Source: a virus. From it: a stretch of DNA of 43,945 nt. The translations under genes and the position numbers were made by a program. Every line of letters begins with the position of its first letter. Positions within the stretch are counted from its first letter, which is position 1. Positions 1-43,945 of the stretch are shown piece by piece. Under the pieces are notes generated by a model. That model was given only the letters and a program-made list of their open reading frames with translations, was not told where the DNA came from and did not search any database. The DNA is taken from the IMG/VR virus record IMGVR_UViG_3300023174_000287, positions 1-43,945 of that record, one strand, 5' to 3'.

Positions 1-57
1 GAAAGAGATGGAGATAATGGTCATTCTTCATTCACGAACGAAATTTTATTAGCATAA
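1..57 (+). CDS. C-terminal end of an upstream gene (partial)
   Basis: Frame 1 is open from the window edge and ends with TAA at 55-57. It encodes 18 residues ending ...FTNEILLA. The next gene's ATG begins at base 58 with no gap, the tight packing seen elsewhere in this operon. Too little is visible to assign a product. From its position upstream of head-tail connection genes it could be a capsid gene or another sugar gene, but that is only positional inference. Confidence 0.5.
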   Translation, partial: ERDGDNGHSSFTNEILLA

Positions 58-924
58 ATGAAAACTGTAATTTTTTTTCTTCAAGGTGGGATTGGCAAAC
101 ACATAGCTGCAACTGCGGTCGTTGAAAACATAAATAAAAATTACCCAGACAGAAAATTAATAGTAATATGTCCATATCCAGAAGTTTTCCTTAATAATCC
201 TTTTGTATATAGAGTATATAGATCAAATACCGCACAATATTTTCATGAAGATTTTATTAAAGACAAGGACGCTGTATTTTTAGGAAACGAAGTATATCAA
301 GCTAATGAATATGTTACTCAAAATAAACATCTTATTGAGTCTTGGTGCAATATGTTTAATTTCAAATATACAAATGAAAATCCTAGATTATTTTTAAATG
401 ACGCAGAAATGATTGATGCTGCTAAAAAATATAACAGAAATAAACCTATTTTAGTATTACAAACAAATGGTGGAGGAGAAGGATCTGGATATAGTTGGTC
501 AAGAGATCTTCCACCATTTTTGGCTCAAGATATAATTAATAGTTTAAAAGATAAATATCATATCTATCATTTATCAAGGCCAGATCAGCAAAGCTATGAA
601 AACGTTGAAAAAATTAACTTAAATTGGCGTGAAGTTTTTGCTCTTTTAATGTTAAGTCAAAAAAGGTTGTTGATAGATTCATTTGCTCAACATGCTTGCG
701 CAGCCTTAATGCTTCCTTCTGTCGTATGTTGGATAGGCACATCTCCAGATAAATTAGGATATAATATACATCAAAATATAAGAGCAAAAGATAGCGCCAA
801 TATATTTACTCATAATATAGATGGAATTATATTAGAAAAAGAATTTGTTGGTATACCTCATCAGTGTAATTATAAATTAGATAAAGCTTTCGATAAGCAA
901 GAAATCCTATCATATTTACTTTAA
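58..924 (+). CDS. GT9-like (heptosyltransferase family) glycosyltransferase
   Basis: The 288-residue product looks like a compact GT-B enzyme of the ADP-heptose:LPS heptosyltransferase family (GT9). The N-terminal Rossmann half opens with a hydrophobic strand and the glycine turn GGIGKH (residues 10-15) that binds the donor sugar nucleotide. The C-terminal half has the family's late pattern, a 'DSFAQHACAALMLPSVVCWIG'-like stretch around residues 206-226, where GT9 enzymes hold the DSxxxH donor-binding motif. It is complete but shorter than cellular heptosyltransferases (about 320-350 residues). It lies directly between an upstream gene (zero gap) and the head-tail connection genes, so it should be expressed with structural genes. 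It could glycosylate a virion protein or modify host LPS. No Shine-Dalgarno sequence precedes the ATG. Substrate unknown. Confidence 0.7.
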   Translation: MKTVIFFLQGGIGKHIAATAVVENINKNYPDRKLIVICPYPEVFLNNPFVYRVYRSNTAQYFHEDFIKDKDAVFLGNEVYQANEYVTQNKHLIESWCNMFNFKYTNENPRLFLNDAEMIDAAKKYNRNKPILVLQTNGGGEGSGYSWSRDLPPFLAQDIINSLKDKYHIYHLSRPDQQSYENVEKINLNWREVFALLMLSQKRLLIDSFAQHACAALMLPSVVCWIGTSPDKLGYNIHQNIRAKDSANIFTHNIDGIILEKEFVGIPHQCNYKLDKAFDKQEILSYLL

Positions 925-941
925 AATTTAAATAATTTAAA

Positions 942-948
942 GTGTAAT
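942..948 (+). promoter_or_regulatory. GTGTAAT element upstream of the 956 gene
   Basis: GTGTAA followed by T, ending 8 bases before the ATG at 956, in a 31-base gap that is otherwise almost pure A/T. It is one of seven copies of GTGTAA(T/A) placed just upstream of mostly structural genes. Proposed as a phage-specific promoter core. Recurrence and position are the only evidence. Confidence 0.35.
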
Positions 949-955
949 TTAGGGT

Positions 956-1462
956 ATGATAATAAATACCGTGACCTCTATTGCCCAAGAGATTTATGAA
1001 GAAATGGGCGAACCAGACGATTTTAGCATTGCGGCTATAGCTGCATGGGTTAGACGAAATATTGGTGGTTTAAATAATTCATTAAATGCTTCTTTTTCTA
1101 TAGATAGTCAGACTCTAGAAATTACCCCAAATCTTACAGATACTGAAAAATACATATTTAAAAAAATGTATTCTATTTATTTTTTTGATATCAAAATTAA
1201 AAGCACAGGTAGTTTGGCTATAAATGACTATGTTTCTATTAAAGACGACATTGGAAGCGTGCAAAAATTAAATAAAAATGAAGTACTCAAAAACTTTTAT
1301 AACATTAGACAGCAAGAATATAAAGAGCTTAAAGATTCAATATATAAATATAGCCTAAATGCAAGCTCTCCTTTGCAAGTCGCAGGAGATGATACCATTC
1401 CTGGTTCGTATAGATCAGAAAGAGATGCGTTGTATTATATTAGATCAATATATAATGCATAA
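956..1462 (+). CDS. Probable head-tail connector or adaptor protein
   Basis: The 168-residue product has no motif I can name with certainty. It begins with a helical segment rich in acidic residues and continues with a helix carrying AAIAAWVRRNIGG (about residues 27-39). Length, mostly helical composition, and position before the other connector genes and the tail tube gene fit the head-tail adaptor class (lambda gpW/HK97 gp6-like position). The ATG at 956 has AGGG immediately before it, too close to be a normal ribosome site, so initiation may be leaderless from the GTGTAAT element. The next gene starts five bases after its stop. The assignment rests on gene order. Confidence 0.45.
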   Translation: MIINTVTSIAQEIYEEMGEPDDFSIAAIAAWVRRNIGGLNNSLNASFSIDSQTLEITPNLTDTEKYIFKKMYSIYFFDIKIKSTGSLAINDYVSIKDDIGSVQKLNKNEVLKNFYNIRQQEYKELKDSIYKYSLNASSPLQVAGDDTIPGSYRSERDALYYIRSIYNA

Positions 1463-1467
1463 TAATC

Positions 1468-1908
1468 ATGAGCTTCATAAGTTCAGAAATAGCTACGAGT
1501 TTCTCTAAAGATTATGATGATTTTTTTGTATATTTTTCAAGACCATTCATAGTTCACAAAGAACCAATTAAAGTATTAGAAAGCGTTCAAAGTCCCACCA
1601 TGTATGGTTATGGATCAAGTTCAGATTCAGCAAATTATACATATATACCAGTAAACGCTGTATTTAATGGCAGAATATATTATAATAATTCGAGAGATAC
1701 AGATGCAGTTAATAGTGATTTAAAATTAGTATTTGCTCGTGGAGATGTTACTTTAAAAGTTAAACAAGATGCAAGAGATTATATTGCAAATGGTAAAACT
1801 ATCAAACTTGAATTTGATGGAAAAACTTGGAATGTTATTACAGAAGATGTTATTAAAAAATATCTTAATAATACATATTATGTATATGGATTGGAGCAAA
1901 CGAAATAA
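1468..1908 (+). CDS. Probable head-tail connection protein (stopper-like position)
   Basis: The 146-residue product is rich in beta-prone segments: tyrosine- and serine-rich N-terminal third, a 'VNAVFNGRIYYNN' strand region around residues 63-75, and a 'IKLEFDGKTWNVITEDVI' region near 112-129 resembling the end of a small beta-barrel. Small beta-barrel proteins at this position commonly act as head-closure or stopper proteins in siphoviruses. No enzymatic motif is seen. No Shine-Dalgarno sequence precedes ATG 1468. Its stop at 1906-1908 is followed after one base by the next gene's ATG at 1910. Function inferred from order and composition only. Confidence 0.4.
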   Translation: MSFISSEIATSFSKDYDDFFVYFSRPFIVHKEPIKVLESVQSPTMYGYGSSSDSANYTYIPVNAVFNGRIYYNNSRDTDAVNSDLKLVFARGDVTLKVKQDARDYIANGKTIKLEFDGKTWNVITEDVIKKYLNNTYYVYGLEQTK

Positions 1909-1909
1909 T

Positions 1910-2500
1910 ATGGCTACTAAGATTAATTTTAAACAAATTAAAGAAGAAGTCGCTGGCTCATATGAACAAGCTTTAAAAAGAGAAGCTCTTATATTTGCTG
2001 AAGAAATTTTAAAAGAAAATCTAGATCAATATATAAATGAAATAGAAGACCATCCAGTATCAAAAGAATTAAACGATGGACCAGATGCAGAAAATATTAG
2101 CTCAACTTTAAATGGAAAAGAAAATCTTTTTGCATTTATTGGGTTTGATAGTGAAGATAAACCAGTAGAAGATTTAACAGACTTAATAAAACAAAATACA
2201 TTTTTAAATAAAAAATCAACTTTTGATAAAAAAACTTTTGAATTAAAATTCAATGTATTTACTCCTTCTTTAGATGAAATTAAAAGCTCAACACCATTAC
2301 CATTCGAAAGAGGTAGAAGTTGGGTTAAGGGAATCGAAGATGGTATTTCTGGATTTGGTTATTATGTTTATGGATTAGTTTTCCCAGCTAGTAGATCTGG
2401 TAGAGGAATTCAATCTAAAAATAAGGTTAGAGTTGCTGCTTATAGACCAGTAAAATATATGACAGAGCTTTATGGTAAATTTATAAAAAACTTAAAATAA
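1910..2500 (+). CDS. Probable neck/tail-completion protein
   Basis: The frame is open further upstream (to 1769), but the likely start is ATG 1910. It sits one base after the preceding stop, has GGAG at 1893-1896, and avoids a 140-base overlap in which the extra N-terminus would be low-complexity antisense-like sequence. The 196-residue product starts with a long helical region (about residues 8-35) and ends with a basic, glycine-rich segment (GRGIQSKNKVRV...RPVKYM, around 165-185). A long N-terminal helix and basic C-terminal end recall HK97 gp10-type tail-completion proteins, but similarity is weak and the call is mainly positional. Confidence 0.4.
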   Translation: MATKINFKQIKEEVAGSYEQALKREALIFAEEILKENLDQYINEIEDHPVSKELNDGPDAENISSTLNGKENLFAFIGFDSEDKPVEDLTDLIKQNTFLNKKSTFDKKTFELKFNVFTPSLDEIKSSTPLPFERGRSWVKGIEDGISGFGYYVYGLVFPASRSGRGIQSKNKVRVAAYRPVKYMTELYGKFIKNLK

Positions 2501-2501
2501 A

Positions 2502-3371
2502 ATGATACCACAATTTGACAATATTTTAATGACTAGCACCTTACTTTGGTTAGATAATAAAATATTAACCAAGGGACAAGCTTATACTAATTTTCAAAGT
2601 ATGTTTTATCCTCTTCCAAATATGTATTATGGATACTATACATATGCTGCACCATTCAAACAAATGGTTATAGATTGTTCTATTTCTGGCGCAAATATTA
2701 TAAGTGGAGTTTATATTAATGGAGCATTTACGATTCCTGGTCAAAATGGCCTAACAGGGATAGACTCTTCTAATGGTCAGTTGTATTTTATATCTCCAGT
2801 TTCAAATCCTACAACAGCATTAAGTGGAAATTATGCTGTAAAAGATTTTAATATATACTTAACTAGTAAAACAGAAGAAAATTTATTATTTGAAACAGCC
2901 TATCAAATTAATCCCAAAACTTATCAAAATCCAACTGGTTTGCCTCTTGGAGCAGAAACATATCCTGTTATATATTTGAAATATCAAGGTGGCAAAAATA
3001 AACCTTTAGCTTTTGGAGGATATGATCAAACTATTGGTAATGTAAGAGCAATTATATTAGCAGACAGCGTATATAATTTAGATGCTGTAACAAGTATTTT
3101 AAGAGATACTAGTCGTCAATTAATACCATTAATATATCCAGATGAGATGCCATTTAATTCTTTAAATTCAGTTAAAGCATCAGATAATTGTTTTAATTAT
3201 CGAGAATTTACAGCTACAAAAGCCAATACTGACGATTATTTATATATTAATGAGGTAAATGTTACTAAAACAGACACTAGGCTACTTAATGCTACTAATA
3301 GCTTAAATAGAAATGTATACTCTGCTTTTGTTGATTTTGAGCTAATAAAGAATAGATACCCAAGACAATAA
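2502..3371 (+). CDS. Virion structural protein of the neck/tail region, unknown
   Basis: The 289-residue product starts one base after the preceding stop. It is rich in tyrosine, asparagine, glycine and proline, with few charges in its first half, typical of phage structural beta proteins. No catalytic motif, signal peptide or membrane segment is apparent. The C-terminal part (about 225-289) has regularly spaced threonine/asparagine strands ending in a basic NRYPRQ tail. It lies between the probable tail-completion protein and the major tail protein, so it may be a tail terminator or neck component. I do not recognise the family. Confidence 0.4.
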   Translation: MIPQFDNILMTSTLLWLDNKILTKGQAYTNFQSMFYPLPNMYYGYYTYAAPFKQMVIDCSISGANIISGVYINGAFTIPGQNGLTGIDSSNGQLYFISPVSNPTTALSGNYAVKDFNIYLTSKTEENLLFETAYQINPKTYQNPTGLPLGAETYPVIYLKYQGGKNKPLAFGGYDQTIGNVRAIILADSVYNLDAVTSILRDTSRQLIPLIYPDEMPFNSLNSVKASDNCFNYREFTATKANTDDYLYINEVNVTKTDTRLLNATNSLNRNVYSAFVDFELIKNRYPRQ

Positions 3372-3396
3372 AAAAATAGAAAAGTATAAAAAAACT

Positions 3397-3403
3397 GTGT
3401 AAT
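3397..3403 (+). promoter_or_regulatory. GTGTAAT element upstream of the tail tube gene
   Basis: GTGTAA followed by T, ending 25 bases before the ATG at 3428. A Shine-Dalgarno-like GGAG lies between it and the ATG, so this copy would give a normal leader. The flanking sequence is nearly all A/T, and no -35 hexamer is evident. Same motif as at 942, 4640, 6981 and 20995. Confidence 0.4.
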
Positions 3404-3427
3404 AAATAGAAACGGAGAAATACTAAT

Positions 3428-4579
3428 ATGCCTAGAAATAGAATAATTTATCAATCAGAAGCTGTTTATGCTGGACCCTCACCAGCAACTGGATTTCATT
3501 TTGGAACATTCACACCTGGAATCGGTGGAAATTCAAATGATATCAATAATGCAAGTAACCTAGTAAACCAGCTACAAAGAGTTCAAACTGCTAATTACAG
3601 TTTTAATGTTGCTCGCACAGATGTTAATCAACTTGGTCAACTCGCTGCAATTGATCGCGTAATTTTGACTAGTCCAACAGTTTCATTAGATTTTAGCTAT
3701 ATTTTAGCAGGTCTTACTAATGAAGCTGATTTAGGATTTACAGTGGTTTCTGGTAATTCAGATTCTAATATTTCTGCTATTTCTGGATTTCTCAATGGTA
3801 CTCAAGATGAAAGAAATTATTTTATCCGTACAGTACCAGAAGGTAATGATGCAGTAGGTTTTTCAGATCTATCATCTGGAAATAACGGAGTTATTGGAAT
3901 TGGTAATGGATTCATTTCATCTTATTCAACCGAAGGTTCAGTTGGTAATTTCCCAACAGCATCAATAAGTGTTGAAGGATTGAACATGAACTTCCAAAAA
4001 GGTTTAAGTGGAAATTTTGTTCCTGCGATTAATACTACTAATGGTTCAACTATAAATAATTTTTATACATTGCCATTCACAGTTCAAAATACTGCTATCG
4101 GTAGTGGAAACGCAATAAGTGCTCTTCGCCCAGGAGATATTACTTTAGATATTCAAGCTCAAACTGGTGTTGGTGGAGTAGATACAGCAACAATGAATAT
4201 TCAAAGTTACAATCTTAGCTTTGATTTAGGTCGTACTCCAATTGAAAGACTAGGTAATAGATTCGCGTTTTCAAGACCAATTGACTTCCCATTAGCAGTA
4301 AATCTAAGCGTTGACGCTCAAGTAACTGATATGGTAACTGGTAACCTAGCTGGCTTGGTTGCTGATGATAGCCTTAGATATAGTCCATCAGTCTTAATTA
4401 AGAGTCCAACAGATAAGAACTTGGTTATGGCTAAATTTGCACTCCGAGGTGCCAAATTAGTAAGTCAAGAATATAGTTCTGATATCGGTAGCAATAAAAC
4501 AGTTACCCTAAAATTCGAAACTCAAATTGGTGGACCTCAAGACTCAGGTAATGGATTGTTTATGAACGGACAGTTCTAA
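3428..4579 (+). CDS. Major tail (tube) protein
   Basis: The 383-residue product lies at the standard tube-protein position, upstream of the chaperone-position genes and the tape measure. It is the only gene here followed by a strong terminator, as expected for the most abundant tail protein. It is low in charge and rich in Gly, Asn, Ser and Thr. Two similar blocks are visible, one around residues 57-95 (SFNV...VSLDFSYIL) and one around 258-297 (IQSYNLSFDLGR...LSVDA). Each has a beta strand, a D-x(2-3)-R-like turn and a closing strand, suggesting two tube domains or a duplicated fold. The same blocks recur in the gene at 21010-21816. GGAG lies upstream of the ATG. No sheath or baseplate genes are seen, consistent with a siphovirus. 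Confidence 0.75.
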   Translation: MPRNRIIYQSEAVYAGPSPATGFHFGTFTPGIGGNSNDINNASNLVNQLQRVQTANYSFNVARTDVNQLGQLAAIDRVILTSPTVSLDFSYILAGLTNEADLGFTVVSGNSDSNISAISGFLNGTQDERNYFIRTVPEGNDAVGFSDLSSGNNGVIGIGNGFISSYSTEGSVGNFPTASISVEGLNMNFQKGLSGNFVPAINTTNGSTINNFYTLPFTVQNTAIGSGNAISALRPGDITLDIQAQTGVGGVDTATMNIQSYNLSFDLGRTPIERLGNRFAFSRPIDFPLAVNLSVDAQVTDMVTGNLAGLVADDSLRYSPSVLIKSPTDKNLVMAKFALRGAKLVSQEYSSDIGSNKTVTLKFETQIGGPQDSGNGLFMNGQF

Positions 4580-4603
4580 TAAATAATACATAAATTAAAT
4601 TAT

Positions 4604-4639
4604 AAAATAACCCTCACGTTCTCGTGGGGGTTATTTTTT
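4604..4639 (+). terminator. Rho-independent terminator after the tail tube gene
   Basis: A 15-base-pair stem (arms 4604-4618 and 4623-4637, one G-T wobble) closes a four-base loop TTCT. The GC-rich upper stem (CTCACG/CGTGGG) is followed by six T (4634-4639). It lies 25 bases after the major tail gene stop. The lower stem is A/T-rich and the left arm begins with four A, so termination could also work on the opposite strand. Confidence 0.85.
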
Positions 4640-4646
4640 GTGTAAT
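4640..4646 (+). promoter_or_regulatory. GTGTAAT element abutting the terminator
   Basis: GTGTAAT begins on the base right after the T-tract of the terminator, 38 bases before the ATG at 4684. A promoter here would restart transcription for the chaperone-position genes after tube-gene transcription ends. Confidence 0.4.
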
Positions 4647-4683
4647 TGAAGTTGGGTAAAGGGTTAGATAAAGGTAAAAGATT

Positions 4684-4908
4684 ATGGAAAACGATCCTAT
4701 AAAAGACATGACTCTTTTTCAGATAAAGAGGAAGATTACAAATATATACAAGAATTTCTTTTTTATTCTTGAAGATTTGGGCGATTCTGGTTATAATATA
4801 AATGATGAAACTTATCAAAAAATACGCAAAAGAGTCCTCGATAATGCCAATGACGCAGTAAGAGAGATAGAAGAAAACTTCAGTAAAATTAATATAACAC
4901 TCAAATGA
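4684..4908 (+). CDS. Small protein in the tail chaperone region, unknown
   Basis: The 74-residue product is highly charged and probably all helical, with an N-terminal helix around residues 9-32 and a C-terminal helix around 42-68. No known motif is seen. AAGG at 4672-4675, about eight bases upstream, supports ATG 4684. Its stop overlaps the next start as ATGA (4905-4908), indicating translational coupling. It is the first of four genes between tube protein and tape measure, where siphoviruses place tail assembly chaperones. It may assist tail assembly, but no sequence feature proves this. Confidence 0.6.
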   Translation: MENDPIKDMTLFQIKRKITNIYKNFFFILEDLGDSGYNINDETYQKIRKRVLDNANDAVREIEENFSKINITLK

Positions 4909-5180
4909 AAGCTAAAAAATTAAACTATAATTTTCCTATAAGTGAAATAATAGAAGGCAATCTTTCCACGCAAAGTATACAAAAAAGTTTAAAAGATAAC
5001 TTTGGAATTTTAAGCCCAAGTTTAACAACATTTAAGAATCCAAAATTTATTAAAAATTATCAAAACTGGGATGACAATAAAAAACATCAATTTATTAAAA
5101 CAATTGGCGGAGTTGTTTATTATGGTAAAATTAAAAACTACTTGCAAGAATTAATAGATAGTAATGGAGAAAAACTATGA
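4905..5180 (+). CDS. Small protein in the tail chaperone region, unknown
   Basis: The 91-residue basic product overlaps both neighbours by ATGA (4905-4908 and 5177-5180), so it should be translated by coupling. No Shine-Dalgarno sequence is visible before its ATG, fitting that view. The middle contains aromatic and lysine-rich sequence (NYQNWDDNKKHQF, about 48-60) and a short VVYYG strand. No family recognised. Confidence 0.6.
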   Translation: MKAKKLNYNFPISEIIEGNLSTQSIQKSLKDNFGILSPSLTTFKNPKFIKNYQNWDDNKKHQFIKTIGGVVYYGKIKNYLQELIDSNGEKL

Positions 5181-5935
5181 AAACAATGTTTGAATTTGAT
5201 ATATATCATGAAAAAGAAATAGACAAAGTAGAAGTATCTACTAATGAAAAAGGCGAAGAAGTAAAGACTACTTCTAAAGTTAAAACTACTGTTCCAGTCA
5301 AATTAGCTATTAAAAAACCAACAAGAAGTTTATTTGATGAGGCCGAATTATTTTATGGAGTTAGACTTTCAGAGGGTATTAAGGCTGGATTATTAACTCG
5401 CGCGTTATTAGCTAAAAGATTTAATAATGACGGAGGAGTTCTAAGCGATGAAGAGCAAAAAGAATACAACGAACTTTATCTTGAATTTTTCAATCTTCAA
5501 AGTGAATTTCAAAAATTATCTATAAAAGAAGAATCTATTCGCAATGATGAAGAAAAAGAAACTCTTAAAGCTGTTGTTATAAAAATGAATGATGCTAGAG
5601 AAAGATTGCAAAAATACGAGATGGCTCAAGCTAATCTTTTTGAACAAACCGCAGAAAATAGAGCAAGAAATAAAACTATTATGTGGTGGGTTCTTCAACT
5701 GAGTCTTATTCAAGGTGATGATAAAAAATTTAAAGAACTTTTTCAAGATGGAACTTACGAAGATAAGCTTAAAAGATACGATGAAATTGAAGAGTCTGAA
5801 TCTGATATAGAGAAAATCGCTATACAAAAACTTCTTTATTTAATTAGCTTTTGGTATATTGGTAGAGCAGCTTCTCAAGATGAATTCGAAAAACTTCTTG
5901 GAATGACGAAAAAAGAAGAAAAGACCAAGGAATAA
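5177..5935 (+). CDS. Probable tail assembly chaperone (first part)
   Basis: The 252-residue product has a beta-prone N-terminus (about 1-50), a long charged helical middle with coiled-coil character (about 85-160), and a helical domain with KTIMWWVLQLSLIQGDD and KLLYLISFWYIG segments (about 170-235). Position between tube and tape measure, acidic and helical character, and a second partner gene directly downstream match the chaperone pair (lambda G/T type). The start at 5177 has GGAG at 5166-5169. The stop TAA (5933-5935) is followed in the same frame by TGA and then by the TTG start of the next gene. A classical minus-one frameshift therefore cannot join the pair; only readthrough or reinitiation could. 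Confidence 0.5.
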   Translation: MKTMFEFDIYHEKEIDKVEVSTNEKGEEVKTTSKVKTTVPVKLAIKKPTRSLFDEAELFYGVRLSEGIKAGLLTRALLAKRFNNDGGVLSDEEQKEYNELYLEFFNLQSEFQKLSIKEESIRNDEEKETLKAVVIKMNDARERLQKYEMAQANLFEQTAENRARNKTIMWWVLQLSLIQGDDKKFKELFQDGTYEDKLKRYDEIEESESDIEKIAIQKLLYLISFWYIGRAASQDEFEKLLGMTKKEEKTKE

Positions 5936-5938
5936 TGA

Positions 5939-6949
5939 TTGGACACGATAAATAAAAATAAACTTAGGATTCTTTTTGTTGATATATTAAAAGGGTATTC
6001 AATAGCTTATTATAAAAATAATAAGTTATATTTCAAACATAACACAAGTCTTGATTCTGGTGACATTGATCACTTTAAAGAAGAATTTATCCAAAAAGCT
6101 AAAAAGAACGGTCTTCCAACAGAAGATCAAAAAGAAGAGTATATTATAAAAGAAAAACTCTGGTCAGTAGAAAAGAACGAAGAAATAAAAAAAATAAAAT
6201 CTTATATTTCTAATTTAAAACAAACCAAGTCTAAATTATTTAAAAATGATGATATTGCTAACATAAATAAACAAATTAATGAAGAAAACATAAAATTATT
6301 CGCGTTAGTTTCAGAAAGAAAAGAGTTATTAGGCTTTACTGTAGAAGACTATGCTAATAAAAAAATTAATGAATATTATATGTTTAATTGTTTATTTAAG
6401 GATAAAGATTTAAAATATAAATTCTTTTCTGAAGAGGAATTTGATGAATTAGAAAATAAAGATTTCTCTGAAGTTTTTGAAATATACAATAATATTAATA
6501 AAAGTTTTGTTGAAAATAATCTTAAAAAAATATCACTATCCACATACTATCTTAGTTTGTTTAATCTATCAGATGATAATCCGTATTATATGTATGGAAA
6601 GCCTATTGTTGATTTAACTTTCTATCAAATGGAAGTATTTGGTTATGCTAGATATTTTAAAAACGCATTATCTCAAGCGAAACATAGACCACCAGACGAA
6701 TATTATGAAGATCCAGATAAGCTTGTAGAATGGTTAGAAAGCAGTAAAAATGCAGAAGAAGTCTTAAGCAAAAATGAAGGGAATTCAAAGAAAACAGAAG
6801 GTGCAGTTGCTACCTCTATAGTGGGTGCAAATAAAGAAGATCTAGCAAAAATAGGTAAAGATGAAAATAGCATAAGTTTACATAAAGAAGCCGAGAAAAA
6901 AGGTGGAACTTTAACTATGGAAGATTTAATAAAAATGCATGGATCTTAG
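5939..6949 (+). CDS. Probable tail assembly chaperone partner, TTG start
   Basis: The 336-residue product begins with TTG 5939. AAGGA at 5927-5931 gives a seven-base spacing, and no in-frame ATG exists until about residue 148, well inside the folded part. An ATG at 5935 lies in another frame and stops after six codons. The N-terminus (residues 8-30) is a beta-rich motif, followed by a long charged helical region (about 55-115) and a domain with YYMYGKPIVDLTFYQMEVFGYARYF-like aromatic content (about 215-240). The C-terminal 70 residues are low complexity and lysine/glutamate-rich. It is in the same frame as the upstream gene across TAA-TGA. Sequence order suggests the second component of a chaperone pair acting on the tape measure. 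Confidence 0.5.
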   Translation: MDTINKNKLRILFVDILKGYSIAYYKNNKLYFKHNTSLDSGDIDHFKEEFIQKAKKNGLPTEDQKEEYIIKEKLWSVEKNEEIKKIKSYISNLKQTKSKLFKNDDIANINKQINEENIKLFALVSERKELLGFTVEDYANKKINEYYMFNCLFKDKDLKYKFFSEEEFDELENKDFSEVFEIYNNINKSFVENNLKKISLSTYYLSLFNLSDDNPYYMYGKPIVDLTFYQMEVFGYARYFKNALSQAKHRPPDEYYEDPDKLVEWLESSKNAEEVLSKNEGNSKKTEGAVATSIVGANKEDLAKIGKDENSISLHKEAEKKGGTLTMEDLIKMHGS

Positions 6950-6980
6950 TAGCGAATACTATCATAATTAATAATATTTC

Positions 6981-6987
6981 GTGTAAT
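6981..6987 (+). promoter_or_regulatory. GTGTAAT element upstream of the tape measure gene
   Basis: GTGTAA followed by T, ending 24 bases before the tape measure ATG at 7011, in a 61-base intergenic gap. It sits immediately before an inverted repeat containing the ribosome binding site. Fifth plus-strand copy of the motif, counting the one at 20995. Confidence 0.4.
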
Positions 6988-7005
6988 TCCTTACAGTAAA
7001 GGAAT
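6986..7005 (+). promoter_or_regulatory. Inverted repeat covering the tape measure ribosome binding site
   Basis: ATTCCTT (6986-6992) and AAGGAAT (6999-7005) are perfect inverted repeats around a six-base loop. The right arm contains the Shine-Dalgarno sequence AAGGA, seven bases before ATG 7011. If the hairpin forms it would mask that site and lower tape measure translation, useful for a protein needed in few copies. The stem is short and A/T-rich, so stability is uncertain. Confidence 0.4.
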
Positions 7006-7010
7006 AAGGT

Positions 7011-10000
7011 ATGGCTAGGACTTCAGCTACAATTTCAGTAGGCGCAGATACAAGACAGCTCGAAAGAGATATTCAGAGCGCATTAGCGCGTGATTTTAAA
7101 TTCAAAGGATTGAATGAAAAGGCCTTTACTCAGCCTTTAGGTCGAATTACTGGTGCTTCTAATGAATTTCAAAAATCACTAGATGCATCAAATGCTAGAG
7201 TTATTGCTTTCGGTGCTAGTGCAGGATTAATATATGGGGTAGAAAAGGCATTTTCTTCATTAATAAGAAGCACTATAGATGTTCAAAAATCATTAACTGA
7301 TATCAATGTTATATTAAATGTAAGCGCAAAAAGTCTAAACACTTTTGGCTCTGGACTATTTGATATAGCAAAAAGCACTGGCCAAAGTTTTGACGCAGTT
7401 GCTCGAGCTGCAACAGAGTTTTCTCGTCAAGGTTTAGGTTTAGAAGCAACACTCAAAAGAACAAAAGATGCTCTTGTTTTAACTCGTTTAAGCGGTTTAG
7501 ATACAGTAGCTTCTGTGGAAGCTTTAACAGCAACAATTAATAGTTTTAGTGATGCCGCTTTAGATTCTACCACTATTATTAATAAATTAGCTAATGTTGA
7601 TGCTGCTTTTGCTGTTAGTAGTGCAGATCTTGCAGAAGCTATCAAGCGTGTTGGTAGTTCTGCTCAAGATGCAGGAGTTGATTTTGATGAATTATTAGCA
7701 ATTGTTACAAGTGTTCAGCAAACTACTGCTAGAGGTGGAGCAGTTATTGGAAATTCTTTAAAAACAATTTTTACTAGAATACAAAGAACAGATACTCTTG
7801 ACCAATTAGAACAATTAGGTATTCAGGTCAGAACTTTAGAAGGAAGTACCTTACCAGCAATTCAAGTATTATCTAATCTTGCAAGTACTTTCGGAACTTT
7901 AGGCGATTCCCAAAAAGCTCAAGTAGCAGAAACTGTTGGTGGCGTTTTCCAAATTAATATTTTAAAAGCAGCATTAGCAGACTTAGGAAAAGAATATTCT
8001 ATTTATAATAATGCACTTAAAACTTCATCTAACGCAACAGATCAAGCCATAACTCGAAATGAAGCTTTAAATCAAACTTTATCTTCTTTGGTTAATAAAA
8101 CTTTTGTAAATTTAACTAAGGTAGGTTCTGATTTTGGAAAAGTATCTTTTGGGCCAAGTATAGAAAATTTATTAAATTTATTAAATAAAGGACTAGAAAG
8201 TATTGATGTAGATGGTGGCGGGATTGGAAACAGAATTGCCAAAGGTATATTTGAGCAAATTGGTGCATTTGTTTCTGGTCCTGGAGTAGTTTTGCTTACT
8301 GCGGTTGTTTCTAAATTGGTGTTTAATCTAGGAAAATTTGCTGCACAATCATTACAAGTTCTTTTAAATTTAAATACAAAATCTGAAGAAAGAGCAGCGA
8401 TACAAGCAAAAATAAATCAAGTTTTATCTCAAGAACCTGCTCTTGTTCAAGCAGTTTATAATAAAGAAATAAGTGTTTTAGATGTTGAAAATAAAATTCT
8501 TGCAATTATAAGACAACAAACTTTAGAAAGACAAAAAGCCGCTTCATTATCAACTACTTTAACTACTGGATTAATTGGAAAAGGATTATCTGCTAAAGGT
8601 GGAGTATTAAAAGCAAAGAGTGCAGGATTTATTCCTAATTTTGCTAGTTCAGAAATTTTAGGAGCATTAGCTGGTGGATATGACCCTGGATATGTTCGTA
8701 AAATGAATATTCCTGGAGAAGGTTCTGTAACTTATAATTCAGCAGAAAAAGTTAAAAAATTTCCTGGAATGGATCAACCAGCAATTATGCCTCCTCAAAC
8801 TAGCAAAGCTGGGAAAAATTACCAAAGTCAATTTGATTCAGTATATGGATTTAATCCATATGCAAGCTCTGGTTTTATACCAAATTTCTCAGCAATATCT
8901 CCAGCTGTACAAGCAGCAATAAATAAAGCTTTATCTAAAGGAGATATAAGATCACTAACATCAAATTCAACATTTACTAATCGTTTAACAGAGGCCGAAT
9001 CAACAGCTGTAAATTTAGCCAAACAAAAGATATTGGCAGCTAGAGTTTCTACTCAAAATCCAACGAAAATAACTAAATCTTTTGACGCAAGAGGTTTAGG
9101 AGTTTTATCCTTAAGAGGTAAAAGCGGCGATAATATTACCACCTCCACTTCGTTGGCTACATTACCAATGTTTTCTAATGCCGTTAAATCCGACCCATCT
9201 ATAGGTCAAAATATGGTTCAATTTAATGGCGTACAAGTTAGATCTTTGGATGCTTTAGATAAGCAAAAGCCTAATGAGTTTATTAGATTATTAACAGAAC
9301 AACTTTTGCCACCTTTAGCTAATGTGGCAACACAATTTGTGGGTAGTGCACTAGGAAATCAAGGAGATGGAGTAAATGAAGTTCTTGGAAAAATTAAAAA
9401 TGGTAAAAGCTTTTTACCACCAGGAGCTATAGGAGATCTTTTTGAAACAGTAATAAAAATTGCTACAAAAAATCCAGGGAAATTTGTACAATCTGTAGAT
9501 GACGATTTTAGAAGACCTTTTGATTTTGAAGAATCTGGGGCAGCAAGTGGACAATTTAAATCAAGATTTGGATTTAACTCTAGCTTAATTAAAGCTGATG
9601 CAAAATTAACCTCTGATTCTACAGCAATAAGATCCATAATTAAAAAAGCTTACAATTCTAATATCCCTGGTCTTCCATTCACGGAATTATTGAGTGGTAA
9701 AATTCCAAAAACTTCTTCTAGAAAAAATAAGTCTAAAGGTTTTATACCTAACTTTTCAGCACTAAATGATTCTATAAATAGAGAAGTTATGGCTGGAACA
9801 TCTCCATCTAGAGTAAGAATTGGTAAAGATCAAAGATTGACTTCTGCTTCGAATCCTCTTGGTCTAGGAGTATACAACACAAAAGATGAGCCTCTTGGTT
9901 TGAGTCAAGGAGTGTCTAGAGCTGGTAGCAAAGCTAAAACTGCAGGAGCTGCAAATGGTTTTGTTCCTAATTTTAATCCTGCCGTAGTAGTAGGTGGAGC

Positions 10001-13000
10001 CATATTAGGTAATACAGTAATTAGATTTGCTGTGCAGCAAGCAATTTCTGCTGCACTTATTTATGGTATTAATAAAATAGTAGAAACTGTTAATTCTAGG
10101 ATTGAAGGTGATAAAAACAAGCAAATCGTCTCGACTGTAGGTCAAGCTGCTCAATTTGGTATAGGAACTGCATTTTTAGGAGGAGGAGCGAAAGTGGGTG
10201 CTGGCATAGCTTTATCTACTTTGATCCCAGGATTGATAAGCGCGCTAGGATCTGCAGACCAAGCAACTAAAGATTTAATTGTTGCTTCTGAAGAGAATAA
10301 GGATAAAGTACAAGAATTTAATTCAGCTTTTTCTTCTTACAGTTCAAATCTAGAAAAATTAAAAGATGAAACTATTTCTGCTGGAGAAAAGCAAAAGATC
10401 CTTTCAGAAAATAATGAACAATTATCAAAAATACTTTTAAATACTCCAGATCAACTTAGAGATAATCTTAAAACAGCGCTTTCTGGTGGCGATTTTGAAA
10501 AAGTAACAGCAGCTCTATCTCAAGTGCAAGTAGCCCTACAAGTATCTGCTGCAAATACTGATAATTTAGCAAAGATTACTCAAATTACTTCTGATAAATC
10601 ATTAAAACCAGAAGAATTTAATAAATTAAGTACATCTATATTAGCTTTACAAAATGAGAGAGGAATTTCTGTTGCATCTTCAGTTATGAGTAATCCACAG
10701 ATACTTAAAAACTTTCAAAAATCTTTAGAAGCTCTACCTCAAACTCTTGATGTATCAAGTAGAGATTTGACAAATGAAATTGAAAAAAAATATGGTTACA
10801 GAATCGATATGGAAGGAACAACTGGTTATGCTAATAAAGGCAGAGTAAGTCCTTTTGCTCCGCAGGTAATAGATAAAAAAGAAATAGATAGATTAAAATC
10901 TTTAGTTCTTCCAGATGTACTTGCTAGAAAAACAAAAGAATTAGAACAGTCTAATACAAATCAATTGGTAAATTCCATAGAAAATTTGCTCAAAGACTCT
11001 CAGTTAAGTGAACCAGTAATAAAATCTGTAATTGATCCTTTAAGAAATGTACCTTTTGATGACGCAAGCAAAGAAATAGAAAATTTAAATAAAGTTTTAG
11101 AATCTCTTGGTTTTACTGTGCAAAAAACAGATAAAGGACTTCAAGTTATATTAAAATATACAAGAGATGATATTTTAAGAAGAGCAGGTCTTTCGGGAGA
11201 TGTTTCTGCGAATGTAGATTCGGCAAATGCATTTAGAAAGGCTTTAGATATAGAAGCGCTAACTAAATATAGTACTGAATTTTTAGATAAAAGAACAGAA
11301 TTAAATCCAAACAGAATGGCTGCTGGAAAAGTTTTAGACGCCCAAGAACAAATATACTCATCAATATTAAATGAAACAGAACGAAGAAAAGTTAACGCTA
11401 AATTCATAGAGCAAACAAACAATTTGCACAAAAAAGGCGTTATAGATTTAGATAAATTTATTCTAGCTGTTCAAGGTAGCCAAGAAGAACTTGTAGCTTT
11501 AAATCAAAGGGCGCGAGGATTAATGTTTGCTGAAGACTTTAGAGGCGCAAGACAGGCTGGAAGAGAAAAAAGAATATTAGGTGGAGAAACAAAACTAGAA
11601 GATTTTCCAGCTTCATTTTTTGACGAGTTTGATAATAAAACAGAAGACTCTTATAGACAAGCTCAACTTGGAGCAGCAGATACAGCACGAACAATTAAAA
11701 GTGAATTTAATAATGCCTTTTTATCTTTTGCGAATGGAACAGAAACAGCAAGTGATGCATTTACAAAAATGGCTAATAATATTAGTAATAGAATACAACA
11801 ATTAGCATTAGAATTTGCAACAAATCAAATTTTTGGTTCTCTTTTTGGTAGTACTAGTAATATCTTTGGTGGCAGTGGTGGAATCGGAGATTTCTTTGGT
11901 TCATTATTTAAATCAAAAGGCGGAATGATAAAAGGTTATTCGTCTGGTGGTAATGTAACTGGTGGATCAAGAAATAAAGATGATGTTCCAGCTATGTTGA
12001 GCGGTGGAGAATATGTTATAAGAAAAAGTGCTGTTAATAAATATGGTAAAGAATATTTGCAAATGTTAAATGAAGGAAAAGTTCAAAAAAACTTTTTTGG
12101 TGGTGCACTACAGAAGATGGCGATGGGAATAGCCTCCAAAGCAATCACTCAAGGTGTAGCAGCAATGAACCCAGCGGTTGCTCCTGTGTTTAACGCAGTA
12201 CTTGGTAAATATAAAGATGATGATAATGATTTTAAATTTTTTAAATATGGCGGAAGAGTCCAAAAATTTGCTGGTGGTGGAGAAGCTCAATTTTTAGGAG
12301 CAAATACTTATAGATATAATGATGCTCTTTATCCTACTGCAGGAGAGGATGTAATTGATCAAAGATTAAGTTTACGAGCTATAACTGATGAAAATAATCC
12401 ACAAAATGCCAGACGTAAAGAAAGAGAAGCGGCTTTATATGATTACTTAAATTATGTGGAAAGTGTTATGGAGTCTAATAGAGAGGCTCTTGAAGAAAAC
12501 ATAAGAATGAATCAGCAGATACGAGACGAATATAATAAGCAAAAAAGTGCAAGAAGCAGGGGTGCGCTCATGAGCTTTGGTCTTGGTCTTCTTGGAGCAG
12601 GAGCAAGTCAATTTTCTTCAATGGGAGGATTTAAAGGGTTACTTGGTGCTGGATCTTCATTGGGCTCTCAAGAGGTAAGAAGAGCTACCGCTGTAAATGA
12701 TGTAAATTTAAGATCTGGTTATGGTAGCACTACTTATAAGCCTACTCAACCTGCTCCATATTCTGGAGGAAGATTAAAATTAGGTAAAGCTAGCGGTGGA
12801 TATATTCAAGGTTTTGCAAATGGTGGTTCTAGTGGCAAAGATGATATTCCAGCTCTTTTAATGGGTGGTGAATTTGTAATGAGAAAAGAAGCTGTTAATA
12901 ATTATGGTAAAAAATTCTTTGATGATCTCAATTCTGGTAGAGCAAGAAAATTTGCTAATGGTGGAACAGCTGGTAATTCAATGAATCAAGTAGGCGAAGT

Positions 13001-13214
13001 AGGCACTGCCGTCTCTACAAATAATATAAACATAACAGTTAATGTTAGCGGCGGAGAAGTAACATCTGATAGTATGAATCAAAATTCCGCTTCAAGTGCT
13101 CAAGAAAACAATAAAAAAGGTGAAGATAGCAAGGCTTTGGCAGCTTTAATCAAAAATCAAGTAATGGAAGTTATCAATCAACAACAAAGACCTGGCGGGA
13201 TTCTCAGAAGATAA
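7011..13214 (+). CDS. Tail tape measure protein
   Basis: The 2067-residue product sets tail length and is carried inside the tube. The conserved phage tape-measure core is visible around residues 75-270, with the stretch around 165-260 (ALTATINSF...SSADLAEAI...RGGAVIGNSL) typical of the TP901/PhageMin_Tail type. Hydrophobic segments lie near 405-440 and 990-1080. The hexapeptide GF[IV]PNF occurs four times (starts at residues 539, 621, 910, 983). A second module, KDD[IV]PA..GGE[FY]V..K.AVN.YGK, occurs twice near the C-terminus (about 1656-1682 and 1943-1969), each preceded by glycine-rich sequence. At about 1.5 angstrom per residue the tail would be roughly 300 nm (inference). The stop (13212-13214) touches the stop of the opposing gene with no terminator between. 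Confidence 0.95.
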   Translation: MARTSATISVGADTRQLERDIQSALARDFKFKGLNEKAFTQPLGRITGASNEFQKSLDASNARVIAFGASAGLIYGVEKAFSSLIRSTIDVQKSLTDINVILNVSAKSLNTFGSGLFDIAKSTGQSFDAVARAATEFSRQGLGLEATLKRTKDALVLTRLSGLDTVASVEALTATINSFSDAALDSTTIINKLANVDAAFAVSSADLAEAIKRVGSSAQDAGVDFDELLAIVTSVQQTTARGGAVIGNSLKTIFTRIQRTDTLDQLEQLGIQVRTLEGSTLPAIQVLSNLASTFGTLGDSQKAQVAETVGGVFQINILKAALADLGKEYSIYNNALKTSSNATDQAITRNEALNQTLSSLVNKTFVNLTKVGSDFGKVSFGPSIENLLNLLNKGLESIDVDGGGIGNRIAKGIFEQIGAFVSGPGVVLLTAVVSKLVFNLGKFAAQSLQVLLNLNTKSEERAAIQAKINQVLSQEPALVQAVYNKEISVLDVENKILAIIRQQTLERQKAASLSTTLTTGLIGKGLSAKGGVLKAKSAGFIPNFASSEILGALAGGYDPGYVRKMNIPGEGSVTYNSAEKVKKFPGMDQPAIMPPQTSKAGKNYQSQFDSVYGFNPYASSGFIPNFSAISPAVQAAINKALSKGDIRSLTSNSTFTNRLTEAESTAVNLAKQKILAARVSTQNPTKITKSFDARGLGVLSLRGKSGDNITTSTSLATLPMFSNAVKSDPSIGQNMVQFNGVQVRSLDALDKQKPNEFIRLLTEQLLPPLANVATQFVGSALGNQGDGVNEVLGKIKNGKSFLPPGAIGDLFETVIKIATKNPGKFVQSVDDDFRRPFDFEESGAASGQFKSRFGFNSSLIKADAKLTSDSTAIRSIIKKAYNSNIPGLPFTELLSGKIPKTSSRKNKSKGFIPNFSALNDSINREVMAGTSPSRVRIGKDQRLTSASNPLGLGVYNTKDEPLGLSQGVSRAGSKAKTAGAANGFVPNFNPAVVVGGAILGNTVIRFAVQQAISAALIYGINKIVETVNSRIEGDKNKQIVSTVGQAAQFGIGTAFLGGGAKVGAGIALSTLIPGLISALGSADQATKDLIVASEENKDKVQEFNSAFSSYSSNLEKLKDETISAGEKQKILSENNEQLSKILLNTPDQLRDNLKTALSGGDFEKVTAALSQVQVALQVSAANTDNLAKITQITSDKSLKPEEFNKLSTSILALQNERGISVASSVMSNPQILKNFQKSLEALPQTLDVSSRDLTNEIEKKYGYRIDMEGTTGYANKGRVSPFAPQVIDKKEIDRLKSLVLPDVLARKTKELEQSNTNQLVNSIENLLKDSQLSEPVIKSVIDPLRNVPFDDASKEIENLNKVLESLGFTVQKTDKGLQVILKYTRDDILRRAGLSGDVSANVDSANAFRKALDIEALTKYSTEFLDKRTELNPNRMAAGKVLDAQEQIYSSILNETERRKVNAKFIEQTNNLHKKGVIDLDKFILAVQGSQEELVALNQRARGLMFAEDFRGARQAGREKRILGGETKLEDFPASFFDEFDNKTEDSYRQAQLGAADTARTIKSEFNNAFLSFANGTETASDAFTKMANNISNRIQQLALEFATNQIFGSLFGSTSNIFGGSGGIGDFFGSLFKSKGGMIKGYSSGGNVTGGSRNKDDVPAMLSGGEYVIRKSAVNKYGKEYLQMLNEGKVQKNFFGGALQKMAMGIASKAITQGVAAMNPAVAPVFNAVLGKYKDDDNDFKFFKYGGRVQKFAGGGEAQFLGANTYRYNDALYPTAGEDVIDQRLSLRAITDENNPQNARRKEREAALYDYLNYVESVMESNREALEENIRMNQQIRDEYNKQKSARSRGALMSFGLGLLGAGASQFSSMGGFKGLLGAGSSLGSQEVRRATAVNDVNLRSGYGSTTYKPTQPAPYSGGRLKLGKASGGYIQGFANGGSSGKDDIPALLMGGEFVMRKEAVNNYGKKFFDDLNSGRARKFANGGTAGNSMNQVGEVGTAVSTNNINITVNVSGGEVTSDSMNQNSASSAQENNKKGEDSKALAALIKNQVMEVINQQQRPGGILRR
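8625..9974 (+). repeat. Four GF[IV]PNF motifs in the tape measure gene
   Basis: The coding sequence contains GFIPNF at 8625-8642, 8871-8888 and 9738-9755, and GFVPNF at 9957-9974. Each is preceded by a small residue pair (SA, SS, SK, AN) and followed by A, S or N. The surrounding sequence is not otherwise repeated, so this is a short dispersed motif rather than a tandem duplication. Confidence 0.85.
11976..12926 (+). repeat. Duplicated C-terminal module in the tape measure gene
   Basis: Two copies of an about 27-residue module (starts at 11976 and 12837) share KDD, PA, GGE, a V[IM]RK segment, AVN and YGK. Each follows a glycine-rich lead (GGMIKGYSSGG; GGYIQGFANGG). The copies differ at the DNA level, so duplication is old. 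Similar 'DDVPALLSGGEFV' segments are common near the ends of tape measure proteins. Confidence 0.8.
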
Positions 13215-14627
13215 TTATATTATTAATTTAACAGAAAAGTTGATTAAGTCTTTGTCTGATAATACTTGAGATTTATTAATAGAACTATTTTCACTTAAAT
13301 ATTCATTTAAATTTTGCAGATCATAAGAGTATTTAAATAATAAAGTAATATATTCTTTATCTTCAATTAAGGTTTTATACTTTTCATGGAATTTAAGATT
13401 ATTACTAGTTTCTATATAAAATTTTTCATTGTTATAAAAAGATGTTATAAATTCAATATAAATATTGCAAGTATCAGGTAATTCCTCAATTTCTAGTATT
13501 TTAGCGCTTCTGATACCTTGATTTTGAAGATAATCAAGATCTATTATAACATCCTCATAATCAATTAAACCTTTTGCATAATATCCTAAATAATCTTTTT
13601 CTAAATTGTAAGTATTATCTAAAACATCATCAGTGTTTAAATCATCAGATAAGCAGATCGTTTTGTTAGATTGAGCTTTATTAAGTAAAGGAAAATATTT
13701 ATTAAAAATCATATCATTTATATTTAAATCTGTTTGTAATGAATTGGTTTCAATACTGTCTTTATTAAATAAATATATATAATTTTGATAAAATGCTACA
13801 GTGTCATTACTAATCGCTTGTTTATAAATTTTTCCAATATTAAAACATTGATTACTAAAATATTTTTGATATAAATTATTTACGTTTTCTTCAGATTCTC
13901 TTGAGATTAAAAAGGTATATAATTGAGATTGGAAATAATTTAATGGAATAATTTTAATATTTAAATTTTCTGAAATTTCTACTATATCAGTCTCAAGAAA
14001 AGGAACAGTTAGTAATGTTACTGAATCATTAACATTTAACCATTTTTCTTTAATATTTTCTATAAATAAATTATTTAATTTTTTATTTTTTAAAATTTTA
14101 TTAGAAACTTCAGTTAAAATTAAAAAAGAAAATATATTTTTTTCATCGAAATAGCTTTTATTTATTAACATTTTAATACTTATTAAATCTGAACTTCTAT
14201 ATATTTTATTAAATAAAAGATTTTTATTTAAATTTTCTATTTCTTCATATTCTATTTCATTTTGAAAAATTTTTTCAGAATTATTGTACTTAATTTCAAA
14301 TTTTAATTTTTTAAAAAATCCTAATTCATTTTTAAATTCTTTATATTTTGAATAATTATTTATAAAATCATATTTAAAAATATTTTTTGCTCTATTTCTA
14401 GAGACGCTGCTATAAAACTTTATTTTAGGAGTATCGATTATCCTTCTAGCGACTTTATCTATTGCTGGCTCATAATCATTAATATTTTTATATTGTTGTA
14501 TTATTTCATTTTCAGTATTTCTTATTGTAACGTCATAGTTAGGAAAATCTTCGTAAATTCCAAAATATTCTTGGATTGCTCTTATAGTATCCCATTCAAA
14601 AGTTAAATCAAAATTATTTATTTTCAT
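13215..14627 (-). CDS. Unknown protein at the end of the tail-tip operon
   Basis: The 470-residue product is very rich in Asn, Ile, Lys, Glu and Tyr, and I recognise no family. It begins with an ordered segment (NFDLTFEWDTIRAIQEYFG, about 4-22), has a long lysine/asparagine-rich middle, and ends with strand-like hydrophobic sequence (NFSVKLII). It starts two bases after the stop of the J-like gene, so it belongs to the tail-tip operon. Position after J would suit a tip accessory, fibre or receptor-binding protein, or a fibre chaperone. The sequence itself proves none of these. Its A/T content is even higher than its neighbours'. Confidence 0.5.
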   Translation of the reverse strand: MKINNFDLTFEWDTIRAIQEYFGIYEDFPNYDVTIRNTENEIIQQYKNINDYEPAIDKVARRIIDTPKIKFYSSVSRNRAKNIFKYDFINNYSKYKEFKNELGFFKKLKFEIKYNNSEKIFQNEIEYEEIENLNKNLLFNKIYRSSDLISIKMLINKSYFDEKNIFSFLILTEVSNKILKNKKLNNLFIENIKEKWLNVNDSVTLLTVPFLETDIVEISENLNIKIIPLNYFQSQLYTFLISRESEENVNNLYQKYFSNQCFNIGKIYKQAISNDTVAFYQNYIYLFNKDSIETNSLQTDLNINDMIFNKYFPLLNKAQSNKTICLSDDLNTDDVLDNTYNLEKDYLGYYAKGLIDYEDVIIDLDYLQNQGIRSAKILEIEELPDTCNIYIEFITSFYNNEKFYIETSNNLKFHEKYKTLIEDKEYITLLFKYSYDLQNLNEYLSENSSINKSQVLSDKDLINFSVKLII

Positions 14628-14629
14628 AA

Positions 14630-17600
14630 TTAATACACATTAACTCCAGAAACATTTACATCATTTTCAGAAACTTGATTTCTAAAAATCAAAGATCCTT
14701 CAGCTGGCGAAGACCTTTCTCCTATGCTATTTTGCGCAAATACTCTAAAATAATAAATACCAGTGCGAACTGGAGTTATAAAAGGAGGAAATATTGGAGC
14801 GTATAATTGTGAATTAAATGATACTCCAGTTTTTATATTTTCAGCTGAAATTGCGCTTAAAAAATTTTCTGTTGGTGTTGTAGAACCAAAATTTGTACCA
14901 GTTTTAACGTATGTATAATAAACAGTATTTAAAGAATTTTCTTTTGGAATTATATCGTATATTATACTATTAATTCCATTTTGATTTGTTGAATAGGGTA
15001 GATCACCTTGAGTTGGATCTCCGCATCCATAAGTTGCATAATCATTAAGAAATGGAGCGAAATAACAACCATTTTTATCTCTAAAAAGATTACTAAGTCT
15101 TAATTCAGGTTGAACAGGTAGACTTGGCCTTATTGGTACATTAACTAGTTGTCCAATATTATCTATATCTTTGAATTTTTGATCATCATATTTTAGAGCG
15201 TTAATTGTAAATATAGCATTATCATTTTCTATGATATTTAAAACTTTATATTTTTGAGATTTATTTAAATAAGATTCTAAATAATAACCTGGATAAACAG
15301 TTTGAGCATCATTATTTATTTTAGATCTTGTATTAATACCTACAGGCAAATAACCAGTTGTATCTATATTTATAATCCATGGCGCGCTTTGAGGAAATAA
15401 ATATCCACTACTTATATTTAATAAAGGAGAAGGAAAGTTTATTTGTATGTTATTAGAGTATACTCCAGATCCACTTGTTATATAATTTTTTGGATTATTA
15501 ATTTTGATAGATTGTATTTGACTTCTTTTGAAAAATGAACTATTTAATCCACTAATTCCAGAAGAATTTATAGAAGAGGTATAACCTGTAACATACAAAT
15601 CACCTAAATTTGTTCCAAAATCTAAATTATACGTTGGAGTTACAACGTCAAACATGAATGAATTATTTACATTAATACCACTTAATGCATATGTATTTGT
15701 AAAATTATATGGTAAATCCAATACCGCATATCCAGTTGTTAATTCTAAAGTCCTACCTGCGTAACTTAAATTTTTTCTTGCTTGATCATAAATAGATATA
15801 ACATCTCCAGGTCTTACAAAACTACCTTCTAAACCTACTTGAAATTCTACAGTTTCTGTATTTAAATTTTGAGTCGCAAGAAGCCATTTTCCAGCTCTTC
15901 TTGCTTGATTTTTGTTTGTGCATCCAAAAGAAGTAATTTCTGTTTCTCTAATTCCAAGTCTAAGCATAGCTCCAACATCTTCAACTATCTCTATGGCTGG
16001 TTTATAGTTGTCGTTTTCGTCATTATATCTTACTACTGCTACTGTTTTTCTCGATTTTTTTGAAGCATCAGAATAAGAAAATCCAGGTGCAATAACATTA
16101 CTATTATTAAATAAATAAATTGAATCTTTTGGAGAATCTTGAGATAAGAATATTTGACCAGCAGAATAGTAAAGTATGGCTAAAAATAAACTGGCCATAT
16201 CATTTAAAACCTTATATGCTTCTTCTTTTGTGCCAAAATATACGTTGCATTTAAATCTTGGCTCTAATCCACCAGCTCCATCACTTACTAATTGGTCGCA
16301 ATATTGACTTATTTCATATAAATTCCATTTATCTGCTAGTTTAGCGTCTATATATTTACCTAATCCAAATCTATTATTTGTTATAATATCATAAAAGCAC
16401 CAAGCTGGATTATCTGTCCATGCAACTTTAAATTTACCATTCCAAGGGCCACTATAGCTTCTTGTAATAGGATCATAATTAACAGGGATTTTAACTTTTA
16501 AAAGTTTTAGTAAGTAGGACCTACTGGGAATTGAGCCAAAATATCTTGCATCAAATTTTGAAAATATTAGTGCAGAATCTGGATAAACAAATCTATCGGA
16601 ATAAACTTCTGTGATACTATCTATTGAAGTTTCGCTCATAAGACTGGAAGAAGTAGCCTCCCTGGATGTTTTGATAATATCTATTACCCAACCGATTTGA
16701 TCATTAAACAATGGAAAAGTTGGTCTATTTTCGGCAAATGGTCTTAGTGTAACTTCATATGTCCAAATGATTGGCGAAGTTGAAATTTTACCCTTTAGGG
16801 TTATTTCATCATTTGACCAAGCATCTATTTCAAAAGGTGGATATTTTGAGGTGTCTAATTGAACTAAAGAGTAATCTTTCAAAAGTCTATAAATTAGAAA
16901 TTGAAATTGCGCTTCTTGCTGTTCTATGTCCCCAGCATTGCTACCTTTAACTATTTGTTCGTATAGACTTGATATTTTAATATTAATTTTTATGGAAGAA
17001 ATGTCTGTATTGTATACGTAATATGTTTTTGGTGTTACTATTCTTTGGCTACCGCTGATGAGATAATATCCATAAATTTTTTCATTAATTGATTTTGTCA
17101 CAGAAGTTTGAATTGGTATTTTATTTTTATCTACTTGTTTTCCAAAATAGTCTCTTCTTTCCTCATAAAGATTTAAATATGGATTATAAACTGTATGGTC
17201 GTTTGTTTTTTCTCCGTAAGTAAATTTATAATCTGAATATTGAAAATTATTAAATCCTTTTTGATCTGCTAGCGGCACTTCGTCCCAGAATATAGATCTA
17301 GCTTCTGGCGCACTATTTGTTGATCCGTGAGGTTCAAAACTAAATGAACTGTAACCAATATCTCCAGTAGTTTTACCGCTTAAACTATAATAATATTTTC
17401 CAGTAGGAAAACCTTCAATTGGACCTTCGCAAATTAAATCTAAAATATTTATTTCGGAAATAGAACTTAGTGCTGTTAGATTTTTTTTATTACCATAAGC
17501 AATTTCAGTTGCTCTATTCTTATCTACAGAAAAAATAGATTTTAAATCTGGAGCATTATTATCTACACTTGAATATACTGTATTTGGTGGACTACTAAAT

Positions 17601-17872
17601 CCAGCTCTAAAATCTTTGTAAGTATCAGTTTTTAATGTTGCTAATGGTGTATAAGTAGAATGAAATCCACTTGGTCCATATCCCCAACCTGAAACAGCTG
17701 TTGTTTCAAGATATGGAATAATAGAACCACTAAAAGATAAGGCTATAGCTCCAACTCCTCCACCATCATCTTGAGCGGTACTATTTGGAAAATTATATCC
17801 AACCGCTCCATATCCTAAATTTCCAGGAAATAATACGTAAGCCAAGCCGTCTGAATATTTATTAATTGCCAT
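14630..17872 (-). CDS. J: Tip attachment (central hub/host specificity) protein, lambda gpJ-like
   Basis: The 1080-residue product carries the tip-protein hallmarks: an LICEGPIEGF motif (about 146-155), a following PLAD...NNFQYSDY segment, then a long gp27-like hub region with NPAWCFYDIITNNRFGLG (about 475-495). Next come the KCNVYFGTKEEAYKVLNDMA-like segment and RPGDVISIYD (about 690-700). The last 130 residues look like a fibronectin type III domain (strands YYFRVFAQNSIGERSSPA near 1045-1062). This protein closes the tail end and usually determines receptor contact. It has about 100 glycine- and serine-rich residues before the conserved core. Lambda gpJ is of similar size (1132 residues). 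It follows the gpI-like gene by three bases. Confidence 0.9.
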   Translation of the reverse strand: MAINKYSDGLAYVLFPGNLGYGAVGYNFPNSTAQDDGGGVGAIALSFSGSIIPYLETTAVSGWGYGPSGFHSTYTPLATLKTDTYKDFRAGFSSPPNTVYSSVDNNAPDLKSIFSVDKNRATEIAYGNKKNLTALSSISEINILDLICEGPIEGFPTGKYYYSLSGKTTGDIGYSSFSFEPHGSTNSAPEARSIFWDEVPLADQKGFNNFQYSDYKFTYGEKTNDHTVYNPYLNLYEERRDYFGKQVDKNKIPIQTSVTKSINEKIYGYYLISGSQRIVTPKTYYVYNTDISSIKINIKISSLYEQIVKGSNAGDIEQQEAQFQFLIYRLLKDYSLVQLDTSKYPPFEIDAWSNDEITLKGKISTSPIIWTYEVTLRPFAENRPTFPLFNDQIGWVIDIIKTSREATSSSLMSETSIDSITEVYSDRFVYPDSALIFSKFDARYFGSIPSRSYLLKLLKVKIPVNYDPITRSYSGPWNGKFKVAWTDNPAWCFYDIITNNRFGLGKYIDAKLADKWNLYEISQYCDQLVSDGAGGLEPRFKCNVYFGTKEEAYKVLNDMASLFLAILYYSAGQIFLSQDSPKDSIYLFNNSNVIAPGFSYSDASKKSRKTVAVVRYNDENDNYKPAIEIVEDVGAMLRLGIRETEITSFGCTNKNQARRAGKWLLATQNLNTETVEFQVGLEGSFVRPGDVISIYDQARKNLSYAGRTLELTTGYAVLDLPYNFTNTYALSGINVNNSFMFDVVTPTYNLDFGTNLGDLYVTGYTSSINSSGISGLNSSFFKRSQIQSIKINNPKNYITSGSGVYSNNIQINFPSPLLNISSGYLFPQSAPWIINIDTTGYLPVGINTRSKINNDAQTVYPGYYLESYLNKSQKYKVLNIIENDNAIFTINALKYDDQKFKDIDNIGQLVNVPIRPSLPVQPELRLSNLFRDKNGCYFAPFLNDYATYGCGDPTQGDLPYSTNQNGINSIIYDIIPKENSLNTVYYTYVKTGTNFGSTTPTENFLSAISAENIKTGVSFNSQLYAPIFPPFITPVRTGIYYFRVFAQNSIGERSSPAEGSLIFRNQVSENDVNVSGVNVY

Positions 17873-17875
17873 AAA

Positions 17876-18667
17876 TTAAAAAGGAATTGAAGATAGGGAA
17901 TTCTGACTTATTAAATAACATCTTGAATTGAATATATATTGATTATCTCCTTCAAGAATAGATTGTTCAGTTACGCTATCATATTTACCTACATACGCTC
18001 TATATAATATATTATAATTTCCATAAACATTATTTCCACCAACTAATAAAGTACCATATCCTACTGGTACTGGTCCACCTTCCCCAACTGTATTCGATGG
18101 TCCATTAAAAAGATATGAATTTGCTCCACCTGCTGTTCCACCTATTGGATCAGCTTGTTTGGCCGTAAATGGTACATTTGGTGGAGGTTTAGATAATAAT
18201 TCGCTAGTTCCAGCAGCAATTAAACCTACGCTAGCCACTCCAATACTAACTGCAAGAGGCATGAAGCTAGGGAAAGCAACTCCAATTCCTATTCCAGCTA
18301 CTAATCCTACTGCACCTAATGTTATTTGACCAACTGGACTTTTAAAAAAATTGATAGCACTTTGGAAAATATCTGCGCCAATTAAACAAGGCACAATATC
18401 TATTGTTTGAATTTTTTCATCTAAAATCATAAATAATTCTGTATTTTTCATTTCTTCTATACTTTTAATATCTGGAATTTCAGAAAAAAGAGGAGTACTA
18501 TTTATTAATATTTCATACCCATAATCTAAATTATTTATTAAATATTTTCTTAATTTTTTTGTATTTACTTCTATCGCATTTAAAGCTTCGGCTACGCTTG
18601 AAACTTCAAGATCCCAAGATTCTCCAATATCTTGTCCTAATTTACCATGTAAATTGACTTTTATCAT
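17876..18667 (-). CDS. I: Tail assembly protein I-like
   Basis: The 263-residue product matches lambda gpI in order and features. It has a ubiquitin-like N-terminal domain (about 1-90, beginning IKVNLHGKLG), a glycine-rich hydrophobic middle with two possible membrane-inserting stretches (about 112-158), and the conserved C-terminal signature with SYLFNGPSNT, GGPVPVGYG and LLVGG (about 187-212). gpI is needed to assemble the tail tip but is not a major virion part in lambda. AGGA upstream of the ATG gives a normal ribosome site. It lies between the K-like and J-like genes, as in lambda. Confidence 0.85.
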   Translation of the reverse strand: MIKVNLHGKLGQDIGESWDLEVSSVAEALNAIEVNTKKLRKYLINNLDYGYEILINSTPLFSEIPDIKSIEEMKNTELFMILDEKIQTIDIVPCLIGADIFQSAINFFKSPVGQITLGAVGLVAGIGIGVAFPSFMPLAVSIGVASVGLIAAGTSELLSKPPPNVPFTAKQADPIGGTAGGANSYLFNGPSNTVGEGGPVPVGYGTLLVGGNNVYGNYNILYRAYVGKYDSVTEQSILEGDNQYIFNSRCYLISQNSLSSIPF

Positions 18668-18671
18668 ATTT

Positions 18672-19055
18672 TTATCCTAAAGAATTACATGCAAAATGTA
18701 TCGTTGGAGTTAATTTCTTTAAATTAGTTGATTCATATACTTTAAATATATTTTTTTTAATATTATGTAGTATTATTGGTATCATTAAAGATTCAGAGCA
18801 TGCTTTATCTAATTCAGAAAATTCACAGTTTTCACTTATATGACTATGATATATATAATATATTTTATTATATATATATTTTGTTTTCAAAAAATCAATA
18901 GAAGAAATTTTAAAGAAGTTAATTGGATCGGGAGCTATATTTTTACATGGGACACACATAAAATCATTTTCAAAAACTATAAAACCACATGCTTCTTGCG
19001 TATCATCTTTTAAGCATGCTTCGCGAATAGAGTCTTTAATTTTTTTATTAAACAT
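18672..19055 (-). CDS. K: Tail-tip JAB/MPN metalloprotease, lambda gpK N-domain-like
   Basis: I choose ATG 19055 (127 residues) over ATG 19100. It reduces the overlap with the upstream gene to eight bases and starts right before the domain, whereas the extra 15 residues look unrelated. The JAMM zinc site appears intact: glutamate in EACGF (near residue 21-25) and HSH-x7-S-x2-D (HSHISENCEFSELD). In lambda gpK this domain is joined to an NlpC/P60 peptidase, which is absent here; the protein ends shortly after the JAB fold. It probably processes or helps assemble the tail tip. Gene order M-L-K-I-J supports the call. Confidence 0.8.
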   Translation of the reverse strand: MFNKKIKDSIREACLKDDTQEACGFIVFENDFMCVPCKNIAPDPINFFKISSIDFLKTKYIYNKIYYIYHSHISENCEFSELDKACSESLMIPIILHNIKKNIFKVYESTNLKKLTPTIHFACNSLG

Positions 19056-20418
19056 TTGGTTTATTTGTTCCAGGAAATCCGCCAAATGGTAAAAATCCAT
19101 TTAAATAATTACCGTTTGCATCTTTAGGAATTCCATGAGAATTTGGAGAACTAGGATCTTCAACTCCAGGTCTTCTAGGAAAATATACTTGTTGACCATT
19201 AATTCCAGTTAGCCAAACGCTTTTGGTAGTATAATACGTCCAATGCATTCTTAAAGCAGTATCATTATAATTTTCTCCTCCTCTATTGGTTGGCCAAATA
19301 ACTGGTCTAAACGCAGGATTTTTCAGCCATCTAAGTCTGCAGGCTGAAATATCCTTAGAGCAAACGTCTGCTTCCCAATAATTTTTATTTAAAGGTGTAT
19401 CAAAAACATTTGATGTGTGATTTTTAATACAAACAAAATAATTTTTTAAATTTTTATTTTCTAAAAAGACAAAATCACCAGAAACATATGTATTATTTAT
19501 ATTCCAAGCTCCAGAATTACCAAGTGAACCATTGGTTCCTTGATTTGACCCAGTGATCCTAAATATTGCGCTAGCTCCAATTTGTCCTGTGGGAAAAATT
19601 CCACCAATAAATAATTGATTATTTTCTGTTGCTACTGGTGGAGCAGTTAAAAGACCTTTTACATTAAAATCAGGATTCACTGTATCTGCGTAAATTCCAC
19701 TATGCAACGAGGTCAATCTACTATTGTATTCATAACAACATCCTTCTCCACGATATTGAAAAGGACATTTTTTTGAATATATTGTCCTCCCTGGAAAAGT
19801 TAAATTTTCTAAATCAAGAATTGTATTAAGTTGATATTCAACAATAGAGGTGTTTTCTATAGTTTTTCTATCTATATAGTATATGTCTTTTGGAAGTTCT
19901 ATTTCGTAAATTCCAGTATTTGTTGCATATATATTATATCCTTCTTGAAAGTTTAAAGAATTTAAATATTTTAAAAATGTTCTAATCCTTGTAAATTTTG
20001 CGCCAATTATATCATCAAGAGATTGAATTTGCATTCTAATGTAGTTATAGAAAGAATTGTTGGAATTATCAGGAGAAAAATTTGATATTGATATTTTTGG
20101 CGTAGGTAATGTGGTGGATGAATTATACTCGAATCCCTCTGCTTTTATGGGAAATGGATAATAAGAATTATTTTGCCAATTAATTATTCCGTATGGATTA
20201 TTTGTTAATTTAAATAGATTGAAATTATTGTAAATACGTAAAACTCCCATATTAGTTGGCTGATTATTTCCATAACTTAATGTTTTTGTTATTGGATGAA
20301 TTTCAGAAAAATCTATTTCAAATAATTCAATTAATTGTGATGGACTAGAAGATAGAAGATTTTCTCTAATATCTCTACTACCACTTATAATTGATAAATA
20401 GGTATCGTATTGAGCCAT
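19048..20418 (-). CDS. L: Minor tail protein L-like with inserted carbohydrate-binding-like module
   Basis: The 456-residue product follows the M-like gene by one base. An N-terminal domain (about 1-200) like lambda gpL contains FTRIRTFLKYL near 142-152. The iron-sulfur domain is marked by Cys218-x8-Cys227 and Cys353-x6-Cys360, the CX8C/CX6C arrangement I recall for lambda gpL. Between the two pairs lie about 125 extra residues. Their last part (about 303-350: AWNINNTYVSGDFVFLEN...YFVCIKNH...YW) resembles a CBM5/12-type carbohydrate-binding module. The C-terminal tail (about 375-456) is Gly, Pro and Asn-rich. It should form the tail tip with M- and J-like proteins. Lambda gpL is only 232 residues. 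Confidence 0.8.
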   Translation of the reverse strand: MAQYDTYLSIISGSRDIRENLLSSSPSQLIELFEIDFSEIHPITKTLSYGNNQPTNMGVLRIYNNFNLFKLTNNPYGIINWQNNSYYPFPIKAEGFEYNSSTTLPTPKISISNFSPDNSNNSFYNYIRMQIQSLDDIIGAKFTRIRTFLKYLNSLNFQEGYNIYATNTGIYEIELPKDIYYIDRKTIENTSIVEYQLNTILDLENLTFPGRTIYSKKCPFQYRGEGCCYEYNSRLTSLHSGIYADTVNPDFNVKGLLTAPPVATENNQLFIGGIFPTGQIGASAIFRITGSNQGTNGSLGNSGAWNINNTYVSGDFVFLENKNLKNYFVCIKNHTSNVFDTPLNKNYWEADVCSKDISACRLRWLKNPAFRPVIWPTNRGGENYNDTALRMHWTYYTTKSVWLTGINGQQVYFPRRPGVEDPSSPNSHGIPKDANGNYLNGFLPFGGFPGTNKPNV

Positions 20419-20419
20419 A

Positions 20420-20956
20420 TTATTCTGCTACCTCAGAAAATTCAACTTTTATGTTATAAAGATTATAGGAAACGGGCTGAACTGTCCATGTGAGACAAGT
20501 AAACATAGTCTTAGTATTAGGCTTGGAATAAATTGTGGGTAAATTATAAACAAAACTTTCTTTAGCGTTTCTTTCTTGTAAAAAATGTAAAATTGATACA
20601 GTTTCCAACTCACTTCTATTTTCGAAATTTAAACCGATCTGTTTTAAATTATTATTAATAGAGTCTTGTATTCTTTGTTGATAACCATTTCCAAATTGAT
20701 TTATTTTTATTCTAGGACTATTCAAAAACTCCGCTCCATAAGAAGGTTTCCACCAAAAATTTGGATATAATACACTATTTAAAGATATATATCCATCCCA
20801 CTTAACTTGAAGATTACTTGGAGTGATTGGATCTTGACCAACATTTGAATCTATTATTGAATAATAGAATCTATTATTACTGCCTTTTACAATATCGTAC
20901 TTCTTATAAGTAGATCCTGCGCCCCAAGTAGGAACTGTATCGTAAATACTTGCCAT
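20420..20956 (-). CDS. M: Minor tail protein M-like with N-terminal carbohydrate-binding-like module
   Basis: The 178-residue product is the first gene of the tail-tip operon. Residues about 68-178 match the gpM/distal-tail type: FWWKPSYGAEF, then IKINQFGNGYQQRIQDS (about 83-99), followed by a helical segment with ILHFLQERNAKESFVYNLP. The first 60 residues are extra and look like a CBM5/12-type module (TWGAGSTYKKYDIVKGS...FYYSI...W). Lambda gpM is 109 residues and lacks it. GAGG and AAAGG lie upstream of ATG 20956, a good ribosome site. gpM-type proteins start the connection between tail tube and tip. Confidence 0.8.
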   Translation of the reverse strand: MASIYDTVPTWGAGSTYKKYDIVKGSNNRFYYSIIDSNVGQDPITPSNLQVKWDGYISLNSVLYPNFWWKPSYGAEFLNSPRIKINQFGNGYQQRIQDSINNNLKQIGLNFENRSELETVSILHFLQERNAKESFVYNLPTIYSKPNTKTMFTCLTWTVQPVSYNLYNIKVEFSEVAE

Positions 20957-20978
20957 ATATACCTTTTACCTCTTATAT

Positions 20979-20985
20979 TTTACAC
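20979..20985 (-). promoter_or_regulatory. GTGTAAA element upstream of the tail-tip operon
   Basis: On the minus strand GTGTAA followed by A ends 23 bases before the M-like ATG at 20956. It is the left half of an inverted repeat whose right half is the plus-strand copy at 20995, so one site may drive both divergent operons. Confidence 0.4.
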
Positions 20986-21000
20986 TTAAAAGAAGTGTAA
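20980..21000. repeat. Inverted repeat in the divergent intergenic region
   Basis: TTACACTT (20980-20987) and AAGTGTAA (20993-21000) are perfect 8-base inverted repeats around a 5-base spacer, in the only divergent gene gap of the window (20957-21009). Each arm is a GTGTAA element pointing at its own gene. It could be a dyad operator or simply two back-to-back promoters. Confidence 0.6.
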
Positions 21001-21001
21001 T
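20995..21001 (+). promoter_or_regulatory. GTGTAAT element upstream of the tail tube paralogue
   Basis: GTGTAA followed by T, ending nine bases before ATG 21010. There is no Shine-Dalgarno sequence in the gap, so a transcript initiated just after the element would be leaderless, as proposed for the copies at 942 and 36049. Confidence 0.4.
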
Positions 21002-21009
21002 TATAGTTA

Positions 21010-21816
21010 ATGTTTAATGTCTATTCTATAGAAAATCAGAACTTTTATCTAAATGATTCTTCGGTATCTGGAATAAAAAGTTTTAATGTTGGCGTTGATC
21101 TTAAGATAGCTCCTCAAATATCTATAGATAATTCGATTAGTTATACGAAGAATGGCTTGCCAGTTGCTCAATTCGACTTATCTTATATATTGAGTGATAC
21201 TGATAGATTTTTAACATATACAGGTATAAGTTCATTTTCTGGTAAAATTGAGTATGGTGATAAATATGTAACGTTTACAGATGGGTATTTGACTAATTAT
21301 TCTTTAAACTATAAACTAGGAGAATATCCAACTGTTGATATAAGAGGAGTTATTTTTAATTGGACAGCTTCTCAAATATCTTTTAGCCCAAAACCAGTAA
21401 ATTTAAATACATTTAATATTGGAGATCCATGTTTTATAGATACGAACATAGCAGATTTTAGTTCTAATCGAGTTCAATCATTTGGAATTAATATTGATGT
21501 AAGTCGTATACCCAATTATACTATTGGAAATTATTTACCAGACACTGTATATATTCAATATCCAATAAAGCAAGAACTGTCAATAGATGCTAGCGCAAGC
21601 AATTCAATATTTGTATCAAATCTCCGTAATTTACCAAACTCAGGGTATATTGCTCCTGATGCTGGACAATACATATCAATAAAAAAATATCAATCTAATT
21701 CAAATTTGGCCACGTTTAATTTACCCAATAATATCATTACTAACTTAAATTCTACATTTAGTAACGATAATGAAGCTCAATTTAGTCAAAGAAAAGTACT
21801 ATATCTGCAACCATAA
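21010..21816 (+). CDS. Tail tube-like protein, paralogue of the major tail protein
   Basis: The 268-residue product shares three collinear blocks with the tube protein at 3428-4579. They are SFNVGVD...AQFDLSYIL (24-61; there SFNVARTD...VSLDFSYIL, 58-92), YSLNYKLGEYPTVDI (97-111; there YSTEGSVGNFPTASI, 166-180), and VQSFGINIDVSR...YPIKQELSIDA (155-194; there IQSYNLSFDLGR...RPIDFPLAVNLSVDA, 258-297). It lacks the N-terminal 35 residues and some loops, being 115 residues shorter. It lies divergent from the tail-tip operon. It may form a special ring at one end of the tail, a tube decoration or a baseplate-proximal tube section. No Shine-Dalgarno sequence precedes its ATG. Confidence 0.65.
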   Translation: MFNVYSIENQNFYLNDSSVSGIKSFNVGVDLKIAPQISIDNSISYTKNGLPVAQFDLSYILSDTDRFLTYTGISSFSGKIEYGDKYVTFTDGYLTNYSLNYKLGEYPTVDIRGVIFNWTASQISFSPKPVNLNTFNIGDPCFIDTNIADFSSNRVQSFGINIDVSRIPNYTIGNYLPDTVYIQYPIKQELSIDASASNSIFVSNLRNLPNSGYIAPDAGQYISIKKYQSNSNLATFNLPNNIITNLNSTFSNDNEAQFSQRKVLYLQP

Positions 21817-21820
21817 TTTT

Positions 21821-21849
21821 TAGATTTTTAATAATATATATATTATAAT
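21821..21849 (+). promoter_or_regulatory. Possible sigma70-type promoter before the 21859 gene
   Basis: A perfect TATAAT (21844-21849) lies nine bases before ATG 21859. A weak -35 (TAGATT, 21821-21826, three matches) is 17 bases upstream. The region is A/T-rich, so a chance TATAAT is quite possible. The short distance to the ATG matches the stronger minus-strand promoters. Confidence 0.3.
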
Positions 21850-21858
21850 ATTTTGAAT

Positions 21859-22161
21859 ATGGAAATAAAAGATATAATAAGATCTCGTGCTTTTTTAAAA
21901 GTTTTTATAAAAGATGATGTTGCTTTCAACTCTTTAAAAGAGAAATTTCCCGAAATAATTGCCGATTTAACTACTCTAAAAAATAACGCTAATTGTTCTT
22001 GTAGGGGTCGAACAGTAAATTATCTTATATCAAAAATTGAAAGTGAAAAAGATTTTTTTTCTTATATGTTTTCTGAAGAAAATATAAAAAATATAGTTAA
22101 AAGAGAAGAAGAAGAAAAAGAATCAATAAAACGATCTAGAGGAAGAAGCAATGTTTTATAA
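21859..22161 (+). CDS. Small charged protein, unknown
   Basis: ATG 21859 is preferred to the in-frame TTG two codons upstream. The 100-residue product has a helical N-terminal half, an NCSCRGR segment (about 46-52) with two cysteines, and a very charged C-terminus rich in EEE and RSRGR. No family recognised. The stop overlaps the next gene by 11 bases. It could partner the membrane protein that follows, but nothing in the sequence shows that. Confidence 0.55.
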   Translation: MEIKDIIRSRAFLKVFIKDDVAFNSLKEKFPEIIADLTTLKNNANCSCRGRTVNYLISKIESEKDFFSYMFSEENIKNIVKREEEEKESIKRSRGRSNVL

Positions 22162-22447
22162 TTTTTTAGCATATCTTTTACTTTGTTTGAGTATAACTTA
22201 CGCTTGGAGCGATACTGAAGCAGCCAGACCTTTTCGTAATTTTTTAGTTAAAATACCTTATATTCATAAACCCTTGCTTTGCCATGAATGTTCTAGTTTT
22301 TGGATATCTTTAGTTCTTAGTTTTTTTATTAATCCATTCATTACATTAACTTATCCTGTGTTAAGTAATATTTTAAGTGCATTTTGTGGATTTTTTATTA
22401 ATTTATATTTTGTTAGAAACCAATTAGTTAAATATAAAGATTATTAA
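22151..22447 (+). CDS. Small membrane protein with CxxCxxFW motif
   Basis: The 98-residue product has a hydrophobic N-terminal segment (about 3-18), then LCHECSSFW (about 43-51) at the head of a second hydrophobic segment (50-66), and a third near 68-90. A CxxC pair just before FW at a membrane entry recalls the DUF1360 type of small membrane proteins. Function is unknown. GAGGA at 22139-22143, seven bases upstream, supports the start. Its stop overlaps the stop of the opposing gene (22444-22447 region), with no terminator between. It might act at the host membrane (lysis or exclusion), which is speculation. Confidence 0.6.
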   Translation: MFYNFLAYLLLCLSITYAWSDTEAARPFRNFLVKIPYIHKPLLCHECSSFWISLVLSFFINPFITLTYPVLSNILSAFCGFFINLYFVRNQLVKYKDY

Positions 22448-23268
22448 TCTTTTACTTTTTTAAGTCTATCAATTAGTTCAAATATTTTTACTTTTGATAT
22501 ATCAGTAATTGAGCTAAGATTTTCTGCATTTTCAAATTTTTCTTTAATAAGTCTTTTCTTAAGAGTATCAAAATTGACACCTTTTTCCTTCATAACTTTT
22601 TCAAGTAATGATTGAGGAGATGTTGGGTTTTCATTAACAGATGAAGAATCATCAAGAAGTTTTGCATCTCCTAGTTCTTCTTGAGAAACAATATTAATCT
22701 TTAAGAAATTACGTACACAACGAACAAATGCTCTATTCTCGGCGATTGCAGCTAAAAAGAATCTAGCGAAACTCTTTGTATTATTTACGCTTGCATCAGC
22801 AAGAGATTCGAAAACAATCTCTTTTCCACCAGTTTCATAATTTGGAAGCCAAGTAATCTTACAACTTGTTGCAAAATAACTCTCAGAAGCTGATACCACT
22901 TTATATTCAACACTTGTATATCCACGGATTTGAGCAAGTTCTTTGATTCCGCCTAAAAGGATAAGAAGATCTTTATCTTGAAGTTTTGATACATCTGTTT
23001 CTTGAGTCTTTTGTCTATTAGGTACAAGATGTTCTGTTTTAACCATTTTACGCCAATTGATAGTTCCGTCATCATTAAATATATAGTTTAAAGTTTGATC
23101 TTCAATTAGACCATATTGATTTCTAGTTACTAGCTTTGGAGGAGTAACTTGAGATGTTGGAGTTGCAGTATTTTCAATTTGAATATCTAATCCTTTGTTG
23201 ACAACATTGAATAGCTCTGAACTACCAATTGAAATGGTATTTTCTTCTGATTTGATTTTAGGACTCAT
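22444..23268 (-). CDS. Possible ssDNA annealing/recombination protein
   Basis: The 274-residue product has a disordered N-terminus (about 1-45), a central domain (about 55-195) with ELAQIRGYTSVEYKVVSAS and AAIAENRAFVRCVRNFLKI, and a linker. A small helical C-terminal domain (about 215-274) resembles the C-terminal helix bundles attached to phage RecT/Rad52/Erf-type annealing proteins. The 'AENRAFVRCVRNFL' helix is the strongest hint. It has its own strong promoter with the start codon six bases after the -10 box. RecA, RecB-like and ssDNA-binding genes in the same region make a recombination role reasonable. I cannot assign the annealing family from sequence alone. Confidence 0.4.
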   Translation of the reverse strand: MSPKIKSEENTISIGSSELFNVVNKGLDIQIENTATPTSQVTPPKLVTRNQYGLIEDQTLNYIFNDDGTINWRKMVKTEHLVPNRQKTQETDVSKLQDKDLLILLGGIKELAQIRGYTSVEYKVVSASESYFATSCKITWLPNYETGGKEIVFESLADASVNNTKSFARFFLAAIAENRAFVRCVRNFLKINIVSQEELGDAKLLDDSSSVNENPTSPQSLLEKVMKEKGVNFDTLKKRLIKEKFENAENLSSITDISKVKIFELIDRLKKVKD

Positions 23269-23274
23269 TTAAGA

Positions 23275-23303
23275 ATGATACCCCATATTAAACTTTAAGT
23301 CAA
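23275..23303 (-). promoter_or_regulatory. Sigma70-like promoter for the 23268 gene, leaderless
   Basis: On the minus strand, TTGACT (23303-23298), 17-base spacer, TATCAT (23280-23275). The ATG at 23268 follows after six bases, so transcription should start at or next to the start codon. The GTATCAT context equals that of the helicase promoter at 35739-35767. Confidence 0.8.
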
Positions 23304-24446
23304 CTTAAAAATATAAAAATTATCGACTTCTTTCCAAAATTCTGGATCATCTACTACTTTATTACCAGAATTATGTAACCAATCGTATCTAGATATAAAT
23401 TGACCTTTTGAGGAGATTAATGTTCTTGAGGATTTATAAAAAAGATCATTTGTATCTATTATTTTTGCATCTTCTTTTGTTTTGTGTTTTTTATTAATTA
23501 TGAGATTATAATCCATATAATCTATTTTATATTTATTTAAAATTGATTCCTCTAAAAATGAAAGTAAAGCATAATTAATTGAATTATTCTTTAATAGTTT
23601 AACGAAATTTACGTCATTGTCTTCTTCTACAATATAAATTACTTGGAGAATATTCTTTTTATATTTTTGAATCAGATCTTTTTTAATAGATTTATTTGTA
23701 AAAATAATAGTTTTCTTTGCAGACAGTATATTCTCTAAAGCTTGTTCATTAAAATAATAATCCATTCTAACTATAGGATTTTCAATTGGTATAGAGTTTA
23801 CATCAATTATTTCGTCTGGTACAACCTCAAAACTCCTAGCATTAAAATCTTGTCCAAAGTATATACTCTCTGGTAAATTTGAGTATTCTATATCAAGGAG
23901 TTTTAATATTGCTCCAGCGATTTCTTCTGGTTTTATCTGATCTATTGATTTTGGTGATTCTACTTGCGAATAGGATGGTTTTTTATTACCTATTCTTTCG
24001 TATCCTTTAAGAAGAACGTGTTTGTTTTTATCTCCAAAATGAGGACCAGCTACATTTGGATTACTTATACTATAAAGAGAAACTATTAGTTTATTGAAAT
24101 AAGAAGACAAATGAACGCATAAACTATCTGCTCCAAAATGTAAAATGTTATTTTCTATTATATAAGCTAATTGATTAATATTTGTTTGTCCTAGCAGGTT
24201 TATAACACCATTTAGTGGTTTTTCATCTTTTGTGCCGACTTGAACAATATTGATATTATTTTTATTTAAATAAGGATGTATTAAACTAATAACTTCTTGC
24301 CAATAAGAGTAGTTTCTTGAGTCATATGGTGTTTGAGCTTGAAACGTAATGTATTTTTCAATAGGTAGTGGAAAATATTTAGAATAAATAAAAGGCTTGT
24401 CAATTTTTGAACCAGTATTTGTTGCGTATGTATCAAGTAGTCTCAT
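23295..24446 (-). CDS. GT9 C-terminal half plus extra domain (split glycosyltransferase)
   Basis: The 383-residue product lacks a GT9 N-terminal Rossmann domain. Residues about 18-150 match the C-terminal donor-binding half: ITFQAQTPYDSRNY, then IVQVGTKDEK, INLLGQTNINQLAYII and HFGADSLCVHLSSYFNKLIVSLY. The conserved DS-x-x-x-H is present. The missing N-half is the last 105 residues of the gene upstream, which ends 14 bases before this start and lies in a different frame. The two products probably associate to form one enzyme. Residues about 210-383 form a second domain of unknown type. The 638-codon gene upstream supplies transcription. Confidence 0.6.
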   Translation of the reverse strand: MRLLDTYATNTGSKIDKPFIYSKYFPLPIEKYITFQAQTPYDSRNYSYWQEVISLIHPYLNKNNINIVQVGTKDEKPLNGVINLLGQTNINQLAYIIENNILHFGADSLCVHLSSYFNKLIVSLYSISNPNVAGPHFGDKNKHVLLKGYERIGNKKPSYSQVESPKSIDQIKPEEIAGAILKLLDIEYSNLPESIYFGQDFNARSFEVVPDEIIDVNSIPIENPIVRMDYYFNEQALENILSAKKTIIFTNKSIKKDLIQKYKKNILQVIYIVEEDNDVNFVKLLKNNSINYALLSFLEESILNKYKIDYMDYNLIINKKHKTKEDAKIIDTNDLFYKSSRTLISSKGQFISRYDWLHNSGNKVVDDPEFWKEVDNFYIFKLT

Positions 24447-24460
24447 TATTTAATGATAAT

Positions 24461-26377
24461 TTAATTTAAACTAAAATCTAGTTTATCTACACCATTATGA
24501 AGATAATTTAAATTTCTTTGAGTACATGTATAAGGTAAGTAGGCAATATCAAAATATCCATCGTGTTGATTATTCCCCTCTAGCCAAATTAGATTATCCA
24601 TAATTGGATTGTACTCTATCCATCTATGAACATATGGATTTCCATCTAATATATCTTTATATTGAGGTTTTGTGGCAACATATAAACTATAGTCTGGATA
24701 TCTATCTTTAATTGATTTAAATAAAGCAGTACTAAGAAATACATCACCTGCGCTTTCTGGAATAACATATATTACTCGGCCTTTATCATTAGAATCGAGA
24801 AGATCTTCGAATTTGATTTGTTTGTTTTTTTCATTTTCTTTTAAAGCGATATTTCTAAAATAGTTTTCTATATCTGGTCTTTTAGCGCCCTTACTTAACT
24901 CGTTCATCCAGTATTGATGTCCAGAATCATTTCGATCAATATTTTTCATTTTTAAAATATTATGATACATAAAAATAAGCCATTCGGCATCATCAACAAT
25001 TTCTGGTATTTTAACGTAAGGATCTTTTTTATCTTCTGGGTTTTCTTTAACTTTATCCCAATCAATAATAGGTTGAGAATCTATAAATTGTTCTAAAGTT
25101 TTTGCAATATTTTTTACTCCAAAATGTTTGATTGTCCATTCTCTTGCTTTTTTACCAATCTCAAGCCTCTTATGCGGTAGCATTTTATATACAATGTTCA
25201 ATTGTTTTGCTATTGATTCTGGATAAGTGGAAGCTTTAATGAACTCTGTACCATGTTCTCTGTATTCAGTCCATTCTAAGGGTAATGAATTAGCTTCTGG
25301 TTCGCACATTTCTTCTCCACAGCTGTAATTTGTTACAAGAGTAATTAATTCGGTAAGTTTGGCTTCTTGAATTGGTATTTCTTGTCCACCGCTTGTAAAT
25401 GGATGACAATATACATCCATAAAATTATATATTTCATTCAATTGAGCTTCAGTTACTCCTAAACCAACATTTGTTGTGGTCTGGCTTTTTTCTGTTCCAC
25501 AATATTTACAGTTTAAATCTTGTCCAATAAATGGTTTTACTTCATATTCTCCACAATTTTTACATACATATGTTGTTAATATTTCTTTTGGATTAACTCC
25601 AATTTCTGCTGCAAGTTTATGTATATTCCAACCTTCACCCCAATGAGTATGAAGCAGGAGATAAGTATTTTTTATTTCTGGATTTTGTTTTTTCCACAAA
25701 GCATATCCTTGTAATAAATTCGGCACGCTTTTCCTTAATTGATTTCTAAATACGAATCCTACGATAAATGCGTCTTGTGGAATATTATTTTTCTTTCTGA
25801 GTTGATTTCTTTCAAAATCAGAAAGTCTATGAAAGTCTTTATCTTCTAGGCATCCATGCACAGTTTTAACATGACTATATCCAAGTTTATGCATAGCTTT
25901 TGTAGCAAAACTACTCCAAATCCAATAATTTTTAATTTTTGGAGCATTTGTTATTGCTGATTGAAGAATAGGAAGAGAATCTAATGTAGTCCAAATTACT
26001 GATGCAATTTTATTAAACCAAGGCTTTTCAATAGCAAAATCTACACCCCAAATATCTTGCGCTGCAAAATATATGTCTGGTTTTTCTTCATTAATAACTC
26101 TATCTAAATAATGTGCTCCATAGCTAGCCATTCTAGCTAAATTAGGATCTCTATTTAATTGATCTAATTCTTGTTGATTATTAGGAAGCGATCCAACAGA
26201 TTTCCAAGGAGTTTTTTTGAATTCTGGATGGTCATAAGTCATTCCGCAGCAATAATGCACTAAATCATATTTATTTGTAGAATATAAATATTTAAGTAAA
26301 GCTCTAGCATTTCTCCCAAAGCCTGTTTTGGCTAAAGAAAAGTCTGTTTGTATTAAAACTTTCTTTTTTCGTTCCAT
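24461..26377 (-). CDS. GT4 glycosyltransferase fused to zinc ribbon, DUF4214 and GT9 N-half
   Basis: The 638-residue fusion begins with a GT4-type GT-B enzyme: FSLAKTGFGRNARALL (about 13-28), HGCLED near 174-179, then the C-terminal half with HPFTSGGQEIPIQEAKL (about 325-341), the acceptor E-x7-E region. A four-cysteine zinc ribbon is inserted (CKNC 272-275, CKYC 290-293). A DUF4214-like segment follows (about 462-515, MYHNILKMKN...GHQYWMNEL). Residues 535-638 are the N-terminal Rossmann half of a GT9 enzyme (ESAGDVFLSTALFKSIKDRYP, key GD at 544-545), stopping before the C-half, which is the next gene. The start overlaps the upstream stop as TAATG. Likely adds sugars to a surface glycan or virion protein. 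Confidence 0.7.
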   Translation of the reverse strand: MERKKKVLIQTDFSLAKTGFGRNARALLKYLYSTNKYDLVHYCCGMTYDHPEFKKTPWKSVGSLPNNQQELDQLNRDPNLARMASYGAHYLDRVINEEKPDIYFAAQDIWGVDFAIEKPWFNKIASVIWTTLDSLPILQSAITNAPKIKNYWIWSSFATKAMHKLGYSHVKTVHGCLEDKDFHRLSDFERNQLRKKNNIPQDAFIVGFVFRNQLRKSVPNLLQGYALWKKQNPEIKNTYLLLHTHWGEGWNIHKLAAEIGVNPKEILTTYVCKNCGEYEVKPFIGQDLNCKYCGTEKSQTTTNVGLGVTEAQLNEIYNFMDVYCHPFTSGGQEIPIQEAKLTELITLVTNYSCGEEMCEPEANSLPLEWTEYREHGTEFIKASTYPESIAKQLNIVYKMLPHKRLEIGKKAREWTIKHFGVKNIAKTLEQFIDSQPIIDWDKVKENPEDKKDPYVKIPEIVDDAEWLIFMYHNILKMKNIDRNDSGHQYWMNELSKGAKRPDIENYFRNIALKENEKNKQIKFEDLLDSNDKGRVIYVIPESAGDVFLSTALFKSIKDRYPDYSLYVATKPQYKDILDGNPYVHRWIEYNPIMDNLIWLEGNNQHDGYFDIAYLPYTCTQRNLNYLHNGVDKLDFSLN

Positions 26378-26919
26378 TACCAGAGTTCGCTATCTTCTTG
26401 ATCGGCCGCATTAACTTCTTTGGTTTCTTTTGGTGAATTTTTTGCTTTCTTTATGGCTTCAATTCTTTGAGCTTCAAAAACAGAATTTAAAGAATAGGCC
26501 AAAAACTCTTTTAATAATCTTGCTTCATTAAAGTAAAAACCAATCAAATATGATTGTTTATTTTCTACATTTTGTTTATCTTCTTTATTAACGCTATAAG
26601 AAAAACCTACTTGCTTTTCTTCCCTAATATAAGGAGCCAATTTAATTTTTGTTATTTGTTTCTCTGAAGTATGATAAGCTGAAAATTCTGTATTTCTTTC
26701 TAAAGCATCAAGAAGTCCAGCTGCTTCTGTTAGAGAAAATTTAACTTTAACACTTTTACTTGGATTGTTTTGATTTTCCGAAAAAGATCCAATCTTTTTG
26801 GCATCGTTCCAAGAGCTTTGTTTGATTAATGATCCCCATACTGAATTATCTTTTGAATTTACGCTAAAACTACAAGCCGTGCCTGTATTCTTACTATTTG
26901 GTTTATAAAATGATATCAT
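26377..26919 (-). CDS. Probable single-stranded DNA-binding protein
   Basis: The 180-residue product has an N-terminal FYKPNSKNTGTACSFSVNSK segment (4-23), a core with VKVKFSLTEAAGLLDAL (about 57-73) and FSAYHTSEKQITKIKLAPY, and a last long helix. It ends in the acidic tail DQEDSELW with a terminal aromatic, as in many SSBs whose C-terminus recruits partners. The arrangement recalls the PC4/Whirly-like phage ssDNA-binding group. It has its own sigma70-like promoter and lies just downstream of the polymerase gene. Alternative: an unrelated nucleic-acid-binding protein. Confidence 0.5.
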   Translation of the reverse strand: MISFYKPNSKNTGTACSFSVNSKDNSVWGSLIKQSSWNDAKKIGSFSENQNNPSKSVKVKFSLTEAAGLLDALERNTEFSAYHTSEKQITKIKLAPYIREEKQVGFSYSVNKEDKQNVENKQSYLIGFYFNEARLLKEFLAYSLNSVFEAQRIEAIKKAKNSPKETKEVNAADQEDSELW

Positions 26920-26927
26920 ATTACTTT

Positions 26928-26956
26928 ATGTTACTATCTATATTTAAAAATGTCAA
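26928..26956 (-). promoter_or_regulatory. Sigma70-like promoter for the SSB-like gene, leaderless
   Basis: On the minus strand, consensus TTGACA (26956-26951), 17-base spacer, TAACAT (26933-26928), then eight bases to ATG 26919. The -35 box overlaps the stop of the polymerase gene. No Shine-Dalgarno sequence fits in the expected leader of zero to two bases. Confidence 0.75.
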
Positions 26957-29550
26957 TTATTTTTATCTGTCTTTTTTAAATCATTTAATTTCATATAAAT
27001 TTGATGATCTTGAATAGCTATTAAGTCTCCAAATATACAATCATCTCTCTTTGAACCTTTGGCGATAACAATATTTCCTTCTTCAAAAGCTTTATTATTT
27101 AATAATTTATTATTTTCAATATTATCATTAAATATCAATACGCTAATTGAGCTAGTTTCATCTGATATTTTTAATCTTGTATATCTTGTTTTCTTTTCAT
27201 TTTTAGATACGCCAGTATACACTTCTTCTATTTGACCAACAAATGCCACTTTGCTATTAACTGGTTCATCTATAATATCACTAACATATTTAAGGTTTTC
27301 TCTTTTCTCCGCGAAGATATCTCTTAAATTTTTATTATATGTATATCCTAAGAGTTTCTTTTCATAATACCAGTTAGCAAAACTTTCACTTTTACTATTC
27401 TGATTATAGATTTCAAGATATGGTGCATATTTAGCTTTGATAGTATTTAATCTGTTATCTTTAATAACTAAATGATTTTTTTCGTCAGTAAATTTATTGA
27501 GATGTTTAATAATTTTAATTAAGTCATAATCGAACTTATCTGCGAATGAAATTGAATACTTCTTTTCTTTAGCGGTTAAAATATTCCACAATTGAGCTTC
27601 TAGTACAATTTTACTTCTGGATTGATTAAAGCCACTTAATGCTCCTGCTTGAATCAAGGAAGATAATACTCCAATATTAAGATTGGCTTCTTCCGCTGCT
27701 TGGAAGATCTCGAATTTATTAGAATACTTATTTCTGAAACTATTTAGTTTTTCAATAGATTTATCACTAATTCCTTTTATAGATAATAGACCAAATCTAA
27801 TATCTTTATCTTCTATTGAGAAATCCATTTCTGATTTGATAATGTGTGGAGGAAGGAGTTTGATATCAAATTCGTGCATTTCTTTTTGAATCTTAGAAAT
27901 TTCACCAATTGGATCTGGTTCATTTCTACTCATTTTTAATAAAGATAAAAAGAATTGTTGAGGATGATTGAATTTTAAATAAATTGTAACTGCCGCTAAA
28001 GCTGCATAAGCCAATGAGTGGCTTTTATTGAACGAGTAATTAGCGGAGTCTTCAAGAATTTTCCATAGAATCTCTCCTACTTCTTTAGGTATTTTATTTT
28101 CTTTGATCTTTGATTCGATCTTCTTTTTCCAAGCTTTGATCTCTTCGGTTTTCTTTTTGCCTACGATTCTTCTTAATATTTCTGCTTCATCTAAAGTAAA
28201 TCCAATCTTATTAGCCATCTTCATCAATTGCTCTTGATACAATGCTACTCCACCAGTTTGTTTGAGAATATCATCAAAGAATGGATGAATACTTTCTGAT
28301 TGTTGATAATTTGTATGGGCAGCATATTTATCTACGAATTGTAATGCTCCAGGTCTTGCTAAAGCTAGTACTCCACTAAGTTCTTCAAGATTCTTTGGTT
28401 TTACTTTTTGACAAACTCTAAAGTTAGTTTCTGCTTCAATTTGGAATAAACCATGAGGAGATTTTAAATCTTGTAGATTTCTATAGATAGATTCATGATT
28501 TAAATCAATATCTTCTACTTTAATGCCAATATTTTTACAAACATCATCAACTACGGAAACACTTCTTAATCCCAAGATATCAAGTTTAATATTAAATAAA
28601 CTAACCCAATTCATATCAAAACTTGAAACTGGTTCTTTATCAGAAGAAAATTCTGTTGGACATACTGTTTCTAAATCGTAGTAAGAAAGAAGAACTCCAG
28701 ATGGATGAACTCCCTTGTTTTTGATTAAATCTCTTAACTTTAAAGCAATTTGAAATGTTTCTTTATTTTCATCGCACCAATCTTTAAATTTTTCTACTTC
28801 TTCATACGCAGTATTAATATCTTTAACTTGGCCGAATACTTTTGGAATTAAAGAAGATATATTGGTCATTTCTTCTTCTGTTTTTTCTCCAACAATTTTA
28901 CCGCATTCTTTGATTAATAGTTTTCCGCTCAAGGTGTTGAGAGTCAAGATTTTGCTAGTTTTACCTTTAAATTTAGATTCTAAATACTGTAATACTTTTT
29001 GACGATTATAATAACAAATATCCAAATCAACGTCGCACATCAAACTGCCATCAAGATATGTTATCCCATCAATAACCTGCTTTTTAGCTCGAATCTTGGA
29101 TATAAATCTTTCGAAATAAAGATCATATTTAACTGGATCAATTCTAGTTACCCCAATTAGATAAAGGATAAGTGAACCAGCAGCTGAACCTCTACCTAAG
29201 CCAACTGGTATATTATTTGTTTTACAGAAATTAATAACATCCCATACTAATAAAACGTAATCCGTAAATCCTAATTCTTTTAATGTTTCTAGTTCATATT
29301 TTGCTCTATCAATATATTTCTTGTAGTCTTTATGATCTTTCTCTATCTTCAAATACTTAAAACCATTTAATGCTAATGCTCTAAGAAAATCATAATTAGA
29401 AACATCTTCGCTAATATTAAGATGTCTTTTTAAAGATCCATCAATATTAAACTCTGGAAGCCTGACTCCATGTAATCCAAGGTCAGTGGTGGTGAACTTA
29501 CTAGAAAATGCTTCGTCTTTTAGAATATTATTCATCATCTTGGTCTTCAT
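26953..29550 (-). CDS. dnaE: DNA polymerase III alpha (DnaE), polymerase part of a split gene
   Basis: The 865-residue product is the replicative C-family polymerase without its PHP domain. Visible are GRGSAAGS (119-126), the catalytic pair Asp173-x-Asp175 in CDVDLDIC, the third catalytic aspartate Asp324 in KLDILGLR, the fingers and thumb regions, a helix-hairpin-helix segment (LLSIKGISDKSIEKL), and a C-terminal OB fold (VAFVGQIEEVY...YTRLKISDE, about 750-800). E. coli DnaE is 1160 residues. The missing N-terminal PHP domain is encoded at 30976-31719. The first 30 residues align where full-length enzymes pass from PHP to polymerase. Start could also be ATG 29538 or 29535, which reduce overlap with the upstream gene. 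Confidence 0.9.
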   Translation of the reverse strand: MKTKMMNNILKDEAFSSKFTTTDLGLHGVRLPEFNIDGSLKRHLNISEDVSNYDFLRALALNGFKYLKIEKDHKDYKKYIDRAKYELETLKELGFTDYVLLVWDVINFCKTNNIPVGLGRGSAAGSLILYLIGVTRIDPVKYDLYFERFISKIRAKKQVIDGITYLDGSLMCDVDLDICYYNRQKVLQYLESKFKGKTSKILTLNTLSGKLLIKECGKIVGEKTEEEMTNISSLIPKVFGQVKDINTAYEEVEKFKDWCDENKETFQIALKLRDLIKNKGVHPSGVLLSYYDLETVCPTEFSSDKEPVSSFDMNWVSLFNIKLDILGLRSVSVVDDVCKNIGIKVEDIDLNHESIYRNLQDLKSPHGLFQIEAETNFRVCQKVKPKNLEELSGVLALARPGALQFVDKYAAHTNYQQSESIHPFFDDILKQTGGVALYQEQLMKMANKIGFTLDEAEILRRIVGKKKTEEIKAWKKKIESKIKENKIPKEVGEILWKILEDSANYSFNKSHSLAYAALAAVTIYLKFNHPQQFFLSLLKMSRNEPDPIGEISKIQKEMHEFDIKLLPPHIIKSEMDFSIEDKDIRFGLLSIKGISDKSIEKLNSFRNKYSNKFEIFQAAEEANLNIGVLSSLIQAGALSGFNQSRSKIVLEAQLWNILTAKEKKYSISFADKFDYDLIKIIKHLNKFTDEKNHLVIKDNRLNTIKAKYAPYLEIYNQNSKSESFANWYYEKKLLGYTYNKNLRDIFAEKRENLKYVSDIIDEPVNSKVAFVGQIEEVYTGVSKNEKKTRYTRLKISDETSSISVLIFNDNIENNKLLNNKAFEEGNIVIAKGSKRDDCIFGDLIAIQDHQIYMKLNDLKKTDKNN

Positions 29551-29752
29551 CTACTCTATCAATATTGTCTATTTCTTTATTAAAAGCATCTAATCCAGTC
29601 GCTAATACTTTCATGGATGCTCTATCTTTTAAACTAAAAAATACATCTGCTTTACCTTGTTTCTTGCCTTTTTGTACAGTAATAAGTAAATATTCTATCC
29701 CACCATCTTCTAATTTTTGAATTACATCGTAAATATCGTCTAATGATGCCAT
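29528..29752 (-). CDS. Small acidic protein between exonuclease and polymerase genes, unknown
   Basis: The 74-residue product has an N-terminal helix, a beta pair (IEYLLITVQ, about 19-27; ADVFFSL, about 35-41), a helix, and a strongly acidic tail (DRVDEDQDDE). GAGG about seven bases upstream supports ATG 29752. It lies one base after the exonuclease gene and overlaps the polymerase gene, so it is produced with them. Acidic tails of this kind occur on proteins that contact replication partners. No family is recognised. Confidence 0.55.
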   Translation of the reverse strand: MASLDDIYDVIQKLEDGGIEYLLITVQKGKKQGKADVFFSLKDRASMKVLATGLDAFNKEIDNIDRVDEDQDDE

Positions 29753-29753
29753 A

Positions 29754-30392
29754 TTATACCTCTAATTGCCATTTCAATTTATTCCATACTTTTAAATTCA
29801 AGTCAAGATCATTAATAGCGTCATGAAGTTTTTCATAGTCATGTTCTATTCCGTTTTCTTTACCCAAGAAAGTTAAAGAGCTTTTAACATTCTTTTTTCT
29901 AGTATGAAGAATTTTATATTGATATTGTGTTAAATTATCCTTTGAATTATAAGGCATCTCATATTTTATACCTCTTGCTACTGCATTTGTATCAATAAAC
30001 TTATTTACAAGATGATGCCAATTGCAACCCATATATTTATAGTACTCTTTTATAAGATAAATGTCAAATCCAAGAGTATTATGACCAATAATATAATCTG
30101 CATGATCCAACCAATCTTTAATCGTTGGAAATATTTCTTTTGGATCAAAACCTTCTTTTTGAACTTTTTTATGATCATATCTGGTAATTCTAGCTGCGTC
30201 TTGACTAATCTTTAAATCTGTTTGCCATTTTAAATAAAAATTCTTTTGATCAATTTTCTTATCGCCTTGAACTTTAAGCATAGCAATTTGCCAAGGAAGA
30301 TTATGACAAAAGTTTAAACAAAGATTGAATGTTTCACAATCTATAAAAACCAAAGTCTTATTCTTGTCATATCTTAAAAGATGTTCGTCCAT
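29754..30392 (-). CDS. DnaQ-like 3'-5' proofreading exonuclease
   Basis: The 212-residue product has all three DEDDh motifs: Asp18-x-Glu20 in FIDCET, His104...Asp110 in GHNTLGFD, and the final His190 with Asp195 in HDAINDLD. It removes mismatched 3' ends and is likely the editing partner of the split DnaE, being encoded between the two polymerase fragments. Since the phage PHP domain looks inactive, this enzyme would supply proofreading. It is followed after one base by the small acidic gene. Confidence 0.9.
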   Translation of the reverse strand: MDEHLLRYDKNKTLVFIDCETFNLCLNFCHNLPWQIAMLKVQGDKKIDQKNFYLKWQTDLKISQDAARITRYDHKKVQKEGFDPKEIFPTIKDWLDHADYIIGHNTLGFDIYLIKEYYKYMGCNWHHLVNKFIDTNAVARGIKYEMPYNSKDNLTQYQYKILHTRKKNVKSSLTFLGKENGIEHDYEKLHDAINDLDLNLKVWNKLKWQLEV

Positions 30393-30395
30393 ATA

Positions 30396-30974
30396 TTATA
30401 CGTCAATTATAAATGATTCTTGTTTTCTATTCAAGATTTTATGTCTTTCATAAAAATCGTCTGGAATTTTTTGGTCTCTTATTTTATAATGCCATCTCAA
30501 ATGAGCTGGTTTATTTTGATAAAGCCATTTATTATTATCTTTAGTTAAATTATAAAGATAAAAATGCATTAAATCTTTCGAAAATGCTACGATAATAGAT
30601 GGTGCGCCTACTTTAGTTGTGATAAACACACTCAACTTGCCTTGGCCTTGATTTCTGTATCGTGTAACAATTGATTTAAAAAAGTTAAGTGATGGTCTAG
30701 TTTCAATAGTAGTTTTCCATTCTTGATCATCTATCATTTCGACATCATATCTTGATTGATAATTATTTATTAAAGTAAGCTCAAGTCCAGCAACAATAGT
30801 TGGCACTCTAGGCCTTTCATATTTTACGCACATTAAATCTACATCAATTGAATAAAGGCTATCTTCATCATAAAGCATATTTTTATAATCATAGGATCTG
30901 TCTTCTCTACTTTGTATTTGTCTTGCTTTATTACCATATTGATTGACGATTACTTCTGGATTTTGAATTTTCAT
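30396..30974 (-). CDS. Unknown protein between polymerase fragments
   Basis: I choose ATG 30974, one base after the PHP gene stop, instead of ATG 31010, whose extra 12 residues would only be the overlap. The 192-residue product has an ordered core with VPTIVAGLELTLIN (about 58-71) and GQGKLSVFITTKVGAPSIIVAFS (about 108-130), then basic C-terminal helices with HLRWHYKIRDQKIPDDFYERH. It could bind nucleic acid or the polymerase. I do not recognise the family. It is expressed from the PHP gene promoter together with the exonuclease and polymerase. Confidence 0.6.
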   Translation of the reverse strand: MKIQNPEVIVNQYGNKARQIQSREDRSYDYKNMLYDEDSLYSIDVDLMCVKYERPRVPTIVAGLELTLINNYQSRYDVEMIDDQEWKTTIETRPSLNFFKSIVTRYRNQGQGKLSVFITTKVGAPSIIVAFSKDLMHFYLYNLTKDNNKWLYQNKPAHLRWHYKIRDQKIPDDFYERHKILNRKQESFIIDV

Positions 30975-30975
30975 A

Positions 30976-31719
30976 TTATTTGTTTTTCCAACTTTCAAAA
31001 CAAAACTCATTACTACTCATATGCTCCATATCTGGTTTATTTAAAACGCTTCTGTTATTGATGCATCTGAATGTTAAGTATGTTTTAAAATCTTTTCTAT
31101 CAGAATAGTAAATACTTTTCGCATTAAAAACTTCTAGTTTATTCTTTTCTGCAAATGATAGCATTTTATCTTTAATAATAAAATCAAAAGGTAATTCATT
31201 CTGTTCAATGAAAACTACTGGTTTTGTAAAATCTATCTGAGGAACACATATGCTATTTTTTAAAGTATTATTAAATATGAAAGAATCATAGAACGGAATA
31301 CCCATAATTAAATTATCTGACCAGTTATTCTTTATTGTAGTATAATCTAGTCTAGGTTCATAATAAAAACCATCTTTTGCACCAATACTAAATAGTTTAG
31401 TTAAAGATTCGTAACCCTTTTTATTTTTAAAGAAAAGTATCAATTTTGAGTTTTTAGCTCTTGACTCATCAGTTTTATCTGTCATTGACTCAGTAACTGA
31501 AATTCTTAATCCATAATTTAATTTAATATCATTATTCCTGCAATTTGTATACGCTTCAAGAAATGACGACATATTATCCTCTACTAGGAATATCTCTTTT
31601 AATTTATTTTGTTTAGCTATTTGAATTATAGAATCTGGATACTCATCTCTTTCGGACTTATCCTCTAGGGTGAGAATTGATCTTCCTAAAGAGTAGTGAG
31701 ATTTAAATAAAGGTATCAT
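30976..31719 (-). CDS. dnaE-N: PHP domain of DNA polymerase III alpha (split DnaE N-part)
   Basis: Start at ATG 31719 (247 residues); an in-frame TTG at 31728 overlaps the -10 box and is less likely. The sequence follows the DnaE N-terminus: IPLFKSHYSLGRSIL corresponds to the 'HxHSEYSLLDG' opening, then a helix resembling IIQIAKQNKLKEIFLVEDN, and ends with HMSSNEFCFESW, equal to the point just before the polymerase part of intact enzymes. The first metal-binding histidines of the PHP site are mostly replaced, so it probably has no phosphoesterase activity and serves structurally. It would associate with the product at 26953-29550. Three other genes separate them. No intein-like ends are visible. 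Confidence 0.7.
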   Translation of the reverse strand: MIPLFKSHYSLGRSILTLEDKSERDEYPDSIIQIAKQNKLKEIFLVEDNMSSFLEAYTNCRNNDIKLNYGLRISVTESMTDKTDESRAKNSKLILFFKNKKGYESLTKLFSIGAKDGFYYEPRLDYTTIKNNWSDNLIMGIPFYDSFIFNNTLKNSICVPQIDFTKPVVFIEQNELPFDFIIKDKMLSFAEKNKLEVFNAKSIYYSDRKDFKTYLTFRCINNRSVLNKPDMEHMSSNEFCFESWKNK

Positions 31720-31726
31720 TTTTACC

Positions 31727-31755
31727 AATATAACAAGAATTTATAAATATATCAA
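31727..31755 (-). promoter_or_regulatory. Sigma70-like promoter for the split-polymerase operon, leaderless
   Basis: On the minus strand, TTGATA (31755-31750), 17-base spacer, TATATT (31732-31727), then seven bases to ATG 31719. The -35 box overlaps the end of the upstream nuclease gene. Expected transcript start is within two bases of the ATG. Confidence 0.7.
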
Positions 31756-32717
31756 TCTAAAAATTCATCTTTTGAATCATTTAGAAAATCATCTTTAGCC
31801 GAACTAGTTTGAAATTTTGGACATCCTTCATATTTTCGAGTTTCTACTTTAAATCCTTTAATGTCTTTAAAATTGTCTTCTAAACTAGTTTCTACTACTT
31901 CGCCTTTATCATTTACTTTGACATAATATATATATGGATCTTTATATGGGCATTTCCATCCCCCAACTTGACACATCCACTTATTCTTAACGCTATCTAC
32001 CGCAAAGTTTGATCTGGCAGATTCTTCGTCAAACTTATTAACATAATCATTAATATGCTCGAGATAATGTTCAAATCCCTTAATTTGATTATCATCAAAT
32101 ACTAGTTCTTGAATTGGTTGTTTTGGAAACCTAAGAAATAAGAATTTAACAATAGGTTTTAATTTTGGCCATAGTTTTTTACTTGCTAGACTATACATCA
32201 TAGCTTGAATATTAGCTTCAAGATCATCACCCCTAAACTTATATTTGGAGCTTTTATAGTCGATTATATGCATTTCTTTTTTGATTTTAACAGGCTTATC
32301 TATAAAGCCTCGGATATGATATTTTGGTTGATCATTTTTAATATCAAAATCATACTCTGGTTTAACTATTTCGCCACCCTCTCCAAAGAAATCATTCTTA
32401 AGACCAACTAAAATCATATCATTTAATAATTTGTAATTGCTTTCATCAAGTTTGACCTTTGCTGATAGTTTTTTTACTAATCTATTTACTCCCTCATCAC
32501 CATCAATTGAATTCTTTTTTATTATTTTTTTATAATTTTTAAGATGTCTTTTATTTAAGAGTAATTCAAAAATTGTATGACAAATCGTACCCCTTAATGC
32601 TCCATCATTTTGACTTTGAGGAACTTTAGTATGATAATTATTCCAATAAACCCAAGAGCAAGTCTCAAGGGTTTTAATTCTAGAAGCGGATAATACTTTT
32701 AGAGATTGTTTTTCCAT
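31752..32717 (-). CDS. Cas4/RecB-family PD-(D/E)XK nuclease, probable iron-sulfur type
   Basis: The 321-residue product carries RecB/Cas4-nuclease motifs: SASRIKTLETC (10-20), GTICHTIFE with His47, GFID with Asp140, IIDYKSSK with Asp153-x-Lys155, and a helix around 168-177 (EANIQAMMYS). Cysteines 20, 249, 256 and 299 are placed like the four ligands of an AddB/Cas4 4Fe-4S cluster: one at the N-terminal end and three in the C-terminal part. It may resect DNA ends for recombination or degrade host DNA. The tail is acidic (NDSKDEFLD). It overlaps the primase gene by 19 bases. Confidence 0.8.
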   Translation of the reverse strand: MEKQSLKVLSASRIKTLETCSWVYWNNYHTKVPQSQNDGALRGTICHTIFELLLNKRHLKNYKKIIKKNSIDGDEGVNRLVKKLSAKVKLDESNYKLLNDMILVGLKNDFFGEGGEIVKPEYDFDIKNDQPKYHIRGFIDKPVKIKKEMHIIDYKSSKYKFRGDDLEANIQAMMYSLASKKLWPKLKPIVKFLFLRFPKQPIQELVFDDNQIKGFEHYLEHINDYVNKFDEESARSNFAVDSVKNKWMCQVGGWKCPYKDPYIYYVKVNDKGEVVETSLEDNFKDIKGFKVETRKYEGCPKFQTSSAKDDFLNDSKDEFLD

Positions 32718-33604
32718 TGAACTATTTCTTCTTTTGTCATCTCACCAAAATCTTTTTTAGGTGGTAGGGCTATTTTTAATTGGCTTTTATCAAAGTATCT
32801 ACTTAATCTAGCTTGAGTTTTTTCTGCTGCAATATTTCCAGCGTTGTTTTTATTTGAATCATTGTTTAAACTAATATAAATCTTTTTAGGATCAAGTTTT
32901 AAAGAATAATTTAAAATTGCTAAACTTAAGCTAGTTCCAAATGTAACAAGAGTATTCTTAACTCCAGCTTGCCATAAACTCAACATATCTCCAATACTTT
33001 CAACTAGGATTATTTCTTTTTGTTGTTGTATAATTTCTGAGTTTATAAATAATGGATAAATAAACTCTGTTTTCTCCCCAATATGCTTCCACTTTATCTT
33101 TGATAAATTGGTAATATCTCTTCCAGAAAACCCTATAATATTATTCTTAACATTAAAAATAGGAAATACATACCTATTCTTCATCTTACCCATTTTGGCG
33201 ACTCCGCCTTTAAAAGTTTTTAAAGTTTCAAGATATACTCCTCTTTTAAACCAGTAATCTTGATTATCTTCTAATCTAGAAAGAATTTCTGTATCAAATT
33301 TTTTAGAAGATTTTATAAGTGGCTTCTTGACTTCTGTAGGATTCTTAAATGCAAAATTTTTATTCTTAAGCCATTCTTGAGCGTCGCTTGAATTTTCTAG
33401 CTTTAATGTCATTTTAATTAATGAATTTATATCTCCGCTAATATTTTGTTTGAAATCTACCCATTTACCAGTATCTTTGTAAATTCTTAATACAGAATCA
33501 TTATCGCTATCTCTGTACAAAGGTCTTGTACGATATTCTTTACCATGATCTTTCAATTTATATCCTAAATCCGTAAGGATTTGAAAGACGTTTAATTCTT
33601 CCAT
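32699..33604 (-). CDS. DnaG-like primase with TOPRIM domain
   Basis: The 301-residue product makes primers for the phage polymerase. A TOPRIM domain is visible with VESIGD (Glu202, Asp206), GTSLS and the second acidic site in SLNND (245-249). Upstream, residues 142-180 have the RYVFPIFNVKNNIIGFSGRDI pattern of DnaG catalytic cores. The N-terminal 80 residues keep the outline of the CHC2 zinc domain (YRTRPLYRDSDNDSVL, GKWVDF, SGDINSL) but without the Cys/His ligands, so it probably binds no zinc. It is shorter than DnaG (581 residues) and has no helicase-binding domain. Between ThyX and nuclease genes in the helicase operon. Confidence 0.85.
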   Translation of the reverse strand: MEELNVFQILTDLGYKLKDHGKEYRTRPLYRDSDNDSVLRIYKDTGKWVDFKQNISGDINSLIKMTLKLENSSDAQEWLKNKNFAFKNPTEVKKPLIKSSKKFDTEILSRLEDNQDYWFKRGVYLETLKTFKGGVAKMGKMKNRYVFPIFNVKNNIIGFSGRDITNLSKIKWKHIGEKTEFIYPLFINSEIIQQQKEIILVESIGDMLSLWQAGVKNTLVTFGTSLSLAILNYSLKLDPKKIYISLNNDSNKNNAGNIAAEKTQARLSRYFDKSQLKIALPPKKDFGEMTKEEIVQWKNNL

Positions 33605-34248
33605 TCTAATGCCTCTGCTATTACTGGAAAGTTATTTATAAATATCTTTTTACAATCTTCTGCGATTAATCTATGTTCTTTTTGAGTATTTTCTTGAGCC
33701 CTTAATTCAATATAATGAATCCAGCTTCTCAAAGACCCTTTCATATATATTGTAGTTTGAGTTGTCAAAGGTAAAACCATTCTTGCTACTTCTTTAGCGA
33801 TACCATTATCGATCATGGTTTGATAACAATGTTCAGATAAAGAAAGAGTTTCTGCTAACAGTCCATTTAAATTATTAAATTCTGGATGATTTTTAGGTAA
33901 AAGATCTTCTCCAACTTGCCTATTCTTATCTCCTTGAAGCCTTAATTCTATATCTTCATAATCTGTGGCCTCGCTATATCTTTGCGAAAATTCTTGAAAG
34001 CTAAATGATCTATGCCTTAAAATTTGAGCAGCGATTCCGCGGCTAGTTTTGATTTCAACGCACATATCAACAAGCTCAAATGGACTCCAATGCTTGTGTT
34101 TAATTAGAAATTTTAATAGTTTTGGAGCAGTTTCAGCGTTCATTTGATTTGATGGATTGCTAACTCTAGCGCAAAACGCAACTAAATCTTCTGCATTTTT
34201 AATTCCTTTGATTTCTGGTTTTGTCACCGACACTAAACTCACGTTCAT
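33592..34248 (-). CDS. thyX: Flavin-dependent thymidylate synthase
   Basis: The 218-residue product makes dTMP from dUMP using FAD, NADPH and methylenetetrahydrofolate. The ThyX signature RHRxxSxxExSxRY is present at residues 78-91 (RHRSFSFQEFSQRY), and the C-terminal half has KGSLRSWIHYIELR (about 170-183), the usual substrate-binding region. Length equals typical ThyX. It starts with an ATGA overlap on the helicase stop, with GGAG eight bases upstream, and its stop overlaps the primase start. It would supply thymidine for A/T-rich phage DNA. Confidence 0.95.
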   Translation of the reverse strand: MNVSLVSVTKPEIKGIKNAEDLVAFCARVSNPSNQMNAETAPKLLKFLIKHKHWSPFELVDMCVEIKTSRGIAAQILRHRSFSFQEFSQRYSEATDYEDIELRLQGDKNRQVGEDLLPKNHPEFNNLNGLLAETLSLSEHCYQTMIDNGIAKEVARMVLPLTTQTTIYMKGSLRSWIHYIELRAQENTQKEHRLIAEDCKKIFINNFPVIAEALEWKN

Positions 34249-35729
34249 AGTATTTCTCCATCATTTTGATTAGAATCATTAAGTTCGTAACGCTCTCGTT
34301 GAGAAGCAGAGACATCATTCAAAGAGCCTCGCTCTTCAATATTGAAATTTTCTACTTGATAGTTTAAGTAATTCTGCGCCCATATTTCTTTTCCAGTACA
34401 ATCTAATCTCCTGACTAGATCTTGGTGACCAGCAGCATCTTTACCTTGAAATCTAGTTTTTGTTGGTATAAGTTTATGAGTACCAAATGTTTGACCATCT
34501 AGCGCAAGCTCATCTAGAGTTTTTCTTCTAAAGATTGCTACGAAAGAAGCAAACCATTGAAGTCTATCTGACAAAGAAATTACTGAGCTATCGTCAACTA
34601 CTTCTGTACCTTTTCTGTTAAAGCTTTCTCCAGTTCTATTTAATTGCATTGCAGTAATAACTGGGCATTGAATTTCTTCTGATATTCTTTTGAGCTTATC
34701 AATTTTATCTCCAATCGCTTGATGCTCTGCCCAATTTTGACCTACCTTTTCTCCAGTTAATTTTATATAATCATAAGCTATCATGGCTTGATTGCCTCTT
34801 CCAACTTTTGAAAGATACCACCTACGGATAATAGAACAAATTTGATCTATGTTTTTGTTGCCAACATGATAATGAAAATATTCATACTTCTTTACTTTGC
34901 TCCAAGCTTCTCTTACTTTCTTTGTCATTTCTTCGTTTTTGCGCCAGTTACCAGTTTCAAGATACCAAACTGGTACTCCACTCAAAGATGCAACCATTCT
35001 TAATTGAATATCTACAGTTTGCATTTCGGTATCCAGAATCAGAGTTTTTGTTTTATTCTTTGGGTTAATAGCTGTTTTAAAACAAATATCATTTAGCCAA
35101 GTCGATTTTCCTTGTCCAGGTCTACTAGCGATAGCATAAATATTACCATTTTTTAAACCACCATACATTCTATTAAACTCTGAATAGGGCGTAATAAGTC
35201 CAGTTTCATCTTTAGGAGAGTTGCCTCTTTCTTCAATAAGATCTTCTACTCCTTCAAAGATATTAATTGGTATATCGTTCTCTGAATAAGATGATATTTT
35301 TTTATTATATATCCCGTCTATCTTGCCAATTATATCATCCAGTGAATCTTCTGAATTTTTAGTAACATACTCTTTAAGGTTATCTGCTGTTTGACAAAGT
35401 TCTCTTCGAACTCTAAATTTAATTAATTCCTTACAAGCTGTCATAGTAGCTTCTTCTGTGATCTGAGAAAAGGTTAAATTATCTATATAATCAAAAATAT
35501 TAATTTCATCTTTAAAAGATATGCCTAAGTTCTTTATCTTTTCTGCTAGTAAGACTTTATCTACGTTTTCACCTTTATATTTGATATTCTTAAATACTGA
35601 ATAAATAGTAGAATGAACATCATTAAAAAAGTCATTTTCTGATAAGAAAACATCAATATCAGAGAACAGATCTTGATATTTTAATAAACCACTAAGGACA
35701 TGTCGTTCAACTTGTAAGGAGTAAATCAT
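34245..35729 (-). CDS. DnaB-like replicative helicase
   Basis: The 494-residue product has the DnaB N-terminal helical domain (about 3-105, ERHVLSGLL...) and a RecA-like motor domain. Walker A is ASRPGQGKST (201-210), followed by LILDTEMQ (about 230-237, the catalytic glutamate motif). Walker B lies at MIAYDYIKL (about 315-323), and AMQLNR near 355 is the H4-type motif. It unwinds DNA ahead of the phage polymerase. It has its own strong promoter with the ATG nine bases after the -10 box. No loader gene is recognised. Confidence 0.9.
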   Translation of the reverse strand: MIYSLQVERHVLSGLLKYQDLFSDIDVFLSENDFFNDVHSTIYSVFKNIKYKGENVDKVLLAEKIKNLGISFKDEINIFDYIDNLTFSQITEEATMTACKELIKFRVRRELCQTADNLKEYVTKNSEDSLDDIIGKIDGIYNKKISSYSENDIPINIFEGVEDLIEERGNSPKDETGLITPYSEFNRMYGGLKNGNIYAIASRPGQGKSTWLNDICFKTAINPKNKTKTLILDTEMQTVDIQLRMVASLSGVPVWYLETGNWRKNEEMTKKVREAWSKVKKYEYFHYHVGNKNIDQICSIIRRWYLSKVGRGNQAMIAYDYIKLTGEKVGQNWAEHQAIGDKIDKLKRISEEIQCPVITAMQLNRTGESFNRKGTEVVDDSSVISLSDRLQWFASFVAIFRRKTLDELALDGQTFGTHKLIPTKTRFQGKDAAGHQDLVRRLDCTGKEIWAQNYLNYQVENFNIEERGSLNDVSASQRERYELNDSNQNDGEIL

Positions 35730-35738
35730 TCAATAAAC

Positions 35739-35767
35739 ATGATACCAAACTAAAAATTAAAAGTCAA
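35739..35767 (-). promoter_or_regulatory. Sigma70-like promoter for the helicase operon, near-leaderless
   Basis: On the minus strand, TTGACT (35767-35762), 17-base spacer, TATCAT (35744-35739), then nine bases to ATG 35729. Both hexamers and the GG before TATCAT are identical to the promoter at 23275-23303. The -35 box lies next to the stop of the preceding small gene. Confidence 0.8.
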
Positions 35768-35770
35768 GTT

Positions 35771-36040
35771 TTAACTATCCTCATCATCTTCTTCATCTTG
35801 TTTTTCGTTATTTCTATTAATTAAATCTGTCGTAGCTTCAAAATTTAATTGATCAACACTTTGACCCCATGTATTTAAATAATATAAAAGTGCCATAGCA
35901 TTTATTTGATTATCAAATTTTGTATATACTTGTGGTTCGCCCTTTGCTGAGAAATTAAATAAAATATATCCACCATAACTGCACTCATCAATCTGTTTTA
36001 ATAAAGATTCTGGAAAGTTAAATTTTTTCTTATTAGTCAC
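35771..36040 (-). CDS. Small protein with acidic tail, GTG start, unknown
   Basis: The 89-residue product starts with GTG 36040; no ATG is available before the middle of the protein. A basic start is followed by a short beta segment (GGYILFNFSAKGEPQVYTKF, about 23-42), a helix (INAMALLYYLNTWG, about 46-59), and a tail of acidic residues (KQDEEDDEDS). A GTGTAAA element ends nine bases before the GTG. Located between a nuclease and the helicase gene. I recognise no family. The acidic tail resembles those on other small replication-region proteins here. Confidence 0.5.
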   Translation of the reverse strand: MTNKKKFNFPESLLKQIDECSYGGYILFNFSAKGEPQVYTKFDNQINAMALLYYLNTWGQSVDQLNFEATTDLINRNNEKQDEEDDEDS

Positions 36041-36048
36041 TATAAACT

Positions 36049-36055
36049 TTTACAC
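36049..36055 (-). promoter_or_regulatory. GTGTAAA element upstream of the 36040 gene
   Basis: On the minus strand GTGTAA followed by A ends nine bases before the GTG start at 36040, in a 15-base gap. It is the only copy of this element found in the replication region; the others precede structural genes. Confidence 0.3.
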
Positions 36056-36475
36056 TTAAATAATAAGTACGCCACATTTTTCTTCTATATATTGTGGTGA
36101 TAGATTTTTTAAATCATTTTCATAGAGTTCTAGGAATTTAAATCCATTCATTTCCAGCCATTTTTCTTTTTTAACATCTCTTTTAATGCTTTGAAGATAT
36201 TTTAATCTAGAATTATCATGAAAGAACTTATTAAAGCTTTCATGTTGACTACCTTGTATTTCAACTGCTATCTTTTTTGTTGCATTTAATAAATCTACTT
36301 TAAGCATACTTCCATAAACTGGAAACTCTTCGTATACAATATGATTTTTCCAGTAAGGATAGAAGAAATACTTGAATTTAAACTGTAATTTACTTCTGGA
36401 TTTTCCATCCCAATCTATTTCGTAATTCCTTACATTTTTATTAACGAGCTTACCGTTAATATTTAACAACCTCAT
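36056..36475 (-). CDS. PD-(D/E)XK endonuclease, Vsr/DUF559-like
   Basis: The 139-residue product has the small nuclease core: Glu49/50 in VYEEFPV, Asp61 in LKVDLL, Glu72-x-Gln74 in IAVEIQGSQH, and a helix with RLKYLQ...RDVKKEKWLEMNGFKFLELYENDL (about 90-122). The D...E-x-Q layout and the 'rD..K...w...G' pattern match Vsr-like and DUF559 nucleases. Its start overlaps the RecA stop as ATGA, so it may work with RecA in recombination or branch cutting. It could instead be a free-standing homing-type enzyme, but its place in a coupled operon argues against that. Confidence 0.65.
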   Translation of the reverse strand: MRLLNINGKLVNKNVRNYEIDWDGKSRSKLQFKFKYFFYPYWKNHIVYEEFPVYGSMLKVDLLNATKKIAVEIQGSQHESFNKFFHDNSRLKYLQSIKRDVKKEKWLEMNGFKFLELYENDLKNLSPQYIEEKCGVLII

Positions 36476-37614
36476 GATGCAAGAGTATTAATGAATTTGT
36501 TATAGAAATATTCTACTATTGGTTTATTTTCTTCAAGATAAGATCTTAAATTATCTATTCCTTGATGCTGCTTTTTAAGATCCAAGTTTGATTTTTTAAG
36601 TTCATCAATAATTTCATCAGAAAAAGTTACCCATGCACCTTTTGCAGTTGCAAATTCCCAAGCCAAGATTTGATCAATAACTTCATACTCCCTCCAAACT
36701 GAAGATCCATCTTTACGGCCATATTTAATTGGATATTGAATCTTAGAATTTGTAGATTCATTTGTAGATTTTTTAATTACAATCTTAACATTATGCCCAA
36801 TTATTTTATTCTTAACTTGGTCATATTTTTCATTTGGTTTTTCAAGAATAAGATCTTTATTAAACTTTGGTTCAAATTCAAGAATCCAATTCGCAAAATG
36901 CAATAGCGCATTTCCACCAGTTGCAGTCGTTTGACGAATATCTTTATTTGCTGCATAAGGGTCTAGCTTAATATCAGACCGAACTTGACTAATAAAAATT
37001 GCCATATGGCCACGTTTAGAAAGCGCAAGAGAAATTTTCTTCATAAGCATTGAAGAAATAACTGCTCCACCAGCAACCTTTGTTGCTTCGGTCATGCTCT
37101 TTTGAGAATCGCCTTTTGTCATCAAACCATCAACTGAATCAAGAATAAAAATATATCTTTTATTTTCATCATTAGATTGAATGAGATCTTTCATCAATTC
37201 AGAAACTGTTTCAAAAATATTACATTCAAATACAAAGCAAGTTCCGTCAACCCATTCTTTAGCGTCAGTTACGAACTTGATACCAGAGCGATCTTTAATT
37301 TCTTTACTCAATCTTCCTTCTGCTTTAAAAAGTAAAGCTCTAGAATTATCTACCGTTTTAAGAAAGTTCTTTGTTACTTCAAGTGCTTCTGAGGTTTTTC
37401 CACCTTCATTCATGCCAATAAATCTATGTAAACCTGGGCATAAACCACCACCTGTAGCGATATCCAGGTTTAAACTACCAGTTGATACTTTATAATATAC
37501 CTCATCTTCAAAATTGTAATGATCCTCTTTGTTTTCCTTTAAAAAGGATAATAGTCTGTCTGATGCACTTGGACCAGATGATTCAATAATTTCTTCTTTA
37601 GATTTTTTTGCCAT
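36472..37614 (-). CDS. recA: RecA/UvsX-like recombinase
   Basis: The 380-residue product binds ssDNA and drives strand exchange. Visible are STGSLNLDIATGGGL (44-58), Walker A GMNEGGKT (67-74), the catalytic glutamate in KAEG (Glu99), Walker B FILDSVDGL (about 155-163), and the ISQVRSD loop with TGGNAL (about 210-237). The Walker A middle (MNEG) is less typical than cellular RecA (ESSG) and closer to phage recombinases. The start overlaps the upstream gene by 17 bases and its stop overlaps the nuclease gene. Confidence 0.9.
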   Translation of the reverse strand: MAKKSKEEIIESSGPSASDRLLSFLKENKEDHYNFEDEVYYKVSTGSLNLDIATGGGLCPGLHRFIGMNEGGKTSEALEVTKNFLKTVDNSRALLFKAEGRLSKEIKDRSGIKFVTDAKEWVDGTCFVFECNIFETVSELMKDLIQSNDENKRYIFILDSVDGLMTKGDSQKSMTEATKVAGGAVISSMLMKKISLALSKRGHMAIFISQVRSDIKLDPYAANKDIRQTTATGGNALLHFANWILEFEPKFNKDLILEKPNEKYDQVKNKIIGHNVKIVIKKSTNESTNSKIQYPIKYGRKDGSSVWREYEVIDQILAWEFATAKGAWVTFSDEIIDELKKSNLDLKKQHQGIDNLRSYLEENKPIVEYFYNKFINTLAS

Positions 37615-37930
37615 ATCTTATAAATTCTATCAAACTTTTAGGCTTTTTGCAAATGTTTTTATCATCTTGGACTTTATTTTTCTCTAGTTTTACTATTTGA
37701 ATATTTAAATTTAATTTAAATTTCTCATACTCTGATAATAGAAAAGCTTTGCCCTCACTTTTAAGAAACCAAGCTAATGATGGAAGCTTAAAATCTCTTA
37801 AGTTATCCCAAAATTCAAACTCTTTGAATCTTTTAGTTAATCTTTGAGCAATTTTAATCTCTCTTGGCCAATTTATGTTGTCTTTTATATGTTTTTTAGT
37901 TATAAATTGACAAAGCTTATGCTGACTCAT
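37598..37930 (-). CDS. Small basic protein before recA, unknown
   Basis: The 110-residue product is rich in lysine and aromatic residues and probably mostly helical, with INWPREIKIAQRLTKRF (about 19-35) and FKLPSLAWFLKSEGKAFLLSEY (about 47-68). It may bind DNA. Its start overlaps the epimerase stop as TAATG, and its end overlaps the recA start. The position suggests a replication or recombination accessory role, such as loader or mediator. No motif identifies it. Confidence 0.55.
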   Translation of the reverse strand: MSQHKLCQFITKKHIKDNINWPREIKIAQRLTKRFKEFEFWDNLRDFKLPSLAWFLKSEGKAFLLSEYEKFKLNLNIQIVKLEKNKVQDDKNICKKPKSLIEFIRYGKKI

Positions 37931-38757
37931 TATAATAGTTTACTAATTCCTTGGTAAATGTCAATATCTTTTTTAAATCCTAGACTATTTATTTTAGTGG
38001 TATCCAAATACATATCTTTAACTTGAACTATTCTGTGAAATTCTGGTTGGTCTATGGCAATTATGTTTGATTTTGAATTAGTTTGTTTGACTACGTAATC
38101 TATAATATCTTTAAATACTATAGGCTCTCCATTACCAATATTATAAATATCATTAACTTGACTATTATTCAAGCACAACTTAATAGCTTTACAAGCATCT
38201 TCTACATGAATATAATCTCTTATGAAATATCCATTAAAATACAAATTAATTTCTTCGTTATTTTTTATTCTGTTTATTAAATAAGTTAGTGCATTTTTCT
38301 TCTTAGAAGTTCCAGAATCATTATTACCATAAACATTTGCGAGTCTTAATATTCTATATTTGATATTAAAAGTCTTGCAATAGCTTATTAGTAAATCTTC
38401 TGCACATTTTTTTGTAATAGAATAAAATCCTTTTGGATTGCAATAAGAAGTCTCTTTGGCTGGTAAATCTGTATCTCCATAAACAAACCAAGAGCTTACG
38501 AAGTTGAAAATTATATCTTTATTTTTGCAGTTATCTAAAACATCCATCAATTTAATTAAATTCGTATTTATATCTTTATATGGATTTTCTAGAACATTAT
38601 AATTATCCGTAGTACTAATCATATACAATATATTTTTATAATACGGTACGTTATGATTTCTTGGATGAACATAAACTTCATCCTTGTATAAATTATGAAA
38701 GTTAGAACCTACAAAACCAGTTCCACCAAATAAATCAATGCTTGGACTCGTATGCAT
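37930..38757 (-). CDS. NAD(P)-dependent sugar epimerase/reductase (extended SDR)
   Basis: The 275-residue product has the nucleotide-binding turn GGTGFVG (11-17), the catalytic serine region VSSWFVYG (87-94), Tyr112-x3-Lys116 in YSITK, and a late RDYIHVEDACKAI segment (about 190-202) typical of NDP-sugar epimerases and 4-reductases. It overlaps the RfbH-like gene upstream by 23 bases. It may reduce or epimerise the 4-keto-3,6-dideoxy product of that enzyme, as abequose, paratose or colitose synthases do. The exact sugar is not readable from sequence. Confidence 0.75.
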   Translation of the reverse strand: MHTSPSIDLFGGTGFVGSNFHNLYKDEVYVHPRNHNVPYYKNILYMISTTDNYNVLENPYKDINTNLIKLMDVLDNCKNKDIIFNFVSSWFVYGDTDLPAKETSYCNPKGFYSITKKCAEDLLISYCKTFNIKYRILRLANVYGNNDSGTSKKKNALTYLINRIKNNEEINLYFNGYFIRDYIHVEDACKAIKLCLNNSQVNDIYNIGNGEPIVFKDIIDYVVKQTNSKSNIIAIDQPEFHRIVQVKDMYLDTTKINSLGFKKDIDIYQGISKLL

Positions 38758-40039
38758 TTAGAACTTCTTGTATATACTTTATGTTATCTTCACCAATAGT
38801 TGGAGAGCATCCTACAAAAAATACTTTTTCAAGAACAGCATTTGCATTAGGATAATTTCTCCAATCTTCTAAATGTTTATAAGCTGGATGCAGGAGTATA
38901 TTTCCTGCAAAATAATTTCTAGTTTGAACTCCATTTTCTTCTAAATAATTTACCAGATTACTCTTAGATAGATAACAACCACAAATAATAGGTACTCCAA
39001 ACCAAGAGACATCTGCGTTTTCAAAAACAGATGGAAACTTTAAGTTGGGAATTTTAGAAAAAATATTTTGAATTTTATTTTTATTTGATACTCTTTTTTT
39101 ATGAAATTCATTCATCTTTTTTAATTGAACCAGACCAATCGAACCTTGTAAGTCTAATGGTTTCAAGTTATAACCAATTTGAGTAAAAAAATACTTATGA
39201 TCAATGTTGTATGGAACTTCTTTAATCCAATTAGAGAATCTAGCGTTACAGCTTCCATTTTTTAATAGATTACAACTACCAATACAATAGCAATCTCTTC
39301 CCCACCAAGCAAAACTTCTAGCTAATTTTGCAACGTCTTCAATATTAGAAGAAATCATTCCGCCTTCCCCAGTGGTTAGATGATGCGCTGGATAAAATGA
39401 GCAACTAGAAGCTACGCAGTATTCATTTAAATGCCTACCCTTCCATTTACTTCCGAAGCTATCACATCCATCTAAAATTAATTGAATATTATATTTTTTA
39501 GAAATTCGAATGAGTTTATCAAAATCTGGAGGATTGCCTAAAACAGGAGAAATAAATATAGCTTTTGTATTTTTAGTTATTTTACTTTCTAATTCATTTA
39601 GATCAAAATTTAAAGTATCAAATTCAATATCTATAAATACTGGTTTTAAATTGTTTTGAATAATAGGATTTAGAGTAGTGGGGAAACCTACTACAGAAAC
39701 TAAAATTTCATCATTATCTTGCCAATTAAAATGTTTCTTAAGTGCTGCGATCATTATTAGATTAGCGGAGCTACCTGAATTAACCATTACAGAATATTTC
39801 TCATTAATTTTTTTAGAAAATTCTTTTTCAAATCTGGCTACATTTTCACCGCTGGCTAGCCATTTGCCAAATAAAAGAGTATCTATAGCTTCTACAAGCT
39901 CTTCTTTTGTATAGGATGGCCCACCATAGTATACTTTATTTTTTGTATCTTTTAAATTGTGACAGAATTGAGGGATAAATGTATTCTCTTCTTGCTCTAA
40001 AGAGTTTATAAAGTTTAAGATTTTATCTTTTTTAGTCAT
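38735..40039 (-). CDS. rfbH: RfbH-type (E1) NDP-4-keto-6-deoxyhexose 3-dehydrase
   Basis: The 434-residue product is the iron-sulfur, PMP-dependent dehydrase that removes the 3-hydroxyl on the route to 3,6-dideoxyhexoses. The usual PLP lysine is replaced by histidine (His220 in FYPAHHLTTGEGG), the diagnostic change of this class. The 2Fe-2S cysteines are present as Cys192-x57-Cys250-x-Cys252, with a last cysteine at 264 (or 256). Known E1 enzymes have seven residues before the last cysteine; here a short insertion makes it eleven. Start overlaps the gmd stop. A cognate E3 reductase is not seen in this window and may come from the host. Length equals bacterial RfbH (about 437). Confidence 0.85.
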   Translation of the reverse strand: MTKKDKILNFINSLEQEENTFIPQFCHNLKDTKNKVYYGGPSYTKEELVEAIDTLLFGKWLASGENVARFEKEFSKKINEKYSVMVNSGSSANLIMIAALKKHFNWQDNDEILVSVVGFPTTLNPIIQNNLKPVFIDIEFDTLNFDLNELESKITKNTKAIFISPVLGNPPDFDKLIRISKKYNIQLILDGCDSFGSKWKGRHLNEYCVASSCSFYPAHHLTTGEGGMISSNIEDVAKLARSFAWWGRDCYCIGSCNLLKNGSCNARFSNWIKEVPYNIDHKYFFTQIGYNLKPLDLQGSIGLVQLKKMNEFHKKRVSNKNKIQNIFSKIPNLKFPSVFENADVSWFGVPIICGCYLSKSNLVNYLEENGVQTRNYFAGNILLHPAYKHLEDWRNYPNANAVLEKVFFVGCSPTIGEDNIKYIQEVLNAYESKH

Positions 40040-41171
40040 TATTCAAATCCCATTGTACCATTTTTTCAATAAGTTTGTCAAATGAAATTTTTGGTTGCCA
40101 GTTTAATTCTTTTCTGGCTCTATTAGAGTCTCCAAGTAGAAGTTCTACCTCTGCTGGTCTATAAAACTTTGGATTAATTTGAATTAATACTTTCTTATCC
40201 TTGGATAAGTATACTTCATGCTCTTTTTCGCCAATCCATTCGCCACTAATTCCAGCATAAGCAAAAGCTTTTTCTGCGAATTCTCTAATAGTATGAGTTT
40301 CGTTAGATGAGAAAATATATTCTTTTGGTATTCCATCATAATTTGGATTATATTTATCTTGATTTAACATCATCCAAACACCTTCTACAAAATCTTCTGC
40401 ATCACTCCAATCTCTTTTCGCATCTATATTTCCTAATTCTAGTGGCTTAAATTCTTTATTAGCTTTGATTGAGTTGTGAATTCTTGCTACATTTTTTGTA
40501 ATTTTTCTAGTAACAAATTCTTCGCCTCGTCTAGTTCCTTCATGATTAAAAAGCCAACCTTGAATAGCGTAAGTATTATAAGACTCTCTATATACCTTAA
40601 CTAATTGTCTAGAAGCAGCTTTACTTGCTCCATATGGGCTTCTTGGCTTTAATGGATGATTTTCATCTTGAGGTGTGTATTGTACATTTCCAAATTCTTC
40701 ACTTGAACCAGCTTGATAAAGTCTACAAGATGGCTTATAAAGTCTTATGGCCTCTAAAATATCAAGAACTGCTGTGGAATTAGTTTGCCAAGTTTGTCTA
40801 GCAAAATCCCAGCTACTTGCAACAAAGCTTTGGGCAGCAAAGTTAATAAAATAATCTGGTTGTAGTTTTTCTACAGTTCTAGATATAGCATGAGAATCAG
40901 TTAAATCGAAATTTATAAGATGAAATCTATCAGATTTAACGTGCTTAATATTTTCATGATTATATACGCTCAATCTTCTTACTCCGCCAAAAATAAGATA
41001 ATCTGTATTTTTAAGCAAAAAGTCAACCATATGACTTCCATCTTGACCAGTTACCCCAGTTATTACTACTGTTTTTCTTCCATTAATTATTTTACTGGCA
41101 TCTTCAATATTTAAAATATTAGAAGTATCTATCTTTTTACCATAATAGGTTTCCTGAAAGTTTAAACTCAT
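40032..41171 (-). CDS. gmd: GDP-mannose 4,6-dehydratase
   Basis: The 379-residue product converts GDP-mannose to GDP-4-keto-6-deoxymannose. Visible are GVTGQDGSH (39-47), DLTDSHAI near 89-96, FAAQSFVASSW (111-121), GSSEEFG (155-161) with the catalytic Ser-x-Glu, Tyr180-x3-Lys184 in YGASK, and the family segment LFNHEGTRRGEEFVTRKI (about 207-224). About 30 extra residues precede the Rossmann fold; bacterial Gmd usually starts at the fold. The promoter in front is separate from the upstream rfbB operon. Confidence 0.9.
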   Translation of the reverse strand: MSLNFQETYYGKKIDTSNILNIEDASKIINGRKTVVITGVTGQDGSHMVDFLLKNTDYLIFGGVRRLSVYNHENIKHVKSDRFHLINFDLTDSHAISRTVEKLQPDYFINFAAQSFVASSWDFARQTWQTNSTAVLDILEAIRLYKPSCRLYQAGSSEEFGNVQYTPQDENHPLKPRSPYGASKAASRQLVKVYRESYNTYAIQGWLFNHEGTRRGEEFVTRKITKNVARIHNSIKANKEFKPLELGNIDAKRDWSDAEDFVEGVWMMLNQDKYNPNYDGIPKEYIFSSNETHTIREFAEKAFAYAGISGEWIGEKEHEVYLSKDKKVLIQINPKFYRPAEVELLLGDSNRARKELNWQPKISFDKLIEKMVQWDLNND

Positions 41172-41177
41172 ATTGTT

Positions 41178-41206
41178 ATATTATAACAAATTTTTATAAA
41201 AATCAA
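41178..41206 (-). promoter_or_regulatory. Sigma70-like promoter for the gmd operon, leaderless
   Basis: On the minus strand, TTGATT (41206-41201), 17-base spacer, TAATAT (41183-41178), then six bases to ATG 41171. A perfect TATAAT (41185-41180) overlaps it, with a 15-base spacer, so either may be the working -10 box. The -35 box lies inside the end of the rfbB gene. Confidence 0.6.
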
Positions 41207-42155
41207 TTGTTTGTTTTAATCCGTCTTTAAAACATGTGATTGGATACCAGTTTAATTCTTTGTTTATTTTGGCATTATCTATTGCATATCTAAAATCATG
41301 TCCTTTACGATCTTCTACAAAAGAGATATAATCTTGAGGATTAACATTTAATACTTCACAAATATCATTAATAATCTCTAGATTTGTTTTTTCGCAATTT
41401 CCACCTACATTATATGTTTCGCCAATTTTACCATTATTCAGTATAGACCATACTGCGTCACAATGATCACTAACAAAAATCCAATCTCTTATATTTTTTC
41501 CATTACCATAAACAGGTATTTTCTTATTTTTTAATATTGAATTAATAACAACTGGTATAAATTTCTCATTATGTTGATTTGGGCCGTAGTTATTAGAGCA
41601 ATTAGAAATTGTAATTAAACTTTTAAATGTATGATTATAGGCTCTAACTAGCATATCACTAGCGGCTTTTGATGCAGAATATGGCGAATTTGGAGCATAA
41701 GCTGTTGTTTCGGTAAACTTTCCGTCTTCGCCTAAACTACCATAAACTTCATCGGTAGAGATATGATGAAATCTAATCTCTGGAAAATCTCTAATAATTT
41801 CTAGTAAATTAAATGTACCTAATATATTTGATTGGATAAATCGCCTTGGATCAGATATTGAATTGTCTACATGAGATTCGGCAGCAAAATGAACTATGTG
41901 AGTTATGTTATTTTGTTTTATCGTTTTTTTGAATTCTTCTTTCGAGGGAGAATAGTCTAATGTATCTAACCAAAAATCATAAAATTTATATTTAGGGTGA
42001 TTTTCAATAGATTCTACATTCTTTTTATTTGATGCAGAATGTTTTTTCGTTATTGTGTCTATATTTATTACTAGGTCTACTTCATTTTTATTAATTATAT
42101 ATTTAATAAAATTCGAACCAATAAATCCAAGCCCACCAGTTACAATTATTTTCAT
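41181..42155 (-). CDS. rfbB: dTDP-glucose 4,6-dehydratase
   Basis: The 324-residue product turns dTDP-glucose into dTDP-4-keto-6-deoxyglucose. Motifs: GGLGFIGSN (7-15), FAAESHVDNSI (90-100), TDEVYG (134-139) with the Asp-Glu pair, Tyr159-x3-Lys163 in YSASK, and NNYGPNQHNEKFIP (about 183-196). All catalytic residues are present, and length is close to cellular RmlB (about 350). No rmlA, rmlC or rmlD partner is seen in the window, so the phage may feed into a host pathway. Its start overlaps the GDPD-like gene by four bases. Confidence 0.9.
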   Translation of the reverse strand: MKIIVTGGLGFIGSNFIKYIINKNEVDLVINIDTITKKHSASNKKNVESIENHPKYKFYDFWLDTLDYSPSKEEFKKTIKQNNITHIVHFAAESHVDNSISDPRRFIQSNILGTFNLLEIIRDFPEIRFHHISTDEVYGSLGEDGKFTETTAYAPNSPYSASKAASDMLVRAYNHTFKSLITISNCSNNYGPNQHNEKFIPVVINSILKNKKIPVYGNGKNIRDWIFVSDHCDAVWSILNNGKIGETYNVGGNCEKTNLEIINDICEVLNVNPQDYISFVEDRKGHDFRYAIDNAKINKELNWYPITCFKDGLKQTIDFYKNLL

Positions 42156-42583
42156 TTAATATATTTTAAAGGAAAATCCGTGCATATACCAAAACATTTT
42201 TTGGGTATTTTGTCTTTTTGATTTGTTAGTACAATAATTGAATTATCTTTCGTGTCTTTCTTTGGATATGTCCAAATATAACCTTTTGAGGTTAATGTAA
42301 AATCGTCATTCTGATGCCAAAAACAATTAATTTTTTTATTTTTAAGCATTAAGCTGAATGCGTCTAAATTTTTTGCATGACACCATAATTTTTTATTCTC
42401 TAAAAAAGACTCATCTACAATATGCTGTGATTTGTCATGTCCAAGATACCAGTTATTATTTTTGTACCATACATCTATTTCCACATCAAATCCATGGTAT
42501 AGGGCTATATTAATTGCTGGTACAGAGTTCTCTGTAGATATATTCCTCCCGTTTAGGTTGGCTCTGTGAGAAATAATTTTCAT
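42152..42583 (-). CDS. Short glycerophosphodiester phosphodiesterase-like protein
   Basis: The 143-residue product has the opening ISHRANLNG (4-12), ENSVPAI (about 18-24), the metal-binding VEIDVW (about 34-39) and LGHD (about 47-50), as in GDPD/PI-PLC-like barrels. It is much shorter than full GDPD enzymes (about 240), so later strands are reduced or missing. Short relatives sit in polysaccharide clusters, as this does (four-base overlaps on both sides). It may act on a phosphodiester-linked glycan substituent or have lost activity. Confidence 0.65.
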   Translation of the reverse strand: MKIISHRANLNGRNISTENSVPAINIALYHGFDVEIDVWYKNNNWYLGHDKSQHIVDESFLENKKLWCHAKNLDAFSLMLKNKKINCFWHQNDDFTLTSKGYIWTYPKKDTKDNSIIVLTNQKDKIPKKCFGICTDFPLKYIK

Positions 42584-43218
42584 TTTATTAAATTTTTTTG
42601 TTTAAATTTATTTAAAACATTAGTGAATAATTTCGAATGATCCAAATGACAATAGTCAATAAAGTGTTCCATTTTTGTTAAACCATTTTCATCTATCAAG
42701 TCATCTATTATGCTAATATTAGGTATGGAATTAATTAGGCTAATGTATTTTAAGTATGAATCCCATTCTTTAGATATCTTATTCCTATACAAACAGTTTC
42801 CATAAACTGGACTAGATGAATCTTCATTATGGCTAGCTGTAGTAGATGGATGACCACCCCAACTTATAACATTGTAACCATTTTGTTTTAAAAATAAATG
42901 CGTCCTAAAAAATCTGTTTATACATTCGTTTACTGTATCCTGTATATCTCTTTTTTGCTCTTCTGCTTGTTTGGGAAGATGCCATCTGCAATCTACCTCT
43001 CCAACAACGAGCAAGATATAATCATTTGGTGAAATATTTATTTTCTTTAATTGAATTAAATCAATTATTTTTTGTAAATGATGTTCGTAAAAATTATAAG
43101 CAATAGTTGGACCTAAAGAATAGGAAGTAAAATACTCATTCTTATTCCTTCCTTCTGCGTCTGCTGGATGTGAATTTGTAAAAAAATGAGCATGACTATT
43201 TCCAATTGCGTAAATCAT
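42580..43218 (-). CDS. SGNH/GDSL hydrolase-like protein
   Basis: The 212-residue product carries IGNSHAH (5-11, block I serine 8), GEVDCRWH (73-80) in the place of the block III asparagine motif, GGHPS (about 121-125), and DYCHLDH (188-194) in the place of the block V Asp-x-x-His. This suggests an esterase such as a sugar O-acetyl esterase or transferase partner, but GNSH differs from GDSL, so activity is uncertain. It is coupled by four-base overlaps to the methyltransferase and GDPD-like genes. Confidence 0.6.
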   Translation of the reverse strand: MIYAIGNSHAHFFTNSHPADAEGRNKNEYFTSYSLGPTIAYNFYEHHLQKIIDLIQLKKINISPNDYILLVVGEVDCRWHLPKQAEEQKRDIQDTVNECINRFFRTHLFLKQNGYNVISWGGHPSTTASHNEDSSSPVYGNCLYRNKISKEWDSYLKYISLINSIPNISIIDDLIDENGLTKMEHFIDYCHLDHSKLFTNVLNKFKQKNLIK

Positions 43219-43945
43219 ATATTTAAGTTTGTGACTATTCCTAACGGATAATGTCTGTTTGAATAAAATTCAGTATTTTTATAGTATTCATATAGTTTAA
43301 AAATTTGAGTATTAAAAAGATCTTTAATAAGATCATTAGATCTTTCTGTGAAAGTATGAGTGTCATGAACACATATTAAATACTTATCTGATATAAAGGG
43401 TCGCAAGGAAACTATATCTCTTTCAAACTCTTTATCTGATTTAGGACAATCTAAAAAGACGAAATCTAACTTTTTATTTTTATTTTTTATTAATTTTATT
43501 GAATCAATTGGACTCCATCCAACCTCTAAGTCGACACAATCAGATAAACCATAATGATCTAGAATCTTTCGAGTGTTATTAAATGCCTTACAATTTAATT
43601 TAATATTTTCAATATCTTTTTCGTTGTATTCAAATATTGGTTTTTCAGAAGAGATAATACTTGAGGTTAATTCTTCATAATAAGAATCCAAAGAAATTAG
43701 ATGTCCTCTTGTTCTTTTAAACCCTTTAGCCAAAGCTAGCGTAGATATTCCAATTCCAGTAGATAATTCGAATCCAAATTGTAAATTATGTTTCTCTATA
43801 CTTTCTTGCATGAAATTATATTCGGCTTCATTAATTGATATAGGAAGTTCTTTATCAACAAGTTTTATGCCTACATGATTTCCACCAGCATGATTTGTAA
43901 TTTCTAGTTTGTTTTGACAGATGTCGTTCAGTTCTTTAATAACCT
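43215..43945 (-). CDS. Class I SAM-dependent methyltransferase, partial at window edge
   Basis: The reading frame stays open from an internal ATG at 43811 through 43945 with no stop, and the added upstream residues (…NHVGIK…ISINEAEYNF) read as normal protein, so the gene starts beyond the window. Motif I appears as FGFELSTGIGIST (about 12-24 counting from the internal Met), LISLDSYY is the acidic motif II end, and LDFVFLDCPKSDKEF a later strand. The layout resembles O-methyltransferases and FkbM-like enzymes of glycan clusters. It likely methylates a sugar. Confidence 0.65.
   Translation of the reverse strand, partial: VIKELNDICQNKLEITNHAGGNHVGIKLVDKELPISINEAEYNFMQESIEKHNLQFGFELSTGIGISTLALAKGFKRTRGHLISLDSYYEELTSSIISSEKPIFEYNEKDIENIKLNCKAFNNTRKILDHYGLSDCVDLEVGWSPIDSIKLIKNKNKKLDFVFLDCPKSDKEFERDIVSLRPFISDKYLICVHDTHTFTERSNDLIKDLFNTQIFKLYEYYKNTEFYSNRHYPLGIVTNLNI

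Follow-up and report, generated by a model that had tools for sequence, protein, structure and literature searches.

In phage T5 the protein p140 is described as a product of pb6 gene duplication that is 9% identical to pb6 and lacks an Ig domain, and it forms the single ring between the tube and the distal tail protein (PMC10038345). Both p140 and p132 are named as landmarks of T5-like phages only, and T4 gp54 is named as a ring similar to p140 (PMC10038345). In lambda it is the gpM ring that anchors the tip onto the hexameric gpV tube (PMC10721106). An extra ring joining tube to tip has so far been described for T5-like and T4-like phages, and not together with a lambda-type tip. Here we describe a phage with such a tip in which a second tube-like protein, P1, is truly paralogous to the tail tube protein, P2.

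The window, by which we mean the whole stretch of 43,945 nucleotides analysed (IMG/VR virus record IMGVR_UViG_3300023174_000287), has a G+C content of 29%. Its + strand carries, from left to right, the neck genes, P2 (3428–4579), two small genes, two unassigned genes and the tape measure protein gene (7011–13214), and the tip genes then occupy the − strand (13215–20956), where they are transcribed in the order M, L, K, I and J, with P1 (21010–21816, + strand) beyond them. M (20420–20956) is a lambda gpM-like first tip ring protein (Phage_min_tail, residues 67–176) with an extra N-terminal domain of ~65 residues, and is accompanied by a lambda gpL-like tip protein (L, 19048–20418), a K-like tip assembly protein (18672–19100), an I-like tip protein (17876–18667) and the central tip / host-specificity protein J (14630–17872), all on the − strand. 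Matches to phrog_14, 18, 30, 32 and 31 occur in this same order, and the tip is thus of the lambda type. As the initial annotation had stated, P1 lies past the tail-tip operon in divergent orientation and is 115 residues shorter than P2 (open frames of 268 and 383 aa were found). It starts 53 bp beyond the start of M, the first tip gene, and is 16.4 kb from P2.

Several other features of the window were recorded. L contains a central stretch weakly resembling carbohydrate-binding module 5/12 (Pfam E 0.13), and P1 is followed by a gene (22151–22447) whose small product has a CHEC-SFW motif and probably sits in a membrane, and which is kept in most relatives. We considered whether s102 and s98, small genes after P1, might represent a duplicated pair of chaperone genes, comparable to the two small genes that follow P2; this was dropped, and they are left out of our claim because P1 keeps its place in several distant relatives that do not have them. 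Elsewhere the DNA polymerase is apparently split, with 26953–29550 corresponding to the C-terminal part of phrog_405 and 30976–31728 to the N-terminal part, and an exonuclease-subunit gene and one unknown gene lie between the two parts (window 26953–31728).

Between M and P1 lies an inverted repeat with perfect 8-bp arms, TTACACTT-N5-AAGTGTAA (20980–21000), which occurs once in the window and, though its arms vary somewhat, is retained by nearly all relatives. This repeat between the divergent genes is probably regulatory, and an operator or a divergent promoter is possible. No Shine-Dalgarno-like stretch was seen upstream of P1, whereas the tube and M genes each have one (GGAG and GAGG, respectively), which fits a low-copy product and suggests that P1 expression may be low.

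The paralogy of P1 and P2 is backed by BLASTP, by hhalign profile comparison and by fold search. The three shared blocks on which it had initially been proposed are present, collinear and beyond chance, with the second slightly misquoted (given as Y-x-PT-x-I, where P1 has YPTVDI and P2 has FPTASI). The first block comprises SFNV (P1 24–27 and P2 58–61) together with FDLSYIL in P1 and LDFSYIL in P2, and the third comprises VQSFGINIDVSRIPNYTIGN...YPIKQELSIDA in P1 and IQSYNLSFDLGRTPIERLGN...FPLAVNLSVDA in P2, with the BLASTP alignment of the two proteins (E 7e-6) spanning the latter. As a single-sequence phmmer query P1 alone matched 18 tube proteins of other contigs (4e-6 to 6e-4). When family profiles built from 44 P1 and 34 P2 homologues from IMG/VR contigs were compared by hhalign, the probability was 91–95% (E 5e-8 to 9e-7), with P2 84–374 aligned onto P1 48–265 (profile columns), a span that covers every shared block but SFNV, and this climbed to 96.7% (E = 3e-10) with distant P1 members added. 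The noise level of the profile comparison was set by each family against its own reversal (0.008–0.023), the other family reversed scored 0.35–0.88, and 23 other gene families of the window gave no hhalign matches to P1 or P2 at E < 0.01.

In the AlphaFold model of P1 (mean pLDDT 73, pTM 0.75) two fused beta-sandwich domains are predicted in one chain, as in two-domain tail tube proteins. The top solved-structure match was 7qg9_G (E = 1.3e-8, 298 aa), and the 298-aa chain of PDB entry 7qg9 is the T5 'baseplate tube protein p140'; DT57C p140, the SH-Ab15497 tube protein and T5 pb6 ranked next. The model aligned along its whole chain with p140, 8xan, pb6 and 8ed0 (306–375 columns), whereas single-domain tube proteins aligned with just ~half of P1 (about 120–150 columns). 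TM-scores of these matches were moderate (0.61) and many two-domain tail proteins in a viral fold library score close to the p140 match, so that the fold match alone cannot single out p140 and it is the gene context which adds that. P2, the main tail tube protein and also of the two-domain type, gave a poor model (pLDDT 56) that nonetheless matched this same set of two-domain tube proteins best (Foldseek best matches 8xan, T5 pb6 and p140); it should be noted that both models were built on shallow alignments. The initial annotation had named differing folds or an absent profile relation as grounds for abandoning the paralogy, and neither was found, the P2 model being of low confidence and the two models not directly superposable. 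A trimer is to be expected because two tube domains are fused in P1, and on these models both P1 and P2 are probably trimer-forming two-domain proteins. Pfam and PHROGs gave no significant family for P1, and a PDB sequence search with the P1 and P2 family profiles returned chance matches only. Assignment of P1 to phrog_290 ('minor tail protein') was set aside as weak (best E 0.0044, 5 of 44 members), and Caulobacter phage Sansa, a fold-search match, has one tail-subunit gene in its annotation and was of no help.

Terminators have the tube fold as well, and the structural matches of P1 include, with weaker E-values, neck and connector chains of other phages, as might be seen if P1 were a terminator or completion ring at the head-proximal end of the tail. 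We regard this as most improbable, since these matches are single-domain and cover half of P1, two genes with no assigned function (1895–2500 and 2502–3371) hold the usual terminator place before the tube gene, and P1 is linked to M.

That link is general, as P1 adjoins M in all relatives inspected (IMG/VR loci where the M side is present) and the pairing is still present in the most distant contigs. P1 was found in 30 of 30 tube-bearing contigs reaching far enough, 16–27 kb after the tube gene, and the contigs without it (8 of 38 tube-bearing contigs) stop 4.5–17.4 kb beyond the tube gene. In L101, a close relative of the longest such contig (L100), P1 is located at 19.5 kb. In L114 (G036, 7317–13164) there are two M–P1 pairs with a homing-endonuclease gene in between, where one P1 directly precedes M, in the same orientation, and the second M–P1 pair comes after. 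A C-terminal IPT/TIG domain scoring above Pfam's cut-off (E 1.7e-4) is present in the second P1 (325 aa), and the first copy (542 aa) ends in a Ser/Thr/Pro-rich tail or stalk at its C-terminus, and both point to an exposed C-terminus; the paired arrangement possibly provides two alternative tip junctions in one phage. We also note that in L023 (10001–10536) a stop codon splits P1 into two open frames, reflecting a sequencing error or a decayed copy, and that a 643-aa gene before the tube gene in L108, considered as a further tube copy, was rejected as it is a homing endonuclease. Searching named phages by tblastn with P1 and P2 gave no matches, and no relative was found in the GTDB genomes searched. 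The P1 group represents widespread phages known here from metagenome contigs only, and collection and composition suggest a freshwater origin.

Two main classes of P1 occur in these contigs, one sharing ~80% and the other ~45% identity with the window copy, and tube identity in the same contigs is 69–91% to the window. P1 distances track those of M (Mantel r 0.32, p 0.001) and L (r 0.31, p 0.001), and the expected co-variation between P1 and the tube was not detected (Mantel r 0.06, p 0.15); one contig combines a J with 81% identity to the window and a P1 with 41%. On these sequence comparisons P1 has a closer, though weak, association with the tip genes than with the tube, and is itself exchanged. 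This bears on the suggestion that P1 serves as a minor or alternative subunit of the tube, either interspersed with P2 or taking its place over part of the length, which would agree with its homology to P2 and with the occurrence of tube duplication in the group, where a distant contig pair (L109, 4838–7802, and L110) encodes, in addition to P1, two full-length tube proteins in tandem (574 and 393 aa). We consider it unlikely, however, as P1 is without the conserved P2 N-terminus and ~115 residues, does not co-vary with P2, and its gene stays by M.

Conservation across the P1 classes is concentrated in residues 1–15 (MFNVYSIENQNFYLN; 21010–21054), 61–105 (FSGKIEYGDKY...GYLTNYS; 21190–21324) and 166–180 (RIPNYTIGNYLPDTV; 21505–21549), all on the + strand, the last being a loop with its counterpart at ~P2 269–283, and the C-terminal third is variable, a pattern in keeping with a ring whose contacts are conserved and whose outer surface varies. 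Residues 1–15 are 95% identical across the two allele classes and also under codon-level constraint, with excess codon conservation (0.84 vs about 0.6), and this signal may arise partly from DNA-level constraint or recombination. Within P1 class A dN/dS is about 0.2–0.3, indicating purifying selection. The swapping of two deep allele classes among related genomes, together with the C-terminal domain or stalk of the G036 proteins, could also be taken to mean that P1 is an exposed, adhesin-like appendage on a tube domain which serves host contact, with any structural part secondary. This seems very unlikely to us, given that P1 in the window phage scarcely exceeds two tube domains and that its best-conserved segments match ring-contact loops.

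The reading we prefer is that P1 is probably a tip-proximal ring joining the tube to the tip as an adaptor or initiator, in the manner of T5 p140, with its virion location and copy number being what we infer. The initial annotation had offered three guesses, and the M adjacency, the p140 match and the co-variation with the tip speak most for the ring next to the tip and less for a cap or an alternative subunit. P1 would be a virion protein, and one trimer of it would make a solitary pseudo-hexameric ring at the tube's lower end, with the last P2 ring above and the M ring below. Tip assembly with the tape measure protein is known in lambda, and here the J-I-L-K-M tip would likewise assemble with it, after which the P1 trimer would dock on the M hexamer via its own N-terminus and conserved loops. 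The opposite face of P1 would imitate a P2 ring and start P2 polymerisation up the tape measure, and the outer C-terminal side may carry or anchor surface parts, as the C-terminal domains in distant relatives suggest. A ring held by two conserved partners should vary less, and both the existence of two P1 classes ~45% identical and the contig with divergent P1 and similar J count against this proposal. More speculatively, and with a rather small chance of being right, P1 might be an adaptor separate from p140 that fits a T5-type two-domain tube to a lambda-type tip, with alleles swapped because the outer surface meets host or defence factors, and with M–P1 duplicated in some phages to give, possibly, two junctions.

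Comparison with known tail systems shows both shared and distinct features. Like T5 p140 (phrog_3889; PDB 7qg9, 9ioz), P1 has two fused tube domains in about 270–300 aa and is a shorter paralogue of a two-domain tube protein without an Ig domain. Sequence gives no support for placing P1 in the p140 family, as the P1 and p140 profiles gave no match (hhalign, E 0.25–0.48) and none of the 44 P1 members matched phrog_3889. The p140 gene directly follows the major tube gene in seven T5-like phages, whereas P1 adjoins M, and this position by the tip counts against a p140-like reading; the tip is also M-L-K-I-J rather than pb9-pb3-pb4, and the p132 collar gene was not recognised here. The two-fused-domain fold predicted for P1 and P2 is shared with T5 pb6 and the SH-Ab15497 and P74-26 tube proteins, but unlike these P1 is not the main tube gene, and it has no sequence match to pb6. 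Since P1 and P2 are still alike in sequence and neither is like pb6 or p140, a separate duplication is simpler, and the P1 duplication was probably separate from that of T5 p140, with one old duplication and then slow drift a less simple reading. The T4 tail is contractile and gp54 forms a single-domain hexameric ring, unlike P1. The proposed P1 ring nonetheless resembles gp54 as an extra tube-like ring, which in T4 leads from the tube initiator to the first true tube ring (PMC10038345). Lambda is similar in that our phage has a gpM-like protein and lambda gpM docks directly on the tube (PMC10721106), and different in that gpV is a single-domain hexamer with no ring between it and gpM. P1 offers a testable case of tube and tip module compatibility when phages recombine. 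A probably independent duplicate on a lambda-type tip suggests that the addition of a specialised last ring has come about repeatedly, perhaps in connection with two-domain tube proteins.
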